Below are positions 1 to 64,000 of a stretch of 64,000 nt of DNA, piece after piece. Origin of the DNA: Epilithonimonas hungarica. GTDB lineage: Bacteria > Bacteroidota > Bacteroidia > Flavobacteriales > Weeksellaceae. Under the pieces are notes generated by a model. It was not told where the DNA came from. It searched no databases and saw nothing but the letters and a program-made list of their open reading frames with translations. Location: assembly GCF_900102265.1 (NCBI RefSeq), contig NZ_FNBH01000003.1, positions 372,001 to 436,000 on the forward strand, read 5' to 3'. A program made the translations under genes and the position numbers. Numbering within the stretch: position 1 is the stretch's first letter; every line of letters starts with the position of its first letter.

Positions 1-203
1 ATTTCAAATTGCTGAAATTAAGAGCACACGATTTGAAATCGAGTGTTGCGATAATGGGTTTGCTGGCTTTATTAGAGGAAAAATTAAATATTTTAGAATT
101 AACAGTCGACGATAATCCAGCTTCAACACAAGCTTTGGAAGAGGTGAAAGATATTTTGCTGAAATCTTTTTTTGAGGCTAAATTATTTATGAAATCGCTT
201 TAA
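1..203 (+). CDS. C-terminal end of an Hpt-like (histidine phosphotransfer) protein, partial
   Basis: The reading frame is open at the left edge of the window and ends at 201-203, so only the last ~66 residues are present. It contains HDLKSSVAIMGL followed by an amphipathic helix, which resembles the Hpt signature H-x-L-K-(S/G)-S with the phospho-accepting His. Hpt domains relay phosphate between hybrid histidine kinases and response regulators. The fragment could be the tail of a hybrid kinase, of a receiver-Hpt protein or of a stand-alone Hpt protein; the missing part would decide. It probably belongs to the host chromosome. Confidence 0.5.
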   Translation, partial: FKLLKLRAHDLKSSVAIMGLLALLEEKLNILELTVDDNPASTQALEEVKDILLKSFFEAKLFMKSL

Positions 204-220
204 AGTCTAATCAATTGCGT

Positions 221-334
221 CGGGCTTTAGCCCGATGATTAAAATTTAAATGAACTCGGCTTTAGCCAAAATTTAGATTAAGTTTTGGCTAAAGCCTAAC
301 CTATTATTTTTCGGGAACGAAAGGGCTAAAGCCC
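221..334. repeat. Nested GGCTTTAGCC inverted repeats (REP-like)
   Basis: Four copies of a GGCTTTAGCC/GGCTAAAGCC core lie between the Hpt-like gene and the ABM gene. The inner pair (258-271 with 283-296) is a perfect 14-bp stem around an 11-nt loop. The outer pair (222-233 with 323-334) is a perfect 12-bp inverted repeat, and the first copy is itself palindromic. The whole could fold as a nested cruciform. Dispersed palindromes of this kind are known as REP elements; calling it REP-like is an inference. Confidence 0.6.
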
Positions 335-361
335 ATTCCTATTGATTTTTTTAATACCAAA

Positions 362-916
362 ATGATTATGGAAAACCAAGGCGCATCGGTGGTCATCACC
401 CATCACGTTCTCAACGGCAAACAAACCGAATATGAAAAATGGCTCGATGAAATTCTGCCCGTTTCCAAAAACGCCAAAGGCTTTATCGACTGGCAAATCG
501 TTCGTCCAATTCCAAATCTTACTTTTGTCTACACGGTCATTATCCGATTTGATACGATTGAAAATCTCAGAAACTGGATGGAATCTGATACCAGAAGAAA
601 ACTGATTGACAAAGCACATCCCTTATTCACCAAAGAAGACAATTACGAAATCAAATCGGGTCTGGATTTTCTATTTTATGGCGAAAAAGAAAACAAAGTT
701 CCGGTTCGATGGAAACAATATCTGGCAACTTGGTCTGCAATTTATCCTTTATCATTATTGATGCAATTGCTGTTATTGCCTTCTTTAAGATTAATGAATA
801 TTCCTGCCAATCGGTATTTTGATACTTTCATCAGTACAGGATGTCTGGTATTTTTAGTGATTTTTGTAGTGATGCCGAATTATACGAAGCTGATTAGGAA
901 ATGGCTGTATAAATAA
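362..916 (+). CDS. Antibiotic biosynthesis monooxygenase (ABM)-domain membrane protein
   Basis: 184 residues. The first ~95 form an ABM/dimeric alpha-beta barrel domain (VVITHHVLNGK, EYEKWLDEI, then KGFIDWQIVRP). Two hydrophobic segments follow at about 120-145 and 155-175, with a short basic tail, so a cytosolic ABM domain is anchored in the inner membrane. ABM domains bind or oxidise small aromatic molecules, but many family members have no known substrate. Start could be 362 or the Met at 368. It stands alone, followed by a clear terminator, and is probably host chromosome just outside the ICE. Confidence 0.75.
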   Translation: MIMENQGASVVITHHVLNGKQTEYEKWLDEILPVSKNAKGFIDWQIVRPIPNLTFVYTVIIRFDTIENLRNWMESDTRRKLIDKAHPLFTKEDNYEIKSGLDFLFYGEKENKVPVRWKQYLATWSAIYPLSLLMQLLLLPSLRLMNIPANRYFDTFISTGCLVFLVIFVVMPNYTKLIRKWLYK

Positions 917-936
917 TTAAAATTTTGTTCTAAAAT

Positions 937-972
937 AAAATCCGTCTCAAACAAAATTGAGACGGATTTTTT
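937..972 (+). terminator. Rho-independent terminator after the ABM gene
   Basis: A perfect 14-bp stem (937-950 with 957-970; core ATCCGTCTCAA) with a 6-nt loop runs into a T-rich tail. Its position 20 nt after the ABM stop fits a terminator of that gene. Confidence 0.85.
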
Positions 973-1251
973 GTTTAAATCTTTTTCTTAAAAAAGATTA
1001 GTAAAAAGCAAAAATAAGCAAAACGGTTAAAACCTTTGCTATACAAGGCTTTATAAAAACAGTAGTCTTAGTTCGGAAGTCGGTGTCTGATAGATTTTGG
1101 GCTTAAAATGACAAGGTTAAGTTACTAATTCGTTACCGATTGATAAAGGTAACTACATAGCTTAACTGATTATATTTCAGTCTTTTGCATCCTTTTTTAC
1201 ATTCCCTTGTAACTCAATGTAATTTAATTTTAAACATTAAACATTTGAGTT
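973..1251. other. Gene-free segment upstream of the integrase; probable ICE left end
   Basis: No coding frame is visible. The segment is AT-rich, with A-runs and short direct elements such as GTAAAAAGCAAAAATAAGC at 998-1016. Since it lies between a terminated chromosomal gene and the integrase, the att junction and the integrase arm-type sites should be here. No tRNA gene and no recognisable core site could be identified. Confidence 0.4.
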
Positions 1252-2502
1252 ATGGAACAGACAAAAAAATCCACGTTCAAACTACTTTTCTACCTGAAAA
1301 AGAACGAACTGAAAAAGAACGGTAATGCCCCGATTATGGCACGTATTACCATTGACGGAACTCCTAAAACTTTCGGAACAAAGTTAGAAATAAACCCCAA
1401 TAATTGGGATTTGAAACACGGAAGAGTTCAGGGCAAAAGTGCGCAGGCATTAAGCATCAATAAAAAACTGGATAATATACGTGGGCGTATCGACAAGATT
1501 TATGAAGATATGCTGAAGCACGAGGGCTTTGCGACCGCCCAAAAAGTAAAGCTATCATTTTTGGGTGTCGGCGTAATGGATGATGCTATCCTAAAAGTTT
1601 TCAACAACCAAAATGAGGATTTTAAAAAATTGGTCGAAAAGGAAGAACGCTCACAAAGCACCTACAACAAGTATATCACAGTTTACAATCATCTTACCAC
1701 ATTTATAAAGGAACGCTATCATCGTGATGATATGGCTTTTCGGGAATTGACTTCCGATTTTATCCGGGAGTTTGATTTTTACCTCCGGTATGATTTGCAG
1801 TCTTCCCACAATACAGTTTGGGTGTACACGATGCCTGTATTAGCCCTTGTGGAACTGGCTATTAAAAAAGGCTTGATACGTGATAATCCTTTTCAGGATT
1901 ACGAAATCAATATGGAAGAAACCGACCGGGGTTATATCCTTAAAGAAGATGTTGAAAAGCTGATGATGTGCGTACCACCGCACCCACGGTATAAACTGGT
2001 AAAAGACCTGTTTATTTTTAGTTGTTTTACCGGACTTGCTTATGCGGATATTAAAAAACTGACAAGGAACAATATTCAATCATTCTTTGACGGTCATCAA
2101 TGGATTATCAGCAGGAGAAAGAAATCAGATATTGCTTCAAATGTTCGGTTAATGGAAATCCCTAAGCGTATCATTGAGAAGTATCAGGGTACGACAAGGA
2201 ATGAATTTATCTTTCCGGTTCCGACCAATGCAACCTGCAATACGCACATAGGTAAACTGGTTGAAAAGGCAGAGATTATTACGGAGCAAAAAGTAACCTT
2301 TCACACGGCAAGGCATACTTTCGGAACAATGTTTTTGACCGAGGGTGTACCGCTTGAAAGCCTTAGCAAAATGATGGGGCATAAAAACATTTCCACCACA
2401 CAGATTTACGCTAAAATCACAAGCCAAAAAATCAGTAAGGATATGGATTTGGTTACCCCTAAATTCAAAGCTATGGAAGAAGCATTTATGATGGCAATCT
2501 AA
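1252..2502 (+). CDS. int: Tyrosine recombinase (ICE integrase)
   Basis: 416 residues with the order of Bacteroidetes ICE integrases: N-terminal arm-binding domain (~10-90), SAM-like core-binding domain (~115-215) and C-terminal catalytic domain. Catalytic residues visible are His351 and Arg354 (HTARH), His377 (MMGHKN) and the nucleophile Tyr386 (TQIYAKI). The first catalytic Arg, usually in TGLRxxE, is Ala263 here (TGLAYAD); IntDOT of CTnDOT is known to lack this Arg too. The enzyme would integrate and excise the element. It stands alone next to the chromosomal flank, and a terminator follows its stop. Confidence 0.95.
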   Translation: MEQTKKSTFKLLFYLKKNELKKNGNAPIMARITIDGTPKTFGTKLEINPNNWDLKHGRVQGKSAQALSINKKLDNIRGRIDKIYEDMLKHEGFATAQKVKLSFLGVGVMDDAILKVFNNQNEDFKKLVEKEERSQSTYNKYITVYNHLTTFIKERYHRDDMAFRELTSDFIREFDFYLRYDLQSSHNTVWVYTMPVLALVELAIKKGLIRDNPFQDYEINMEETDRGYILKEDVEKLMMCVPPHPRYKLVKDLFIFSCFTGLAYADIKKLTRNNIQSFFDGHQWIISRRKKSDIASNVRLMEIPKRIIEKYQGTTRNEFIFPVPTNATCNTHIGKLVEKAEIITEQKVTFHTARHTFGTMFLTEGVPLESLSKMMGHKNISTTQIYAKITSQKISKDMDLVTPKFKAMEEAFMMAI

Positions 2503-2525
2503 TCAGCTTTTAGTTAATCACAATG

Positions 2526-2551
2526 AGCAGAACTTAACGGTTCTGCTTTTT
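2526..2551 (+). terminator. Terminator after the integrase
   Basis: An 8-bp stem (AGCAGAAC / GTTCTGCT) with a 6-nt loop is followed by a run of T, 24 nt after the integrase stop. Confidence 0.85.
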
Positions 2552-3078
2552 TTATGCCCATACTTTTATGTAGGTAAAGCACATTTACTTTCCTCTACCC
2601 AGTCCAACGCTGTAAAAGAGCTTATTACCTACTTGCTAAATAGAAAATTGAAAAACGAAGCCCTTATCTAACGCCCCCTGCTATTCCGTTTTTCAAATCT
2701 CTATTACAGGCTATGATAGCCTGGTCATTAATGCCATAAAATTTTAGAACAGAAAATTTCCACAATCAACCGGTAAAAAGGCAGCTAAGTTATAGCGGGC
2801 AGCCACCGCACACGCCCAACCAAAAGACTACGGCATAATGGCAAGGCAAAATGACGGCTTTGCCGAGTTGCTGTGTGTTGCCTTGCCACCCTCCGGGACT
2901 TATTCCGTTTCCTTTTGGTTTTCCCGCTTAGCCCGCTTGGATTATCTGCTTTCTTTTTTCCGGTTTTTCTTTTGGAAAAATTTATGCGAAGCGAAGCGGA
3001 GCAAACCACAACGGGAAGCGGGAAACGAGAAAAGCGAGTGAGTAAATAACATTTTTTCAACATCAAAAATTTAGCATT
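2552..3078. other. Structured GC-rich leader region without a gene
   Basis: About 530 nt with no convincing ORF. From ~2790 base composition becomes distinctly GC-rich and long inverted repeats appear: a perfect 10-bp pair (2840-2849 with 2878-2887) enclosing a small CGGC-TTT-GCCG hairpin, and an 11-bp pair with one bulge (2918-2929 with 3016-3026). It sits directly upstream of the DUF932 operon. It could be a structured 5' leader, a non-coding RNA or a single-stranded-DNA promoter; the sequence alone does not decide. Confidence 0.5.
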
Positions 3079-4152
3079 ATGGCACACAACATCAATTTCA
3101 ACGAGCAAACAGGACGTCATTCATTTTTCAGCGTTCAACAAAAAGCGTGGCACGGTTTGGGGCAAATCGTAGAGCAGTACCCAACAAGCGAAGAAGCAAT
3201 AGTACACGCAGGTTTAGATTACGAGGTTATCAAATCCCCACTATTTACACAGGGCAGAACAATGAGCATAGGCGACAGCGGAGAACTGATTGAAGCCAAT
3301 GACATCTTAGTACCTAACAGTTTCGCCACACTCCGCACCGACACCAATACACCGTTGGGCGTAGTAGGCAAAGACTACCATATCGTACAAAACCGTGAGG
3401 CGTTCAATTTCTTTGATGCTATTGTAGGCGCAGGCGATGGGATATTGTACGAAACCGCAGGAGCATTGGGCAACGGGGAACGCATTTTTATCACTGCCAA
3501 GCTGCCCGACTATATCCGAGTAGGTAACGGCGACGATGTTACCGAAAAGTACATCTTCTTAACCACAAGCCACGACGGTAGCGGAAGTATTACCGCAGCG
3601 TTTACTCCTATCCGTATCGTATGCCAAAACACCCTGAACGCATCATTGCGGAGTATGACCAACGTAGTGCGTATCAAACACACGTCAGGAGCAAAACAAC
3701 GCCTTGAAAATGCTCACAAGGTTATGGGGCTTGCCAACACCCTAAGCACACAATTAGAGAACATTTTTAACGACTGGGCTAAAGTAAGGGTAACAGACCG
3801 AGAAGTAAGAAAGCTAATCCAGTTGGCACTTTGCCCGAACAAAGAAACGCTTAACCTGCTTAAAAAAGGTGCGGAAGATGAAGTTTCCACCGTATTCAAA
3901 AACACCGTAGATGATGCCTTTGAATACGCTATGATAAGCGATACCCAACAAATGGCAACTACCAAAGGCACATTATTCGGGGCTTACAATGCCGTTACAG
4001 GCTACTTTCAGAATGTACGCAATTACAGGGATGGCGAAGCCAAACTACAATCCATTGTTATGGGTGGTACAGCACAGCTAAAGACCCAAAAAGCCTTTGA
4101 ACTGTGTACAGACTTTGCCTATTCAGGAGCAGAGATTTTCAACTTCAATTAA
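3079..4152 (+). CDS. DUF932 domain-containing protein (phage/plasmid-like)
   Basis: 357 residues over the full length of the DUF932 / TIGR03299 family (start MAHNINFNEQTGRHSFFS; then KAWHGLGQIVEQYP, PLGVVGKDYHIVQN and an ITAAFTPIRIVCQNTL segment). Members occur on phages, plasmids and ICEs; their biochemical role is not established. First gene of a plus-strand operon of six small accessory genes that starts right after the structured leader. No signal peptide or membrane segment. Confidence 0.9.
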   Translation: MAHNINFNEQTGRHSFFSVQQKAWHGLGQIVEQYPTSEEAIVHAGLDYEVIKSPLFTQGRTMSIGDSGELIEANDILVPNSFATLRTDTNTPLGVVGKDYHIVQNREAFNFFDAIVGAGDGILYETAGALGNGERIFITAKLPDYIRVGNGDDVTEKYIFLTTSHDGSGSITAAFTPIRIVCQNTLNASLRSMTNVVRIKHTSGAKQRLENAHKVMGLANTLSTQLENIFNDWAKVRVTDREVRKLIQLALCPNKETLNLLKKGAEDEVSTVFKNTVDDAFEYAMISDTQQMATTKGTLFGAYNAVTGYFQNVRNYRDGEAKLQSIVMGGTAQLKTQKAFELCTDFAYSGAEIFNFN

Positions 4153-4203
4153 TCATCAAAGGCGACTGCCTGCAAAGGTGGTCGCCTACTAAAAACAAAA
4201 GAT

Positions 4204-4610
4204 ATGAAAGCATTAGATAAAATGGATAACCTCGATAAAGCGGGCTTATTATGCAAACTGTTTCCCGCAGAACTGGAGAACCTGCAAAACGCTATAAAAA
4301 AGCAATGCGACTACTTCCTGCAAAATGAAACCGCCTTTCGTGAGGGTTGGTATCAAAAGGGATTTTTTACTGCTGAATTTTGGTACAGGCTTGTGCAGAA
4401 TGCACAAAAAGGGATAGACAAAATGAACCACTTTGGAAACGCCCGCACTGGTTTACAGACCATTTTTTTGACGGACACAATTCAATTTTCGCTATTCATT
4501 GCCTGATTGAATATACAGAGGATGCACAATGCAACCCGCAATTAAAACAGGCGATACACCTGCTTTTCGGGAGTGACAAATTTTTACAGATAACCTTAAA
4601 CGATAAATAA
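4204..4610 (+). pseudogene. Small ICE protein split by a frameshift in an A-run
   Basis: The N-terminal part (from 4204, MKALDKMDNLDKAGLLCKLFP) reads in frame 1 and the C-terminal part (LWKRPHWFTDHFFDGHNSIF to a stop at 4610) in frame 3. The junction is at 4420-4423, a run of four A. One more A would give a continuous ~135-residue protein reading ...GIDKNEPLWKRP.... As written, frame 1 runs into unrelated residues and stops at 4506. The simplest reading is a 1-nt deletion in a homopolymer, either real or a sequencing error. No canonical -1 slippery heptamer is present. Function unknown. Confidence 0.7.
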
Positions 4611-4612
4611 TT

Positions 4613-5107
4613 ATGGCTAATTGGTGCAACAATTGGGTTGTTTTTGAGGGAACAGCCGAAGCAATAGAACAGATAACAAAGCTATTCAAATCAATGGCTG
4701 AACAGGAACAGAAAGACGACTGCGGGCAATTACCCGATTTCGTACAGGACACGCACGGAGATTATTTCTACAATATCAGTCAGGACAATGAAAGTGTTGG
4801 CGTATTCCAGTATGAAACAAAATGGTCGCCAAATACGCAAGCCGTTAAGCAGATAGCCAAACACTTCAAAGTGAATTTCACACAGGACTATGAGGAATTA
4901 GGATGCTTAGTATATGGTCAGGCAATATTTGAAGACGGCATACTAACGGACACCTGCTTAGATAGCCAGGACTTTGACAGCTATGAATTAGACGAGGAAA
5001 CGGACACCTACCATTTTGAGGGAACAGAGTACGACAGCGAGTGGGAAATACTCGACACCCTATTAGAACGTAAAATCGAAAATCAGTTAAACACTACTAA
5101 AATTTAG
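4613..5107 (+). CDS. YubB/Api92-like ferredoxin-fold domain protein
   Basis: 164 residues starting MANWCNNWVVFEG, the usual opening of the DUF1281/YubB-type family found on plasmids, phages and ICEs. The rest is acidic and has alternating aromatic/acidic stretches typical of the family (FQYETKWSPN, YEELGCLVYGQA). No catalytic residues are known. It begins 2 nt after the end of the preceding reading frame and is followed within 5 nt by the next gene, so the genes are co-transcribed. Confidence 0.75.
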   Translation: MANWCNNWVVFEGTAEAIEQITKLFKSMAEQEQKDDCGQLPDFVQDTHGDYFYNISQDNESVGVFQYETKWSPNTQAVKQIAKHFKVNFTQDYEELGCLVYGQAIFEDGILTDTCLDSQDFDSYELDEETDTYHFEGTEYDSEWEILDTLLERKIENQLNTTKI

Positions 5108-5111
5108 AACG

Positions 5112-5549
5112 ATGAAACTATCAGATAAAGCAACAGCACATATTTTGGTTAAAGCCAACACCAACAGCGAATGGGATAATTGCGAGTTTGCAATTATCTA
5201 CCTATCCGAAGAATGGAAACAGGAACAGGCAAAACGGCTTGCATTGGTTAAGCCGTTAGAGGGCAATCATTATTTCTGCTCAATGAACTACTATGATACG
5301 GCAGTAGATTTTTACAGGACAGGCGAAGACGACAACCCGAACATTGAGAAACTGCTAAACGGTAAAGAATGGGTATTTGTTGAGCTTGACGAGCAAGAGC
5401 AGGAAACGTTTACCGTACCTGAAAACCGACTGGACTGTCACAGGCTTGTATTGCGGGCAAACGGTACAGGCTACTATACAGCATACGGCAAGCACACCAG
5501 CGAGGAATTTTGGACAGAAGAATTTTTATTAACCCAATTAATTGCGTAG
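5112..5549 (+). CDS. Hypothetical ICE protein
   Basis: 145 residues, acidic, no signal peptide or membrane segment. The pattern (start MKLSDKATAHILVKAN; FAIIYLSEEWKQEQAKR; YYDTAVDFYRTGED) does not match a family I can name. It is the fourth gene of the accessory operon, with 4-nt and 2-nt gaps to its neighbours, so it is almost certainly translated. A role in establishment or defence evasion of the incoming element would be guesswork. Confidence 0.7.
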   Translation: MKLSDKATAHILVKANTNSEWDNCEFAIIYLSEEWKQEQAKRLALVKPLEGNHYFCSMNYYDTAVDFYRTGEDDNPNIEKLLNGKEWVFVELDEQEQETFTVPENRLDCHRLVLRANGTGYYTAYGKHTSEEFWTEEFLLTQLIA

Positions 5550-5551
5550 TT

Positions 5552-6214
5552 ATGAAAAGCATATCAATAAATCTATTCAGCATAGACGAATTAAGCCAAG
5601 AAGCGCAAGAGCAAGCATTTGAAAAATACAGACATTTCAATGTAAAGGATGGTAGTTGGTATGAGGGCGAGTATGAAGACTTTACAGCCATTTGTAAAAC
5701 CATCGGCGTTATTATAGATAATGACGGCATTTTCTTTAGTGGTTTTTGGTCGCAGGGCGACGGCAGCACGTTTAAATCTACCATAGACGAAGTGAAGTTT
5801 ATCAAAGGCATCAATTCAGAGGCGTGGAAAGAATATGCTCCTACACTTGAATTAAACTTTAAGGAATGCCCTTGTGATAAACAGGTAATAAGGTTAATCG
5901 AAAAAGGATTGATAGAATGTAGCTGCATTACCGAAACACCAAACAGGGGTTACTGGCTTGAAACGTGGACGGATTATCATTTCATACCAAGCAGGGAAAC
6001 CGAATTGCCTAACATCGACTATGAATTAGAAAAGTTGGACAAATGGTTAAGGGAATGCCTCAATCGGCTGAACAACTATTTATACAAATCACTTGAAAAG
6101 CAGTACGAATTTGAAACAAGTGATGAAAGCCTAAAGGAAGCCTTTGCAGCAAACGAGTATCTTTTTACGGCAGACGGCAAAATGGCAAACAACCTTTTAA
6201 ACTTAGCTATTTAG
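5552..6214 (+). CDS. Antitoxin-like ICE protein of unknown function
   Basis: 220 residues from ATG 5552; an upstream in-frame codon at 5510 lies inside the preceding gene and is not needed. The N-terminus (INLFSIDELSQEAQEQAFEKY) resembles small phage/plasmid proteins often annotated as the antitoxin of a toxin-antitoxin stability system. No partner toxin is visible beside it, so that label should be treated with care. Fifth gene of the operon. Confidence 0.6.
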   Translation: MKSISINLFSIDELSQEAQEQAFEKYRHFNVKDGSWYEGEYEDFTAICKTIGVIIDNDGIFFSGFWSQGDGSTFKSTIDEVKFIKGINSEAWKEYAPTLELNFKECPCDKQVIRLIEKGLIECSCITETPNRGYWLETWTDYHFIPSRETELPNIDYELEKLDKWLRECLNRLNNYLYKSLEKQYEFETSDESLKEAFAANEYLFTADGKMANNLLNLAI

Positions 6215-6240
6215 TAAACCACAATTTAAAATCTCAATTT

Positions 6241-6573
6241 ATGACACGTTCAAATCTTCATATCAAATTGAGCAACGGCAAATCTATTATATGTGTTGCC
6301 GACAGCAGCAGCGCACCTGAACAGGGATATATCGTTGAAAGGCTTTTTTTGCCCTTGTTATCCCTTGATAACAGCGAGCAGGAACTCGAAATGCTTAAAG
6401 AGCATTGCACGATGGATGAAAGGCGGATAAATGCGGATTACCGCTATACAATAGACCTTACCAACAAAGAGGTAAAGTTTTTTGAAGAGCATTACAGCTA
6501 TACAAAAGACACTTTCAGGAAAGGCAAGGATATAACGGAGCGTTACGACGAGTATTTAAAAACCATAAGCTAA
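6241..6573 (+). CDS. Hypothetical ICE protein
   Basis: 110 residues, soluble, start MTRSNLHIKLSNGKSIICV. It contains YTIDLTNKEVKFFEEHYSYT, but I recognise no family. Last gene of the accessory operon, followed by a strong terminator hairpin. Confidence 0.6.
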   Translation: MTRSNLHIKLSNGKSIICVADSSSAPEQGYIVERLFLPLLSLDNSEQELEMLKEHCTMDERRINADYRYTIDLTNKEVKFFEEHYSYTKDTFRKGKDITERYDEYLKTIS

Positions 6574-6608
6574 AATGGCAGCCGCCTGACCCTAAAAAGT
6601 TGGGCGGC

Positions 6609-6646
6609 AAAAAGACAGATCCTCCCGATGGTCGGGCAGTCTTTTT
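6609..6646. terminator. Bidirectional terminator between convergent operons
   Basis: AAAAAGAC and GTCTTTTT pair over 8 bp and give an A-run/T-run on both strands. A second inverted pair (GCCGCC ... GGCGGC) lies just before it. The site separates the plus-strand accessory operon from the minus-strand response-regulator operon. Confidence 0.75.
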
Positions 6647-6819
6647 GCTTTAAATTGGTGCAACCCCTTTAGCAAAATGCACCCTTACACAAATCCTTTC
6701 TTTTCCATTTTACCAAACAGGTTGCAGCGTTATTGTGTGGGATATTCGTTATCCCATAATTAGATTTGAGGGATTACTTTCTTTCGTGAGTTCGGCGGAA
6801 AAGAAAGTAACAAAGAAAC

Positions 6820-7266
6820 CTACGATTGGGGAAACTGCTTATAAAATTCTTTTGCTACTTCATCTACACCTGCACTGAAATAACGCCCTCCGTCATTTAT
6901 TACCGTGATGGCTTTTTTGAGTTCTTCAGGGTCAGCCCCTTTTAGTATATACCCTTTTGCCCCGCAATTGAGCATCTTCACTACATCCTGCACCTCATCA
7001 TTCACACTAAAGGCGAGAATATTTGTCTGTGGATATTTTTTAAGCAATGCCTTTGCTGTTTCAAATCCATTCATTACTGGCATATTTATATCAACAACCA
7101 TTACATCGGGGACAACTTCGCTTTGCTCCATTTTTTCCATTGCTAATTTGCCGTTCTCCGCTTCAAATAGTATTTCAAAACCAAAATCTTTTAGAAAGTC
7201 ACAGATGCCCTTTCTAAGCAGGTCGTGGTCGTCTATCATCGCTACTTTAATTGTTTCTTTGCTCAT
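6820..7266 (-). CDS. Single-domain response regulator (receiver only)
   Basis: 148 residues forming one CheY-like receiver: acidic pair Asp12-Asp13, phospho-acceptor Asp59 (VVDINMP), Ser87 in place of the usual Thr/Ser switch residue, Lys109 (GYILKG). There is no HTH or other output domain after residue ~125, only a short tail. The sequence resembles the receiver of NarL/LuxR-type regulators. Its ATG overlaps the stop of the upstream gene (ATGA, 7263-7266), so the two are translationally coupled. No histidine kinase is encoded nearby; it would have to use a host kinase. Confidence 0.9.
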   Translation of the reverse strand: MSKETIKVAMIDDHDLLRKGICDFLKDFGFEILFEAENGKLAMEKMEQSEVVPDVMVVDINMPVMNGFETAKALLKKYPQTNILAFSVNDEVQDVVKMLNCGAKGYILKGADPEELKKAITVINDGGRYFSAGVDEVAKEFYKQFPQS

Positions 7267-7541
7267 TTTCTTTTGCTTCGTTTGATAAGGTTAAAAAATC
7301 CGTTGGGAGCTTCAGATAAATTTGTCGTTCTATGAGTGTGGGATAAGCCATCATTAACCGCAACATCCCTAACTTTAAAACGGTTAAGCCATTCTTTAAA
7401 GTGTGCTATGTCATTAGGTTTAAACTTTACGATTTCACCATTTTTGAGGGATATAATAAATACATCTATGCAGAGAGAGAATGCTGATAGCTGTGATGCA
7501 GGATGGGCAAAATCGGGGTAAAATACAGGCTCATTTTCCAT
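7263..7541 (-). CDS. Small hypothetical protein coupled to the response regulator
   Basis: 92 residues from the ATG at 7541 (MENEPVFYPDF); a longer frame reaches 7634 but its extra N-terminus looks non-coding. It contains FIISLKNGEIVKFKPNDIAHF and ends with basic residues (KRSKRK). No family recognised. The 4-nt overlap with the receiver gene suggests the products work together. Confidence 0.6.
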   Translation of the reverse strand: MENEPVFYPDFAHPASQLSAFSLCIDVFIISLKNGEIVKFKPNDIAHFKEWLNRFKVRDVAVNDGLSHTHRTTNLSEAPNGFFNLIKRSKRK

Positions 7542-7818
7542 AAATCTCAATGTTTTAAGAAGTGGAGCCCTGCAAAAAAAAAGAGCGCAGGCAACTACAC
7601 TTACCGCACATTGAGGCACTGGTATGCCCGACAACGAATAAGCGAGCGCCCACGCCTTTTGACGTGAGCGTTCTTACTTATCTGTCCCGTTGTCTAAAAA
7701 TTACCAGTTTTCAATGTGGGACTTAAAGCAAAAACACTTTAAGTATTTTCTATATTTTCGACAACAAAGATACTAAACTCGTGCCTTTTTGACAGCATCT
7801 AATACAAAAAGATTACAG

Positions 7819-8112
7819 TCAAACTGTTTTTTGTGAAATATAATTCTGTTCCAGTATTGTCAGAATATCGCTTTCCTTGTAAATAATTTTACCGCCTATT
7901 TGTATATACGGCAGGATATTATCATCACGATATTGCTGTAAAGTCCGTTTGCTGATATGGAGCAACTTACACACATCTTCGCCCGAAAGGTATATTTCGC
8001 CGTTCATTACTGGGCGGTAGTTTTTCAATATGCTTTCGATACGGCTGCGTAGCTGTGTAATCATTTCCTGATGGGAAATGATTTCGTCATTGTCATTCGT
8101 GAATAAATCCAT
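7819..8112 (-). CDS. Excisionase-like helix-turn-helix protein (second of pair 1)
   Basis: 97 residues from MDLFTNDND; an in-frame extension to 8160 lies inside the upstream HTH gene. The C-terminal half has a MerR/excisionase-type winged HTH (VCKLLHISKRTLQQYRDD, then IQIGGKIIYKESDI). This matches the small HTH proteins of Bacteroides ICEs (Xis2c/Xis2d type), which act as recombination directionality factors and operon activators. It overlaps the upstream HTH gene by 20 nt and is paralogous to the gene at 56905-57186. Confidence 0.8.
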   Translation of the reverse strand: MDLFTNDNDEIISHQEMITQLRSRIESILKNYRPVMNGEIYLSGEDVCKLLHISKRTLQQYRDDNILPYIQIGGKIIYKESDILTILEQNYISQKTV

Positions 8113-8404
8113 TTTCGGCAGTATTGTACGGCTGTCCGGCTTCGAGCAAAGCCTGTACATCCGAGCGTTTATAATAATTCTTACGGTTTAGTCGGGAATA
8201 GGGCAATAACCCTCTGTCCTTATACGTCTGTAAAGTCCGCTTGGTAATGTTCATCATCAGGCACACTTCCTGGTTATCGAGCCATTGCTCTTGTGCGAAA
8301 ATTGGTGTGTATTTATGCGTGGCATTTTCGGTCAGTTCCAAAAGTGCCTTTAGCTCATTTTTCATTCCCTCCAGTACGGACTTTTGTATTGCGATTACTT
8401 CCAT
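8093..8404 (-). CDS. Excisionase-like helix-turn-helix protein (first of pair 1)
   Basis: 103 residues with an N-terminal helical segment and a MerR/excisionase HTH (VCLMMNITKRTLQTYKDRGL, then YYKRSDVQALLEA). It is paralogous to the HTH gene at 57213-57566, and the two-gene order is the same at both places. Both pairs are preceded by copies of the TGGCAGNRTTTGGC motif. The likely role is DNA binding for excision or transcription control of the element; direct evidence is lacking. Confidence 0.8.
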   Translation of the reverse strand: MEVIAIQKSVLEGMKNELKALLELTENATHKYTPIFAQEQWLDNQEVCLMMNITKRTLQTYKDRGLLPYSRLNRKNYYKRSDVQALLEAGQPYNTAENGFIHE

Positions 8405-8449
8405 TGCTTGCTCAATTTTGCTGTGGAAGTCGAATTTATAAAGGCTTAG

Positions 8450-8501
8450 TGCTGCGTTTGGGAATGTTGCAGGGTTTGGCTTTGAGAGGCAGCGTTTGGC
8501 G
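8450..8501 (+). promoter_or_regulatory. Operator-like motif array A, upstream of HTH pair 1
   Basis: Three units share a GTTTGG core: GTTTGGG at 8456, GTTTGGC at 8474 and GTTTGGC at 8494 (steps 18 and 20). Two of them have the full TTGCAGGGTTTGGC / GGCAGCGTTTGGC form. The array lies 46-97 bp upstream of the start at 8404 and reads antisense to the gene. Confidence 0.6.
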
Positions 8502-8522
8502 GTTTATTACCCTGTGCAAATA

Positions 8523-8557
8523 AAAAATCGGATAACTTTTTGGACTATCCGATTTGC
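8523..8557 (-). terminator. Terminator of the small membrane-protein gene
   Basis: AAATCGGATA (8525-8534) pairs with TATCCGATTT (8546-8555). On the minus strand the hairpin is followed by a T-run, 24 nt after the stop of the gene at 8581. Confidence 0.8.
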
Positions 8558-8580
8558 TTTTAAAATTTATGCTGTAATAA

Positions 8581-8862
8581 TTATCTGCGTTGGGCAGGTT
8601 GTTCGGTTGTTACTTCAGGCTGCTGTTTTTCCTTTTTTTCACGGGAGTAAACCCACAACGACAACAGACCGAAAATTATCAGTCCGTAAGCTATCCATTT
8701 ACCGACCCTTTCAATCAATTTAATGAAAACCGAACTTTCATAAGATGAGAACCCCTCTGCTCCCATAGGGCTGCGCCTGTAAAACTTTCTGCGGTTAATC
8801 CAGTAACGAAGTCCCAAGCCTGCAACCAAAAATATGATACCTATAACTAATGATGCAACCAT
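8581..8862 (-). CDS. Small membrane protein of the transfer region
   Basis: 93 residues with two membrane helices (residues ~2-20, VASLVIGIIFLVAGLGLRYW, and ~57-75, WIAYGLIIFGLLSLWVY) separated by a basic, Ser-rich loop. It ends in a charged tail with QQPEVTTEQPAQRR. It lies downstream of the tra operon but is separated from it by two hairpins, so it may have its own promoter. Unassigned; a minor transfer-channel component is possible. Confidence 0.65.
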   Translation of the reverse strand: MVASLVIGIIFLVAGLGLRYWINRRKFYRRSPMGAEGFSSYESSVFIKLIERVGKWIAYGLIIFGLLSLWVYSREKKEKQQPEVTTEQPAQRR

Positions 8863-8937
8863 AACAAAAACACTTTATTTCCACTGTTTGAATTTACGAA
8901 AATATTTGTTTCAGCCTGTAAGCAATGTGAACTAAAT

Positions 8938-8973
8938 GCGAAAACGGCTTACCAAAAAGGCAAGCCGCTTTCA
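8938..8973. terminator. Hairpin between the tra operon and the small membrane gene
   Basis: AAAACGGCTT and AAGCCGCTTT form a near-perfect stem around ACCAAAAAGGC. It shares its CGGCTT/AAGCCG core with the stronger terminator at 9067-9103. Confidence 0.5.
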
Positions 8974-9066
8974 TTGTTTATGGAAATAAAATCTTATACA
9001 ATACTGCAATGTGTGTTACAAGAATAAGAAATTATTTCTTTTGAAATACACTGCCCGGCATAAAAT

Positions 9067-9103
9067 TAAAAACGGCTTAACAATCAGATAAGCCGTTTTT
9101 TTA
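9067..9103 (-). terminator. Terminator of the tra operon
   Basis: A 12-bp stem (AAAAACGGCTTA with TAAGCCGTTTTT) and 9-nt loop, flanked by T-runs on both strands. It sits 19 nt after the traQ stop and ends the minus-strand transfer operon. Confidence 0.85.
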
Positions 9104-9121
9104 TGAATTGAAATACTGCTC

Positions 9122-9571
9122 TTAATCGCTGCTATTAAACTGAAAAGTTATCTGCTTTTCATTCCCGAAGCTGTCCGAAATCCAAACATCAAAGGACTGC
9201 GATACGGCAGATGTTGAAGTGTAGTACAGCCTGAACTGCTCCGTTGGTAATTGGTACAAGTCATTGGGCTGATACGGTGGTTCATTGTAATATTGCAACG
9301 TTCCCTGCCCGTCAAACTGGAAATAGCGGAGGAAATACTGTGTGTTGCTGTAATTGCCTGTACGCTGTATGGTAATGCGTATTTCTACGGTCTGCCCATT
9401 GGCAACATCTTTAGGTACTGGCATTACATTAACCTCGAAAGGAAAATTGTTCTGTATTTCGAGTTCATCATCTTTGCTGCAAGATACCAACGTAACCGAA
9501 GCTGTGAGGATTGTCAGGAATACATATAATGGCAGTAGCCCTGTTCTGAATTTATTGAATAATGCTATCAT
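9122..9571 (-). CDS. traQ: Conjugative transposon protein TraQ (DUF3872)
   Basis: 149 residues. An N-terminal hydrophobic stretch ends in a lipobox-like LVSC-S, so the mature protein is probably an outer-membrane or periplasmic lipoprotein. The rest (FPFEVNVMPVPKDVANGQTV, ITIQRTG, YFLRYFQFDG) is the DUF3872 beta-sandwich of TraQ in CTnDOT-type elements. Last gene of the tra operon, after traO as in related elements. Its precise function is not known. Confidence 0.9.
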   Translation of the reverse strand: MIALFNKFRTGLLPLYVFLTILTASVTLVSCSKDDELEIQNNFPFEVNVMPVPKDVANGQTVEIRITIQRTGNYSNTQYFLRYFQFDGQGTLQYYNEPPYQPNDLYQLPTEQFRLYYTSTSAVSQSFDVWISDSFGNEKQITFQFNSSD

Positions 9572-9584
9572 TGTTTTTTACGTT

Positions 9585-10145
9585 TTAAAAGTTAAACCTT
9601 ATTCCCACACCTGCCGACGGTCGGAACTGTTGTAAATCTGTACCCCAAAGCATTTTTGTACGCCCTTGCAGGACAAGTACAAAACGGTCGGACAGGTACG
9701 TTTCAAAAGTGAGGCGACCGCCTGCGCCGTAAATGAAATTATCCTCACTCAATATCTTCGCCCCGTCGTACAGCATTGCTTCGCCCCGGTTGATGGTTTG
9801 GTAACCGACCACGCCCGTTATCCCTAAATTCAGCGTGATATTTTTCCGGGCATCGCCCAATAAAAAGAAGCTGTAACCACCCTCTGCGGAATAGGTTTCC
9901 TGCGGGATGCGCAGGTCTTTGTAATCGTGGTACTGGTGGGTATATTCCAATGCCCAAAGCTGATAATTGCCATTTTTACCGTTTACGGTCATTGCTGCGC
10001 TGATGTAATAATCGTTGCCGATTTTATCATCGGACATTACACCCGCACTTATTTCCAATCCTTTCTGCTTTGGCAGCATTCGTTGTGCCTGTGCAGCCGT
10101 AATACCTATTAAAACAAGCATCACGGCATAGATATACTTTTTCAT
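9585..10145 (-). CDS. traO: Conjugal transfer protein TraO (outer-membrane beta-barrel)
   Basis: 186 residues with a cleavable signal peptide (ends AQAQ at ~21) and alternating aromatic beta-strands with a C-terminal phenylalanine (GVGIRFNF), typical of an outer-membrane barrel. It belongs to the TraO family of Bacteroidetes conjugative transposons. It lies 13 nt upstream of traQ and 20 nt downstream of traN. It is presumably part of the outer-membrane end of the mating channel. Confidence 0.9.
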   Translation of the reverse strand: MKKYIYAVMLVLIGITAAQAQRMLPKQKGLEISAGVMSDDKIGNDYYISAAMTVNGKNGNYQLWALEYTHQYHDYKDLRIPQETYSAEGGYSFFLLGDARKNITLNLGITGVVGYQTINRGEAMLYDGAKILSEDNFIYGAGGRLTFETYLSDRFVLVLQGRTKMLWGTDLQQFRPSAGVGIRFNF

Positions 10146-10165
10146 ATTATTGCTTTAAAAGGTTA

Positions 10166-11059
10166 TTAAAATTTCAGATGCATATCGTCAATCAAACGGG
10201 CTTTGATTAAGTCCGAATTTTCTACCTGAAGCGTTTGATGCCTGCCGCCGTTCTTCTCGAAAATCTCAATCAGCAGCACCTTGTCATCGGCAATGGTAAA
10301 CTGGTCTAACAGGAACACGTTTTGTTCGGTCGATTTCCCAGCGATGCCGTCCAATGGCTTGTAAGTGCGCAACGGCGTTAGCGGTCTTTCCTGTACTACG
10401 GTGCGTTTGGCTACCTTTTTATCCACCACTTTGAAATTGATAAAATCAATCTCAAACGGGACGTTGGTACGGTTTCTCAATTCCGTATGGAAGTAGTATT
10501 TTCCGTTATGTATATAAATCCCTTTTAGGATAAACTGAATGCCAAAACTCTTAGCCCCGATATGCTTTACAATACGTTTGTCTTTCTTGTAAATGGTTTC
10601 CAGTAGCAAGCCTGCCAGTGATGGAGAATTGTTGCCCAGTTCCTCAAAAAGCACATCGTTACCGTTGGCTTTATCCACAGCTTTTTGCATCGTGAGCAGG
10701 TCGTAGCTCAATGCCTCGGGGTAGGAACTGTAATACACGTTAAAGCTGTAAAAACGTCCGTCATTCGTAATCACGGAAAAATTGGTTTCCGGTTCAAAAT
10801 CCCTTACCGATGCTTTTACACGCAATACATTTTCGGCATCTTCAGCCTTGCCTGCAATCAGGTATTCGCTGCCCAAATCCACATAACGTATGGCGGTCGG
10901 GAAAATCAGGTGCGAAGTTTTGTCGTAGGTTACTTCCATACGGTACGGTTCTATCTTGCCCAATGCAAGCGGTGTTCTGATGCTGTCCTGTGCATAAGAT
11001 TGTACGGCAAAGCCGAGTATCAGGGCAATAGCCCAAAAGGTTTTTAAATGATTTTTCAT
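10166..11059 (-). CDS. traN: Conjugative transposon protein TraN (DUF4138, VirB9-like)
   Basis: 297 residues with a signal peptide (cut after SYAQ). Features of DUF4138/TraN are DKTSHLIFPTAIRYVDLGS near the N-terminus, a central beta-rich part, and EIDFINFKVVDKKVAKRT. TraN is considered the VirB9-like periplasmic/outer-membrane core component of the type IV secretion channel. Gene order traM-traN-traO is conserved. Confidence 0.9.
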   Translation of the reverse strand: MKNHLKTFWAIALILGFAVQSYAQDSIRTPLALGKIEPYRMEVTYDKTSHLIFPTAIRYVDLGSEYLIAGKAEDAENVLRVKASVRDFEPETNFSVITNDGRFYSFNVYYSSYPEALSYDLLTMQKAVDKANGNDVLFEELGNNSPSLAGLLLETIYKKDKRIVKHIGAKSFGIQFILKGIYIHNGKYYFHTELRNRTNVPFEIDFINFKVVDKKVAKRTVVQERPLTPLRTYKPLDGIAGKSTEQNVFLLDQFTIADDKVLLIEIFEKNGGRHQTLQVENSDLIKARLIDDMHLKF

Positions 11060-11084
11060 TGTTTTTATTTATTTGAGTTCAACA

Positions 11085-12428
11085 TTATTTTTTAGATACC
11101 AAGAAGACCTGATAACCCGCTTTCAGTGTGACTTTTGGGGTTCTTACTTTCTTGGCGAAATAGCCCGAAATACCCTGTACTACGCCACGGCTTAAATCAG
11201 CAGCAACCTGTTGTCCGGCATTCTGCGTAAGCATTACGCTTGTTCCTCCGGTCTGGCTCATATTGCCCGCCATTTCGGTAAGGGCGTTCATTTCGGGCGA
11301 ATACGGAACGTACAAGCCTTGCTGACCGTCCAAATCATAAATGGTAATATCTACCGGGATGATGTTGCCCTCCAGTTCCACGGAGATAACTTTTAATTGC
11401 AGCCTGCCATTCTGAAATTTTGCATTAGCCGTTACAATCGTTCCTTTGGGGATGATACGTTGTGGCGTTTTAGCTGGCTCTAACAGGCGCAAGCGCACAC
11501 CCGTTTCGCCCACTACCGTTTGGGCTTCGTGTACACAGGCTTTGATACTGTTTTTAGGCTGTATTGCCTGTTCGGTAGCACCTGCGGTATAAAACCCACG
11601 GTTTTTTGTTTGGCTCCAATCTGCTGCAAAGGCACTGTCTGACGGCTCACGGTACAAGGCTGATACAATGTTCTTTCTTGTGGGTGTGAATGATACAAAA
11701 TGCTCTTTTTGGTTAGCACCCGCAGCAGCACTTGGAGTTACACCATTCGCGGGAGCAGCGTTTCCGGTATTGGCATTTTGGGGAAGATACTTTGCTGCCA
11801 TTTCATAGGATTTCTCCATTAATTTGAGTTGGTCGTCAACGGTGGCCACAGGTGGCACATCTTTTTCCGACAACTTTGCTTTCAGTTCGTCCACTTGCTT
11901 ACGCAATTCCATTGTTTCCGAATTGTTGTCCTGATAGAATGAACCCAGTGTGCTTTGCATATTGCGGTAGCTGTTCAATGCAGAATTTCCGTTTCGTCCC
12001 GAATTTCTGCCACCACCGCCTAAGCCGTTGCTTACATCATCTTCTTCAGGTAAACTATCTTCATTGTCAGCAGATGCACTGTCTTCAGTATTCCAATAAT
12101 CAGAAAGCGTGGTCAGTGCATTGCGCTTTTCCTGCTCTTTGCGTTCAAGCATTTCCTGCTCATACGCCTTGCTTTTATCATCGGGCATTCCTGCTCCCGT
12201 AGCTTGCGGAACGGCATCGTTCAGCCCGATATTTTCAACCGTCTTTTTATCTTTCGACGGTTTAAATATGAGGTACATACAGCCGAGAAATACCACGCCC
12301 ATCAAAAGGAATATGATTGGCTTTTTGAGCTTATCCTTATTGCTCTTTTTATTATCGGGCAGATTTGATGCTCCGTTTTGGTCTTCTCCCTCAACAAGAA
12401 AACTGACCCTTTTTTCATTTTCTTTCAT
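11085..12428 (-). CDS. traM: Conjugative transposon protein TraM (VirB10-like)
   Basis: 447 residues. There is a short cytosolic N-terminus, one membrane helix at ~36-54 (PIIFLLMGVVFLGCMYLIF), and a long disordered/coiled periplasmic linker with a Gly-Asn-rich stretch around 135-150. A C-terminal conserved domain follows (QTVVGETGVRLRLLEPA, RIIPKGTIVTANAKF, YDLDGQQGLYVPYSPE). This is the TraM/VirB10 arrangement that spans the envelope. It overlaps the upstream gene by 14 nt. Confidence 0.9.
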   Translation of the reverse strand: MKENEKRVSFLVEGEDQNGASNLPDNKKSNKDKLKKPIIFLLMGVVFLGCMYLIFKPSKDKKTVENIGLNDAVPQATGAGMPDDKSKAYEQEMLERKEQEKRNALTTLSDYWNTEDSASADNEDSLPEEDDVSNGLGGGGRNSGRNGNSALNSYRNMQSTLGSFYQDNNSETMELRKQVDELKAKLSEKDVPPVATVDDQLKLMEKSYEMAAKYLPQNANTGNAAPANGVTPSAAAGANQKEHFVSFTPTRKNIVSALYREPSDSAFAADWSQTKNRGFYTAGATEQAIQPKNSIKACVHEAQTVVGETGVRLRLLEPAKTPQRIIPKGTIVTANAKFQNGRLQLKVISVELEGNIIPVDITIYDLDGQQGLYVPYSPEMNALTEMAGNMSQTGGTSVMLTQNAGQQVAADLSRGVVQGISGYFAKKVRTPKVTLKAGYQVFLVSKK

Positions 12429-12699
12429 AAATCTGATTTTTTAAAATTGTTGACACACTATCCTGCAACCTTGCAGGACTTTTACTTTTGAGGACAGGGT
12501 TTTCGATATGCTCTATGACCATACCGTTACCGGACTTTGAGGTGTCGTACATCACTTTGCCAATGACCGCTACGGTAAGCAGCAGATAACCCACAAAGAA
12601 GTACAGGGTATATCGGTGCTGTCTGCGTAAAGGCAAAGCACGCCAACGTTCGTCCAGCTTGTCAAAGTACCTGTCCATATTTGCTCTTAATTTTTTCAT
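12415..12699 (-). CDS. TraL-like membrane protein (DUF3989)
   Basis: 94 residues: a basic N-terminus (RWRALPLRRQHRYTLYFF) leads into one membrane helix (~30-50). The size, motif and position just before traM match DUF3989/TraL of CTnDOT-type elements. It overlaps traM by 14 nt, so translation is coupled. Probably an inner-membrane accessory component. Confidence 0.75.
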   Translation of the reverse strand: MKKLRANMDRYFDKLDERWRALPLRRQHRYTLYFFVGYLLLTVAVIGKVMYDTSKSGNGMVIEHIENPVLKSKSPARLQDSVSTILKNQIYERK

Positions 12700-12717
12700 A
12701 GCCTTACTATTTCTGTG

Positions 12718-13146
12718 TTATAGCTTGAAACGTTTAGGGCTTTTACCCGCCGTTTGCTTCGGCGCATCGTTGACCAGTGCGATCGCTTCCTTTAATTGGG
12801 GTGCGGACATTACGGATAGGTTTGCCAGTTCCGATTTTTTGAGTAATTGCCCAAAGCCGTCTTTCCTCGCTACCTCCATACGGCTAAGTGAGAATTTGCC
12901 ATTCAGGTACTTTACCCACATACTGCATTCTACACGGGGTTTGACATCGCCCCACCATTGTAGGTAGCCTGTCAGCAATAAGTCCTGCTTAGGCAAACTG
13001 TCTGCACCTTTTTGGCAGCTTTCGAGGAAATCGCTGATGCTGTCTTTCAGCTTTCCGGCATACGCACCCTGCGTATGGAAATACCCGTTGTATCCTTTGT
13101 CAGTAAGGATTTTTGCAAACGTGCTTAAATCTGATAATGCTTCCAT
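12718..13146 (-). CDS. Hypothetical protein in the tra operon
   Basis: 142 residues, soluble, no signal peptide. It opens MEALSDLSTFAKILTDKGYN and ends with a basic tail (KSPKRFKL). It lies between traK (10-nt gap) and the TraL-like gene (18-nt gap), so it belongs to the transfer operon. I recognise no domain. Confidence 0.7.
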   Translation of the reverse strand: MEALSDLSTFAKILTDKGYNGYFHTQGAYAGKLKDSISDFLESCQKGADSLPKQDLLLTGYLQWWGDVKPRVECSMWVKYLNGKFSLSRMEVARKDGFGQLLKKSELANLSVMSAPQLKEAIALVNDAPKQTAGKSPKRFKL

Positions 13147-13156
13147 AAGATTGTTT

Positions 13157-13780
13157 TTAGCGTTCGATGACCTCTATATCCTTATTTTCCACGACTGCAA
13201 ATTTTTCAATATTGAAGCCCTGCGGATTATTGTCGGAGCGAACGGAGTTGACGAGATAGCAGGTAGTAATCAGGTTACGCCTGGTTACATTGCTTGACCG
13301 AATGATGAACTGTTTGGCATAGGTGCGCACTGCATAGGGATAGTTGTCGAAATTGCAAACCACACTATCCACCTCTATGCGTTGCTGCACATTCCCTGAA
13401 ATGATACGGCTGTAATAGCCCTTTTCCGACAAGTCTTTGTAGTAATCAAAGGCACTTTTATCGGCAAGGTTGAATGCCCTGCTCATATTGCTTTCAATAG
13501 CGTTCTTGTCGGGTGCAAGCGTAAAGAACAGTTCGTGAAATCTCCTAACGTGTTCCCTTGCTTCAACCGGGCGGTTGATGCTCGCATCCTGCGATAAGGC
13601 AAGCATCAGGGATTTGCCGTTATCCAGTACATAGATTTTTTGGCGTTGTTCTTCTGCAAAGCGGTAGGAACGCCATACGGCGTAACCTACCACGCTAATG
13701 CAGAGAACCGCAAACACAATGGCATATAATCTTATCTGCCTAAAGCTGTTTTCGATATTTCTTAGCGTTTTAAATTCCAT
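13157..13780 (-). CDS. traK: Conjugative transposon protein TraK (VirB8-like)
   Basis: 207 residues with the TraK opening MEFKTLRNIENSFRQIRLY. One N-terminal membrane helix (~16-35) is followed by a periplasmic alpha/beta domain (REHVRRFHELFFTLAPD; INRPVEAREHVRR). TraK is regarded as the VirB8-like inner-membrane assembly factor. The family's conserved FHELFF motif is present. Confidence 0.93.
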   Translation of the reverse strand: MEFKTLRNIENSFRQIRLYAIVFAVLCISVVGYAVWRSYRFAEEQRQKIYVLDNGKSLMLALSQDASINRPVEAREHVRRFHELFFTLAPDKNAIESNMSRAFNLADKSAFDYYKDLSEKGYYSRIISGNVQQRIEVDSVVCNFDNYPYAVRTYAKQFIIRSSNVTRRNLITTCYLVNSVRSDNNPQGFNIEKFAVVENKDIEVIER

Positions 13781-13803
13781 TTTTTAGAATGATTTAATTG
13801 TTT

Positions 13804-14799
13804 TTATTTCCCCATTAGTTTGCCACCGATATTTCCTGCTGCTGAACCGGCTCCGGCTCCGGCGATGTTTCCAGCTTTCATTGCTGTGGAGTTTACATTG
13901 CGGGTAAAGTTTCCTGCGCCTCCGGCTTGGATTACCCAACCTGTTACTGTCGGAATAGTGAAGTACCCGATGATGCCGATAATCATAAATATGATATACA
14001 CGGTATTGCTCGTATCAGGTATAAAGGTGGGGTCGGCAAGCATTGCTATATCCCGTTCTAAAATGAGGGATTGTATTCTTGCCAACATTGAGCTGAACAA
14101 ATCCGAAACGGGAAGCCACAGGTAAACGCTGACGTACCTCGTGAGCCATTGCGTGAGCGTGGACTGAAAGCCATCCCATACGGAAATAGCAAAGGCTATT
14201 GGTCCGAGTATGGAGAGGACTATCAGGAAAAACGTTCGTATGGTATCAATGACCAAAGCAGCCGCCTGAAAGAGTATTTCCAGTAGATTGCGAAACCAAT
14301 CCTTTATGGCTTTCTCTATCTTGTACGCTTGCCTGTCCATATACATACCCGCCATTGTTCCAATGTCGGAGGGCGACCAACCCAATTCGTCCAGTTTTTT
14401 ATCAAACTCTTCGTCTGATACCATATAGGCGGTTTCGGGGTTTCTTACCATTGCCTCGTATTCCAACTGGTCTTTCTGCTGTTGCAGCTTGTTCAGGTCA
14501 AGCACCTGGTCTTCGAGTATTTGGTGGGTTCCTACTACCACAGGACTTAGTACCGCATTGATGGTTCCCAATACGATGGTTGGAAAGAACATTATGCAAA
14601 GCCCCAAAGCGAACGGGCGCAGCAAAGGGAACATATCAATAGGTTCGGCACGGCTTAAAGCCTGCCAAACCTTTAATGCCACATAGAACAATGCTCCCAA
14701 TCCCGCCAAACCCTTAGCGACTGCCGCCATATCGCCTGCAAGCGGCATCATATCATCATAAAGCGACCGCAGAAGTTCGTGAAGATTATCCCATTCCAT
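13804..14799 (-). CDS. traJ: Conjugative transposon protein TraJ (VirB6-like)
   Basis: 331 residues, a polytopic inner-membrane protein with about six hydrophobic segments (ALGLCIMFFPTIVLGTINAV, FFLIVLSILGPIAFAISVWD, YIIFMIIGIIGYFTIPTV). It has a Gly/Ala-rich C-terminal tail. It matches TraJ of Bacteroidetes ICEs and corresponds to the VirB6 class. Three nt separate it from the upstream traI. Confidence 0.93.
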   Translation of the reverse strand: MEWDNLHELLRSLYDDMMPLAGDMAAVAKGLAGLGALFYVALKVWQALSRAEPIDMFPLLRPFALGLCIMFFPTIVLGTINAVLSPVVVGTHQILEDQVLDLNKLQQQKDQLEYEAMVRNPETAYMVSDEEFDKKLDELGWSPSDIGTMAGMYMDRQAYKIEKAIKDWFRNLLEILFQAAALVIDTIRTFFLIVLSILGPIAFAISVWDGFQSTLTQWLTRYVSVYLWLPVSDLFSSMLARIQSLILERDIAMLADPTFIPDTSNTVYIIFMIIGIIGYFTIPTVTGWVIQAGGAGNFTRNVNSTAMKAGNIAGAGAGSAAGNIGGKLMGK

Positions 14800-14802
14800 A
14801 GT

Positions 14803-15435
14803 TTACCAGTATTTTTGGTTAGCAGTTCCGTAGAGTTCAAGTACTCTTTGGGCATCGTTTTTCTTTTTCGCTCTTAGGTAGCTTACAGAAATGTTCTTGT
14901 TGGTGTAGTAGCGTACAAGGCTGTGGTAATCCTTTACCTCTTTGTACACACGGTCAATAATATCCATACGCTCTTTGTCATTCAGCGAAAGGCTTGAAGA
15001 GGTTATAATCTGTTTCAGTTCTTTTAGCAGTTCGGTACTTTCATTAAGGAGTGCTGAATAACCGTTACCAATGGCGACCAATTCCTGCGGTGTGAAATTT
15101 GGGTCGTTCATCATTTTACCAAAATTCTGCACGTACATTTCGGAAACATCGCCTACCAACAATACCGTTTGCTGCACCTTACGGGCATCTTTCACAAGGT
15201 TGTTGATGGCTTTCAGCTTGTCGTAGTATTCCTTACCCTGCTCGTACACTTTCTTCACTTCGTTGAAGTTCTTAACCACATTGCTTACAGTGGAAGAAGT
15301 CTGCACGATTTCGTTTGCAGAGTTGATAATGCCCGAAGCCAAATTAGCGGGGTCGGTTACAACCCACTGGGCTTTTGCTGACGGTGCTACGGCGAGCATC
15401 AGTGCCGTACACACCAGATACAATACTTTTTTCAT
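14803..15435 (-). CDS. traI: TraI-like protein (DUF4141, VirB5-like)
   Basis: 210 residues with a signal peptide cut after AKAQ (~22), then a helical periplasmic domain rich in coiled-coil heptads (SSTVSNVVKNFNEVKKVYEQ). Size and position between traG and traJ match DUF4141/TraI, a periplasmic pilus-associated component comparable to VirB5. Confidence 0.88.
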   Translation of the reverse strand: MKKVLYLVCTALMLAVAPSAKAQWVVTDPANLASGIINSANEIVQTSSTVSNVVKNFNEVKKVYEQGKEYYDKLKAINNLVKDARKVQQTVLLVGDVSEMYVQNFGKMMNDPNFTPQELVAIGNGYSALLNESTELLKELKQIITSSSLSLNDKERMDIIDRVYKEVKDYHSLVRYYTNKNISVSYLRAKKKNDAQRVLELYGTANQKYW

Positions 15436-15462
15436 TGTTTCTGAATTTTAAAATGTTAATGA

Positions 15463-17967
15463 CTATTGATTTGAATTGTCCCGCCTTTGCATTGCGATAT
15501 GCTTAATGGCGAGTTCTACATTACCGTCCAGTTCGGAAGCAAGCTGCATTACTTCCATTTTTTCGGTTTCTTCGGTCGTATAGGCGAGGTATTCCTCCAA
15601 ACTAACTTCGGTGGCATAGACTGCCGAGTGCGTACCACCTAAGCCAATCCAAACCTCTTTGTAAAGTCGGCTTGCATCGTTGTTCATATTGATGGAAAGT
15701 ACCTGCCCTTTCTCTTTGTCCGTCAATCCGAGCATCGCCTGTATGTCATCAAACTTGTTCATATACTTGCGTTGGTCAAGCAGGATTTTACAGTCGGAGT
15801 TGTTGATGATACTTTCTTTCACAATAGGCGACTGGATGATGTCGTCCACTTCCTGCGTTACGACAATCGCCTCCCCGAAGAATTTGCGGACAGTCTTAAA
15901 CAAGTACTTGATGTATTCTGCCATTCCCTCTTTGGCAATCGCTTTCCAAGCCTCCTCAATTAAGATGAGCTTGCGAATACCTTTCAGTCGGCGCATCTTG
16001 TTGATGAACACCTCCATAATGATAATCGTGACTATGGGAAAGAGGATTTTGTGGTCTTTAATCGCATCAATTTCAAACACGATAAAGCGTTTGGAAAGCA
16101 GGTCTAACTGCTTGTTTGAGTTCAGCAGGTAATCATATTCGCCATCCTTGTAATAGGGTTCGAGAACGTTCAGGAAATTGGCAATGTCAAAATCTTTTTC
16201 CCTGACCTGCTTTTCTTCCAGTACCTTGCGGTAGTCGCCTTTCACATACTCATAGAAACCGTTGAATGACGGGTAAATATCTTGCTGTTTGATACGTTCG
16301 ATATAACCGCTTACCGCATTGGAAAGGGCAACTTCTTCTGAACGGGTTGGCGGTTCATCATCACGTTTCCATAAGGTCAGTATCAGGGTTTTAATACTTT
16401 CCCGCTTTTCAATGTCGAACACACCATCATCGGTATAGAAAGGATTAAAGGCAATCGGGTTATCTTCGGTATAAGTGAAGTAAACACCGTCTTCGCCTTT
16501 GGTCTTTCCTTTGATGAGTTCGCATAAACCCTGATAAGAGTTACCTGTATCTACCAACAGTACGTGTGCGCCCTGTTCATAATACTGCCGTACCATATGG
16601 TTCGTGAAGAACGATTTACCACTTCCCGATGGACCAAGTATAAACTTGTTCCGGTTCGTGATGATACCACGCTTCATAGGCAGGTCGGAAATATCCAAAT
16701 GGATAGGTTTTCCTGTAAGCCTGTCAGCCATCTTGATACCGAACGGCGAGGGCGAATTGTGGTAGTTGGTTTCTTCCGTGAAGAAGCACAATGCAGGCTC
16801 AATAAAAGTGTAAAAACTTTCCTCACTGGGGAAGTCGCCAGCATTGCCCGGCATTCCTGCCCAATACAAGGTCGCTACGTCCGTTGTGTTGTGGCGTGGC
16901 TTACATTCCATAAGTGCTAACGCACTACCGCAATCATTCTTTAGCTGCTTCAGTTCCGCAGGGTCTTCCGACCACGCCATAATGTTGAAGTGCGCACGGA
17001 TAGATGACAGCCCGAAGCTGTGGGCTTCGTTCAGGTACTTTTCTATCCACTCTTTGTTGATTTGGTTGGCACGGCTATACCTTGCCAGTGAGTGCATATT
17101 CCTTGCAGACTTCTCAAACTTTTGCAGGTTGTCTTCGCTGTTATCTATAAACAGGTATTGGTTGTAGATGTGGTTGCAGCTTAACAACAAGCCCACAGGT
17201 GCGGCGAATGATAAACGGCAGTCGCTCCGGTCGGTGGACAGTTTTTCGAAACGGGTATCTGCCGATACCGTTCCGGGCAAATCGTCGGTATCTGAAAGCG
17301 TGTGCAGGCTTAACCTTTTATTGCCTATGCGCACTTCTTCGGTTCCGAGTGCGATGTCCTGCATCGGCGTTCCGGCTCCCCTCGATAGCGTGAGGTATTG
17401 CTCCAGTAACCCCTGCGTGTCGTCGGTTCCGATAATTTCATCTTCGGTCAGACGTTTCAGGCTTACAAAACCGCTATCGTTCACGATACGCTCAAACTGT
17501 GCTACCGCTTCCATAAAACGGTGTATCGTTTCCTTGTTCCTGATTTCCTTTGGTATCAGCGAACCTTTGCAAAGCGAACTGAAGTTGCTTTGCATCCGCA
17601 TACGCTCTTTGGAGGTCTTCGTAAGGAACAGGTAACAATAGTGGTTTAAAAACGGTCGCTCGTTAAAATGGCGTTGATAAGACTTTGATAAAAAGCTCTG
17701 GTCTTCCTGTGCCAAGTCGGGCGCATAGTTCTCCTTAATGTACCAATCCTGTTTGTGAATGACCGTAAAATCCGGTAAGGTCTTGATAGCCTTGTGCCAA
17801 GCGGAATGTATGGCTTCATACTCGATAGATGCTACCGTAAACAGTTCCGGCAAACGCACTTCAAAACAGGCGGTAATGTCCGCATCTTTGGAAAGGATGC
17901 AGTTGTTCTCTACTGCCAACAAAGGAAATTTGTTTTCCAGTGTGGTGGTCTTTGCAACATTTCTCAT
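15463..17967 (-). CDS. traG: Conjugation ATPase TraG (VirB4 family)
   Basis: 834 residues. An N-terminal VirB4 domain is followed by a RecA-like ATPase with Walker A LGPSGSGKSF (~440), Walker B KLILIEEAWK (~665) and a downstream VVTQEVDDI segment. This is the TraG ATPase of CTnDOT-type elements, which powers assembly of the secretion channel at the inner membrane. Its ATG overlaps the stop of the DUF4133 gene by 4 nt. Confidence 0.96.
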   Translation of the reverse strand: MRNVAKTTTLENKFPLLAVENNCILSKDADITACFEVRLPELFTVASIEYEAIHSAWHKAIKTLPDFTVIHKQDWYIKENYAPDLAQEDQSFLSKSYQRHFNERPFLNHYCYLFLTKTSKERMRMQSNFSSLCKGSLIPKEIRNKETIHRFMEAVAQFERIVNDSGFVSLKRLTEDEIIGTDDTQGLLEQYLTLSRGAGTPMQDIALGTEEVRIGNKRLSLHTLSDTDDLPGTVSADTRFEKLSTDRSDCRLSFAAPVGLLLSCNHIYNQYLFIDNSEDNLQKFEKSARNMHSLARYSRANQINKEWIEKYLNEAHSFGLSSIRAHFNIMAWSEDPAELKQLKNDCGSALALMECKPRHNTTDVATLYWAGMPGNAGDFPSEESFYTFIEPALCFFTEETNYHNSPSPFGIKMADRLTGKPIHLDISDLPMKRGIITNRNKFILGPSGSGKSFFTNHMVRQYYEQGAHVLLVDTGNSYQGLCELIKGKTKGEDGVYFTYTEDNPIAFNPFYTDDGVFDIEKRESIKTLILTLWKRDDEPPTRSEEVALSNAVSGYIERIKQQDIYPSFNGFYEYVKGDYRKVLEEKQVREKDFDIANFLNVLEPYYKDGEYDYLLNSNKQLDLLSKRFIVFEIDAIKDHKILFPIVTIIIMEVFINKMRRLKGIRKLILIEEAWKAIAKEGMAEYIKYLFKTVRKFFGEAIVVTQEVDDIIQSPIVKESIINNSDCKILLDQRKYMNKFDDIQAMLGLTDKEKGQVLSINMNNDASRLYKEVWIGLGGTHSAVYATEVSLEEYLAYTTEETEKMEVMQLASELDGNVELAIKHIAMQRRDNSNQ

Positions 17968-18293
17968 AGGGCATTCTGTTTAGGAGTGAATTTTAAATAG
18001 CGGTGTACAGGCTTGCGGCAGATGATGTGGCGGGGATGCCGTTTATTGGCTGCGATTTTCATCAGCCCGTGTTCGCCGTACTTCCTGTTCAGTGAAAAGG
18101 TCTGCCATACAATGAGCGAAGCACCGCCTGCTCCGAGGAAAAGGCAGATGTATGAGTTTACGCCTGCCATATACAGTATCATCACGAAAATGAGCGTACC
18201 GAGCAAGCCCCCCGCAAAAATGAACAGGTACTGCGCCTTTAGCCCTTTAAATTCCACCGTTCTGCCGATGCCTTTGTTGATATTGTAATTCAT
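17964..18293 (-). CDS. traF: TraF-like protein (DUF4133, VirB3-like)
   Basis: 109 residues from MNYNINKGIGRTVEFKGLKA, the conserved start of DUF4133; a longer frame to 18368 is not needed. Two membrane helices (~24-47 and ~50-70) match the VirB3 class. It is coupled to traG by a 4-nt overlap. Confidence 0.9.
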   Translation of the reverse strand: MNYNINKGIGRTVEFKGLKAQYLFIFAGGLLGTLIFVMILYMAGVNSYICLFLGAGGASLIVWQTFSLNRKYGEHGLMKIAANKRHPRHIICRKPVHRYLKFTPKQNAL

Positions 18294-18304
18294 AAGGCAA
18301 GGGT

Positions 18305-18610
18305 TTAAAGGAAGAATGAACGCAGGATAGTAGCCGCTACAATCAAGAAGATACACGCACCGAACCACGAAGCCGCCGTTTTCGATGTATCGGGGTCGCC
18401 GGAACTAAATTTGTTGTACACTTTAACGCCCCCTATTAACCCGACGACCGCACCGATGGCGTAAATTAACTGGGTTGCGGGGTCGAAATAAGAGGTTACC
18501 ATTTGGGTAGCCTCGTTGATACCTGCCGAGCCATTTCCCTGTGCGAACACACCAATTCCTGACAGCATAGCCACTGCTGCCAGCAAAACTTTTTTTCTTT
18601 GTTTTTCCAT
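18305..18610 (-). CDS. traE: TraE-like protein (DUF4134, VirB2/pilin-like)
   Basis: 101 residues with a signal peptide (cut near VFAQ), then GINEATQMVTSYFDPATQ and two membrane helices (YAIGAVVGLIGGVKVYNKF; ACIFLIVAATILRSFFL). This is the DUF4134/TraE pilin-like family. It is the first gene of the traE-G channel block; a motif array and a terminator of the upstream gene lie in front of it. Confidence 0.9.
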   Translation of the reverse strand: MEKQRKKVLLAAVAMLSGIGVFAQGNGSAGINEATQMVTSYFDPATQLIYAIGAVVGLIGGVKVYNKFSSGDPDTSKTAASWFGACIFLIVAATILRSFFL

Positions 18611-18699
18611 AATTGAAACACATTAATTTGTTACTGTTTATCCCGCACCTTGCGAGCTTTCGGGACAAATGTCTTATGGAAAAAGAGGCGTTACCGTAA

Positions 18700-18754
18700 A
18701 GTGGCAGTCAGAGGAAGTGTTTGGCTGTGAGTGGCTTTGTAACAGGTGTTTGAG
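18700..18754 (+). promoter_or_regulatory. Operator-like motif B, upstream of traE
   Basis: One good core (GTTTGGC at 18719) and a weaker one (GTTTGAG at 18748), preceded by GTGGCAG at 18701. The 29-bp step is looser than at the other arrays. It lies 90-145 bp upstream of traE, antisense to it. Confidence 0.4.
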
Positions 18755-18786
18755 CAAAAAAAAATGCCAAACTTTTTACAGTTTGA
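18755..18786 (-). terminator. Terminator of the gene at 18810-19589
   Basis: On the minus strand CAAACT-GTAAAA-AGTTTG forms a short stem followed by a run of nine T. This would separate the upstream hypothetical gene from the traE block. Confidence 0.7.
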
Positions 18787-18809
18787 CGTTTAGTAACCCG
18801 GTTTTTCAT

Positions 18810-19589
18810 TTACATCTTTCGCCCCTTTTTTCGTTGTAGTTTTTCGGTCGCTTTTTCTTGCAGCTTGTCAGCTTTCAGATTGCTTTTTATCAAACCAACA
18901 AGAAAGGTTTTTTCCCACGGTATTTGCTTTGCGGTAAATTGTAATTTCAAGCCCTGTTTATCCAGTCCGTGCCTAAGCTCAAACCCGTAGTGCCTGTTCC
19001 ACCCAATCCTGTCAAGCAATCTTTGGGAGGAGAACTGCACAGCAATTAAATCTTTGGGCAGCTCTTTGATAGTGCGGTAGTCCGGCTCCTGAAATTCGTG
19101 TGTCTTCGGGTTGTATGGAATGGTGTAGGCTCTTTTATCTTCGTCATAGTAGTTCTGTATATTGGAGAACACAATTCCTTTAGAAAGAAAATCGTCTTTA
19201 GGTCGCAGCATATCCATACGAATATCTACATAGAACGTATGCCCTGCAATATCCACCGTTGGCAGCATTCCTTTGTTTACACGCAAGTCGTATGCTTTCT
19301 CATCAACTATATTTTTTTCCGGCTTTGCTTCTGCCTTTTTCTGCTGCACACCAACTACCCAATCAATATAGCCTTTTGCATCATCCATATTGTGCGGTAC
19401 GGACTTTCTTTGCCCGGACAGCTTGCTATCATCAAGCCCGATGGTAAAGCCGTGATTGGGGAACTCATCAGAACGATAAACGATAATGAGATTATTTATG
19501 TCTTTGCCAACAACATTGTTTTTGTGGCTTGCTATGGTATGTCCTTTATATTCCTCGAATATGTAGTCAGGGTCATCTTTATTAATCAT
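18810..19589 (-). CDS. Hypothetical protein upstream of the tra channel genes
   Basis: 259 residues, soluble, highly basic C-terminus (EKATEKLQRKKGRKM). It has an acidic opening (DDPDYIFEEYKGHTI), a middle part with AGHTFYVDIRMDMLRPKDDF, and QLKFTAK-type beta segments. The arrangement recalls DUF3945-type ICE proteins, which also share the YVDIRMDMLRPKD-like part, but I cannot place it firmly. It lies between the TraD-like gene and the traE terminator. Confidence 0.7.
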   Translation of the reverse strand: MINKDDPDYIFEEYKGHTIASHKNNVVGKDINNLIIVYRSDEFPNHGFTIGLDDSKLSGQRKSVPHNMDDAKGYIDWVVGVQQKKAEAKPEKNIVDEKAYDLRVNKGMLPTVDIAGHTFYVDIRMDMLRPKDDFLSKGIVFSNIQNYYDEDKRAYTIPYNPKTHEFQEPDYRTIKELPKDLIAVQFSSQRLLDRIGWNRHYGFELRHGLDKQGLKLQFTAKQIPWEKTFLVGLIKSNLKADKLQEKATEKLQRKKGRKM

Positions 19590-19665
19590 ACCTGTATTAT
19601 TAAATTGATTAACTATTCATTTTTTATCAGCTTGCTACACCTTTAAAACATAGGGGAGCCGTCTT

Positions 19666-20298
19666 TCAGACAAACTCCCCAATGTCAAAATCACTCAAAT
19701 CACTTTTCCGCAAGGTGGAAGAACTGTTGTCCGTTTCAGCCGAAAGTGTGCTATCCAAAAGCTCGGCAATTTTTCGGGAAGCACCCTCTATGGAATTTTC
19801 CAGTAGGCTGAATAATTCAGTTCCCTGTAATTTCTGAACTATGGCTACCGCTGTTTCCTTTTGAGCGTGTTCCAAATTCTCTTTTTGGAGCAACGCCCCT
19901 ACGGATGTTAGTTCGTCATAGGTAACACCTTGTGCTAAACCGTTATCGCCACCTGATATTCCGTACCTGTTCCATTCTTCTTCCTCTTCTCTCAAATCAG
20001 GCTTACTGAAAACTTCGTCCAGCTCTTCCTGCGGAATTTGAATGCTGACATTTTCATTTTCGTCATATTCAATGTCTAAATTATCGAGGTTTATCTCGGC
20101 TTCAGCTATTTGGCTTTCATTGGCAGTGTTTGGTAGGGATTGGCTTTTTACTGGCTTAGGCTGCCCCATAATATCGGGCAAATGCGGATTTACTTTTTCC
20201 TGTGTCGGCTTTTGCTCCGACCTTTTGTGAATGACAATCTTGTCCTGCAAAAGCAGAGCAATAACTATCAGCAGGCATATTACTATTACAATTTCCAT
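19666..20298 (-). CDS. TraD-like conjugal transfer protein
   Basis: 210 residues: one N-terminal membrane helix (MEIVIVICLLIVIALLLQDK), then a long acidic, poorly ordered region (NLDNLDIEYDENENVSIQIP) and a helical part near the C-terminus. Position after the parA and DUF3408 genes matches the protein called TraD in related elements; that label rests on position and overall form. Confidence 0.6.
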   Translation of the reverse strand: MEIVIVICLLIVIALLLQDKIVIHKRSEQKPTQEKVNPHLPDIMGQPKPVKSQSLPNTANESQIAEAEINLDNLDIEYDENENVSIQIPQEELDEVFSKPDLREEEEEWNRYGISGGDNGLAQGVTYDELTSVGALLQKENLEHAQKETAVAIVQKLQGTELFSLLENSIEGASRKIAELLDSTLSAETDNSSSTLRKSDLSDFDIGEFV

Positions 20299-20300
20299 AG

Positions 20301-20714
20301 CTATATAATGGGTTTAAAACGTTCGTTGAAATAATCTGTAATGTCATCCCCGAACTCCCTAAAGTGGTGTTCAAGAATGTTATCAATGTATGAGTAAAGC
20401 GTAGTTTTTTCTTCCCTCGTTAGTTGCACGATACGGAGCAATCTCTCGTGGTATTCGGGACGGATATAAACAACCTTTCCGCTTCGACCGGAGGGGAAAC
20501 GATTGACCATAAACGTTTCTTCATAATCCACTTTCTTTGAGGAACTGCTACGGGCTTTTTCTTTTGGTTTTACTTCTTTCTGTACTTCCTGTTGTTGCTC
20601 TTTTTGTTGTGCTTCGGGTACGGCAGCGGTCTGGTTGCCACTCATAATATTCATTATCATTTCTTCATCAACATCAGGCTTGTCAAAGTCTTTTCTTCTT
20701 TTATCTGCGGTCAT
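20301..20714 (-). CDS. DUF3408 protein (TraB/TraC-like)
   Basis: 137 residues. A disordered, Gln/Lys-rich N-terminal half precedes the DUF3408 domain (YEETFMVNRFPSGRSGKVVYI, PEYHERLLRIVQL, YIDNILEHHFREFGDDI), which resembles a ribbon-helix-helix DNA-binding fold. It lies 12 nt after the ParA gene, so it may be the DNA-binding partner of that ATPase. Confidence 0.85.
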   Translation of the reverse strand: MTADKRRKDFDKPDVDEEMIMNIMSGNQTAAVPEAQQKEQQQEVQKEVKPKEKARSSSSKKVDYEETFMVNRFPSGRSGKVVYIRPEYHERLLRIVQLTREEKTTLYSYIDNILEHHFREFGDDITDYFNERFKPII

Positions 20715-20726
20715 AGCTAAATGATT

Positions 20727-21494
20727 TTATAAGTTGACAATTTTTAAAAACTCTTCGACAAACATATCTAGCCGGGTTGTTTTCATTAGCAGGGGTTCGG
20801 CAGGCAGCAGACTTGACCGGAATACGCTGTTTGGGGTATCGTCCGTTTCTTTTCTGAAACGCTTACTGTCCATTATCCGTGAGTTCATTACAGACAAATG
20901 AAGTCCGCTAATGACACTTTGGTACACCTCATATATGCCTGTCTTTTCCCGTCCGTCCACCTGGTTCCAGAACAGCCACATTTTTTGTTCCTTATTACGC
21001 TCATCAGTTTCAGGCAGTCCGAGAAATGCTTTTGTAAAGCTCAACGTACTTTCCATAACCAAACGGTCGGCAGTGATTGGAGAAAAAATAAAGTCCATTG
21101 TTCTTAGGGTAGTAAGCACTCCTTTTGTATTGGCAGTACCGGGCAGGTCGAAAAATATTACATCCGGCTCTATTGAGGATTGTTCTACATATTCGAGTGC
21201 TTTTGACAAAGCATCTTCCGCTTTGCAACTGATAATCGGATATGCCTTTTTATTGATGCTTTGGTACAGTTTCATTGCCGCCCTTTTGTGGTAATCGTTC
21301 TGCATAATGGTTTTCAAATCCCTTTCCCTCATATTGGCTAAACTGTGTTGAGGAAAGTCGCAATCCATTACCAGCACATTAAATCCTAAGCGGTAGTGCA
21401 GCACACTGGCGAGCAGTGCAGTCATTGTTGATTTTCCAACACCGCCTTTGGGTGTTGAGAAGCTGATTTTTAAAGTTTCTTTTCTTGTTTCCAT
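20727..21494 (-). CDS. traA: ParA-family ATPase (TraA)
   Basis: 255 residues with a deviant Walker A (STPKGGVGKSTMTALLA), a Walker A' segment (VLVMDCDFPQHSLANMRE) and Walker B (VIFFDLPGT). ParA-family ATPases position or segregate DNA. In CTnDOT-type elements the gene called traA heads the transfer operon. An 8-bp tandem repeat array lies ~180 bp upstream of its start and could be its binding centromere. Confidence 0.92.
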   Translation of the reverse strand: METRKETLKISFSTPKGGVGKSTMTALLASVLHYRLGFNVLVMDCDFPQHSLANMRERDLKTIMQNDYHKRAAMKLYQSINKKAYPIISCKAEDALSKALEYVEQSSIEPDVIFFDLPGTANTKGVLTTLRTMDFIFSPITADRLVMESTLSFTKAFLGLPETDERNKEQKMWLFWNQVDGREKTGIYEVYQSVISGLHLSVMNSRIMDSKRFRKETDDTPNSVFRSSLLPAEPLLMKTTRLDMFVEEFLKIVNL

Positions 21495-21673
21495 TATTTA
21501 AAAATTTATTGTTTCCTGTTTTACCTGTTTTGCACGTTTGAATATTTCCGCTTTCCCTTTTTACTGTATGGTTTTCGGGTAAAGTTTAAATGAGGTTTTT
21601 TGTACGCTTTGCAGGCTTGTAAGACATATTCTTTGGCAGGTGGTAAACCTTACAAAAGGTAAATTGCTTTACC

Positions 21674-21729
21674 GCTTTTATGCTTTTACGCTTTTATAGT
21701 TTTATGCTTTTAAAACCTTATGCTTTTAT
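21674..21729. repeat. 8-bp tandem repeat array (GCTTTTAT), seven copies
   Basis: Seven consecutive 8-bp units: four or five close to GCTTTTA(T/C/A) (at 21674, 21682, 21690, 21706, 21722) and two degenerate ones in exact register (21698, 21714). It lies between parA and oriT. Such phased arrays resemble iterons or parS-like centromeres. Confidence 0.75.
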
Positions 21730-21843
21730 TGCAAACTGCCCGTCTGCAAACCCGATTTCTTTTCTTGCTTAACTACATTTTTTACTGCCTTCATTAAAAC
21801 CGTACAGCAAATAAAGCAGATGATTTTTCTGCTTTGCGGAGTA

Positions 21844-21879
21844 TGGCACTGTTTGGCTTTCAAAGGCAGTGTTTGGCAC
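21844..21879 (+). promoter_or_regulatory. Operator-like motif array C, between parA and mobA
   Basis: Two close units, TGGCACTGTTTGGC and GGCAGTGTTTGGC, with cores at 21851 and 21871 (step 20). If it serves parA (antisense to it, as at the other arrays) the distance to the start is ~350 bp, longer than elsewhere. Confidence 0.6.
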
Positions 21880-22035
21880 TGCCGCACTGTACAATGCTTT
21901 CGTAGAGAGGGGCTTACTTTGTAAAATGATTTTTATTAATGGATTTATGCAAACATCAACTGACAAATCAAGGAGTAACAGCAACGGCATCGAGCCGTTT
22001 TTCCCTGTTACATTCAATCCGTCCCGCAGGGCGGA

Positions 22036-22140
22036 TTTTTGTGTTCACCGGAACACGGCAAGTTGTGTTTTGAGCATCTCGAAACGATTTCCGATGCTCA
22101 AAACAACTTGCCCTGCCGGGGGCGGGAAAACACTCTCCGA
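22036..22140. other. oriT: Candidate origin of transfer (oriT)
   Basis: A 20-bp inverted repeat (22057-22078 with 22093-22112, with one GT insertion) and a 14-nt loop lie 65 nt upstream of mobA. Just before it is a perfect small hairpin (GTGTTC-ACCG-GAACAC, 22041-22056), and just after it a GC-rich CTGCCGGGGGCGGG box. An inverted repeat beside a GC-rich nick-type sequence, directly upstream of mobilisation genes, is the usual oriT layout. The nick site itself is not known. Confidence 0.7.
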
Positions 22141-22176
22141 AGTCGAGGTTTTGTATGGGTTTTAAATGGATTAGTG

Positions 22177-22611
22177 ATGAACGATGACAGCAGAAAACAA
22201 TTAAAAAAGACCGGACGCCGACCTAAACAAGATCCGGCGAAGATTAGGTACACCATTTCCTTTACTGAAGAAGAACACGCCCGTTTTCTTGCCTTATTTG
22301 ACCAATCGGGAATGCAGGTAAAGGCCCATTTTATAACGTCCTGCATTTTTGAGAAGACCGTAAAGACCATTCAGATTGACAAAGGAACAGTTGATTTCTA
22401 TATGCGATTGACTTCGTTTCACAGCCAGTTTCGCTCAATCGGGGTAAACTACAATCAGATCGTAAAGTTGTTGTACAAGAATTTTTCTCAGAAAAAGGCA
22501 TCTGCATTTCTGTATAAGCTGGAAAAACAGACAGCTGAAATGGTCGAATTGTTCAAAAATGTGGTGGAGATAGCGGAACAATTTGATAAAAAATATCTGA
22601 AAAAGCAGTAG
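22177..22611 (+). CDS. mobA: MobA-type relaxosome accessory protein
   Basis: 144 residues from the Met at 22177 (MNDDSRKQLKKTGRRPKQDP); the frame is open further upstream through the oriT region but that part is not coding-like. It contains YTISFTEEEHARFLALFDQSG, a ribbon-helix-helix-like DNA-binding segment, then FHSQFRSIGVNYNQIVKLLY, the typical relaxosome-accessory motif. It would bind oriT and recruit the relaxase encoded 5 nt downstream. Confidence 0.88.
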   Translation: MNDDSRKQLKKTGRRPKQDPAKIRYTISFTEEEHARFLALFDQSGMQVKAHFITSCIFEKTVKTIQIDKGTVDFYMRLTSFHSQFRSIGVNYNQIVKLLYKNFSQKKASAFLYKLEKQTAEMVELFKNVVEIAEQFDKKYLKKQ

Positions 22612-22616
22612 CAAAA

Positions 22617-23900
22617 ATGATAGCAAAAATTGGAAGAAGTGCAAATTTATACGGTGCATTGGCGTACAATAATCTTAAAGTTGAAAAGGAAAACGGACAA
22701 ATTCTGTTTGCCAATAAGATAATTGAAACGTCAAACGGGCAATATTCTGTTGGACAATTAGCCCAATCTTTTGCTCCTTACCTGATAGCGAACCGCAATA
22801 CGGAAAAACATACCTTGCATATTTCGCTCAATCCTGACCCGAACGACAAGGTAAGTGATGACAAGTTCAGGGAAATGGCAGAACAGTATATGAGGGAAAT
22901 GGGTTACGGAGAACAGCCTTTTGTGGTATTCAAACATACCGATATTGACCGCAGCCATATCCATATTGTATCGGTTTGTGTGGACGAAAATGGTGTAAAG
23001 ATTTCGGACAAATTCGAGAAAATGCGGTCTATGAATGTATGCCGAGAGCTTGAAAGGCAACACGGATTGATACCTGCAACGGATAAAGAGCGTAGTCAAA
23101 ATGATAAGGTTTTCCGTCCGGTAGATTATCGGGCAGGCGATATAAAAAGCCAAATTGCTTCGGTTGTTCGCCACTTATCCAATTATTATAAATTTCAGAC
23201 TTTGGGCGAATACAATGCCTTGCTTTCTCTGTTCAATATTACCACAGAAAAAGTGGAGGGCGAGTTACACGGCAAGGCACAGCAAGGTTTACTGTACATT
23301 CCATTAAATGAAAAGGGTGAAAGAGCCGGGCTTCCGTTCAAGGCATCCTTGTTTGGTAAAAATGCAGGGCTTACGGCTTTGGAATTGCATTTTGCGAAAT
23401 GCAAAACAACGCTGAAGGATCATCCCACAAAGGCAACCCTAAAAGCGGCCGTTACCATTGCTCTGCAATCGACCAGCAATGAGCAGGCTTTTAAAAAACA
23501 GTTGACCGAACAGGGCATTAACGTAGTGGTGCGTAGAAATGAAGCAGGTCGTATTTACGGAATGACGTTTATTGACCATAATTCCAAAACTGTTTGGAAT
23601 GGTTCAAATTTGGGCAAAGAGCTTTCTGCCAATACCTTTAATGATTATTGGAATAATAATATTAAACCGGAGATCAAAAAAACCGCTATACAACAACCCA
23701 AACTATCACAGTCAAACAATAACGAAGATTTGCCCGATGAAAAACCACATCATTTGTTCGATTTTTTACCTACTGAAAAACACGAAGACGGTTTGATCGA
23801 AGCATTGGGCGGTTTATTGCCCGAAGCCCAGGGCGACGATTACGAGGAACAGGACTTTGCCAATAAGATGAAGAAGAAAAGAATACGCAAAAAACAATAG
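22617..23900 (+). CDS. mobB: Relaxase MobB (MOBP-type)
   Basis: 427 residues. The relaxase domain occupies ~1-300 and shows the metal-binding three-histidine motif HTDIDRSHIHIVS (~102-114), the FNxKT-like N-terminal segment replaced by AKIGRSANLYGALAYN with candidate Tyr residues, and LHISLNPDPND. It nicks oriT and stays bound to the transferred strand. The C-terminus is acidic then strongly basic (KKKRIRKKQ). The convergent metal ATPase gene ends 18 nt downstream. Confidence 0.93.
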   Translation: MIAKIGRSANLYGALAYNNLKVEKENGQILFANKIIETSNGQYSVGQLAQSFAPYLIANRNTEKHTLHISLNPDPNDKVSDDKFREMAEQYMREMGYGEQPFVVFKHTDIDRSHIHIVSVCVDENGVKISDKFEKMRSMNVCRELERQHGLIPATDKERSQNDKVFRPVDYRAGDIKSQIASVVRHLSNYYKFQTLGEYNALLSLFNITTEKVEGELHGKAQQGLLYIPLNEKGERAGLPFKASLFGKNAGLTALELHFAKCKTTLKDHPTKATLKAAVTIALQSTSNEQAFKKQLTEQGINVVVRRNEAGRIYGMTFIDHNSKTVWNGSNLGKELSANTFNDYWNNNIKPEIKKTAIQQPKLSQSNNNEDLPDEKPHHLFDFLPTEKHEDGLIEALGGLLPEAQGDDYEEQDFANKMKKKRIRKKQ

Positions 23901-23918
23901 AATGTTATGTTAGACGTT

Positions 23919-25958
23919 TCAAAATTCTTTCATCCTTTGTATTCTAAAGGCATTCAGGATTGCCAGTAATGCCACGCCTACATCTGCAAAAACAGCTTCC
24001 CACATTGTTGCTAAACCACCTGCTCCGAGAACTAGTACTATAGCTTTTACACCGAATGCCAATGAAATATTTTGCCAAACAATTTTCTTTGTCTGTTTTC
24101 CAATGTTGATTGCCATTGGAATTTTACTGGGCTTATCGTCCTGTATTACCACATCTGCCGTTTCAATGGTCGCATCGCTTCCCAAACCACCCATTGCAAT
24201 TCCTACATGGCTCAATGCTACCACGGGAGCATCATTCACACCATCACCTACAAATGCTACAGTTTCATTTTTTGATTTAATTTCTTTAACCTTATTTACT
24301 TTATCTTCTGGTAATAAATCGCCAAAGGCATTATTAATACCTAATTTATCAGCAACAAATTTTACAACTGTGCTTTTATCTCCACTCAACATAGTGGTCT
24401 TTACACCCAATGCCTTTAATTTATCAATGGCAAGCTGTGCATCGTCTTTGATGCTATCGGCAATGGTAATGTAGCCTGCAAATTTTCCACCGTAAGCAAT
24501 CGCAATTAAGGTGTACACGATTGTGCTTGGATCTAAATCATAAGTGATTTTGAATTTATCCATCAATTTGAAATTTCCAACCAATAATTCTTTCCCGTTT
24601 AGATTGGCTTTCAAACCATGGCCTGCAATTTCTTCTGTATTTTCTAGTTTTATTGAATTGTCGATTTCGCCCACATATTGATGAATAGCGGTAGCAACAG
24701 GATGTGTACTTTTACTTTCCAAAACGTTAACCATTTTCAGAATTTCTTCTTTATTCAATTCTGTTTTTAATACCACTTCCTGTACTTTGAAAACACCTTC
24801 GGTCAATGTTCCTGTTTTATCCATTACAACATTCTGAATACCTGCAAGCACATCTAAAAAATTACTTCCTTTAAATAAAACGCCATTTTTGGAAGCTGCA
24901 CCAATTCCACCAAAATAGCCCAAAGGAATACTGATGACTAAAGCACACGGACAAGAAATAACCAGGAACACCAATGCCCTGTACAACCATTGGCTAAATA
25001 CATAGTTTTCAACAAAGAAATAAGGAAGTATTGTGATTAATATTGCCAACAGGACAACAATTGGGGTATAAATTTTTGCAAATTTTCGAATGAATAATTC
25101 TGTTGGCGCTTTTTGGGCAGTGGCATTTTGTACCAATTCCAATATCTTTGAAAGCTTGCTGTCAGTATATGCCGTTGTCACTTTTACCTGTGCAACGGTG
25201 TTCAGGTTTATCATTCCCGCCAATACAGTTTCGCCTTTTGTTCTGGTGTCTGGCTTACTTTCTCCTGTAAGTGCTGCGGTATTAAATGAAGCGGTTTCGG
25301 ATAACAATTCGCCGTCCAATCCTAATTTTTCTCCAGGCTTTAATTGAATGATGCTGCCAATGTTTACTGTTTCAGCTTTTACTGTTTTTGCTTCATTGTT
25401 TTCTAGAACCGTTACTTCATCCGGTCTTTGGTCTAACAAGATTTTGATGTTAGCTTTGGCTTTTGTTACGGCTAAAGTCTGGAATACTTCGCCAACGGCG
25501 TAAAACAGCATCACGGCAACACCTTCCGGATATTCTCCTATAGCAAAAGCTCCTACGGTAGCAATGCTCATCAATAAAAACTCTGAAAATATTTCCCCTT
25601 TTCTGATGCTTTCAAATGCCTCTTTAATAACTGGAAATCCAACGGGTATATACGCTACTACATACCATGTAATTCTTACCCAACCTGTAAACCAGGATTG
25701 GGTAAACCAATTATCAAAAGCGATGGCAATCATCAGTAATGCAAAACTGATAATGGCAGGTAAAAACATCTGAAAGGGAGATTTGTCAGTACTACCGTGG
25801 TTGTGCCCGTCATCATTGCTGTGTCCGTGATTGTGCCCGTCATCGTCATGATGCTTTTCCAATAACTTTTTAGCATTGGCATCGGTATATATTTTTTCTT
25901 CCTGTGGTGTGCAACAAAGCTGTTTGCCTTGTGCATCGTATTTATGTTTATGCTCCAT
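23919..25958 (-). CDS. Zn/Cd/Pb-exporting P1B-2 type ATPase
   Basis: 679 residues. A His/Asp-rich N-terminus (repeated DDGHNHG, a metal-binding tail with a CC pair) replaces a classical HMA domain. Eight membrane helices follow, with SCPCALV in the sixth, TGES (LTGESKP), phosphorylation site DKTGTLTEG, HP locus STHPVA and the GDGVNDAP hinge. CPC plus the C-terminal helix of this form point to the P1B-2 class (ZntA/CadA/Pb), exporting divalent metal across the inner membrane. It is inverted between the relaxase and coupling-protein genes, so it is cargo in the mobilisation module. No metalloregulator is adjacent. Confidence 0.92.
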   Translation of the reverse strand: MEHKHKYDAQGKQLCCTPQEEKIYTDANAKKLLEKHHDDDGHNHGHSNDDGHNHGSTDKSPFQMFLPAIISFALLMIAIAFDNWFTQSWFTGWVRITWYVVAYIPVGFPVIKEAFESIRKGEIFSEFLLMSIATVGAFAIGEYPEGVAVMLFYAVGEVFQTLAVTKAKANIKILLDQRPDEVTVLENNEAKTVKAETVNIGSIIQLKPGEKLGLDGELLSETASFNTAALTGESKPDTRTKGETVLAGMINLNTVAQVKVTTAYTDSKLSKILELVQNATAQKAPTELFIRKFAKIYTPIVVLLAILITILPYFFVENYVFSQWLYRALVFLVISCPCALVISIPLGYFGGIGAASKNGVLFKGSNFLDVLAGIQNVVMDKTGTLTEGVFKVQEVVLKTELNKEEILKMVNVLESKSTHPVATAIHQYVGEIDNSIKLENTEEIAGHGLKANLNGKELLVGNFKLMDKFKITYDLDPSTIVYTLIAIAYGGKFAGYITIADSIKDDAQLAIDKLKALGVKTTMLSGDKSTVVKFVADKLGINNAFGDLLPEDKVNKVKEIKSKNETVAFVGDGVNDAPVVALSHVGIAMGGLGSDATIETADVVIQDDKPSKIPMAINIGKQTKKIVWQNISLAFGVKAIVLVLGAGGLATMWEAVFADVGVALLAILNAFRIQRMKEF

Positions 25959-26278
25959 TAAAGTAGTCTTTTAGTTGTTTCTTCCAATAACCAATTTCGA
26001 AGACGGGAAAACCTTGTAATAATTTCTAAATTCATGTTTCTTAAACCACAAGATTTTTATGTAGGGCCGTAGTTTTTCTGCCAGAAAAAGTTCTTCAAAC
26101 TTTGCTTATTATATCCAAAAAGTAAATATACAAAAAATGCACCTTGCTATTATATAGATACCATCTGGTGGCGATAACATAACGCCAAACACCGCCATCC
26201 ACTGCCAATGATTGCCACATTCTTATGGTAGGTTTTTACTGCCTTTAAATTAACGCCCGAACATTAAAACTTATAATA
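25959..26278. other. Intergenic segment between the metal ATPase and mobC
   Basis: 320 nt without a gene. It must hold divergent promoters for the ATPase (minus) and mobC (plus). The mobC-proximal part carries motif array D; the rest is AT-rich with no clear operator for a metal-responsive regulator. Confidence 0.5.
26184..26218 (-). promoter_or_regulatory. Operator-like motif array D, upstream of mobC
   Basis: On the plus strand the complementary cores GCCAAAC (26184) and GCCAATG (26204) are exactly 20 bp apart, with a further TGCCAC at 26213. The array lies 60-95 bp upstream of mobC and, as at the other sites, the TTTGGC reading is antisense to the gene. Confidence 0.6.
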
Positions 26279-28279
26279 ATGCAGGGAGAAGACGATTTAA
26301 GAGGATTAGCCAAAATAATGGCTTTTATGCGGGCAGTAAGTATTCTTTTGGTACTGATGCACCTTTATTGGTTCTGCTACGGGTTCTTTTTGGAACATGG
26401 CTGGACACTGGAAATTATCAATAAAATATTGGGCAACTTTGACCGTACGGCAGGTTTGTTCTCACACACCTTATATACCAAAGTATTTGCTTTGGTATTG
26501 CTTGCACTAAGCTGTTTGGGAACCAAGGGAGTGAAGAACGAAAAAATAACCTGGTCTAAAATTTATGCGGCTTTGGGAGTTGGCTTTGTCCTCTTTTTTC
26601 TGAATTTCCCTTTTTTGAAACTACCAGTATTAACTGCTACATTTTTTTATATCCTTACTACAGCTTTAGGCTATATCGCATTAATGGTTGCCGGAGTTTG
26701 GATGAGCCGGTTGCTTCGTACCAACCTGATGGATGATGTTTTCAACAACGAGAACGAAAGTTTTCAGCAGGAAACCAAGCTGATGGAAAACGAATATTCT
26801 GTTAATCTTCCCACGAAGTTCTATTACAAAGGAAAATGGAATAACGGCTGGATCAATATCGTCAATCCATTCAGGGCATCAATCGTATTGGGTACTCCGG
26901 GTTCTGGAAAATCGTATGCCATCGTAAACAATTACATCAAACAGCAGATAGAGAAAGGTTTCAGTATGTACATCTACGATTTCAAGTTTGACGACCTTTC
27001 TACCATTGCTTACAATCACTTGCTGAAGCACAGGGACAAGTATAAAATTCAGCCCAAATTCTACGTCATCAACTTTGACGACCCACGCAAGAGCCACCGT
27101 TGTAATCCGTTGAACCCCGACTTTATGACGGACATTTCGGATGCTTACGAAGCGGCTTATACCATTATGCTAAACCTCAACAGGTCGTGGATACAGAAGC
27201 AAGGTGATTTTTTCGTGGAAAGCCCAATTATCCTGTTGGCAGCAATAATCTGGTATCTGAAAATTTATGAAAATGGTAAGTATTGTACATTTCCACACGC
27301 CATTGAATTGCTCAATAAAAAGTATTCAGACGTATTTACCATCTTGACTTCCTATCCCGATTTGGAAAACTACCTATCGCCTTTCATGGACGCCTGGCAA
27401 GGCGGTGCACAAGACCAATTACAAGGGCAGATTGCATCGGCAAAAATTCCTCTATCGAGAATGATTAGCCCACAATTATATTGGGTAATGACCGGAGATG
27501 ATTTTACGCTAGACATCAACAACCCCAAAGAACCAAAGATTTTGTGCGTGGGCAATAATCCCGACCGTCAGAATATCTATTCCGCAGCATTGGGTTTGTA
27601 TAATTCAAGAATTGTAAAACTCATCAACAAAAAAGGACAATTAAAGAGTTCGGTTATCATTGATGAGCTGCCTACAATTTACTTCAGAGGCTTGGACAAC
27701 CTTATCGCCACTGCCAGAAGCAACAAAGTTGCAGTTTGCTTAGGCTTCCAGGATTTTTCGCAGTTGATAAGGGATTATGGCGATAAGGAAGCCAAGGTTA
27801 TTCAAAATACGGTTGGTAATATATTCAGTGGGCAGGTAGTTGGAGAAACGGCAAAAAGCCTTTCGGAACGTTTCGGTAAGGTATTGCAGAAACGCCAAAG
27901 TATGACCATCAACCGCAACGATAAATCTACCTCTATTTCCACACAGTTAGACAGCCTTATTCCGGCTTCCAAAATTTCAACGCTTACACAGGGAATGTTT
28001 GTTGGTTCCGTGTCTGATAATTTTGACGAACGCATCGATCAAAAAATATTTCACGCAGAAATTGTAGTGGATAATGACAAGGTAGCTGCCGAAACCAAAG
28101 CCTATCAAAAAATACCAGAAATTTTATCTTTTGTGGATGAACAGGGCGAGGATAAAATGAAACAGCAAATTGAAAGCAATTACCGCCAAATAAAACAAGA
28201 TATTGTACAGATTATCGAAACGGAATTGGAGCGTATCAAAAACGACCCTGATTTACAGCATTTGGTGCAGCAGGGATAA
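26279..28279 (+). CDS. mobC: Type IV coupling protein MobC (VirD4/TraG-type)
   Basis: 666 residues. Several N-terminal membrane helices (~18-165) precede a cytosolic ATPase domain with Walker A GTPGSGKSYA (~203-212) and Walker B SSVIIDELPT (~457-465), and IASAKIPLSRMISPQLYWVM between. It couples the relaxosome to the secretion channel. A diverged copy of its last ~50 codons occurs again at 29532-29684. Confidence 0.95.
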   Translation: MQGEDDLRGLAKIMAFMRAVSILLVLMHLYWFCYGFFLEHGWTLEIINKILGNFDRTAGLFSHTLYTKVFALVLLALSCLGTKGVKNEKITWSKIYAALGVGFVLFFLNFPFLKLPVLTATFFYILTTALGYIALMVAGVWMSRLLRTNLMDDVFNNENESFQQETKLMENEYSVNLPTKFYYKGKWNNGWINIVNPFRASIVLGTPGSGKSYAIVNNYIKQQIEKGFSMYIYDFKFDDLSTIAYNHLLKHRDKYKIQPKFYVINFDDPRKSHRCNPLNPDFMTDISDAYEAAYTIMLNLNRSWIQKQGDFFVESPIILLAAIIWYLKIYENGKYCTFPHAIELLNKKYSDVFTILTSYPDLENYLSPFMDAWQGGAQDQLQGQIASAKIPLSRMISPQLYWVMTGDDFTLDINNPKEPKILCVGNNPDRQNIYSAALGLYNSRIVKLINKKGQLKSSVIIDELPTIYFRGLDNLIATARSNKVAVCLGFQDFSQLIRDYGDKEAKVIQNTVGNIFSGQVVGETAKSLSERFGKVLQKRQSMTINRNDKSTSISTQLDSLIPASKISTLTQGMFVGSVSDNFDERIDQKIFHAEIVVDNDKVAAETKAYQKIPEILSFVDEQGEDKMKQQIESNYRQIKQDIVQIIETELERIKNDPDLQHLVQQG

Positions 28280-28296
28280 TTTGTTTATAGGTATTC

Positions 28297-28338
28297 AAAA
28301 AACAGGCTTTGCAATTTCAAAAGCAAAGCCTGTTTAAA
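28297..28338. terminator. Terminator between mobC and the nitroreductase gene
   Basis: A perfect 13-bp stem (AAACAGGCTTTGC with GCAAAGCCTGTTT; 28300-28312 and 28323-28335) with A/T runs on both sides, working for both convergent genes. Confidence 0.85.
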
Positions 28339-28347
28339 ACCACAAGT

Positions 28348-29046
28348 TTATTTTTGAGTGAAGTCATCAAGAGTTTGTTCCATTGGTGGTTCGGCTATGT
28401 CTGACGCATCGTCAATCGTCATTTCCACGATGAATTTATCTTTCGGAATACGAAATTTCTTCATATTGACGAGCCAATCATTTTCTGTTTGCCGATAACC
28501 CAAAGGTAAAATTACCGTGCTTTTATAACCACTGCCCTTCAGATTTAAAAGTTCGTCCAATTTTTCCGCAATAAAACCTTCCATTGGTGTAGCATCCACT
28601 TTTTGTTCCGCCGCTGCGGCAATTGCCATAGCAAAAGAAATATAGCTTTGTTTTGCAGCGTGATGGGCTTGCCATTCTTGTCCTGCTTCCTCATATAGAT
28701 TTAAGATAGTTTTTCTGTATGAATCCATAGTGTTATGAGGTAAATTCCGTTCATCCATCATATCGTTGAAAACACCTTCAATCCGATCGTCGCTATAACC
28801 ATCCCAAGCTATCCAAATCAACAGATGTGAACAGTCTGTAATCTGGCTTTGATGATATGAAAATCCTTTGATTTTTTCCAATAAAGCCCTATCAGAGATT
28901 ACAATGATTTTGTACTGTTGTAGTCCTGAAGAAGATGGGGCTAATCTTGCAGCTTCTAATATATAATCTAATTTTTCTTTCGGAATCTTCTGTCCGTTCA
29001 TCTTCTTTGTAGCATAACGCCACTTTAAGTCTTCTATTAAAGCCAT
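28348..29046 (-). CDS. NAD(P)H-dependent nitroreductase-family oxidoreductase
   Basis: 232 residues matching FMN-dependent nitroreductases: N-terminal WRYATKKMNGQKIP, EAARLAPSSSGLQQYKIIV (FMN contact) and a C-terminal GSGYKSTVILPLGYR segment. Such enzymes reduce nitroaromatics, quinones or other electrophiles. It is transcribed away from an adjacent HxlR regulator, the usual arrangement for a redox-responsive pair. Confidence 0.9.
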   Translation of the reverse strand: MALIEDLKWRYATKKMNGQKIPKEKLDYILEAARLAPSSSGLQQYKIIVISDRALLEKIKGFSYHQSQITDCSHLLIWIAWDGYSDDRIEGVFNDMMDERNLPHNTMDSYRKTILNLYEEAGQEWQAHHAAKQSYISFAMAIAAAAEQKVDATPMEGFIAEKLDELLNLKGSGYKSTVILPLGYRQTENDWLVNMKKFRIPKDKFIVEMTIDDASDIAEPPMEQTLDDFTQK

Positions 29047-29119
29047 ACTGTAAATTTTAATCGTTTAAAGCCACAAATTTAGAGGTTAATTGTTTATTTT
29101 TGCTACCAAGTATCTAAAA

Positions 29120-29149
29120 GTAACAGTAACTTTTGAGTAACTATGTAAC
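29120..29149. promoter_or_regulatory. GTAAC repeats in the HxlR/nitroreductase promoter region
   Basis: Four GTAAC copies (29120, 29126, 29137, 29145) end just before the HxlR start codon, and AAAAGT...ACTTTT forms an inverted pair within them. This is a candidate HxlR-binding site; upstream, TATTTTTG at 29095-29102 fits a Bacteroidetes -7 element. Confidence 0.4.
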
Positions 29150-29151
29150 TT

Positions 29152-29502
29152 ATGGCAGACGATAAATTCCAAAAAGATTGTAAGAAAAAAATTATGGCGG
29201 TTCACGATGCAATGGATGTGCTTAACGGCAAATGGAAAATATCCATTGTCGCCTCGCTATGTTATCACAACAAAAGGAGGTTTTCAGAAATTTTAAATGA
29301 CGTAAACGGGATTTCCAACAAAATGCTGAGCAAAGAACTAAAAGAGTTGGAAATAAACAAACTTGTAAAACGCACCGTTTTAGATACACAACCTGTCACC
29401 GTTCAATACGAACTTACTGAATACGGTAAAAAGTTACAAACCGTGATAAAAAATCTTACGGATTGGGGTGCGGAACACCGAAAAGAAATAATCGGAAAAT
29501 AG
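29152..29502 (+). CDS. HxlR-family transcriptional regulator
   Basis: 116 residues with the HxlR winged HTH: MDVLNGKWKISIVASLCYHN, RFSEILNDVNGISNKMLSKE, then ELTEYGKKLQTV. HxlR proteins commonly sense electrophiles or oxidants through cysteines; two Cys are present (Lys-Asp-Cys near residue 8 and Cys in SLCYH). It is divergent from the nitroreductase gene it probably controls. Confidence 0.92.
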   Translation: MADDKFQKDCKKKIMAVHDAMDVLNGKWKISIVASLCYHNKRRFSEILNDVNGISNKMLSKELKELEINKLVKRTVLDTQPVTVQYELTEYGKKLQTVIKNLTDWGAEHRKEIIGK

Positions 29503-29531
29503 TTACTTTCTTTCTGGCATCAACGATCAGC

Positions 29532-29684
29532 TACATATCCTTTGTTGATGAAAGCGGAGAAGATAATATGAAGCAGCAGATTGAAGGCAATTACAGCCAG
29601 ATAAAGGGAGACATTTTGAATATTGTAGAAAACGAATTGGAACGCATCAAGAATGACCCCGATTTACAGCATTTGGTACAATAG
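29532..29684 (+). pseudogene. Remnant of a mobC 3' end
   Basis: Translation reads FVDESGEDNMKQQIEGNYSQ and continues to a stop at 29682-29684. It matches the C-terminal ~50 residues of the intact MobC at 26279-28279 almost throughout (both end ...NDPDLQHLVQ), but with many silent differences at the DNA level, so it is not a recent duplication. No start or domain belongs to it; it is a leftover gene end. Confidence 0.85.
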
Positions 29685-29804
29685 GGATAACGGTCGGATA
29701 GCGTGGCTTGATTGAAAAAGCTGTCATTCTATTACACAAACCTTGTTCTGATTTCATCAGTTTTTTCAGTTTATATTTTCAATAGCTAAAATTCATCAAA
29801 AAAA

Positions 29805-29820
29805 TATACCTTTTGGTATA
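29805..29820. promoter_or_regulatory. TetR operator candidate upstream of tetR
   Basis: TATACC-TTTT-GGTATA is a perfect palindrome extended by A/T runs to ~12-bp arms. It ends 9 bp before a good -7 element (TAACTTTG, 29830-29837) and 51 bp before the tetR start, where it would block transcription. Confidence 0.7.
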
Positions 29821-29870
29821 TTTTTTCATTAACTTTGTACCCAATTAGTTTGTTTTAATCTTGGAAGAGT

Positions 29871-30464
29871 ATGACAAAGGCAGAAAGAACAAGACAATTT
29901 ATTATAGAGAAATCAGCCCCTTTATTCAACATAAAGGGATATGAAAGCACATCTTTATCTGACATTCAGGAAGCCACTAAGCTAACTAAAGGGGCTATCT
30001 ACGGAAATTTTTCTGATAAAAACGAATTGGCAATTGCAGCTTATAATTTTAATTGTTCCTACGCAATCGGGTTAATAAATAAGGCGGTAGCAAAAGCAGC
30101 AACGGCGAGGGAAGCCCTAATTGCTTACCCGAATTATTATGCTAAAAATTGGCAAACTGTTTTTAAAACAGGTGGCTGCCCATTGATGAACGCAGCAGTA
30201 GAAGCAGACGACCACTTGCATTATTTGAGGGATAGCGTTCGCAATGGGATGAAGCGATTTATGGAAACGTTGCAACTGACCATTGAGCGTGGGCAAGCAA
30301 ATAACGAGTTCAAGGCAAAAGCCAATTCGGAAGAATATGCGGCATTGATATACAGTATAATGGAGGGAAATATAATGTTGGCCAAGATTATGAATGACCC
30401 AAAGTATTTTCAAATTGCAGCAAGGCATATAGAAAGCATTATTGAACGGGAATTGTCAGTGTAA
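29871..30464 (+). CDS. TetR/AcrR-family transcriptional regulator
   Basis: 197 residues: an N-terminal HTH (SLSDIQEATKLTKGAIYGNF, ~28-47) and a C-terminal helical ligand-binding domain with KTGGCPLMNAAVEADDH, seen in the TetR_C_6/YxaF-like group. It is flanked on both sides by TATACC-N4-GGTATA palindromes, suggesting that it represses itself and the downstream cargo operon. Confidence 0.92.
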   Translation: MTKAERTRQFIIEKSAPLFNIKGYESTSLSDIQEATKLTKGAIYGNFSDKNELAIAAYNFNCSYAIGLINKAVAKAATAREALIAYPNYYAKNWQTVFKTGGCPLMNAAVEADDHLHYLRDSVRNGMKRFMETLQLTIERGQANNEFKAKANSEEYAALIYSIMEGNIMLAKIMNDPKYFQIAARHIESIIERELSV

Positions 30465-30481
30465 TTTTTTTTGAATATTAA

Positions 30482-30497
30482 TATACCGATGGGTATA
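30482..30497. promoter_or_regulatory. Second TetR operator candidate, after tetR
   Basis: TATACC-GATG-GGTATA repeats the arms of the upstream palindrome exactly with a different 4-nt centre. It lies 17 nt after the tetR stop and before the small ORF and thioesterase operon. A further half-site (GGTATAT) is at 30673. Confidence 0.65.
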
Positions 30498-30517
30498 ATA
30501 AAAATCAAGATAAACAG

Positions 30518-30613
30518 ATGAAGTCGGTAAAAAAATTCATAAATAAAATCTTGAAAAAGATAGCAGCCTTTTTAAATAAGGCTTATGACAGAGATTGGTA
30601 CGGGCATCTGTAA
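30518..30613 (+). CDS. Candidate 31-residue cationic small protein
   Basis: ATG to TAA encodes 31 residues: a lysine-rich amphipathic helix (MKSVKKFINKILKKIAAFLN) followed by KAYDRDWYGHL. It starts 20 nt after the second TetR operator and sits at the head of the cargo operon. Length alone is not proof of coding; the helix pattern and position make it worth listing. Confidence 0.4.
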   Translation: MKSVKKFINKILKKIAAFLNKAYDRDWYGHL

Positions 30614-30728
30614 AACAAAAGAAAAAAGTGTTTTATAGTGCCGACAAAACGTACAGCTATTTGAAACCTGTTGGTATATCTGTCATAGTAATTGAGAATT
30701 TGAATATTTAATTAAACCCAAAGAGGAT

Positions 30729-31223
30729 ATGAGTAAGAAAGATAGAACAAGAACCCATGAGTGGGCAAACCCCTTGGAGTTGGCAGCACAGGCAAAAACA
30801 ATGTCCGGCTTTGATTTTCTGAAAGGCATTTTAAATGGCGAAATACCACAAGCACCCATAGCAGAAACATTAGGTTTCCACCCATTGAGTTTGGAAAAGG
30901 GAAAAGCTGTTTTTGAATTTGAGCCACAGGAATTTCACTACAATCCTATTGGCAGCGTTCACGGCGGCGTAATTACTACCGTGTTGGATACGGTTATGGG
31001 TTGTTCGCTTCAATCCGCATTGCCACAGGGCGTAGCATATACTACATTGGAACTGAAAGTAAATTTTCTTAAAGCAGTTAGCCATAAAAACGGTAAACTG
31101 AACTCTACAGGGAAAATTATCCATTTGGGCAAAAGCACGGCACTTGTGGAAGCTGACCTAAAAGACGAAGACGGAAAAATATATGCGCACGGAGTTTCAA
31201 CATGTATGCTGTTCAATCTTTAA
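30729..31223 (+). CDS. PaaI-family thioesterase (hotdog fold)
   Basis: 164 residues. The hotdog core has the HGG motif in YNPIGSVHGGVITTVLDTVM, followed by GVAYTTLELKVNFLKAV. PaaI-type enzymes hydrolyse acyl- or aryl-CoA thioesters. First larger gene of the TetR-flanked operon; no signal peptide. Confidence 0.9.
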   Translation: MSKKDRTRTHEWANPLELAAQAKTMSGFDFLKGILNGEIPQAPIAETLGFHPLSLEKGKAVFEFEPQEFHYNPIGSVHGGVITTVLDTVMGCSLQSALPQGVAYTTLELKVNFLKAVSHKNGKLNSTGKIIHLGKSTALVEADLKDEDGKIYAHGVSTCMLFNL

Positions 31224-31256
31224 CCTTAATCCTTATTGAAATAAACCAATAATACA

Positions 31257-31736
31257 ATGATAACAATAAGCAACTTCAATAAATCAGACCAAAGGGAAGC
31301 GAAAAATTTCGTTCTGAATATTCAGAATGTTGAATTTCTGTTAGGGTTCACAGAGGCAGAACAGCCCGACCTTGGCGACTTGGAAAAGTTTTATTCTAAT
31401 GGTGGATTTTGGGTTGCAAAAACAGACAATGAAATCATTGGTACGATTGGCTTACAAAGACTTAATGACAGCAATGGGATATTGAGAAAAATGTTTGTGA
31501 AGAAAGAGTACAGGGGAAAAGCGTTTGGTATAAGCCAACAACTTTTTGACACACTGATTGACTTCGCAAAAGCCAATGAAATAAAAAATATCTGGTTAGA
31601 CACGCCGGGCATTGCAACAGCATCCCACAAGTTTTATGAACGTAACGGCTTTCGGCCGGCAGATAAAACAAACTTACCACAAGGGTATGTATATCCTGAC
31701 AGAAATTCCAAAATATACACACGAACAATCAACTGA
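31257..31736 (+). CDS. GNAT-family N-acetyltransferase
   Basis: 159 residues with the GNAT order: NEIIGTIGLQRL, acetyl-CoA-binding LRKMFVKKEYRGKAFGISQQ (an RGKxxG form of motif A) and ASHKFYERNGFRPA near the end. Substrate cannot be told from sequence. It is inserted between the thioesterase and the Old Yellow Enzyme, directly ahead of a leftover OYE gene end. Confidence 0.9.
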   Translation: MITISNFNKSDQREAKNFVLNIQNVEFLLGFTEAEQPDLGDLEKFYSNGGFWVAKTDNEIIGTIGLQRLNDSNGILRKMFVKKEYRGKAFGISQQLFDTLIDFAKANEIKNIWLDTPGIATASHKFYERNGFRPADKTNLPQGYVYPDRNSKIYTRTIN

Positions 31737-31741
31737 AAAAT

Positions 31742-31783
31742 ATGGGTAGTAAAGGCTACACCGATTACCCAGCCATCCATTAA
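31742..31783 (+). pseudogene. Remnant of an Old Yellow Enzyme 3' end
   Basis: Fourteen codons read MGSKGYTDYPAIH and stop. They match the C-terminus of the intact enzyme downstream (EKGYTDYPAINK, stop at 32929), with several silent differences. It is too short to be a gene and most simply is the end of a lost second copy. Confidence 0.6.
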
Positions 31784-31834
31784 TTACATAATTACAGAAT
31801 AATAAACAGTCTAATTTTTAAACACATAAAAACA

Positions 31835-32929
31835 ATGGCAAATTCAAAAATTTTTGAGCCTTACAACAAAAACGGCTTGCAACTCCGTAACCGTATCGCA
31901 ATGGCACCGATGACACGTTCACGCTCTGCCAATGAAGGGAATGTAGCAACAGAACTAACTGCTACATACTACCAACAACGGGCTTCCGCAGGGCTGATTA
32001 TTACGGAGGGAACCACCATCAGCGAAGAGGCCATAGGCGTAGTAAATGTTCCCGGTATTTACACACAGGCACAGGTAGCAGGTTGGAAATTAACTACCCA
32101 AGCCGTGCACCAAAAAGGCGGAACAATCTTCGCACAGCTTTGGCATACGGGAGCGTATTCACACGCTGACCTGCACAACGGCAAAAAACCGTTAGCACCA
32201 TCAAACGTCAATCCCAATCAACAGGTGTTTACGGCATCAGGCTTCAAGCCTTCCGAAGACCCCCAGCCAATGACCATTGAAGATATAAAAAGAACAGTGG
32301 CAGATTTTAAGCAAGCAGCAATCAATGCGTTTGAAGCAGGGTTTGATGGTGTAGAATTACACGGAGCAAACGGCTATCTGTTGCAGCAATTCTTTTCAAA
32401 AAATTCAAATACCCGAACCGATGAATACGGCGGATCTATTGAAAACCGTGCCCGTATTCTTTTTGAAATCCTGGATGAACTGAAACAAGCAGTGGATATC
32501 GCAAAAGTAGGCGTCCGTTTTAATCCCTCTCTGAACGGCATTATGGGCATCTTGGTTGACGATGAAACTGTAGCCCTGTACGATTATATCGTAAACAGGC
32601 TGAATGATTACGGCTTGGCTTATATCCACTTGACGGAGCCGTTTACAGACGTTACCGACAACGCAGATGCCATACAGGAAGTAGCAAAGCATTTTCGCAA
32701 AATATACAAAGGTACCATCATCATCAACAGAGGCTTTACCAAAGATACAGCCAACGAAGTTTTGAATAATGGCGATGCCGATTTAGTATCATTTGGAACA
32801 CTGCTTCTTGCCAATCCCGATTTGGTGGAGCGTTTCAAAACCGATGCACCGCTTAATCAGCCCGATGAGGAAACCTTTTACACACCGGGAGAAAAAGGAT
32901 ATACCGATTATCCGGCCATTAACAAATAA
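31835..32929 (+). CDS. Old Yellow Enzyme family alkene reductase
   Basis: 364 residues, full length for FMN-dependent OYE (NemA/12-oxophytodienoate reductase type). Visible are NRIAMAPMTRSRS, the active-site-region GVELHGANGYLLQQF (His pair in HGANGY), NTRTDEYGGSIENRARI and the C-terminal ADLVSFGTLLLANPDL. It would reduce activated C=C bonds or nitro-esters with NAD(P)H. Confidence 0.94.
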   Translation: MANSKIFEPYNKNGLQLRNRIAMAPMTRSRSANEGNVATELTATYYQQRASAGLIITEGTTISEEAIGVVNVPGIYTQAQVAGWKLTTQAVHQKGGTIFAQLWHTGAYSHADLHNGKKPLAPSNVNPNQQVFTASGFKPSEDPQPMTIEDIKRTVADFKQAAINAFEAGFDGVELHGANGYLLQQFFSKNSNTRTDEYGGSIENRARILFEILDELKQAVDIAKVGVRFNPSLNGIMGILVDDETVALYDYIVNRLNDYGLAYIHLTEPFTDVTDNADAIQEVAKHFRKIYKGTIIINRGFTKDTANEVLNNGDADLVSFGTLLLANPDLVERFKTDAPLNQPDEETFYTPGEKGYTDYPAINK

Positions 32930-32960
32930 TCAACAATCGTTTAATTTTAAATACAATACA

Positions 32961-33695
32961 ATGAAAGTAACAGGAAATACCGTCTTCATCAGTGGCGGAA
33001 GTGCCGGAATTGGTTTGGCAATCGCAAAAAAACTAAGTGCCGCAGGCAACAAAGTTATCATCAACGGGCGTAGTGAAGAACGCTTACAAAAGGCGTTGAA
33101 AGAATTGGATAATGCCATTGCCATTCAGGGCGATTTATCGGTAGAAGCCGACAGGCTCCGCATTGCGGCACAGCTAAAAGAGCAGTACCCAGATGTAAAC
33201 ATCATCATCAACAATGCAGGAGCCGCATTCGGGTATTTGTTAAGCGAAACCACCAATGCACACGAAAAGGCGCAGATAGAAATGAATACAAACTATTTTT
33301 CTGTAATCCATTTCACGGAATTGTTGTTGCCCCACTTGCTACAAAAAGAAGAAGCCGCAGTAGTCAATATTTCTTCTATTGCTGTTTATGGCAGCCATAA
33401 GTTTTTACCAACTTACGGAGCAACTAAAGCGGCTTTGCACGGTTATACATCCGCATTACGAATGACTTACGAAGAACAAAAAAATGTTCAGGTCTACGAA
33501 GTATATCCGCCATTGGTAAACACTGAATTTTCTGCGGAAATAGGCGGTGCAAACGGTATTCCACCGTCAGAAGTTGCAGACGAGCTGTTTGTTGCACTGG
33601 AAAAAAATCAGTTTGAGGTTCCTGTGGGCGAAACAAAAAAATACGCGGCGGCATTGGAGGAAGCATTTGCAAACCTTTCCCGTACCAGAGGATAA
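32961..33695 (+). CDS. SDR-family oxidoreductase (DltE-like)
   Basis: 244 residues from ATG 32961; an upstream frame from 32793 lies in the preceding gene. The Rossmann motif is SGGSAGIGLAIAKKL, then NNAG, catalytic Ser in NISSIAVYGSHK and Tyr-x-x-x-Lys in YGATKAAL. Substrate unknown. A close paralogue is encoded at 35689-36456 in the same operon. Confidence 0.9.
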   Translation: MKVTGNTVFISGGSAGIGLAIAKKLSAAGNKVIINGRSEERLQKALKELDNAIAIQGDLSVEADRLRIAAQLKEQYPDVNIIINNAGAAFGYLLSETTNAHEKAQIEMNTNYFSVIHFTELLLPHLLQKEEAAVVNISSIAVYGSHKFLPTYGATKAALHGYTSALRMTYEEQKNVQVYEVYPPLVNTEFSAEIGGANGIPPSEVADELFVALEKNQFEVPVGETKKYAAALEEAFANLSRTRG

Positions 33696-33710
33696 ACTTC
33701 TATGGTAATG

Positions 33711-33742
33711 AACTACTGCCGGCAACAATACCGGCAGTAGTT
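33711..33742 (+). other. Perfect 12-bp hairpin inside the cargo operon
   Basis: AACTACTGCCGG and CCGGCAGTAGTT flank an 8-nt loop. No T-run follows, so it is more likely an mRNA processing or stabilising hairpin, or an attenuator, than an efficient terminator. Confidence 0.55.
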
Positions 33743-33780
33743 GTACCAATAATTTAATCGTTAAACAGAAAACAATATTT

Positions 33781-34665
33781 ATGAAAAAAGTAGTTGTAGC
33801 AGGCAGTGGGGTTTTAGGCTCACAAATAGCATTTCAAACAGCGTTCCATCATCATCAGGTGGTAGTATATGATTTAAAGGACGAATTTCTTGAGAAAGGA
33901 AAGGAAAAAATACGGCTTCTTTTCGATGATTATAAAAGGGATCTAAATGCCACGCAGGAACAATTGGATGCTGCATTCACAATGATCTCTTACTCATCAG
34001 TTCTCCGGGAAGCGGTACAAGATGCCGATATTGTTATTGAGGCAATTCCTGAAAACATACAAATCAAAAAGGATTTCTACATCGAGTTAGGAGCTTTAGC
34101 ACCAGATAAAACCATCTTCTGTACCAATTCTTCCACATTATTGCCAAGCCAGTTTGCAGCAGAAACAGCCAGGCCTGAAAAGTTTTTGGCACTGCATTTT
34201 TTGAATGGAGTATGGAAGAATACCATAGTGGAAGTGATGAGGCATCAGGGAACCGCCCCCGCTGTATTTGAGGAAATAGTCGCCTTTTCCAAATCCATTG
34301 GTTTAACCCCTTTGCAATTACGCAAAGAACAGCCAGGATACATTACCAACTCATTAAGTGTTCCGTGGGTTGCGGCAGCTTTGAGATTATGGGCAGATGA
34401 TGTGGCCGACTTCCAAACAATAGATAAGACGTGGAATATCGGTATGAACACTAAATTCCCTCCGTTTGCATTTATTGATGCGGTTGGTTTGAACACAGCT
34501 TATAATATTATGAAAAATCTGTCCGAACAGCAAAATGACAGCATACTTGAAAAAGGTGCTAACAGGCTTAAAGAGGATTATATTGAAAAGGGCAAGCTGG
34601 GCGTTTCCACAGGCGAGGGATTTTACAAGTACCCTAACCCCGCCTATCTGGATGAACAGTTTTAA
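33781..34665 (+). CDS. 3-hydroxyacyl-CoA dehydrogenase family protein
   Basis: 294 residues with the N-terminal NAD-binding motif VVVAGSGVLGSQIAFQTAF, the middle ADIVIEAIPENIQIKKDFY and TIFCTNSSTLLPSQFA, and a C-terminal helical domain ending GVSTGEGFYKYPNP. This matches 3-hydroxybutyryl-CoA-type dehydrogenases. The catalytic His would be in KFLALHFLNGVW, where bona fide enzymes have GxHFFNP; the Pro is absent, so the substrate may differ. Confidence 0.88.
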   Translation: MKKVVVAGSGVLGSQIAFQTAFHHHQVVVYDLKDEFLEKGKEKIRLLFDDYKRDLNATQEQLDAAFTMISYSSVLREAVQDADIVIEAIPENIQIKKDFYIELGALAPDKTIFCTNSSTLLPSQFAAETARPEKFLALHFLNGVWKNTIVEVMRHQGTAPAVFEEIVAFSKSIGLTPLQLRKEQPGYITNSLSVPWVAAALRLWADDVADFQTIDKTWNIGMNTKFPPFAFIDAVGLNTAYNIMKNLSEQQNDSILEKGANRLKEDYIEKGKLGVSTGEGFYKYPNPAYLDEQF

Positions 34666-34679
34666 AGTGAAAATAAAAA

Positions 34680-35096
34680 ATGGAAAATAGAAAACAAACA
34701 GGTCTGAAAAATCTGCACTTGTTGGTTTCAGTAGTGCTTGTATTTGCAATTGCATTGACTTACGGTTTCTTTCCTGAAAAAATCATTCCGGCTCTGGCAG
34801 ACATCAGAACGGATAGCAATGACCTTAGCAATGCTTTTAAAGCCGTTATGGGTTTGTATTTGGGGATAGCCGCTTTTTGGGCACTTGGTATTGCACGTTC
34901 CCAATTTTGGAAGTCCGCTACGCTGGTCAATATATTCTTTATGTTCAGTCTGGTTATAGGAAGAATAACCAGTCTGGCAATAGACGGTTTTCCAACCCCA
35001 AGTATGCTTTCCGGTATCGTGCTTGAACTGTTATTAGGAATATGGGGACTGATAAGTCTTAGTGTTTATTCCAAAAGACCGGATATAGGATTATAA
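34680..35096 (+). CDS. DUF4345-like small membrane protein
   Basis: 138 residues with four hydrophobic helices (LHLLVSVVLVFAIALTYGFF; AVMGLYLGIAAFWALGIA; ATLVNIFFMFSLVIGRITSL; LSGIVLELLLGIWGLISLSV). This is the DUF4345 form, function unknown. It is within the cargo operon, 14 nt after the dehydrogenase gene. Confidence 0.75.
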   Translation: MENRKQTGLKNLHLLVSVVLVFAIALTYGFFPEKIIPALADIRTDSNDLSNAFKAVMGLYLGIAAFWALGIARSQFWKSATLVNIFFMFSLVIGRITSLAIDGFPTPSMLSGIVLELLLGIWGLISLSVYSKRPDIGL

Positions 35097-35183
35097 ATTT
35101 AGGACGACAAAGGAACGCATCATCAAATAAGGGCAGTTTGATATCCTGTTGGTGCAGCAAAAAAAAACTTCAAATAAGGTGCT

Positions 35184-35684
35184 ATGGAATTAAGGGAAAA
35201 AACAACTCACGAACAGGATTTATTCATCACGATCATTCTCAAAAACTGGCTTTTACAGGTAAAGCGTGGCAAAGTGCTTCTTGACGGCATTAGCGAAGAT
35301 GAAATAATGAAAGAAGTTGCTCCGGGAAAAAACAGGGGTATCTACATTGTGGGACACATTATTGCTTACCACGACCTGATGGGCGAAATTCTTGGTTATG
35401 GAAAACGAAAGTATCCACAGTTGCAGCCAATTTTTATTGAAGCTGCGGACAAGTCCGGTTTGGAAATGCCCGGCTACGCTGAACTAAAAGCCCTGTATGA
35501 GGACGTGCATAAGCATATTGCCGAACAACTCGAAGTTCTTCCGACAGAACAATGGTATCAAAGGCACGAGGCAATGACCGATGAGGATTTTAAAAAAGAC
35601 CCCACTCGCAACAAACTTAATGTCTTAGTGAGCCGCATCAGCCACTTGGCTTATCACCTGGGGCAACTTAGACTACTTAAATAA
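35184..35684 (+). CDS. DinB-family protein
   Basis: 166 residues of the four-helix DinB/YfiT fold. Likely metal-binding histidines are in YIVGHIIAYHDLMGE and at the end SHLAYHLGQLRLL. Many DinB proteins are thiol-dependent S-transferases (bacillithiol/mycothiol class), but the substrate here is unknown. Confidence 0.82.
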   Translation: MELREKTTHEQDLFITIILKNWLLQVKRGKVLLDGISEDEIMKEVAPGKNRGIYIVGHIIAYHDLMGEILGYGKRKYPQLQPIFIEAADKSGLEMPGYAELKALYEDVHKHIAEQLEVLPTEQWYQRHEAMTDEDFKKDPTRNKLNVLVSRISHLAYHLGQLRLLK

Positions 35685-35688
35685 ACTT

Positions 35689-36456
35689 ATGAATTTAAAA
35701 GAAAAAACAATATTGGTAACGGGTGGAGCATCAGGCATAGGGCTTGAAGCAGCCAGACAGTTTTTAGAAATCGGAGCAAAGGTTATCATCACGGGCAGAA
35801 ATCAGGACAAACTGAATGCAGCAAAAAAGCTGTACCCGAATTTGATTGCCATAAAGAGCGATGTCGCCAAAGAAGAAGATGCCGTTTCCCTTTTCAAACA
35901 GGTAAAGGAGCTGGGCGGTATTGATATTCTTTATAACAATGCAGGCGTAGGCGTTCCACCGTTAAATTTAGGTATTGCCGATGAAAGGCATTTGGAAAAT
36001 GCTACATATGAGATAAACATCAATTACCTGGGTGTTATCCGTTTGAACAATCTTTTCTTGGATATACTGAAATCAAGAAAAGAGAGTGCTATCATCAATA
36101 CAACTTCCATACTTAGTTATGTCCCCTCATTGCTTGAAGCTACCTATTCGGCTTCAAAGGTTGCTTTGAAATTTTATACCCAATCGCTTCGGGAACATTT
36201 ACGGATTGCAAACAGCAATGTAAAAGTGTTTGAACTGTTACCGCCATTGGTTGCTACCGAAATGACGGCAGGAAGAAACGACAAGAAGTTAAGTCCTGAA
36301 AAATTAGTACAAGGGTTGATAAGCGGATTGGAAAACGACCAGTACACCATTCGTGTGGGCGATACAAAAGCAGTTTATTTCATCAACAGGCTTTTTCCAA
36401 AACTGGCGTTTAACCTGGTTAACCCGAAAAAGACGGACGAACAATTAAAACCATAA
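35689..36456 (+). CDS. SDR-family NAD(P)-dependent oxidoreductase
   Basis: 255 residues with TGGASGIGLEAARQF, ILYNNAGVGVPP, NTTSILSYV and catalytic YSASKVAL. It resembles DltE-type short-chain dehydrogenases and the paralogue at 32961-33695. It follows the DinB gene after 4 nt and precedes the hydrolase after 2 nt. Confidence 0.9.
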   Translation: MNLKEKTILVTGGASGIGLEAARQFLEIGAKVIITGRNQDKLNAAKKLYPNLIAIKSDVAKEEDAVSLFKQVKELGGIDILYNNAGVGVPPLNLGIADERHLENATYEININYLGVIRLNNLFLDILKSRKESAIINTTSILSYVPSLLEATYSASKVALKFYTQSLREHLRIANSNVKVFELLPPLVATEMTAGRNDKKLSPEKLVQGLISGLENDQYTIRVGDTKAVYFINRLFPKLAFNLVNPKKTDEQLKP

Positions 36457-36458
36457 AA

Positions 36459-37400
36459 ATGAATATTATGAATAAAATAAGAAACGCCCTTTTGCTTGGT
36501 TGTGGCATTTTCCTGTTGGCAAGCTGCACAGGGAATGAAAATGCAAAAACACCTGTAAATCGGGTTGAATACAAAACCGACAGCGTTAAAGTGAATGGCA
36601 ATTATTTCACTTATCGAAAGACAGGAACAAATACCAAAACAGCCATTCCGCTTATTTTATTCATACATACCCGTGGCAACTTGGATAGCTGGGATGGCGC
36701 ATTGATTGAAAAATTGGCATCGGAACGTACTGTTATTACTTTCAATAATCGTGGTGTGGCAAGTTCAGGCGGACAAACGCCCGAAAGTTTTGCGTTAATG
36801 GCGGAAGACGGTTATCAATTCATCAAGGCACTTGGTTATGATAAAGTGGATGTGCTTGGTTTTTCAATAGGCGGTTGCGTAGCACAGGAATTACTTGTAT
36901 CACACAATGAAATTGTACGCAATGCGATATTGGCGGGAACTTCGCCCAAAGGAGCAACAAGCATCAACCAGCGTGACCCTAAAATTGCTGAAATGGTGAC
37001 AAGACCTACATTGGGACTGGACGAGTTTTTAGCACTCTTTTTCAATGCTTCCGACAAAAGCCGTGAATTGGGAAAGGCATTTTGGGAACGTAAACAAAAC
37101 AGCAAATACCCGAAAGATGTGGTAGTGAGTAAAGAAGCTGCCAAGGCACAAGCCAAAGCCAGGTTAGATTGGGGAAATGATACACTAAACACTATCAATT
37201 ACAAAAACATAACCAACCCTGTTTTAGTAGCCAATGGAAAAGTAGATGTCCAGATGCCTACGCATAATTCGGTTGACCTGTATAACCTGCTGCCAAATGC
37301 CCAGCTTAATCTATATCCCGATGCAGGACACGGATTTTTGTTCCAATATCCTGAAATTGTCGGTAGTGATATAAACCGGTTTTTAAACTCAAATAATTGA
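36459..37400 (+). CDS. Alpha/beta-hydrolase lipoprotein
   Basis: 313 residues. The N-terminus has a lipobox (LLASC, ~20-24), so the protein is lipid-anchored outside the inner membrane. The alpha/beta-hydrolase fold shows LILFIHTRGNLDSW, nucleophile elbow GFSIGG (Ser), the acid in VANGKVDVQMP and His in PDAGHGFLFQ. Esterase or related activity; substrate unknown. Confidence 0.88.
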   Translation: MNIMNKIRNALLLGCGIFLLASCTGNENAKTPVNRVEYKTDSVKVNGNYFTYRKTGTNTKTAIPLILFIHTRGNLDSWDGALIEKLASERTVITFNNRGVASSGGQTPESFALMAEDGYQFIKALGYDKVDVLGFSIGGCVAQELLVSHNEIVRNAILAGTSPKGATSINQRDPKIAEMVTRPTLGLDEFLALFFNASDKSRELGKAFWERKQNSKYPKDVVVSKEAAKAQAKARLDWGNDTLNTINYKNITNPVLVANGKVDVQMPTHNSVDLYNLLPNAQLNLYPDAGHGFLFQYPEIVGSDINRFLNSNN

Positions 37401-37411
37401 TAAAAAAGAGG

Positions 37412-38413
37412 ATGAAAGCATTTACAATAAACCGTTACAGCAAGGAAGATAAATTGCAATTGGTTGAAGTTCCCGAGCCTATCGTTAAAGAAAATGACGT
37501 GTTGGTAAAAATCCATTCGGCAAGCATCAATCAATTAGATGCGAAAATAAAAAGTGGCGAGTTCAAATTATTACTTCCATACAAGTTCCCTTTGATTTTA
37601 GGACACGATGTAGCAGGTATAATAACCAAAGTGGGTTCCAAAGTCAGCCGTTTCAAAGTTGGAGATGAAGTGTTTGCCCGTCCTGCTGATTTCCGTATCG
37701 GCACTTTTGCGGAATACATTGCCATCAATGAAAGCGATGTTGCCCTAAAGCCCGCAACTATTTCAATGGAAGAAGCGGCATCCATCCCGTTGGTTGCACT
37801 AACGGTTTGGCAGGCATTTGTTGAAAAAGCAAAACTTCAAAAAGGGCAAAAAGTATTTATACAGGCAGGTTCCGGCGGTGTCGGAACTATTGCCATTCAA
37901 TTAGCAAAACATTTGGGGGCAACCGTAGCCACAACCACAAGTGCCAGTAATTTTGAATTGGTCAAAAGTCTTGGAGCCGATGTTGTCATAGATTATCGGA
38001 AAGAAGATTTTGAAAATGTATTGATAGATTATGATTTGGTATTGAATAGTCAAGATGTTAAAACGCTCGAAAAATCATTAAATATTCTAAAAGAAAGAGG
38101 AAAAGTCATTTCGATTTCCGGACCACCTGATACGGCTTTTGCAAAAGAAATCGGTCTGTCCTGGTTGATGAAAACCGTTATTTTCTTTTTGAGTAGAAAA
38201 GTCAAAAACCAGGCAAAAAAACTCGATGTAGATTATTCTTTTTTGTTTATGCAAGCCAACGGCAAGCAGTTGGCACAAATCAGCTCATTGATTGAAACCG
38301 GTGTTATCCGCCCCGTTATAGACAAAGTTTTTCCGTTTGAACAGACCAATGAAGCATTCTCCTACGTAGGAAGCGGACGGGCAAAAGGAAAAGTAGTGAT
38401 AAAGGTTCAATAG
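37412..38413 (+). CDS. Quinone-oxidoreductase-like NADP-dependent enzyme (MDR family)
   Basis: 333 residues from ATG 37412. There is a GroES-like domain (LPYKFPLILGHDVAGIITKV), no catalytic zinc cysteines visible, and a Rossmann motif GSGGVGTIAIQLAKHLGA. This is the zeta-crystallin/quinone oxidoreductase branch of the medium-chain reductases, using NADPH on quinones or enones. Eleven nt follow the hydrolase stop. Confidence 0.92.
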   Translation: MKAFTINRYSKEDKLQLVEVPEPIVKENDVLVKIHSASINQLDAKIKSGEFKLLLPYKFPLILGHDVAGIITKVGSKVSRFKVGDEVFARPADFRIGTFAEYIAINESDVALKPATISMEEAASIPLVALTVWQAFVEKAKLQKGQKVFIQAGSGGVGTIAIQLAKHLGATVATTTSASNFELVKSLGADVVIDYRKEDFENVLIDYDLVLNSQDVKTLEKSLNILKERGKVISISGPPDTAFAKEIGLSWLMKTVIFFLSRKVKNQAKKLDVDYSFLFMQANGKQLAQISSLIETGVIRPVIDKVFPFEQTNEAFSYVGSGRAKGKVVIKVQ

Positions 38414-38429
38414 TAAAATCACATCATTT

Positions 38430-39830
38430 ATGGCACAAAATTCTAACAGGTGGTTACAGCACCTCATTTTGCTTACAGCGCCATTGCTAACGGTAATAGA
38501 TGTATTTATCGTGAACATTGCCATACCGTCCATTAAGCAAAGCCTGAACGCATCAGACAGCGAGGTGGAATTGGTAATTGCGTTCTATCTGTTAGGATAT
38601 GCTTCCTTTATGGTTACAGGAAGCAGGGCTGGTGACATATTTGGAAGAAAAAAGATTTTCCTGTGGGGTATGTTTCTCTTTGTGCTTACTTCCTGTTTGT
38701 GCGGGATGGCAACGAGTGCAGAAATGCTGATTGCAGCAAGGTTTTTTCAGGGAGTAAGCGGGGCATTTATGATGCCGCAGGCATTGGCTTACGTTCAGGT
38801 ACTTTTTCCCGAACCACAAGAACGCACCAAAGCAATCGGCTATGTGGGTATTACTTTGGGTACAGCTTCCGTATTGGGGCAGTTTTTAGGTGGCTATTTT
38901 TCAAGTTTGCAGACATTTATTGAGGGCTGGCGGTTTATCTTTTTCATCAATTTGCCCATCGGCATTATTGCCTTTGCCGCCGCAAAAAAATACCTCATCA
39001 ATACCAAACTCAATTCCGAAGAAAAATTTGATTATTCGGGCGTAGTGCTGTTTACGCTGGCATTAGGCAGTCTGATATATCCGCTCACAGAGGGCAGGGA
39101 AAAAGGTTATCCCTTGTGGAGTGTTGCAATGATTGCATTTTCGCTGATACTGTTTTACATCTTCATCGTCAATCAAAAAAAGAAATTACAAAAAAAACAG
39201 CATCCCCTAATGGATATACGCTTGTTCAAAATCAGGGATTTTAATTTAGGCTTGGTATTGCTTACCTTTTATTTCGCAATGCACACGTCCTATTTGCTGG
39301 TGTCCACAATCTATTTTCAGAATGGGTTGCATCTTACATCATTTCAAACGGGAATATACTTTGCCATTTGGGGCAGTTGTTTTACGGTAGCTTCGTTTCT
39401 TTCCATTCGTTTGGTCAATGCCTATGGCAAAAGGCCCATACAATTTGGAGTAGCATTAATGATATTGGTGTATCTGCATCAACTTATTTATTTTGATAGC
39501 GAAGTAAGCCAGATAACACTATTAACCAACTTGCCATTGCTTGGTTTTGGTGGCGGTTTAGTGCTGCCGTCTTTAATCAACCTTACATTAAAAAACGTAC
39601 CGCCACAATTTGTGGGCATCGCTTCGGGTACATACAACACAGCACAGCAAACGGCATCTTCATTAGGTATATGTTTGATAGGCGGTTTGTTTTTCAGCAT
39701 TTCCAAAGCGACAAATGATTTCGTTTCAGCATACCATTACAGCGTATATGCTGAAATATTCTGCCTGCTCATTGCCTTTGTGATACTCTATTTCATTGAA
39801 GATTTTAAAAAGAAAAAGGTCACTGCATAA
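38430..39830 (+). CDS. MFS efflux transporter (DHA2 family)
   Basis: 466 residues with about 12-14 membrane helices. Helix 1 carries VIDVFIVNIAIPSIK, loop 2-3 motif A is GSRAGDIFGRKKIF, and GAFMMPQALAYVQVLFP is the helix-4/5 signature of EmrB/QacA-type DHA2 pumps. Proton-driven export of drugs or small hydrophobic toxins is likely. Last gene of the TetR-flanked operon. Confidence 0.92.
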   Translation: MAQNSNRWLQHLILLTAPLLTVIDVFIVNIAIPSIKQSLNASDSEVELVIAFYLLGYASFMVTGSRAGDIFGRKKIFLWGMFLFVLTSCLCGMATSAEMLIAARFFQGVSGAFMMPQALAYVQVLFPEPQERTKAIGYVGITLGTASVLGQFLGGYFSSLQTFIEGWRFIFFINLPIGIIAFAAAKKYLINTKLNSEEKFDYSGVVLFTLALGSLIYPLTEGREKGYPLWSVAMIAFSLILFYIFIVNQKKKLQKKQHPLMDIRLFKIRDFNLGLVLLTFYFAMHTSYLLVSTIYFQNGLHLTSFQTGIYFAIWGSCFTVASFLSIRLVNAYGKRPIQFGVALMILVYLHQLIYFDSEVSQITLLTNLPLLGFGGGLVLPSLINLTLKNVPPQFVGIASGTYNTAQQTASSLGICLIGGLFFSISKATNDFVSAYHYSVYAEIFCLLIAFVILYFIEDFKKKKVTA

Positions 39831-39913
39831 AATTCCAAACAAAATTCATTGACAGCTTGCGTGATGCGCTAATCAGGAGAATGGACGAACAGGGAGAAAT
39901 TGAGCTTACACGA
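39831..39913 (+). other. Coding-like stub between MFS gene and helicase
   Basis: The plus strand from 39848 reads a plausible segment (SLRDALIRRMDEQGEIELT) with no start or domain, then runs into the antisense of the next gene. It may be another leftover 3' gene end at the right edge of the cargo block; no parent gene is present in the window, so this is weak. Confidence 0.25.
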
Positions 39914-42900
39914 TTACAGTACGCCTCTTGGCAAATGAATACCTTTTGTCCGTACAATATTCTCCGAATTATTTGGCGTTTCTTTCTGCTTTTCTACCTG
40001 CTCCGAAGGTTCTCCTTTAGTTTCCGGCGTAATGGATAACTGTATCTTTCGCTCAACGGCAGCCAGTTCCGTTTTAAGTTCGCTCAATCTGCTTTCTTTA
40101 GACCACGTACCGTTTACCACTTCCTGAAGAATGGGCAGGTCTTTTTGCATCTCCGCAATTTTCTTTTGTTCCTGCTCGATATAGCCGGGCAATTTCTCCA
40201 GTGCGTTAAGGAAGTTCATAGCCGCCAATTTTTCATCTTTAGCGATGATACCGTTATTGTAGGTGTATTTGATATTGCCCTCGCCCTGAATAAAGAAACG
40301 GTTATTCTTTTCTACAAGGCTACTACTGTCTTTTTGCGACATTTCCGTTTTTACCAAAAGCTGAAAACCGTAAAGGCTTCCGATTTCCTCATAATCTCCG
40401 CCTGTGCGGGCTTTTTCCGTAAGCTGGTTGAGTTTTGCGCCAATCTGTTTTATATCCGCATTGGGTGGTAAGCCGTCCAGCCTTACGGCATTTACGATTG
40501 TTCCGTCCGAATGTTTTTGGATACGCCCCTGCAGATTATTCCAATCAAGGCTCATTCGGTCAAAGCGGGATTGGGTTTTATCCAATTCTGCCGTATAGTC
40601 TTCCAGTTTATATTTCGCACTGAATTTGGAACGGTTAAACGCCTGCTTTTCACTTTCCAGCCCGGCAATCTGTTTTTCCAGTTTGGCTTTATCCAGAAGG
40701 TCCGTATTTCCTGAAAGGATGGCCACGTATTCCGAAAAGTTCATTCCCGATTTTTCGTCCATGCTACCCTCATCAATGGTACGTTTGCCGAGATTGTTGG
40801 TTTTTAATTGGTCTATAAAAAGTTGCTTGTTGTACAACAGGTTGAACTTGTAACTATCCAATGATTTTTCTACGGCATAGATAATCACATCTACTTTATT
40901 ATCGGCAAAGAACTTGGCAATCTCATTGCCCTTTCTTACAGCTCTGCCATCACGTTGGGCAAGATCGCTTGGTCGCCACGGTGTATCCAGGTGATGTACG
41001 GCCACGGCTCTTTTCTGTGCATTTACGCCCGTTCCCAGCATACTTGTAGAACCGAACAGCACACGAATTCTCCCTTCGTTCATACCTTTGATAAGCTCCT
41101 TACGCTGCTTATCGGTTTTAGCTTCCTGTATAAAGCGGACTTCGTGTGCTGGTATGCCGTGGTCTTCTGTGAGCTTGCGTTTGATTTCGGAGTACACATT
41201 CCATTCGCCCGGCTTGTAGGTCCCCAAATCGGAGAAAACGAACTGTGTTCCTTTCTGTGCGTTGTATTGATTGTAATACTTGGCAATGTTTGCCGCACAA
41301 TGTGAAGCCTTGTTATCGGGATGGTCTTCGTACCTGCCGCTTACCATTCGCATATCGAGCGACATCTTACGGGCGTAGTCCGTAGCGATGAGCATCTTTG
41401 CCTTTTCCTCACTTGCTGATAAAGCAGGTCTTCCCAACAGTTCCGCATTGCCCGTTTTGGCAAAATCCATCAGCTTTTTGATGAATACTTCCTGGTCGGG
41501 CGTAGGCGGTATGTTATACAGCACTTCGTTTTTATTCGGGCGGTCAATGCCTATATCTTTTGCCGTCCGGTAATCTGTGATTTCCGAATAGAATTGAGCC
41601 AGTTCCGGCACTTTGATAAAGTAGCGGAAGCGTTCTTTGGCTACGATATTGTTGGCCACCGAAAATTCATAATCAGTAGTTTTCCTTGCATAGATGGCTG
41701 CCCACGCATCAAAGGAATGAATGCCTTGTTTTTCCAATGCCCGTGGTCGCAGGTATTTGAACAGCAGATATAGTTCGGTAAGCGAATTGCTGATAGTTGT
41801 ACCTGACAGAAAGGTAGCTCCCATATCCGCATTTGTGCGTTCCTGAATAGTACGGATAGCAAAGAGCAGGTTCAATGCTTTTTGGCTTCCGTCCACATTG
41901 CCCAATCCGGCTACCCTTGTATGCCTTGTGTTGAACATCAGGTTTTTGAATTGGTGGCTTTCATCAACGAACAAGTGGTCAATGCCCATCATCTTAAAAT
42001 CCACCACATCATCTTTGCGGTTTTCAATATCGTGTTGCAGGGTTTTGAGCTTGACTTCGAGGTTTTCTTTCCGCTTGATTACTCCGGCAAGCATCCCCCT
42101 GGTCACTTCCTTTCCCTGTGCTTCCAATGCTTCGAGGTTACGCTCTACGCTGTCTAATTCTATTTGGAGTATTTCTTTTTGAATTTCGGGCGATTGTGGT
42201 ATCATTCCGAATTGGTCGTGTGTCAGTATCACACAATCCCAATCGTTGTTTTTAATGTCGCCAAAAATCCGCAGGCGTTTTTGGGGCGTGAAATCTTCCT
42301 TGCCCGGAAACAGGATTTTTGCGTGAGGGTAAGCGGTACGATAGGCTTCCGCAATTTCGTGAACATTGCTTTTCAGCCCGATAATCATAGGTTTATGAGC
42401 TAACCCTAAACGCTTCATTTCCTGTGCAGCCGTACACATTACCAACGTTTTTCCTGCACCTACTTCGTGGTCGCAAATTGCCCCGTTGTTCAGCTTTATC
42501 ATCCAAACGGTGTCCTTTTGGCTGGAATACAGGTCTTCAATACCCAATGCCTTACGGTCTAATCCCGGAAAGTCCTGATGGCTGCCGTCATAGTTCGGTC
42601 GAACGAAACAGTTAAACGTATCGTTGTATTGGTCGGTCAGCCTGTTTTTAAACTCATCGTTTTGGGCGTGAAGCCAATCGGTAAAGGCGGTACGGATTTC
42701 GTCAATCTTGGTGTTCGCCATTTGTATGGCTTCCATATCCCGTACTTTAACCTCTTGATCGCCAACCGTAATTTTTTTGGTAATATCAGGCGTGGTATTG
42801 ACAAGGGCGTGTTTGAGCAGGGCAATCCCGTCAAACGTCCGGCTTTCTGCTTTGACAGCGTATTTTTCCCATATATGCAAATTCTTACGGTCGCACTTTA

Positions 42901-45334
42901 CAGAAAAGTCATCGGAGCTTTCAGAGTAATGAACGAGTACATCTGTATCAAAAAGATGTGAAGCAAATCGGGCGTAAATGCCTGTGGGTATCCAGCGTTC
43001 GCCCAAATTAAAATCGAGTTCCTCAAATTCGATACGTCTTGGTCGGGCTTCTTCCAAGACCGTAAGGCTTGCTTTGGCTTCGGTATCGTCGGGATTGTTT
43101 TCAATGTAGGTTTGTATCTCCCTGGCTTTTTCCACTACATTACCCGCAATCCAGCGTTCGGATATTTCATATTCCTTTTGCAGAGGATTATAGTAAATAC
43201 GACTGTGCAGGGCTTTTTTCAAAGCATCATCGGTCATACCGCTGATTTCGGACATATAGCCCAAATCCACGCTTCCGTATTTGTTCAGCGATGCTGCCAA
43301 CGCTTCTTCGGGATTGTCCGTTGCTACGGTTACGGTCGAAAAACTTACAGGATGGCTGAATATATCCGCTTTGTGTGTTACACCACCAACCACACGTTCC
43401 AGATAAGGTATTTCCTTACCGGAACTATCCGTTTTAATGAGCTTAATATTATCGGCACTGTTGAGGTTGCCATATCTTTTGACAAAGGCATCATACAAAC
43501 GGTTAAGGTTTTCCCTTTCTTCCTTGTATTCGGTCTGATGCTGTGCCTCTTTTGTGTAAAGCTGCTGGTAAACATCACGTACCGCAATGTAAGCCTCGGC
43601 TCTTGCTTTCTGCAAGGATGGCAATTGCAATGGATGGAACATTGCGGTGCTGTCTGATGTATTCACATTTTGAAGATGGCCTACCAAACCTCCATCCACA
43701 GCCAGGCAATCATTTCTATGGAACGTTTGCAGTAGGTCGCTGTACGGAGCAGGTTCGGGAATGGTATTACTTATATTTGGTTTTTCAACTTGTTGGTTTC
43801 CATTGATACTTGAAAACAGGTCGCCGATAATTTCCTGTTTTTCGCCATCGCCTGATGGGTTTTCATTGCTTGTTCGATTGCTAATAGGGGGCGTATAGGG
43901 TTGCTGCATCTCGCTACTGAACAGGTCGGGCTGGCGAACTATTGTGCCTCTTCTTTTATTAGTGCTTTGCGTTTTGGTTTGGATAGTTTTTTTAGGCGGA
44001 GCAAGAACCATTACAGGTTCGTTCGCATTTTCAAAAAGATCAAAAATGCTTAGCTGTTTTAATTCCTGTGGACTTTCCCGATTGCTTACCGGAACAGATA
44101 AAGGCTGTATGTCCTGTGGAATGATTACAGGTTCCAGAACCGGTGGGGTAACAGGGTTTTGTATTACGGGTTTATCATTCCGTTCGCCTTTATAAAGTTG
44201 TGTATCTAAATGGATGGAAAAATCTTCCATCAACTTTTGCTTCAAATCTTTGGCAATTCCGTCTACACCGCCTTCGTGCTCAAAAATAAGCGTAGGCTTT
44301 CCATAAGGATTTGTTCCTGTGTAGGACTTTGTATGAACGACAAGCACAGGATTGTCCAACAGGGAATTGGTTGATATTCCTTCCGAATTGGTGCGGGTAT
44401 CACAAAAAAGCATTTCCCGTTTGGATAGCATTTTTTTTCCGATACGCTTTTGGAGGATGATCAAATCACTTCCGACCTCCGTACCTGCATATTCTGTAAA
44501 AAGATTATTGGGCAACCTGATGGCAGATACCAGCTTATGCTCTTTCATCAATGCTTCACGAATGGCAAGATTAGAAGGGCTGTTCAATACCCCTTGCGAA
44601 GTAATGAACGCCAGTACACCACCATCACGGAGCATATCGGTTCCTTTCAGAAAAAAGTAATTGTGTATGCTTCGGGCTGCCTGCACTTTTGCAGGGTCTT
44701 TACTTCGGGAATAAGAAAGGTCGAAGACGGAAGTATCGCCAAACGGAATGTTGCTGGCGATTACATCGTAACTATTTTTTTCCTTTTCGGGGATTTCTTC
44801 AAAACCGCTTATACGGATATTGCTTTCGGGATAAAGCTGTTTTAGGATTTTGCCCGTGAGTAAGTCCTTTTCATAAGCAGTAACATTGGCTTTCTGATTT
44901 TCCGAAAAAGATTGGATAAATGAGCCGGTACCTGCTGAGGGTTCAAGGAATGTATCAATGTTCAAACCGCTTTCACGCAACGTTTCGGAAATCGCATCTA
45001 TGACCTGCGGCGGTGTATAAAAAGCCGTTAATACAGAGCTTTTCATACTATCCACGTATCTGCGGTATTGCTTATCGTCTGCTGAATTTTCTTTGAGTAG
45101 TTGGTGGAGTTCCTGCGTAAGCGGGAATAGGTCGTGTTCTGTCTTTCTCCAATGGTTGATGTCTATTTCATTCGCTATGGGGTTCAGCACGAATTTAAGA
45201 CCGCCAAATCCACTGTATTGCAGCATGAGCAGTCTTTCGCCTACGGTGGCTTGCCGGTTCTCCTTTTCCAGTTTAAAGGCAATTCGCAGGGCATCAATGT
45301 TCTGTTGGAGATGTTGCTTTTTACTGAAGCCCAT
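39914..45334 (-). CDS. Giant N6-adenine methyltransferase-SNF2 helicase fusion
   Basis: 1806 residues. The N-terminal methyltransferase (~100-330) has SAM motif [10 protein letters not shown] and catalytic motif IV SNIPFGD (an NPPF variant). A Gln/Pro-rich linker (~400-560) and the SF2 helicase follow, with Walker [12 protein letters not shown] (~960), DExH box VDESHQF and motif [20 protein letters not shown] (~1470). The C-terminal ~300 residues are coiled-coil-rich. Such proteins are common in Bacteroidetes ICEs and resemble DarB-like phage proteins thought to protect incoming DNA from restriction. It overlaps the DUF1896 gene by 14 nt. Confidence 0.92.
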
Positions 45335-45758
45335 TTTCCTCTATCCATATGGCGATAGTTCCGGTTATTTCAGTATAGAGCAGGTCGTACTCTGTGTGAT
45401 AAGCGAAGTCATCGGTTAGTTCATATCGTGCGAAAACAGGCTCGCAAACACGGAACATTTTCAAGGCGAACGGTCGCAGTTCCTCGTCTGCCATTATGGT
45501 ATCGAACTCGTTGCAGACTACCTGAAATATGGTGTCGAATTTGGAGAAGTGCAGGTTTTCAAACAGAATATAATTCGCAATTTCATTGCATTGCTCGATA
45601 GCATTTCCCGAACTGAAAGCACCTTCATAGGCATTGGCTGCCCACGAGGAACGTTGCTCAACAAATTTTTGGTCGTTTGCTTTTTCGGGAAAGCTGGTAT
45701 TTAATAATTCTTGCAGTCGTAACCTGAAATACGACAGGTCTTTTTTTTGTGTATCCAT
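45321..45758 (-). CDS. DUF1896 protein
   Basis: 145 residues, full-length DUF1896 ([40 protein letters not shown], ending [13 protein letters not shown]). The family is found upstream of the large helicase in Bacteroidetes ICEs. Role unknown; overlap with the helicase start indicates co-translation. Confidence 0.88.
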
Positions 45759-45827
45759 ACTATAATTTTGTTTAGAATTTCACTTGAAATCTAAAATTAT
45801 AGCAGTAGATAAAAGCCTTTGCAGAAG

Positions 45828-45862
45828 TGGCAGGGTTTGGCATTAGGAGGCAGGATTTGGCG
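45828..45862 (+). promoter_or_regulatory. Operator-like motif array E, upstream of the DUF1896-helicase operon
   Basis: TGGCAGGGTTTGGC and GGCAGGATTTGGC, cores at 45835 and 45855, exactly 20 bp apart. It lies 70-104 bp upstream of the start at 45758 and reads antisense to it. Confidence 0.65.
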
Positions 45863-45866
45863 TAAC

Positions 45867-46460
45867 TTACTCTTCGGGGATCTCTATTGAATTATCTACT
45901 TCATTACCGAATACGTCCCATCCCTTAAAAATGTTTTCGTTATTGCAGGCTATAGGATTTTTCCTTGCAAAGAGTTCTACTCTGGTTACATCCCCAAACA
46001 GGCGAACAATACGTTTCCTTACCTCATCAGGTTTTTCAGAATGTCTGCCACGGGGAGTTATAATTACTTACGGAACATCTTTAGCACATCTTTTTAATGG
46101 TTTCCCTTTGGTAAACAGTAAGACTATTTCAGCATTTGCCCTGGTGTAATATCCCATCCCAACAAAAATCCTGTTATTGTTCATGTTAGTTTTTATCCAT
46201 GTAAATGCAACTGTTTTATAGGTAAAGCCCCAAGACTTTCCGAGTTCCAATGCTTGTTCCAAACAAGGAAAAGTAGCCCACATCAACAGTACGCAATTTG
46301 GTTTACACAGTACATCAATGTTCATCCTTTTTAGAAAATCAGGTTTTTGGGTTTGATAATGACTTTCCGCACTTCTGCCTGCACCTTTCTTGCTCCAGAC
46401 TTTATATTGCCAGGGCGGATCTGCATAAATGATGTCATATTTCTTAGCATTCTCCTTCAC
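45867..46460 (-). pseudogene. MT-A70 DNA adenine methyltransferase with an in-frame stop
   Basis: The frame from MKENAKKYDIIYADPPWQYK (DPPW catalytic motif) continues without shift for 197 codons to a TAA at 45867-45869, but codon 131 (46068-46070) is also TAA. Beyond it the frame reads VIITPRGRHSEKPDEVRKR and on to FKGWDVFGNEVDN, the conserved C-terminus of MT-A70 methylases. One C-to-T change from CAA would explain it. The truncated 130-residue product lacks the C-terminal part and is probably inactive. Confidence 0.85.
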
Positions 46461-46514
46461 TTGATCTGTACTTTTTTGCTAAAGTATCAAGCAGAGTACG
46501 CAGGGATTTTAAAG

Positions 46515-46548
46515 TGGCAGGGTTTGGCTTTGAGTGGTAGGATTTGAC
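46515..46548 (+). promoter_or_regulatory. Operator-like motif array F, upstream of the MT-A70 gene
   Basis: TGGCAGGGTTTGGC (core 46522) and TGGTAGGATTTGAC (core 46542), exactly 20 bp apart, 55-88 bp upstream of the methylase start and antisense to it. Confidence 0.6.
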
Positions 46549-46557
46549 GTAAGCAAG

Positions 46558-46588
46558 TTGATAACGAGGGTTTTAATTTCTATTTTTG
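46558..46588 (+). promoter_or_regulatory. Bacteroidetes-type promoter of the Crp-like gene
   Basis: TTG at 46558-46560, a 20-nt spacer and TATTTTTG at 46581-46588 match the -33/-7 consensus (TTG, TAnnTTTG) of the primary Bacteroidetes sigma factor, 43 nt before the start codon. Confidence 0.65.
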
Positions 46589-46630
46589 CAACAATAAATG
46601 GAACATATTTAAATTACGGCCAAGATATTT

Positions 46631-47179
46631 ATGAACAGAACTAATATTTTTACAGAGCAAGAATTTTTTGAACTTAAAGGAAGCCTTGTGTTGAAAAAGT
46701 TTTCCAAAGGAGATTTTATTATAAAAGAAAATGATTATGTGCAGGATGTTTACTTAATTTCATCCGGACTGGTAAAACTTTTTTATACAGATTATGATAG
46801 CAAAGAGCATATACTGTCTTTTGCTTTTGAAGATTGGTGGGAAACCGATTTTTCAGCATTTTACAATAAAGAGAGGGCGGTTTTCTCACTTCAATGCATT
46901 GAAGATACTGAGGCTTACAGTTTAAGCTATGATGATTTCTTTGCCGCTTGCCAAAATTTCACCCAATTAACCGATTACTTTTTGGCTAAATCAATAAGAG
47001 GTCACATTGCCAACCAAAAAAGAATTTTATCACTTCTTACTTTAAATCCAAAAGAAAGATATGAACTCTTTTTACAGATTTATCCATCATTAAGCCAAAG
47101 AATTTCTAAATCTGTACTTGCCTCCTATCTTGGAGTATCCAGAGAGACTTTGAGCAGGTTATATAAGCAACATAAATAG
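46631..47179 (+). CDS. Crp/Fnr-family transcriptional regulator
   Basis: 182 residues: a cyclic-nucleotide-binding-type beta-barrel (EQEFFELKGSLVLKKFSKGD, DVYLISSGLVKLFYTDYDS) and a C-terminal winged HTH (KSVLASYLGVSRETLSRLYK). This two-domain form is very common in Flavobacteriia, where the effector is mostly unknown. It precedes a RidA-like gene in the same direction. Confidence 0.9.
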   Translation: MNRTNIFTEQEFFELKGSLVLKKFSKGDFIIKENDYVQDVYLISSGLVKLFYTDYDSKEHILSFAFEDWWETDFSAFYNKERAVFSLQCIEDTEAYSLSYDDFFAACQNFTQLTDYFLAKSIRGHIANQKRILSLLTLNPKERYELFLQIYPSLSQRISKSVLASYLGVSRETLSRLYKQHK

Positions 47180-47254
47180 TGATTTCCGTCACAGCTGTTT
47201 CTCAAACATATTGATGAATTTTGTGCTGTAATTAATTTTTTGAATATAACAGCA

Positions 47255-47644
47255 ATGGAGAAAAAAATCATCAATCCCTGGAAATGGCAAGATGCCAGAA
47301 ATTATGTGCAGGCCGTAGAAGTAAAAAATGCAACAGGCACACTGTATGTTTCGGGACAAACAGCAATAAGCGATGACGGAATATCAAGTAATGAAGATAT
47401 GCGGTCGCAACTAAAACAAACAATTGAAAATTTAGAAAAGGTGATTTATCAAGCGGAATATGAACTAAAAAATATCGTTAGGTTAAACATCTACACAACT
47501 TCGGCTTCAGAATTATTCCAAAATTTTGATATTATTAAAAACTGGGTTGTTCAAAATAAAATAAAGCAATCTTCAACAGTTTTAGAAGTAAAAAGTCTTT
47601 TTGAAACCCTGAAAGTTGAGTTAGAAGCTATAGTTGTAAAATAA
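47255..47644 (+). CDS. RidA-family protein
   Basis: 129 residues from MEKKIINPWKWQD. The YjgF/RidA/UK114 fold shows GTLYVSGQTAISDDG and ENLEKVIYQAEYELKNIVRL. RidA proteins hydrolyse reactive imines and enamines. The C-terminal Arg of true RidA (CxRxxV) is not seen (VLEVKSLFE instead), so it may belong to another Rid subfamily. Confidence 0.82.
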   Translation: MEKKIINPWKWQDARNYVQAVEVKNATGTLYVSGQTAISDDGISSNEDMRSQLKQTIENLEKVIYQAEYELKNIVRLNIYTTSASELFQNFDIIKNWVVQNKIKQSSTVLEVKSLFETLKVELEAIVVK

Positions 47645-47780
47645 TTTTCGTACCCTTAAATAAGGCTAATCTTTACCTTTGAGTAAAAACTATATCTTAT
47701 CAATTCAATCTCAATATTCATTCTTGAAAAGGCAAGTCATTTATTTAATAAGATTTTGATAGATCAAAGTTTTCGTATTA

Positions 47781-48641
47781 TCAATGTTTCAGCTCATTTT
47801 TATATTGCCTGGCAGTTTTTCCGAACGCACCCTTAAACATCTTATTCAGGTGGCTTTCATCTGTGAAATTCAGTTCACCAGCGATTTCTGAAATGGTCAA
47901 ATCGCTGAATTTAAGCCTAGTCTTGACCAGATTTAGTTTATAGCGGATAATGTATTCTTTGATGGTACTGCCTGTTTCATCTTTAAAATACCGGTTTAAA
48001 TGGTCGGAAGACTTGCCAAAATGCGATGCTATGCTGCTTACTTTTAGCAGTTCGTTATCGTATATATGCTGCTGTATATAAGCGGTAATCTCGTGAACCC
48101 TGCTTTTGGGATTTTCCCTCTTTGAGAATATAGAAATATTCTCCTGGATGTTCCTTGCGATAAAATGGAGCAAGAGGAAAATAATGTCCTGAATAATGAT
48201 TTCATCGAAGAACTGCCTTTTATTTTTTTCCTTGATAAGCTGGCCGATCAATGCTTTGAATATGCTTCTGTCCGAACTGGATATAACGCTGCCCTTAATG
48301 TTGTGATGGTTATGAAAGATGTATTCCAGTTGCTTATACAATTTGCCCACACCAGCCTCTGTATCATCTATCCTGCGGTTCCTTACAAAAAAACCTTTGG
48401 TAAAATCCACGATACAGAATTTGGTAGGCGTATTTACTTCAAAGGTGTGCTCATCATCGGGTGTAAGCAGGAAAACATCACCCTTTGAAAACGCAAACCG
48501 GTTGCTATTGATGTTATGTATTCCGGAACCATCCAGCACGTAGATCAGTTCAAAGAAATTGTGCTTATGCAAGCCGGAACTATTGTACGCTAATTCCTTG
48601 ATCGTAATTTCTTTATCGGTAAATAACTGCAATGATTTCAT
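47781..48641 (-). CDS. AraC-family transcriptional regulator
   Basis: 286 residues: an N-terminal cupin-like effector domain (ELIYVLDGSGIHNINSNRFA, FLLTPDDEHTFEV) and a C-terminal double HTH (VSSIASHFGKSSDHLNRYFK; ISEIAGELNFTDESHLNKMF). It is divergent from the P1B-4 ATPase operon and is its likely regulator. Confidence 0.92.
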   Translation of the reverse strand: MKSLQLFTDKEITIKELAYNSSGLHKHNFFELIYVLDGSGIHNINSNRFAFSKGDVFLLTPDDEHTFEVNTPTKFCIVDFTKGFFVRNRRIDDTEAGVGKLYKQLEYIFHNHHNIKGSVISSSDRSIFKALIGQLIKEKNKRQFFDEIIIQDIIFLLLHFIARNIQENISIFSKRENPKSRVHEITAYIQQHIYDNELLKVSSIASHFGKSSDHLNRYFKDETGSTIKEYIIRYKLNLVKTRLKFSDLTISEIAGELNFTDESHLNKMFKGAFGKTARQYKNELKH

Positions 48642-48671
48642 ACAGCAAAGCTACTGAAAAATATCGTTTTT

Positions 48672-48707
48672 TTACCTGTTTTTACCTATATATAAAAGGT
48701 AACTTTG
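48672..48707 (+). promoter_or_regulatory. Promoter and AraC-site candidate for the P1B-4 ATPase operon
   Basis: TTACCT occurs at 48672 and 48682 (10 bp apart), followed by the inverted AGGTAA at 48697. The last repeat overlaps a perfect -7 element TAACTTTG (48700-48707), 31 nt before the ATPase start. This arrangement fits an AraC-type regulator acting at the promoter. Confidence 0.5.
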
Positions 48708-48737
48708 CATAAATTTTTAAAGCGCATAATAAAACTG

Positions 48738-50648
48738 ATGACAGAATTAACCGTAGATACCAAAATAAAATCGTCCTATACTGATATATGGGAAAAGCAT
48801 AAATCAGCTATCCTGACAGCACTATGTTTGCTGTTCATTTTACTGGCTTGGTGGGCGGGCAAACAAAATATGTCCACCGTTGAAATTATCTTTTTTCTTT
48901 TAGCCTATGTGATAGGAGGCTATCAGAAAGCCATTGAGGGACTAAGCACACTTTTCAAAGAAAAGGATCTTGATGTTGACCTCCTAATGGTTGTCGCCGC
49001 TATCGGTGCGGTAGCGATAGGCTACTGGATGGACGGTGCGATATTGATATTCATTTTTTCCCTAAGTGGAACACTGGAAGAGTACACGATGGAAAAAACG
49101 AACAAGGATATTAAATCCATTATGAAACTTCGCCCCGAAGAAGCCGTGTTGCTTGAAAACGGAATGGAAAAAAACGTAAAGGTGGAAGACCTTAAAAAAG
49201 GTGATGTGATATTGGTCCGTCCGGGAGAACGCATCTCTGCAGACGGTATCATTGTCGGAGGATATTCGGCTATTAATGAAGCCTCCATTACCGGAGAGAG
49301 TATTCCTGCGGATAAGAAAACGGGCGACGAGGTTTTTTCGGGAACCATTAACGGTCAGGGGGCTTTGGAAATTGAAGTCAGCAAGCCCGCCGAGGAAACC
49401 GTGCTTTCCAAAATAATCCATCTGGTACAGGAAGCACAGAATGAAAAACCGCCAAGCCAGCAATTTGTCGAACGTTTTGAGGGCATATATGCAAAAGTTG
49501 TGGTAACGGTCGCGGTATTGTTAATGATTTTGCCACCTTACTTGTTCAACTGGACGTGGAACGACACCATATACCGGGCAATGATTTTTCTTGTGGTAGC
49601 TTCGCCCTGTGCCCTCGTGTCTTCCATTATGCCGGCTATGCTTTCGGGAATATCCAATGCAGCGAGAAAAGGCGTGCTGTTCAAAGGAGGTGTTCACCTT
49701 GAAAATATAGGCGGAGTGAAAGTGGTTGCCTTTGACAAGACCGGGACATTGACGTTTGGCAGGCCCAAAGTAATAGATGTTGTACCATTCACAGAAATGA
49801 GCGAACAGGAATTACTTCACCTTGCCGCTTCGGTAGAAACATTATCCGAACACCCCATAGCAAAAGCCATAGTCCGTGAGGCGAACAATCAGAAACTAAG
49901 TCTTTCCAAACCGGAAGAATTACAGGCTGTCCACGGCTTGGGGGTTCACGGTTATCTGGATGGCAAGGAATATAAAATCGGCAAAAGAGATATGCTTGCC
50001 GATATTTCCGTCAGCGACAAAGACCTGAAAAATGCCACTTTTCTTGAAGAGCAAGGTAAAACGGTCATCTTTATAGCTGCCGACGGAAACGCCATTGGCT
50101 TAATATCGGTTGAAGATACCATACGTCCACAGGCTAAAAAAGTAATAGAGGAACTGAAATCAAAAGGCATTAAAATCGCTTTATTGACGGGCGACACAAG
50201 CACAACAGGCAATGCGATAGCAAAGCAGGCAGGCATAGACGAAGTATATGCGGAACTGTTGCCTGAACAAAAAGTGGATACCATTAAACAACTGGAAAAA
50301 AAATACGGAAAGGTAGCAATGGTGGGCGACGGTGTGAATGATGCCCCAGCCTTGGCTACGGCATCTGTGGGCATAGCAATGGGCAGTGGTGGAACCGACG
50401 TGGCAATGGAAACGGCGGACATTATTTTAATGGCCGATAATATTGAGAACATTCCGTTTGCCATCAATCTTGGCCGCAGGGCAAGCCGTGTCATCAAACA
50501 AAACATTGTATTTGCCGTTGCCGTTGCGTTGACGCTGATTACCCTGAATTTTATAGGGCAAGGTCAGATAACGCTTCCGGAGGGCGTTGTGGGTCACGAG
50601 GGAAGTACGGTTTTGGTTATTTTAAGCGGGTTAAGACTATTGAGATGA
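48738..50648 (+). CDS. P1B-4 type heavy-metal ATPase
   Basis: 636 residues from MTELTVDTK; an in-frame Met at 48705 overlaps the promoter. Motifs: ITGESIP, membrane metal site ASPCALVSS (SPC rather than CPC), DKTGTLTFG, SEHPIA, GDGVNDAPA, and C-terminal HEGSTVLVILSGLR. SPC with HEGST defines the P1B-4 class (CoaT/PfeT/ZosA), exporting Co, Fe(II) or sometimes Zn. No N-terminal HMA domain. It overlaps the nitroreductase gene by 4 nt. Confidence 0.92.
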   Translation: MTELTVDTKIKSSYTDIWEKHKSAILTALCLLFILLAWWAGKQNMSTVEIIFFLLAYVIGGYQKAIEGLSTLFKEKDLDVDLLMVVAAIGAVAIGYWMDGAILIFIFSLSGTLEEYTMEKTNKDIKSIMKLRPEEAVLLENGMEKNVKVEDLKKGDVILVRPGERISADGIIVGGYSAINEASITGESIPADKKTGDEVFSGTINGQGALEIEVSKPAEETVLSKIIHLVQEAQNEKPPSQQFVERFEGIYAKVVVTVAVLLMILPPYLFNWTWNDTIYRAMIFLVVASPCALVSSIMPAMLSGISNAARKGVLFKGGVHLENIGGVKVVAFDKTGTLTFGRPKVIDVVPFTEMSEQELLHLAASVETLSEHPIAKAIVREANNQKLSLSKPEELQAVHGLGVHGYLDGKEYKIGKRDMLADISVSDKDLKNATFLEEQGKTVIFIAADGNAIGLISVEDTIRPQAKKVIEELKSKGIKIALLTGDTSTTGNAIAKQAGIDEVYAELLPEQKVDTIKQLEKKYGKVAMVGDGVNDAPALATASVGIAMGSGGTDVAMETADIILMADNIENIPFAINLGRRASRVIKQNIVFAVAVALTLITLNFIGQGQITLPEGVVGHEGSTVLVILSGLRLLR

Positions 50649-51268
50649 TGCAGGAGAAATATAATGTAGATCAGTTCAATGATATTCTTTTACGTAGGAG
50701 AAGCATATATCCTTATCAGTACATAAAGGGGAAAGCCATCCCCGATGAAGTTATTTGGCAAATACTCGAAAATGCCAACCGAGCACCTAACCACAAACAG
50801 ACAGAGCCGTGGCGGTTTTCCGTTTTTTCAGGCGATGGACTAAAATTTTTCGGACAGTTACAGGCTGATATTTACAGGCAGTTTGCAGGCGACAATTACC
50901 AAGAGGACAGGTACAAAAAACTCATTGAATACCCGTTAATGTCCTCACACGTTATTGCTATCGGGATGAAAAGAAATGCTGCACATAAACTTCCCGAAAT
51001 AGAGGAAATAGAAGCCGTAGCCTGCGCTGTTCAGAATATGTTCCTTAGTGTTACCGCTTACGATTTAGGGTGTTACTGGACAACAGCGGGCATTACCTAT
51101 TTTGAGGAAGCAAAACCACATTTCGGTTTAGGTACCGAAGACAGGTTATTGGGATTTTTGTATATCGGTTATGTGGAAAAACGGGTAACTGCCATCTCAA
51201 AACGGCAACCGATAAGCAATAAGGTAAAATGGATTAACAGCATAAACGGGATAGAAATGCCCTTGTGA
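50645..51268 (+). CDS. Nitroreductase-family protein (YdjA-like)
   Basis: 207 residues. FMN-binding-type motifs are ILLRRRSIYPYQY, ENANRAPNHKQTEPWRFSVF and ITYFEEAKPHFGLG. The NRAPNHKQTEPWRF form is the YdjA-like branch, unlike the nitroreductase at 28348. Coupled to the metal ATPase (ATGA overlap) and followed after 4 nt by the MtrA-like gene. Confidence 0.88.
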   Translation: MMQEKYNVDQFNDILLRRRSIYPYQYIKGKAIPDEVIWQILENANRAPNHKQTEPWRFSVFSGDGLKFFGQLQADIYRQFAGDNYQEDRYKKLIEYPLMSSHVIAIGMKRNAAHKLPEIEEIEAVACAVQNMFLSVTAYDLGCYWTTAGITYFEEAKPHFGLGTEDRLLGFLYIGYVEKRVTAISKRQPISNKVKWINSINGIEMPL

Positions 51269-51272
51269 TTGA

Positions 51273-52211
51273 ATGAAAAAACTGATGCACTTTTTAGCCA
51301 GGATTTTCCCCAGCAATGAAGCGGGGGAAAATCCTGCTGCCGTAAAGATGTTTCACTTGATGACTAAGGTTAAAGAACGATTTAAAAGCCGAAGAACGGA
51401 AGCAGGTAATCAGTGGCCCCTATATCCAGGAAGTTATACGGTGATTAATGCACAGGCAAATATTGCTGTTTGCACACTAACTTCAGAAAATCTGATTGCT
51501 ACCGAGGATTTACTCTCTAAAAACGTCGCCATAATCGGCACGGTAATGACCTCCAATTTGGGTATCGAGAAAATTATCCTCAACATCATTTCCAATCCCC
51601 ACATCCGATATTTTTTGCTTTGCGGAAAAGAAAGCCCGATTTTCAAAGTAGGACAGGCATTCGACTGTTTATTTCATTACGGAGTAGATAAAGACAAGCG
51701 TATTATAAATGCTGATGGTTATTTTCCTGTACTGAACAATTTGCCGATGCAGAAAATAAACCATTTTCTAAAACAGGTCCATTTTATAAACCTTACAAAT
51801 GAGAAGCAAGGGCACGTAATTTTGCAGGCTATTGATGACATAAAAGGTAAAAAAGAAATATTTAAAGATTTTACAGTTGGCGGCAGCGAGGGTTTAAAGG
51901 AAGAGGTCATTTCCGAAATTAAACCGGGTGGGCGAAGAATACCCTTAGATTATGACCAAAAAGGCTTTTTTGTGATTACCGTTGATAATCCCAAAAGAGA
52001 AATTACGGTTAAACATTATTACAAGGATAACCGTGCAGGATTTATGATTAAAGGGCATTCTTCTGAAGCTATCCTTTTAGCAATATTGGACAATGACCTG
52101 GTATCACAAATGAGCCACGCAGGTTATTTGGGTGCAGAATTGGCAAAAGCGGAAACCGCTATAAAACTTGGGTTAAAATACACACAAGACCAATCGTTAA
52201 AGAAAGGCTGA
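51273..52211 (+). CDS. MtrA/DUF4346-like protein (tetrahydromethanopterin methyltransferase subunit A relative)
   Basis: 312 residues. Residues ~45-185 resemble the cytosolic domain of MtrA, the corrinoid-carrying subunit of the methanogen methyltransferase (WPLYPGSYTVINAQANIAVC, NIISNPHIRYFLLCGKES). Residues ~215-300 resemble DUF4346. In MtrA the lower cobalt ligand is a His in a GKExxGHxxGQA-type stretch; here it reads GKESPIFKVGQA without His (alignment by eye). No C-terminal membrane helix. Not a methanogenesis enzyme; role unknown, possibly metal- or cofactor-related given the neighbouring P1B-4 pump. Confidence 0.75.
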   Translation: MKKLMHFLARIFPSNEAGENPAAVKMFHLMTKVKERFKSRRTEAGNQWPLYPGSYTVINAQANIAVCTLTSENLIATEDLLSKNVAIIGTVMTSNLGIEKIILNIISNPHIRYFLLCGKESPIFKVGQAFDCLFHYGVDKDKRIINADGYFPVLNNLPMQKINHFLKQVHFINLTNEKQGHVILQAIDDIKGKKEIFKDFTVGGSEGLKEEVISEIKPGGRRIPLDYDQKGFFVITVDNPKREITVKHYYKDNRAGFMIKGHSSEAILLAILDNDLVSQMSHAGYLGAELAKAETAIKLGLKYTQDQSLKKG

Positions 52212-52229
52212 ATTTCACTATGAATAATC

Positions 52230-52358
52230 AGGGCGTGTCCCTTTGTATTTTTTGATTAACCGCTGTGTGGTGGCAAAAAAGCGAACGGGTCAGGCTATCC
52301 GCTATATCTTTTGTTCGCAAAAACACGACAAAAGGATGCCGCTTCTATCCCTCACGCT
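52230..52358. other. Conserved-looking structured intergenic element
   Basis: It fills the gap between two convergent genes. The ends pair (GCGTG 52233-52237 with CACGC 52353-52357) and an inner CTTTTGT...ACAAAAG stem follows GGGTCAGGCTATCCGCT; it closes with CCGCTTCTATCCCTCACGC. I recall closely similar sequence (GGGCTATCCG...TCTATCCCTCACGC) near gene ends in other Bacteroidota genomes. No protein is encoded. Confidence 0.5.
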
Positions 52359-53238
52359 ATAATCCGTTCAAAAAACTAAGCATTTTACCTATCTCCGAAT
52401 TTATCTTTGAAAAGGCAAACCATTTTTTGCCCAGGTCTTTGAGTGAAGCCCCTATATGATAGAGTTCTGTATGGTCAATAATTAAAAAACGATCATGGGC
52501 ATCCGAGAATAGCTCGACTTCAATAGGCGGATATTGGCTATTGTAGCGTTGCAAGTCTAACCGTAGTTGATTACTGATGTTTTTGGTATAGATAGTGGCA
52601 GTTACATTGGCATTCCGTTTCCCCAACAAAGTCAGTACCGTGTCGTCCACATAATTATCCAACAGGATAATGGTGGTTTTGGCACGTCGGATAATATCGG
52701 AAACAAAGGCATAGGCATCAAAAATTTGACCATCATAAAAAATACCTTTTTCGCTTTGCAGTTTACCGCTTTCGAGGGCTTTAAAGATTTCCTCAAATTT
52801 TTGGTCGGCTTCCAATTGTTTCAGTTCAATCTTATCCAAACGATGAAATAAAGCAGAATTGCTGACAAGCATTCTTCGCATTTCCACGAAAGCATTCATT
52901 ATCTCTATGCTTACGCTGATAGCAACCGTACTTTTTAGTACACCGGAAAGCATCGCTATACCTTGTTCCGTAAATACAAAGGGCAGGTATTTTCGGTGCT
53001 GACCTCTTCCTGCGTTTAAGGTCACAATTTGTGACCTTAAAACTTCCCACTCTTCGGGAGTAAGCTGAAAACAGAAATTTTCGGGGAAACGTTCGCTATT
53101 ACGTTTTACTGCCTGATTGAAAACCTTTGTTTCTACCTGATAGATATTGGCGAGGTCAGTATCCAGCATTACCTGCTTTCCTCTGATACTGAAAATCTGG
53201 CTTTCGATTTCTTTTTGGGTAATGATATTGTTATCCAT
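52357..53238 (-). CDS. ORF6N-domain protein with PLD-like C-terminus
   Basis: 293 residues. The N-terminal ORF6N (KilA-N-like) DNA-binding domain occupies ~8-100 (SQIFSIRGKQVMLDTDLANI, YQVETKVFNQAVKRNSERFP). A helical linker follows, and the C-terminal ~130 residues include TTIILLDNYVDDTVLTLL and HDRFLIIDHTELYHIG, a phospholipase-D-like HxKx4D motif with Arg for Lys. Such proteins are frequent on ICEs and phages; their task is not established. Its start overlaps the topB stop by 1 nt. Confidence 0.88.
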   Translation of the reverse strand: MDNNIITQKEIESQIFSIRGKQVMLDTDLANIYQVETKVFNQAVKRNSERFPENFCFQLTPEEWEVLRSQIVTLNAGRGQHRKYLPFVFTEQGIAMLSGVLKSTVAISVSIEIMNAFVEMRRMLVSNSALFHRLDKIELKQLEADQKFEEIFKALESGKLQSEKGIFYDGQIFDAYAFVSDIIRRAKTTIILLDNYVDDTVLTLLGKRNANVTATIYTKNISNQLRLDLQRYNSQYPPIEVELFSDAHDRFLIIDHTELYHIGASLKDLGKKWFAFSKINSEIGKMLSFLNGL

Positions 53239-55322
53239 TATTTCTGTTTAGGTTTATTCTTTTCAAATTCAAAGGAAGTCTTATAATCTTCATTTAATAC
53301 GATATAGGCATCGAATTTCTTTCCGGCTTTGCTCGTCATTCCTTTGATGAGATTGGTCCTACCCTTATTGACAAGGTTTTCAATATCTGCGATACCGATT
53401 TTAACCCCGCACACATTGCGGAACTGCACCCAACTACAAACTTCATCAGGACATTTAACAATCTTATCACGGATAATCAAATGCTGGCTTTTACATTTCG
53501 GGCAAACCAATTTGGGCAGGTTATTTCGGGCAATGGAAGTTTGCAGCAATTCATCGGTAATAGATGAAGCGTAATGTTCCATTTCCTTTTGGAACGCACC
53601 TGCATCCGCTTCGTTGTTTTCGATTTTTTGCAAAGCCAATTCCCATTCAGCAGTCATTGCCACATCTGCAATTTTACGGTCTTTGACCAATCCATATACC
53701 TGCAATCCCTTTTCGGTTGGTATCAAAGATTTCTTTTCCCTTTGGATATAATTTCGGGTAAACAGGGTTTCGATTATTGCGGCTCTTGTAGCCGGAGTAC
53801 CGATACCGATATTTTGCAGGGCTTTCCGTTCGTCTTCATTTTCGATTTCCTTTCCGGCACTTTCCATAGCCGACAAAAGCCCTGCTTCGGTATAAAGCAC
53901 AGGGGGTTTAGTTTTCTTTTCGAGAACGGAGGCTTCTTTTATTTTAAGTTCATCGCCTTTTTTCAGTTCGGGCAAATCCTGTAAAGGTTCGGTATCATCG
54001 TCCGTGAAACTTCCCTTAACGGAACGCCAGCCAGCTTCTATAACCTTACAGCCTTTTGCGGTAAAATCGTAATGCAATACCTGTAAACCGACATCGGTTA
54101 GCTCTTTGATACAGGCTTGTGAAAGGGCTTCGAGCAATCGAAAGGCAATCATATCATAAACGGCATTTTCCTTTGCGTTCAGTGCTGAAGGAATTTTGTC
54201 TGTAATCAATAATCCGTGGTGGTCTGTAACACGCAAATCGTTCACGATACGTTTATTGAAACGTCCCCATTTCATTTTTGATACGGTTTGCTTGCAGGCT
54301 TCCCTGTCCTGCAAAGCTCTCACGAGATTGGGAATTTCTGCCCACATATCTTCAGGAATGTATTTGCTTCCGGTGCGTGGGTAAGTGATAAACTTCTTTT
54401 CGTAAAGGCTTTGGGCAATGTTGAGGGTTTCTTCGGCAGAAAGGTTCAATTTTTTGTTGGCTTCCTTTTGCAAGCCCGTAAGGTCGAACAATAAGGGTGG
54501 TTGATCTGTAACGCTTTTGGTTTCTACTGATATAACAGTTGCCGCTCCATTTCGCTGAATGGCTTTAAGGGTATCATCAGCCTGCTTTTTATCTTCCCAT
54601 TTGGTTTTGGAAAGGCTTTTAAAATCTATCAGCTCTTTGTTGTGCAACAACTGTACCTGCCAATAATTCTTAACCTTGAAATTCTTGTTTTCCAGATAGC
54701 GTTTGCATATCAAAGCCAGTGTAGGCGTTTGTACTCTTCCGAGCGAATAGATGCCATTGCCTGCGGCAATGCTCAACGCCTGTGTAGCATTAATACCCAC
54801 AAGCCAATCGGCTCTGCTTCTGCCTTGTGCCGCCTGATGCAATCCGTCAAATACTGCCCCGTCTTTTAGATTATCAAAGCCTTGTTTTATAGCTTTTTCG
54901 GTAAGTGAACTAATCCAAAGGCGTTCAAAGGGCTTGTTACATTTCAGGTATTCGTAGATATAGCGAAATATCAATTCGCCCTCACGTCCTGCATCGGTAG
55001 CAACAATAATGCTGTTGCTACGGTTAAATAGTTGTTCGATGACTTTCAGTTGCTTTGATGCACCTGCATCGACTGTATAACCTTTGTCCTTTTTTACTTT
55101 CCGCACGGTCAGTAAAAAAGGGTTGGGAAGTATCGGCAAAGCAGCTTTGTCAAACCCCGAAATCCCGTAATCTTCGGGCATTCCCAATCCGATTAAATGA
55201 CCGAATGCCCACGTAACAAAATAGCCGTTCCCTGTCAGGTAGCCGTCCTTTTTATCGGATGCTCCCACAAGTCCGGCTATTTCCCTTGCTACGCTTGGTT
55301 TTTCTGCAATGATTGTTTTCAT
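53238..55322 (-). CDS. topB: Type IA DNA topoisomerase (TopB/Exc-like)
   Basis: 694 residues. The Toprim domain starts the protein (MKTIIAEKPSVAREIAGLVG, VATDAGREGELIFRY), the active-site Tyr lies in FITYPRTGSKYIP (~315), and a C-terminal zinc-ribbon (CPKCKSQH...CPDEVCSW) follows. In CTnDOT the equivalent gene (exc) closes the excision operon xis2c-xis2d-orf3-exc, the same order as here. It relaxes or decatenates single-stranded regions during excision or transfer. Confidence 0.95.
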   Translation of the reverse strand: MKTIIAEKPSVAREIAGLVGASDKKDGYLTGNGYFVTWAFGHLIGLGMPEDYGISGFDKAALPILPNPFLLTVRKVKKDKGYTVDAGASKQLKVIEQLFNRSNSIIVATDAGREGELIFRYIYEYLKCNKPFERLWISSLTEKAIKQGFDNLKDGAVFDGLHQAAQGRSRADWLVGINATQALSIAAGNGIYSLGRVQTPTLALICKRYLENKNFKVKNYWQVQLLHNKELIDFKSLSKTKWEDKKQADDTLKAIQRNGAATVISVETKSVTDQPPLLFDLTGLQKEANKKLNLSAEETLNIAQSLYEKKFITYPRTGSKYIPEDMWAEIPNLVRALQDREACKQTVSKMKWGRFNKRIVNDLRVTDHHGLLITDKIPSALNAKENAVYDMIAFRLLEALSQACIKELTDVGLQVLHYDFTAKGCKVIEAGWRSVKGSFTDDDTEPLQDLPELKKGDELKIKEASVLEKKTKPPVLYTEAGLLSAMESAGKEIENEDERKALQNIGIGTPATRAAIIETLFTRNYIQREKKSLIPTEKGLQVYGLVKDRKIADVAMTAEWELALQKIENNEADAGAFQKEMEHYASSITDELLQTSIARNNLPKLVCPKCKSQHLIIRDKIVKCPDEVCSWVQFRNVCGVKIGIADIENLVNKGRTNLIKGMTSKAGKKFDAYIVLNEDYKTSFEFEKNKPKQK

Positions 55323-56805
55323 ATTGTACTACATTTTTTCTTCCTTTGGATTTTGCAGGAGTTTCGGGTTTTTCCTGTTGTTCTTGTTGCTTTTTGCTGT
55401 CAGGATTTTTCTGTCCTGTTTTCAAAGGCTCATTGATATTCTTGGTCGCTTCATTGGTTTTACCCTCCGAATTAACCGCTGTTTGGGTTTTATGGGTTTC
55501 AACAGGTTTTGCCTGTGCTTTGAGCTTATCAGGGTTTTGAAAAGAGAAATCTGTTTTTCCCGTTTCTTTGTTGAGCGTGATATAACCCTGGTATTTTTGC
55601 CCCTTTTTATCAATCAGTCCATCAACATAAACCGTTTGTCCAGCTTTGAATTTACCATATTGTTCATCGTCCAATTCTTTGCCTCTGAAAGTTCTTGGGG
55701 CTTCCTGCGGTTGGCTTTGCTGATTGGTTTGTTGATTGTTCTGCCCGTTGCTTTGCGTTTGCCTGTTAGCGTTGTTCCTGTCAAACAGGAACTCAACATA
55801 ACGCTTGTCTGCATTGAACTGTACCGTTGCAGAAAATTCGGTTCCCTTTTTAGAAATCATTCCGTCCAATTGAAGCGGCTTGCCCTCCAGTAAGGTTTGC
55901 TTTTGTGCATCATCTAATTTCACACCTTTAATTTCATCGGGGATTTTTATTAAATCTTTCCTTAAAGCAATAAGCTCATTGGTCAGTCTGTCCACACTCA
56001 CAATGGAGGGCATCATTTCACCTGTCTTGGAGTTTTTCAAATCAACTATACGTCCCATATTTCCTGTTTCAAGCAGGTTTTTTTTATCCTCCTCTGTAAA
56101 CTTGTGTCCGAAAAACTCAAAATTCAGGTTGGGTTCTTTACGGATACCGTGTATCGCTGCTACAACCTGTCCGTCTTCGGTAGGCTGTAAAGACAAACGG
56201 GCATCGGTACGGACAATGGCGCCGCCCAGGTTTACGCTAACCGGCACAAGCTCGTTAGTCTTGTAGCCCCTTAGCAAAGGGTCTAACAAATTCATTTTTT
56301 CAAGGCGTTCTTTGCCCAATCCGAGATTGTTCATTGTTTCCCAATCAATCTGTTCCGGCTTAAAGCGGTATTCGCCTGTTTCCGGTGTTGCTTGTGTTGT
56401 TTCCATATCTTTTTTATTTTCTTGTTTTTGCTCCTGTTGAGGATCTATTTTTACTTCGTGCTCCTTCATCAGTTTTTCGCCTTCGGGAGTTGGTCTATCC
56501 ACCTGCTTCTGCATCTCATTTGCCGTATCGATGGCAATAGGTGCTGGCACTTTGAAAAAGGAGAAGTTGGTAGGGTTCTTTAACTGGCTGAAGAAGTTGG
56601 AGAAGAAATTGGAAAAGATATCGCCGGACTTATCCACCCTCATAAACTGATTTTGGTTTTTTTTTGTGGGGTCAACGGTTTCCATTTTTCCGTTTTCATC
56701 AATGCTTTTTACTGCCTGAATTTTCTTTTTTTCTTTATCCAGCACCAACAATATGTCCGATAGTTGTTCTGGCATTTCCTGTTTATTTGTTGTTTCTTCA
56801 CTCAT
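55252..56805 (-). CDS. DUF3945 protein (CTnDOT orf3-like)
   Basis: 517 residues as read. Two or three DUF3945-type repeats (FRGKELDDEQYGKFKAGQTV, KLDDAQKQTLLEGKPLQLDG) sit between an acidic N-terminus and a Gln/Lys-rich tail. The last ~31 codons run 71 nt into topB. A run of six A (minus strand; 55334-55339) precedes this; with one A less the protein would end ...KGRKM and stop 6 nt before the topB start. A 1-nt insertion is therefore plausible. Role in excision control is inferred from position. Confidence 0.85.
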   Translation of the reverse strand: MSEETTNKQEMPEQLSDILLVLDKEKKKIQAVKSIDENGKMETVDPTKKNQNQFMRVDKSGDIFSNFFSNFFSQLKNPTNFSFFKVPAPIAIDTANEMQKQVDRPTPEGEKLMKEHEVKIDPQQEQKQENKKDMETTQATPETGEYRFKPEQIDWETMNNLGLGKERLEKMNLLDPLLRGYKTNELVPVSVNLGGAIVRTDARLSLQPTEDGQVVAAIHGIRKEPNLNFEFFGHKFTEEDKKNLLETGNMGRIVDLKNSKTGEMMPSIVSVDRLTNELIALRKDLIKIPDEIKGVKLDDAQKQTLLEGKPLQLDGMISKKGTEFSATVQFNADKRYVEFLFDRNNANRQTQSNGQNNQQTNQQSQPQEAPRTFRGKELDDEQYGKFKAGQTVYVDGLIDKKGQKYQGYITLNKETGKTDFSFQNPDKLKAQAKPVETHKTQTAVNSEGKTNEATKNINEPLKTGQKNPDSKKQQEQQEKPETPAKSKGRKNVVQYENNHCRKTKRSKGNSRTCGSIR

Positions 56806-56867
56806 AACTTGAAAAATTTTAAAGTTTTGTGCCGAAAGTAAGAGAAGCGTTCACTGCTTTGCACTAT

Positions 56868-56913
56868 GTGGCACTCAAAGGCAGTATTTGGCGTTCATTG
56901 GCGTTCATTTGGT
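56868..56913 (+). promoter_or_regulatory. Operator-like motif array G, upstream of the DUF3945 gene
   Basis: GTGGCAC, then GGCAGTATTTGGC (core 56886), a TTCATTGGCG unit and ATTTGGT (56907), 21 bp from the first core. It lies 63-108 bp upstream of the start at 56805, antisense to it, and touches the 3' end of the upstream HTH gene. Confidence 0.55.
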
Positions 56914-57186
56914 AAAACTTTCTCTGATAAACTGATGTACGTCGGACAGCTTGTAATACAGTTTTCCACTTATCGTATAATAAGGCAGCTTCCCGATGGA
57001 ACGGTAGCGTTGCAGGGAGCGGTTGCTGATTTTCAGCATTTGGAGCAGATCCTGGTTGTCAAGCAATTCTTCGCCGTCAATGGTATTGCGTTTCTTTTGT
57101 AAATCATCAATATGGTCGCTAAGCATATCAAAGCGGTTCATTATGCGTTCCATCCACGCCAAAAAGTCCATTCTGTCAATATTCAT
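56905..57186 (-). CDS. Xis2d-like helix-turn-helix protein (pair 2)
   Basis: 93 residues; C-terminal MerR/excisionase HTH (LLQMLKISNRSLQRYRSIGK, YYKLSDVHQFIRESF). By order (HTH-HTH-DUF3945-topB) it corresponds to xis2d of CTnDOT, needed for excision and for activation of the transfer genes. Paralogous to the gene at 7819-8112. Confidence 0.8.
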   Translation of the reverse strand: MNIDRMDFLAWMERIMNRFDMLSDHIDDLQKKRNTIDGEELLDNQDLLQMLKISNRSLQRYRSIGKLPYYTISGKLYYKLSDVHQFIRESFTK

Positions 57187-57212
57187 AGGGATATACTTTT
57201 AAGGGGTCATAC

Positions 57213-57566
57213 CTATTTTTTGTCTGTCTTTAGCTTTCTGCCTTTTTCAATATAGCTTTTGCCTTTTTCCATAAGCTCCTGCACATACTCGTCACTGCTC
57301 TGTACGGCATTGGCATTGAGCATATCCTTAATTGCACCGATGGTATAGAAGTATTGCCCATAAATTTTGGAATAGGCTATCTCTCCTTTGGTACGCATAC
57401 GCCACAAGGTCTTTTCGCTGATGTGCAGGTATTGGCATACCTCGTGGTTATTGAGCCACAGGTCATCATAGCTGGTATCTTCCAGTCTTTTCAGATAGTC
57501 AGTGATAGCACTGATACGGCTGTTTAGCTGTTTCCACGCTTCTTCTTCGATAGTTATTATTTGCAT
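57213..57566 (-). CDS. Xis2c-like helix-turn-helix protein (pair 2)
   Basis: 117 residues; HTH WLNNHEVCQYLHISEKTLWR followed by a winged segment. By order it corresponds to xis2c of CTnDOT, the first gene of the excision operon activated by RteC, whose gene lies directly upstream here. Paralogous to the gene at 8093-8404. Confidence 0.8.
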   Translation of the reverse strand: MQIITIEEEAWKQLNSRISAITDYLKRLEDTSYDDLWLNNHEVCQYLHISEKTLWRMRTKGEIAYSKIYGQYFYTIGAIKDMLNANAVQSSDEYVQELMEKGKSYIEKGRKLKTDKK

Positions 57567-57607
57567 TGCATAGCTTTTTAATGTTCACTATGCAAAGTTG
57601 CTAAGGG

Positions 57608-57646
57608 TGGCAGAGTTTGTCCGCCAAGTCTTGCCAATTGGTTTGG
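57608..57646 (+). promoter_or_regulatory. Operator-like motif array H, upstream of the xis2c-like gene
   Basis: GGTGGCAGAGTTTGTC (core 57615) followed by GCCAAGTCTTGCC, which makes an imperfect inverted repeat with it, and GGTTTGG at 57640. It lies 42-80 bp upstream of the start at 57566, where the RteC-activated promoter is expected. Confidence 0.45.
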
Positions 57647-57780
57647 TGGTTTTTTTGAAAATTTTTGCAATTCGTGTAATCCCTTATGAATTAAGGGTTT
57701 TGTGAAAGTTGGCAAAACAAAGAAGTTCAAATTTGCTGGTTATACCAATTGGCAGATATGGGCAAAGTGTGTAAAAGGCA

Positions 57781-57813
57781 TAAAAAAAAGCAGTACACAA
57801 AAATGTACTGCTT
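57781..57813 (-). terminator. Terminator of rteC
   Basis: AGCAGTACA and TGTACTGCT pair around CAAAAA; on the minus strand a run of eight T follows. It lies 20 nt after the rteC stop. Confidence 0.85.
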
Positions 57814-57832
57814 CGAAAAAGATTAAAAAACT

Positions 57833-58681
57833 CTACAAAGTCTTGTCCATATATTCTTCAAGCGATAATTTGAGTTGGTCCAAGAACGTCGTGCGACTTC
57901 CTGCCCGGTCTTTCATCCGATGAAAAGCGTGATGTAAATCGTTCAATGGAATACGGAACAAGACTTGGGCGATTAAGCTAATTTTACGGATGCCCACCTT
58001 GCCGTGGGAAATAACCCCGGCAGCATATAATGCATAAATTAATTCGATGAGTGCATTTTTTGAATCCGTCCAAAAAACATCCTTTGTATTTTCTATATTG
58101 TGTAATCCAAGGTTAGTGCTATTTTCTTCGGGACTTATTTTAGTCAGTAAATAAGTGTAAAGTAGCTCATTTGCTATAATGTGTGCGATCTTGTAATCGT
58201 AATAGGTAGAAAACTTCGGGTCAATTTCAAATACAAAGCTATTCAACCCATCATGGTAATTTATTCTGCCTAATCTGAAGTAGGTATCGTCCCGGTCTGT
58301 TCTTCCCGAACGATAGTATCTGTAAAATTCTGAATTACAGATATGTTCTATATATTCCTGTTTCAGTTCGTGCAATTGATTTGAAAAGTAAGTTCGGTAC
58401 ATTTTTCCGTTATGTACCGGGCAAGATGTTTCTATGCGAAATACTTTGTTGTAATAAATCAGCTTACCAAGAATTTGAGGTTTTATGTTGCGAAAGAAAC
58501 CGGTTTCTTCGGCCTCATCCTTAAAGCCTTCTTTTGAAATATATTCCTTGGTTAGGCTCAGAAGTTCTTGTAAGTAACATGTCATTTGATATGCCTCGTC
58601 TATCAGACGGGATGTTCGGGATGAAATATCAGCCTCCTTGCGGTGTATTTCAGAGATGATGTTATTTAGTGAAAGTTTCAT
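57833..58681 (-). CDS. rteC: RteC-family regulator of excision
   Basis: 282 residues matching RteC: SGRTDRDDTYFRLGRINYHD, FVFEIDPKFSTYYDYKIAHI and a C-terminal HTH-like part after FWTDSKNALIELIYALYAAG. In CTnDOT, RteC activates the excision operon by binding upstream of xis2c; the gene lies upstream of an xis2c-like gene here as well. The tetracycline-responsive RteA/RteB partners of CTnDOT are not seen in this window. Confidence 0.92.
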   Translation of the reverse strand: MKLSLNNIISEIHRKEADISSRTSRLIDEAYQMTCYLQELLSLTKEYISKEGFKDEAEETGFFRNIKPQILGKLIYYNKVFRIETSCPVHNGKMYRTYFSNQLHELKQEYIEHICNSEFYRYYRSGRTDRDDTYFRLGRINYHDGLNSFVFEIDPKFSTYYDYKIAHIIANELLYTYLLTKISPEENSTNLGLHNIENTKDVFWTDSKNALIELIYALYAAGVISHGKVGIRKISLIAQVLFRIPLNDLHHAFHRMKDRAGSRTTFLDQLKLSLEEYMDKTL

Positions 58682-58773
58682 AGCGACAATTTTATTAAGG
58701 AATGCTTCTTACCTGTTGGAGATGTAACAGCCCTTCAATTCTTATGCAAAATTTGGCATTGTAATCGAAAATT

Positions 58774-58801
58774 TAGCCCAAGTTGGTTTGAACTTGGGCA
58801 A
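58774..58801. terminator. Hairpin upstream of rteC
   Basis: GCCCAAGTT (58776-58784) and AACTTGGGC (58791-58799) form a perfect 9-bp stem with A/T-rich flanks. It may terminate transcription coming from the antiporter gene. Confidence 0.6.
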
Positions 58802-58937
58802 TTTTGTTATCTATTCAGTAAGCAATTTCAAACAGAAATTACGTACTTAGCCTGTTGCTTGCCTACTATTTTTTCACTCTATTTCTTTTTCGATGATATA
58901 CCCCTAAATTTCATCATTTATATTCAACTTTTTGACC

Positions 58938-58997
58938 TTAAACAACTGTAAGGGTGATTTCCCAGTATTTATCAATATGACCAATATCAGTTTTAGC
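58938..58997 (-). pseudogene. Remnant of a DUF1269 gene
   Basis: On the minus strand 19 codons before a TAA read AKTDIGHIDKYWEITLTVV. This matches GKTAIVAHIDEYWEIPLNMA in the intact DUF1269 gene at 60344-60865. A TAG immediately upstream shows it is not expressed as a gene. It is probably what remains of a second DUF1269 gene that once followed the antiporter. Confidence 0.5.
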
Positions 58998-59011
58998 CTA
59001 AGGAAATATTT

Positions 59012-60271
59012 TCAAACACTTTCTTCAGGCTCTTTTCCAAGTGCCTTCTTTGCAACTCTGCCTACAGTCAGCCCCTGGACCACGATGGAAAACAGTACAA
59101 CGATGTATGTAATCTCCAGCATCAAATTTTTGTATTCATTTTGAGGTATGGACATTACCAAAGCAATCGAAACACCTCCACGGATTCCTCCCCAAACCAT
59201 CGTAATAACAGAACCTCTGGTATAAGTGTTTTTTCTCAGTATGGATTTGAGCGGAATTAAAATCGACAATAGTCTTGAAATTAATACAATAAAAATGGCA
59301 ACAAAACCTAAGAACAGATTTTTTTGTAAATCAGGTAACAAAAGCAATTCAAAGCCTATAAAAAGAAACAAAATCGCATTCATTATTTCATCGATAAGTT
59401 CCCAAAATTTGCCTAAGTAATCTCTTGTTTCCTCATTTTTCAGATCGTTCCGGCTATAATTTCCTATCAACAATCCGGCGATAACCATTGCCAATGGGGC
59501 GGATACATGAAATTGCTTGGCAATCAAAAAACCGCCCATAACTATGGCAATCGTGATTAAAACACAAACTTTGTAATCATCAACTTTCTTCATAATCCGG
59601 GAGGACGTCAACCCCAACAGGCATCCTAAGATAATACCGCCTCCGGCTTCTTTTAGAAACAACCACGATACGTTTTCGAAAGTAGCGTGAAATTCTGTGT
59701 CTACCGCCATTTTCAAAACAACAGCAAACAGCACCACCGCTACACCATCGTTGAAGAGGGATTCTCCGGTAATTTTAGTTTCAATATGCTTCGGAACTTT
59801 TGCTTCTTTAAGAACTCCTAAAACCACAATAGGATCTGTCGGAGATATAAGAGCTCCAAAGAGCAAACAATAGATGTAAGGAACTTTCAGTCCTAAAAAA
59901 GGAGCTATATAATACAGCAACCCTGAAATTATAAATGCCGATAACACGACACTAACTGTTGCATAGGTCACGATAGCCCATTTTTGTTCTTTGAGATCTG
60001 AAACATTCACATGTAAAGCTCCCGCAAACAAGAGAAAATTAAGCATTGCCCCCATTAACATCTCATTGAAATCAAGTTGTTGGATCAATTCAAAAAAGTC
60101 TTTGGTCGTATCCGGAAAATATTGATCGCCAAATAAGCGTATGCCCATAGAAACCAACATCGCAATAATCATAATCCCTATCGTGCCGGGCAGCTTTAAA
60201 AATCTGTAATTTAAATAGGCAAACAAAGAAGCCAATACGATAAAAACAGAAATAGTATAGTATAATTCCAT
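59012..60271 (-). CDS. Cation:proton antiporter (NhaP/CPA1 family)
   Basis: 419 residues with ~12 membrane helices. CPA1 motifs: FGALISPTDPIVVLGVLKEA, ESLFNDGVAVVLFAVVLK (the ion-binding Asn-Asp pair) and WGGIRGGVSIALVMSIPQ. It exchanges Na+ or K+ for protons at the inner membrane. It starts a block of minus-strand genes that may form a stress-adaptation cargo. Confidence 0.92.
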   Translation of the reverse strand: MELYYTISVFIVLASLFAYLNYRFLKLPGTIGIMIIAMLVSMGIRLFGDQYFPDTTKDFFELIQQLDFNEMLMGAMLNFLLFAGALHVNVSDLKEQKWAIVTYATVSVVLSAFIISGLLYYIAPFLGLKVPYIYCLLFGALISPTDPIVVLGVLKEAKVPKHIETKITGESLFNDGVAVVLFAVVLKMAVDTEFHATFENVSWLFLKEAGGGIILGCLLGLTSSRIMKKVDDYKVCVLITIAIVMGGFLIAKQFHVSAPLAMVIAGLLIGNYSRNDLKNEETRDYLGKFWELIDEIMNAILFLFIGFELLLLPDLQKNLFLGFVAIFIVLISRLLSILIPLKSILRKNTYTRGSVITMVWGGIRGGVSIALVMSIPQNEYKNLMLEITYIVVLFSIVVQGLTVGRVAKKALGKEPEESV

Positions 60272-60343
60272 CGGATTTTTTTTCTAAATTTCATTAATAA
60301 ACTTTGAGCGTTGTCCAATACATAGTTTCTTTCGAGATTACAA

Positions 60344-60865
60344 TTACTCTTTTTTCTTGCTTGCTATATTTTTCTTCTCAATTGCCTTTTGCTTCCAAAG
60401 AATATATTTTCCCAGTTCCTCATCTATGCTCAGCCTTTTGATAGCTACATTAAACGGTTCCATTGCCATATTCAAGGGAATTTCCCAGTATTCATCAATG
60501 TGGGCAACGATAGCTGTCTTCCCATTTGTAATAGTTTTGGATGCCCTTTCCAGCATCTTTGATGTTTTGCTGTAACGGAGCAGGTTGCTTATCCTTTTGG
60601 CTACTGCACCGTTGGTCAAACCCCATAAAACATTTAGAGGTCCGCCTAATATCCCAATGATACCTCCGACAAATGTGTTTATAACAGATTGGGGTATCTC
60701 CTGATTTTGGGCATCTCTGATGATAATATTACCTTGTTCATTCCTATAAAGGATGTATAACTCTTCGACGGCGATATCCTTGTTTTCAGCCAACTGCTCC
60801 ATTGCTTTTGATGCTTCTATAGCATGCTCTTCTGCCTCAAAGATGATTGTGATTAGTTTTTCCAT
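60344..60865 (-). CDS. DUF1269 family protein
   Basis: 173 residues: an N-terminal ferredoxin-like part (LITIIFEAEEHAIEASKAME), a glycine-rich hydrophobic segment (FVGGIIGILGGPLNVLWGLT) and the C-terminal AIVAHIDEYWEIP stretch. DUF1269 proteins are membrane-associated and of unknown function. A degraded second copy of its C-terminal part lies after the antiporter. Confidence 0.85.
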   Translation of the reverse strand: MEKLITIIFEAEEHAIEASKAMEQLAENKDIAVEELYILYRNEQGNIIIRDAQNQEIPQSVINTFVGGIIGILGGPLNVLWGLTNGAVAKRISNLLRYSKTSKMLERASKTITNGKTAIVAHIDEYWEIPLNMAMEPFNVAIKRLSIDEELGKYILWKQKAIEKKNIASKKKE

Positions 60866-60882
60866 CTTCCCTCTTTTTTTAG

Positions 60883-61989
60883 TTATAACACAGAGCGGTT
60901 GAAGTTGGTACGGATGGGTTTCACCACATAAGCCGTTTTAATATCTGGGATTCCTTTCAGTTTTAAATCAGTTAAGGCAAGAAAGGAATAGTTGTCGCTG
61001 TATTGCACATGCTTAAAAAAACTTTCGGATATGATGATTTGGTTTTGGCCGTTATCCGACAATTTCTGGATGCGCGAACACGTGTTCAATACATTTCCGT
61101 AATAGGCTATTTCTCTTTTAATATCACCGACTAGGGCAATGGTTACCTCTCCACTATTTACAGCAGCCCGAAACTTTGGCAAAACACCATACTTTTGAGT
61201 ATAATAGTCCTTTTTTGACTCCAATATGCACAGGTACGAATAATAAAAATCAAGGCTGTTACTAAACCTGAATCCGTGTTTTGTTTTCCAGGTTATTACA
61301 GCTTCATCACCCACAAATTGATAAATTATTCCGTTGTATTCCATCACTGCATCGGAAAGGTCTGCAAAGCAGTCCTGCATTAAGTTACTGAATTCATAGG
61401 ATCCTAAATGTTGTATCAATGGCGTGGAATCTATCATGTCAAGGAACATAAAAACCCGTTCTTCCTTACTCGGGTTTAGGTAATTACTTTTAAAAAAATC
61501 GGAGAAAAAGCCTACTCCCAGATTCCTTTTTAACAACAGAATGATAGTGATGAAACTTTCTATCAATACTGCATATACACTTATAGACATTATCAAGGAG
61601 AAATTAAAGGAGTGCAGGTTCCCATTAAAAATGAAGAAATAGTAAAAAAATGAAACAAAAACTATTAGCAGTAATATGTTCAACAATCTAATACGTAATA
61701 TAAAACCGAAACTTTGTTTATTGATGGCAGGATAAACAAAAAGGTGCATAATGCCCATAGGGATACTAATCAGCCCTGACAGCAGAAATGCAATGATATA
61801 AATACGAACAGTGGACACCCAATGCTGCACTTGATAGACTTCTGTAAGACGAAATTCAGAAAGGTCATTTATTTTAATGAAAACAAATAGCAGAGCTGCT
61901 CCAATCCATAGGAACGCAATCAGTAACAATTCCTTCAAATTGTACATTTTTTTATTATAGTTCCATTTTTTTAATTGTAACCTTTTCAT
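60883..61989 (-). CDS. Membrane adenylate/guanylate cyclase
   Basis: 368 residues: about five N-terminal membrane helices (~18-155) and a class III cyclase domain at ~175-350. Metal-binding Asp residues are in FMFLDMIDSTPLIQHLG, and the catalytic GEVTIALVGDIKREIAYYGN and VLNTCSRIQ segments are present. Whether it makes cAMP or cGMP cannot be said. No cyclic-nucleotide-dependent target is adjacent; the Crp-like regulator at 46631 is a conceivable receiver. Confidence 0.88.
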   Translation of the reverse strand: MKRLQLKKWNYNKKMYNLKELLLIAFLWIGAALLFVFIKINDLSEFRLTEVYQVQHWVSTVRIYIIAFLLSGLISIPMGIMHLFVYPAINKQSFGFILRIRLLNILLLIVFVSFFYYFFIFNGNLHSFNFSLIMSISVYAVLIESFITIILLLKRNLGVGFFSDFFKSNYLNPSKEERVFMFLDMIDSTPLIQHLGSYEFSNLMQDCFADLSDAVMEYNGIIYQFVGDEAVITWKTKHGFRFSNSLDFYYSYLCILESKKDYYTQKYGVLPKFRAAVNSGEVTIALVGDIKREIAYYGNVLNTCSRIQKLSDNGQNQIIISESFFKHVQYSDNYSFLALTDLKLKGIPDIKTAYVVKPIRTNFNRSVL

Positions 61990-62034
61990 ACCGGATGCAT
62001 CTCATTTTTCATTTGAACGTTCTTTTTAGAATAT

Positions 62035-62075
62035 GAAAAAGGCAGCGAAGCAAACAGTTGCATTGCCGCCTTTTT
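62035..62075 (-). terminator. Terminator after the coiled-coil lipoprotein gene
   Basis: AAAAAGGC and GCC(T)TTTT arms with inner pairing (GCAA/TTGC) surround a short loop, 10 nt after the stop at 62085 on the minus strand. Confidence 0.65.
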
Positions 62076-62084
62076 CTATATTAT

Positions 62085-62576
62085 TTACTGCTTATCTTCA
62101 AAAAAAACTTTTATGGCCTTGTCAAGCCTTTCCATATCATGTTCAAACTCTTGTTTGAATGCTGCTGTCACAGCTTTTGTACTGTCACTCAGTTGCTGTG
62201 ATTTTGTTTCAAATTTGGAATACCGAAGGCTGAGCTTTTCTTTCTCGGCATCCAGTTCATGCTGCAACTTTTGTTGTTTTGCCTTCAGTCTTTCTTTTTG
62301 GGACTTATCCGCTTTTTCTATTTTTAGTTTTAGTTCGTCAATCCGCTTTTGGGTTTCTACAATGGAACTATCAGATTCCGTTTTAAATTTTTCCCAATCG
62401 GCCGTAGCTCTTGTGGCAGATTCTTCCCGGGCATCATTTACGGCCTCTTTAACCTCTTTACCCGCTTCTTCGGCATGTTGTTTCGCATTGTCCAGATGTT
62501 CTCCGGAATTATTGCCACAACCGGTGGTTGCTACCATAAAACTTAAAGCAGCCACTACATAGAATGTTTTTTTCAT
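62085..62576 (-). CDS. Coiled-coil lipoprotein of unknown function
   Basis: 163 residues. A signal peptide with lipobox (ATTGC, ~16-20) is followed by almost continuous charged coiled coil (EHLDNAKQHAEEAGKEVKEA; RIDELKLKIEKADKSQKERL). It is probably anchored in a membrane facing the periplasm. No enzyme motif. It is adjacent to another coiled-coil protein gene, and the two may interact. Confidence 0.75.
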   Translation of the reverse strand: MKKTFYVVAALSFMVATTGCGNNSGEHLDNAKQHAEEAGKEVKEAVNDAREESATRATADWEKFKTESDSSIVETQKRIDELKLKIEKADKSQKERLKAKQQKLQHELDAEKEKLSLRYSKFETKSQQLSDSTKAVTAAFKQEFEHDMERLDKAIKVFFEDKQ

Positions 62577-62609
62577 TGTTAAAACTTTTAAAGTGTTGAT
62601 TTTTGAAAC

Positions 62610-63230
62610 TTAACCAAGTGCTTTTACTGCTTTTTTTAAATGCTCGTAAACTTGACCTATTTCCTTCTTAAAGATTTCGGTCTTAAAATCTGCTTCCTCT
62701 TTTTTGTCATTGAGCTTATCGATGATTGCCTTTGCGGATTTTTTGGCTTCCTCTATGCTATGCTTATAAGAATCGGTCAATTCTGCTTTTTTATTCTGTA
62801 TGTTTTGTTCCAGTACATCTAACTGTAACTGCGCTTTCTCATAATAAGTGGTGTACAAAAGAAATAATTTCTCCGATGTAGGATTTCTTTTTATTTGTGC
62901 CTTTAGATTTTCTGCCGCTTTCAGGATATTTGCTTTACTTTCCTCAAAAACTTCTTCGGCACTTTCCTCCAGGTTTTTTTCAAATTCATCTATTGCAACG
63001 TTGGTCTCCTTAACCCAATCTTGACTGTCCTTATATTCAGATGAAAGTGTGTGTTTTAGATCCTGCAACTTTTCCCTAAACTCTGTTTTCACCTCTTTAA
63101 ATTTGTCTTTTGCTTCGGCTTTACCAAGCGACAACTGTACTGCTAAAGAATCCAGCTCCTGCTGGTCTTTAAGTAGCTGATTGGCAATCTTTACCAAGAT
63201 TGGGCTCTGATTTTCTTTTGAATTTCCCAT
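62610..63230 (-). CDS. Cytosolic coiled-coil protein
   Basis: 206 residues from MGNSKENQSPILVKIANQ; an upstream in-frame Met at 63305 overlaps the FabH-like gene end and is not needed. Nearly all of it is helical and charged (QLLKDQQELDSLAVQLSLG, FEKNLEESAEEVFEESKANI). No known domain is apparent. It lies between the FabH-like gene and the lipoprotein gene. Confidence 0.7.
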   Translation of the reverse strand: MGNSKENQSPILVKIANQLLKDQQELDSLAVQLSLGKAEAKDKFKEVKTEFREKLQDLKHTLSSEYKDSQDWVKETNVAIDEFEKNLEESAEEVFEESKANILKAAENLKAQIKRNPTSEKLFLLYTTYYEKAQLQLDVLEQNIQNKKAELTDSYKHSIEEAKKSAKAIIDKLNDKKEEADFKTEIFKKEIGQVYEHLKKAVKALG

Positions 63231-63292
63231 TGTTTTAAAATTTAAATAATTAATATATATGAACTGATTAAAAAAATATTTCCTTGTTGAAC

Positions 63293-64000
63293 TCACATTC
63301 CCCATTTTAAAAGTGTTGCGCCCCAGGTAAAGCCCGCTCCGAATGCCGTAAGAAGCAACAAATCTCCTTTTTGGAATTTATCCTTATAATCCCACAGACA
63401 TAAAGGGATAGTGGCCGCCGTTGTATTTCCATAATACTGTACATTGCTTATTACACGGCCTGCGTCTATTCCCAATTCTTTCCCGACCGCTTCAATTATC
63501 CGCATGTTAGCCTGATGGGGAATAAGCCAGTCAACATTATCGATGCTAAGTGCATTCTTGTCCAGCAATGCTTTAGAAACGGCTGTCATCTTTTCAATGG
63601 CGTTTCTGAATACGGCACGACCATCCTGCCGGATAAAATGTTTTCTGCTGCCCAATGTTTCCATTGATGCAGGATAAAGAGAACCGCCTCCTTCAATAAG
63701 CAACATTTCCGCTCCATCTCCGTTTCCGCACAGCAGACTGTCCTGTATGCCTGTTTCATCATCAGAAAGTTGCAACAGCACTGCACCCGCTCCATCTCCA
63801 AAGAGGATATTGGTTCTCCTGTCCTGCAAATCGGTCACACTGCTCATCTTGTCGGCTCCTGCTACAATCACATTCCGGTATTTTCTACTCTCAATGAGCG
63901 ATGCGCCCAAAGAAATGGCGTACAAAAATCCTGTACAGGCTGAATTAATATCAAACCCGAAAACATTTTTCAGTCCCAGCTTGCGGCAGACAATATTTGC
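63293..64000 (-). CDS. 3-oxoacyl-ACP synthase III (FabH-like), partial
   Basis: The gene enters from the right edge; about 235 C-terminal residues are present. The catalytic triad is complete: Cys in INSACTGFLYA, His in WLIPHQANMRI and Asn in QYYGNTTAATI. FabH condenses an acyl-CoA with malonyl-ACP to start fatty-acid synthesis. As it heads an antiporter/cyclase block rather than a fab cluster, it may be an accessory copy that changes the starter unit, not the housekeeping enzyme. Confidence 0.9.
   Translation of the reverse strand, partial: ANIVCRKLGLKNVFGFDINSACTGFLYAISLGASLIESRKYRNVIVAGADKMSSVTDLQDRRTNILFGDGAGAVLLQLSDDETGIQDSLLCGNGDGAEMLLIEGGGSLYPASMETLGSRKHFIRQDGRAVFRNAIEKMTAVSKALLDKNALSIDNVDWLIPHQANMRIIEAVGKELGIDAGRVISNVQYYGNTTAATIPLCLWDYKDKFQKGDLLLLTAFGAGFTWGATLLKWGM

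Follow-up and report, generated by a model that had tools for sequence, protein, structure and literature searches.

The last ~50 codons of a second, diverged mobC gene lie within the cargo region of a conjugative element of Epilithonimonas hungarica, behind an intact mobC and a nitroreductase-HxlR gene pair. This remnant is very likely a recombination scar, at which the cargo genes of two ICEs were joined. The window, i.e. the whole 64,000-nucleotide stretch of DNA that was analysed, harbours Bacteroidetes-type conjugation genes (TraG, TIGR03783, E=0; TraM, TIGR03779, 8e-128), genes for the MobA/MobB relaxase and the MobC coupling protein (NF041324, NF041325 and NF041326, above cut-off), an intact rteC (PF09357, 57833-58681), a topoisomerase gene and a gene for a tyrosine-recombinase-type integrase, an XerA/XerC-like protein (1252-2502) that scores under the equivalog cut-offs. 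Judged by this gene content, the element is a Bacteroidota (CTnDOT-like) conjugative element. The features of its cargo region are listed in Table 1.

Table 1. Features of the cargo region and its borders (positions in the window)
Feature	Position	Strand	Evidence or remark
Intact mobC, type IV coupling protein, left border of the slot	26279..28279	+	NF041326 Bacteroid_MobC E=0, PF14293/PF02534
Spacer with terminator-like hairpin (aaacaggctttgc...gcaaagcctgttt), between convergent mobC and nitroreductase genes	28280..28347	.	sequence, self inverted match
Nitroreductase, cargo block 1	28348..29046	-	PF00881 1.1e-19
HxlR regulator, divergent from nitroreductase, cargo block 1	29152..29502	+	PF01638 1.7e-25
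Non-homologous junction, cargo block 1 / foreign mobC tail	29503..29535	.	
mobC' remnant, last ~50 codons of a second mobC lineage	29536..29690	+	79% nt / 81% aa to intact end
Operator-like palindrome ATATACCTTTTGGTATA ahead of tetR	29804..29820	.	second copy 30481-30497 behind tetR
TetR regulator, first gene of cargo block 2	29871..30464	+	PF00440/PF16925
Cargo block 2: thioesterase, GNAT, old yellow enzyme, SDR, 3-hydroxyacyl-CoA dehydrogenase, DUF4345, DinB, SDR, alpha/beta hydrolase, Zn-dehydrogenase, MFS	30729..39830	+	Pfam
Second leftover, last ~25 codons of an rteC paralogue	39835..39913	+	complete at the same position in relatives
N6-methylase/SNF2 helicase protein, right border of the slot	39914..45334	-	3' 300 bp 92-95% identical to G004

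A second mobC end in the cargo region

The remnant and the end of the intact mobC form an ungapped direct repeat (28125-28279 and 29536-29690) of ~79% nucleotide identity, in the same orientation and 1.4 kb apart. The homology breaks off abruptly at ~29536, 34 bases 3' of the hxlR stop. Read in frame, the remnant codes for SFVDESGEDNMKQQIEGNYSQIKGDILNIVENELERIKNDPDLQHLVQ*, 48 residues with 81% amino-acid identity to the MobC end, followed by a TAG stop (29682-29684) where the intact mobC has CAG. An initial annotation of this DNA had described a diverged mobC end behind the nitroreductase-HxlR pair, with the intact mobC ending before the pair. We confirm this arrangement, at 78-79% nucleotide identity between the two ends; the coordinates given (29532-29684) were right to a few bases, and the nitroreductase (PF00881), HxlR (PF01638), TetR (PF00440) and MobC (NF041326) genes had been correctly named.

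A blastn search of the same genome with the remnant yielded two places only, the remnant itself and the intact mobC end (E 2.7e-31), and a protein search returned the same two. Because exactly two places were found, the remnant represents neither a chance similarity nor an assembly mix-up with another copy. Neither search detected a third mobC copy in this genome, or any other mobC able to have donated the remnant. A 7-bp inverted repeat, CATCAAC/GTTGATG (29518-29550), spans the join; it may be due to chance or be a trace of template switching.

The interval between mobC and the methylase/helicase gene is a cargo slot

We compared eighty loci carrying a MobC relative. At several loci, mobC is arranged tail to tail with the gene for the 1800-residue methylase/helicase protein, at a distance of 60-85 bp. 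The interval is empty (60-85 bp) in L049/L051, L078, L084, L110, L112 and G097 (= L138), and amounts to 123 bp in L106. Elsewhere, it is filled with varied genes over 0.5-9 kb at the loci with both borders seen; in the window, it spans 11.6 kb. Since this interval is empty in several relatives and occupied in others, it constitutes a cargo slot of the ICE family, in agreement with the initial description of the stretch behind mobC as a cargo location. The majority of filled slots harbour no mobC repeat. An HxlR gene with a divergent enzyme gene is a recurrent first cargo behind mobC, found in unrelated elements (L071, L089, L136 and L192).

The gap between mobB and mobC exceeds 250 bp at 33 of 73 loci, and mobC is thus flanked by a variable slot on both sides. 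In the window, a gene for a heavy-metal P-type ATPase (23919-25958) is inserted between mobB and mobC.

The palindrome ahead of tetR and its second copy, which reads ATATACCGATGGGTATA, are both of the ATATACC-N4-GGTATA type, and the same pair flanks the homologous tetR genes of G279 (L136) and G655 (L205). From their sequence and position, these palindromes are likely TetR operators. At the other end of the slot, a complete rteC of ~275 codons directly precedes the methylase/helicase gene in L137, L139, L039, L066 and G231, the 275-residue product in L137 being assigned to RteC (PF09357). As this rteC is reduced to ~25 codons in the window, a leftover absent from the initial annotation, the right edge of the cargo region likewise carries a truncated backbone gene.

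Orphan mobC tails go with the cargo behind them

We found mobC tails without a contiguous gene body in G279, G231, G334, G386, G058 and G049, and a distant one in G235. The layout in G231 resembles that of the window: an intact mobC is followed by cargo headed by an HxlR-like gene, then by a mobC tail of 165 codons (from about codon 500), further cargo, rteC and the methylase/helicase gene. With its intact mobC upstream of the tail, G231 is an independent parallel to the window. The tails of G386, G058, G049 and G334 have no mobC upstream. A response regulator gene and further genes follow the tail of G386, and the same cargo lies behind an intact mobC in Sphingobacterium alimentarium and S. 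composti (77-85% nucleotide identity). Similarly, the metal-efflux cluster behind the tail of G049 has its counterpart behind an intact mobC in Paenimyroides aquimaris (93% over 5.1 kb). As the cargo of G386 and G049 is thus found behind intact mobC genes in other genera, the tail belongs with the cargo that follows it, which in the window is the TetR operon.

A relative with mobC' followed directly by this operon had been proposed as a supporting observation. G279 corresponds to it in part: a decayed 130-codon mobC tail, frameshifted and with stops, precedes a TetR operon homologous to that of the window, but the two are separated by a different HxlR gene and a further small gene. None of the genomes compared has an intact mobC' directly before the TetR operon of the window. 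The donor mobC' was also sought in 198 relatives and in 320 family, 396 order and 395 phylum genomes, none of which gave a match to the remnant above 84% nucleotide identity. A search of a plasmid collection with the region returned only distant HxlR, nitroreductase or thioesterase relatives and no donor; the mobC relatives in plasmids are mostly below 80% amino-acid identity.

The tails start at different codons, about 500, 535, 597, 617 and 629, a spread of ~130 codons, with shared starts at ~617 (window and G058) and ~597 (G386 and G334). Such variable truncation points argue against site-specific entry at the end of mobC. The cargo slot behind mobC is real, but the mobC 3' end as the entry point is too narrow a description: besides the differing truncation points, the slot extends over the entire mobC-helicase interval, and there is another variable slot upstream of mobC. 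In L189 (8445) and L194 (8440), orphan mobC tails of two genera have the same start codon (~597) and unrelated flanks.

A probable join between two related elements

We observed the slot, the tail of foreign type, the recurrence of such tails and the linkage of tail and cargo in other genomes; for the encounter of two ICEs, the type of join and the order of events, we infer the following. In this ICE family, passenger genes accumulate in the interval between mobC and the methylase/helicase gene that converges on it, and a copy of rteC frequently closes the distal side. Two related ICEs would have met in one cell, one with its mobC and the nitroreductase-HxlR pair, the other with a different mobC and the TetR operon. 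A non-homologous join would then have fused the sequence immediately 3' of hxlR with the second mobC at codon ~617, so that only the final 50 codons of that gene, presumably without a function of their own, remained ahead of the TetR operon. The far end could have been closed by a homologous crossover in the shared backbone, as in homology-facilitated illegitimate recombination, or alternatively by deletion of the middle of a tandem ICE pair.

The backbone is a mosaic, the nearest relative switching every few hundred bases on both sides of the join, and a sharp breakpoint at ~40230 in the methylase/helicase gene separates a segment of 92-95% identity to G004 (39914-40230) from one of 67%. Homologous exchange in the flanks is thus common.

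In the initial annotation, the nitroreductase-HxlR pair was taken to have probably arrived by recombination with a different ICE. The origin of the tail in a different mobC lineage stands, but the pair is only one candidate for the newcomer: the tail is linked to the TetR operon, and the incoming part may be on either side. The order in which the right half (mobC' tail, TetR operon and helicase gene) was resident and the left half (intact mobC and the pair) arrived is symmetric with the opposite order and quite possible, if somewhat short of an even chance. Orphan tails that lack an upstream mobC (G386, G058, G049 and G334) indicate that left halves do get lost, but no nearest-relative signal marks either half as resident, the scan for the resident half having given no consistent answer on either side of the join.

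A foreign tail versus a duplicate or a displaced end

A tandem duplication of the element's own mobC 3' end, followed by insertion of the pair and divergence, could also have produced two copies in the same orientation, 1.4 kb apart. Identical copies, which the initial annotation had named as the signature of tandem duplication, were not seen (~79% nucleotide identity). Of 144 sites compared, 32 differ between the remnant and the intact end, and 22 of these are third codon positions; the change is silent in 16 codons and alters the residue in nine, with no stop. For the neutral drift of a useless duplicate, ~5 silent changes, 19 changed codons and 1.4 stops are expected, and the observed silent count was reached in none of 20000 fully neutral simulations. 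With only half of the changes placed neutrally on the remnant, however, a count of changed codons this low has a probability of 0.07. Intact tails compared in pairs at equal distance give a similar picture (13.0 silent to 10.8 changed codons).

Tails in other genomes match the intact end at 90% identity and the best match of the remnant reaches 84% of nucleotides, whereas the two share only ~78% with each other, and they fall in different supported clades of the tree. The mostly silent divergence and the separate clades are in line with the initial proposal that the tail stems from a different mobC lineage. Nevertheless, an AU test on the only 144 columns did not reject sisterhood of the remnant and the intact end (p 0.35), a weak point of the case for a foreign tail. 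This tree test alone is too weak to settle the matter, and the pattern of substitutions argues against simple duplication, which we consider improbable.

The arrangement of an intact gene, an insert and a displaced 3' end is also reminiscent of a site-specific cassette or IME that inserts in the mobC 3' end and restores mobC, as happens at tRNA ends, in which case the remnant would be the displaced original end. Paired tail starts, at ~617 in the window and G058 and at ~597 in G386 and G334, would fit such a process. However, the 1.4-kb insert encodes only the nitroreductase and HxlR and no integrase, the junction is not constant, with tails beginning at about five positions over ~130 codons, a 155-bp stretch of 79% identity does not qualify as an att core, and most filled slots are devoid of a mobC repeat, all of which makes this scenario very improbable. 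Finally, that the 50-codon tail, or a 73-codon TTG frame (29463-29684) running through it, is a functional small gene is hardly credible: the frame is open, but it overlaps hxlR out of phase, needs a TTG start inside hxlR, and the tail of G279 is frameshifted and contains stops.

Discussion

The reading of the remnant as the scar of a join between two ICEs has counterparts in known systems. ICEEa1 of Elizabethkingia anophelis, a T4SS-B or CTnDOT-type ICE, carries two rteC genes and metal-efflux cargo (PMC5458099). It shares with the element of the window a Bacteroidetes-type T4SS, a relaxase, a coupling protein, a tyrosine integrase and RteC (PMC5458099). Unlike ICEEa1, the window has one rteC cut to ~25 codons, cargo of the oxidoreductase and fatty-acid type, and a foreign mobC tail. 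In streptococci, tandem and hybrid ICEs are known, and elements are reshuffled by module exchange, deletion and tandem accretion (PMC5053989). These hybrids are likewise joined and reshuffled elements, but they are att-driven (PMC5053989), in contrast with the join of the window, which has no visible att site and only a truncated backbone gene. Homology-facilitated illegitimate recombination occurs at low frequency in E. coli conjugation (PMC3240628). With one homologous and one non-homologous end, it would leave exactly one abrupt join in mobC', and it may have acted in the window.

All in all, the region illustrates the ordinary mosaicism of ICEs, here with a scar that is well preserved. A more speculative and rather unlikely extension is that mobC, with cargo slots on both sides, serves as a homologous handle, its 3' tail travelling with the cargo so that any ICE of the family could pick up or stack cargo; codons ~597 and ~617 would then be preferred breaks.

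Bacteroidota ICEs carry metal, stress and drug tolerance genes of their host bacteria. In any genome, the interval from mobC to the methylase/helicase gene can easily be checked for cargo, and truncated backbone tails such as mobC' are tags that tell which cargo came from which element, with which acquisition events in Bacteroidota ICEs may be counted and ordered.
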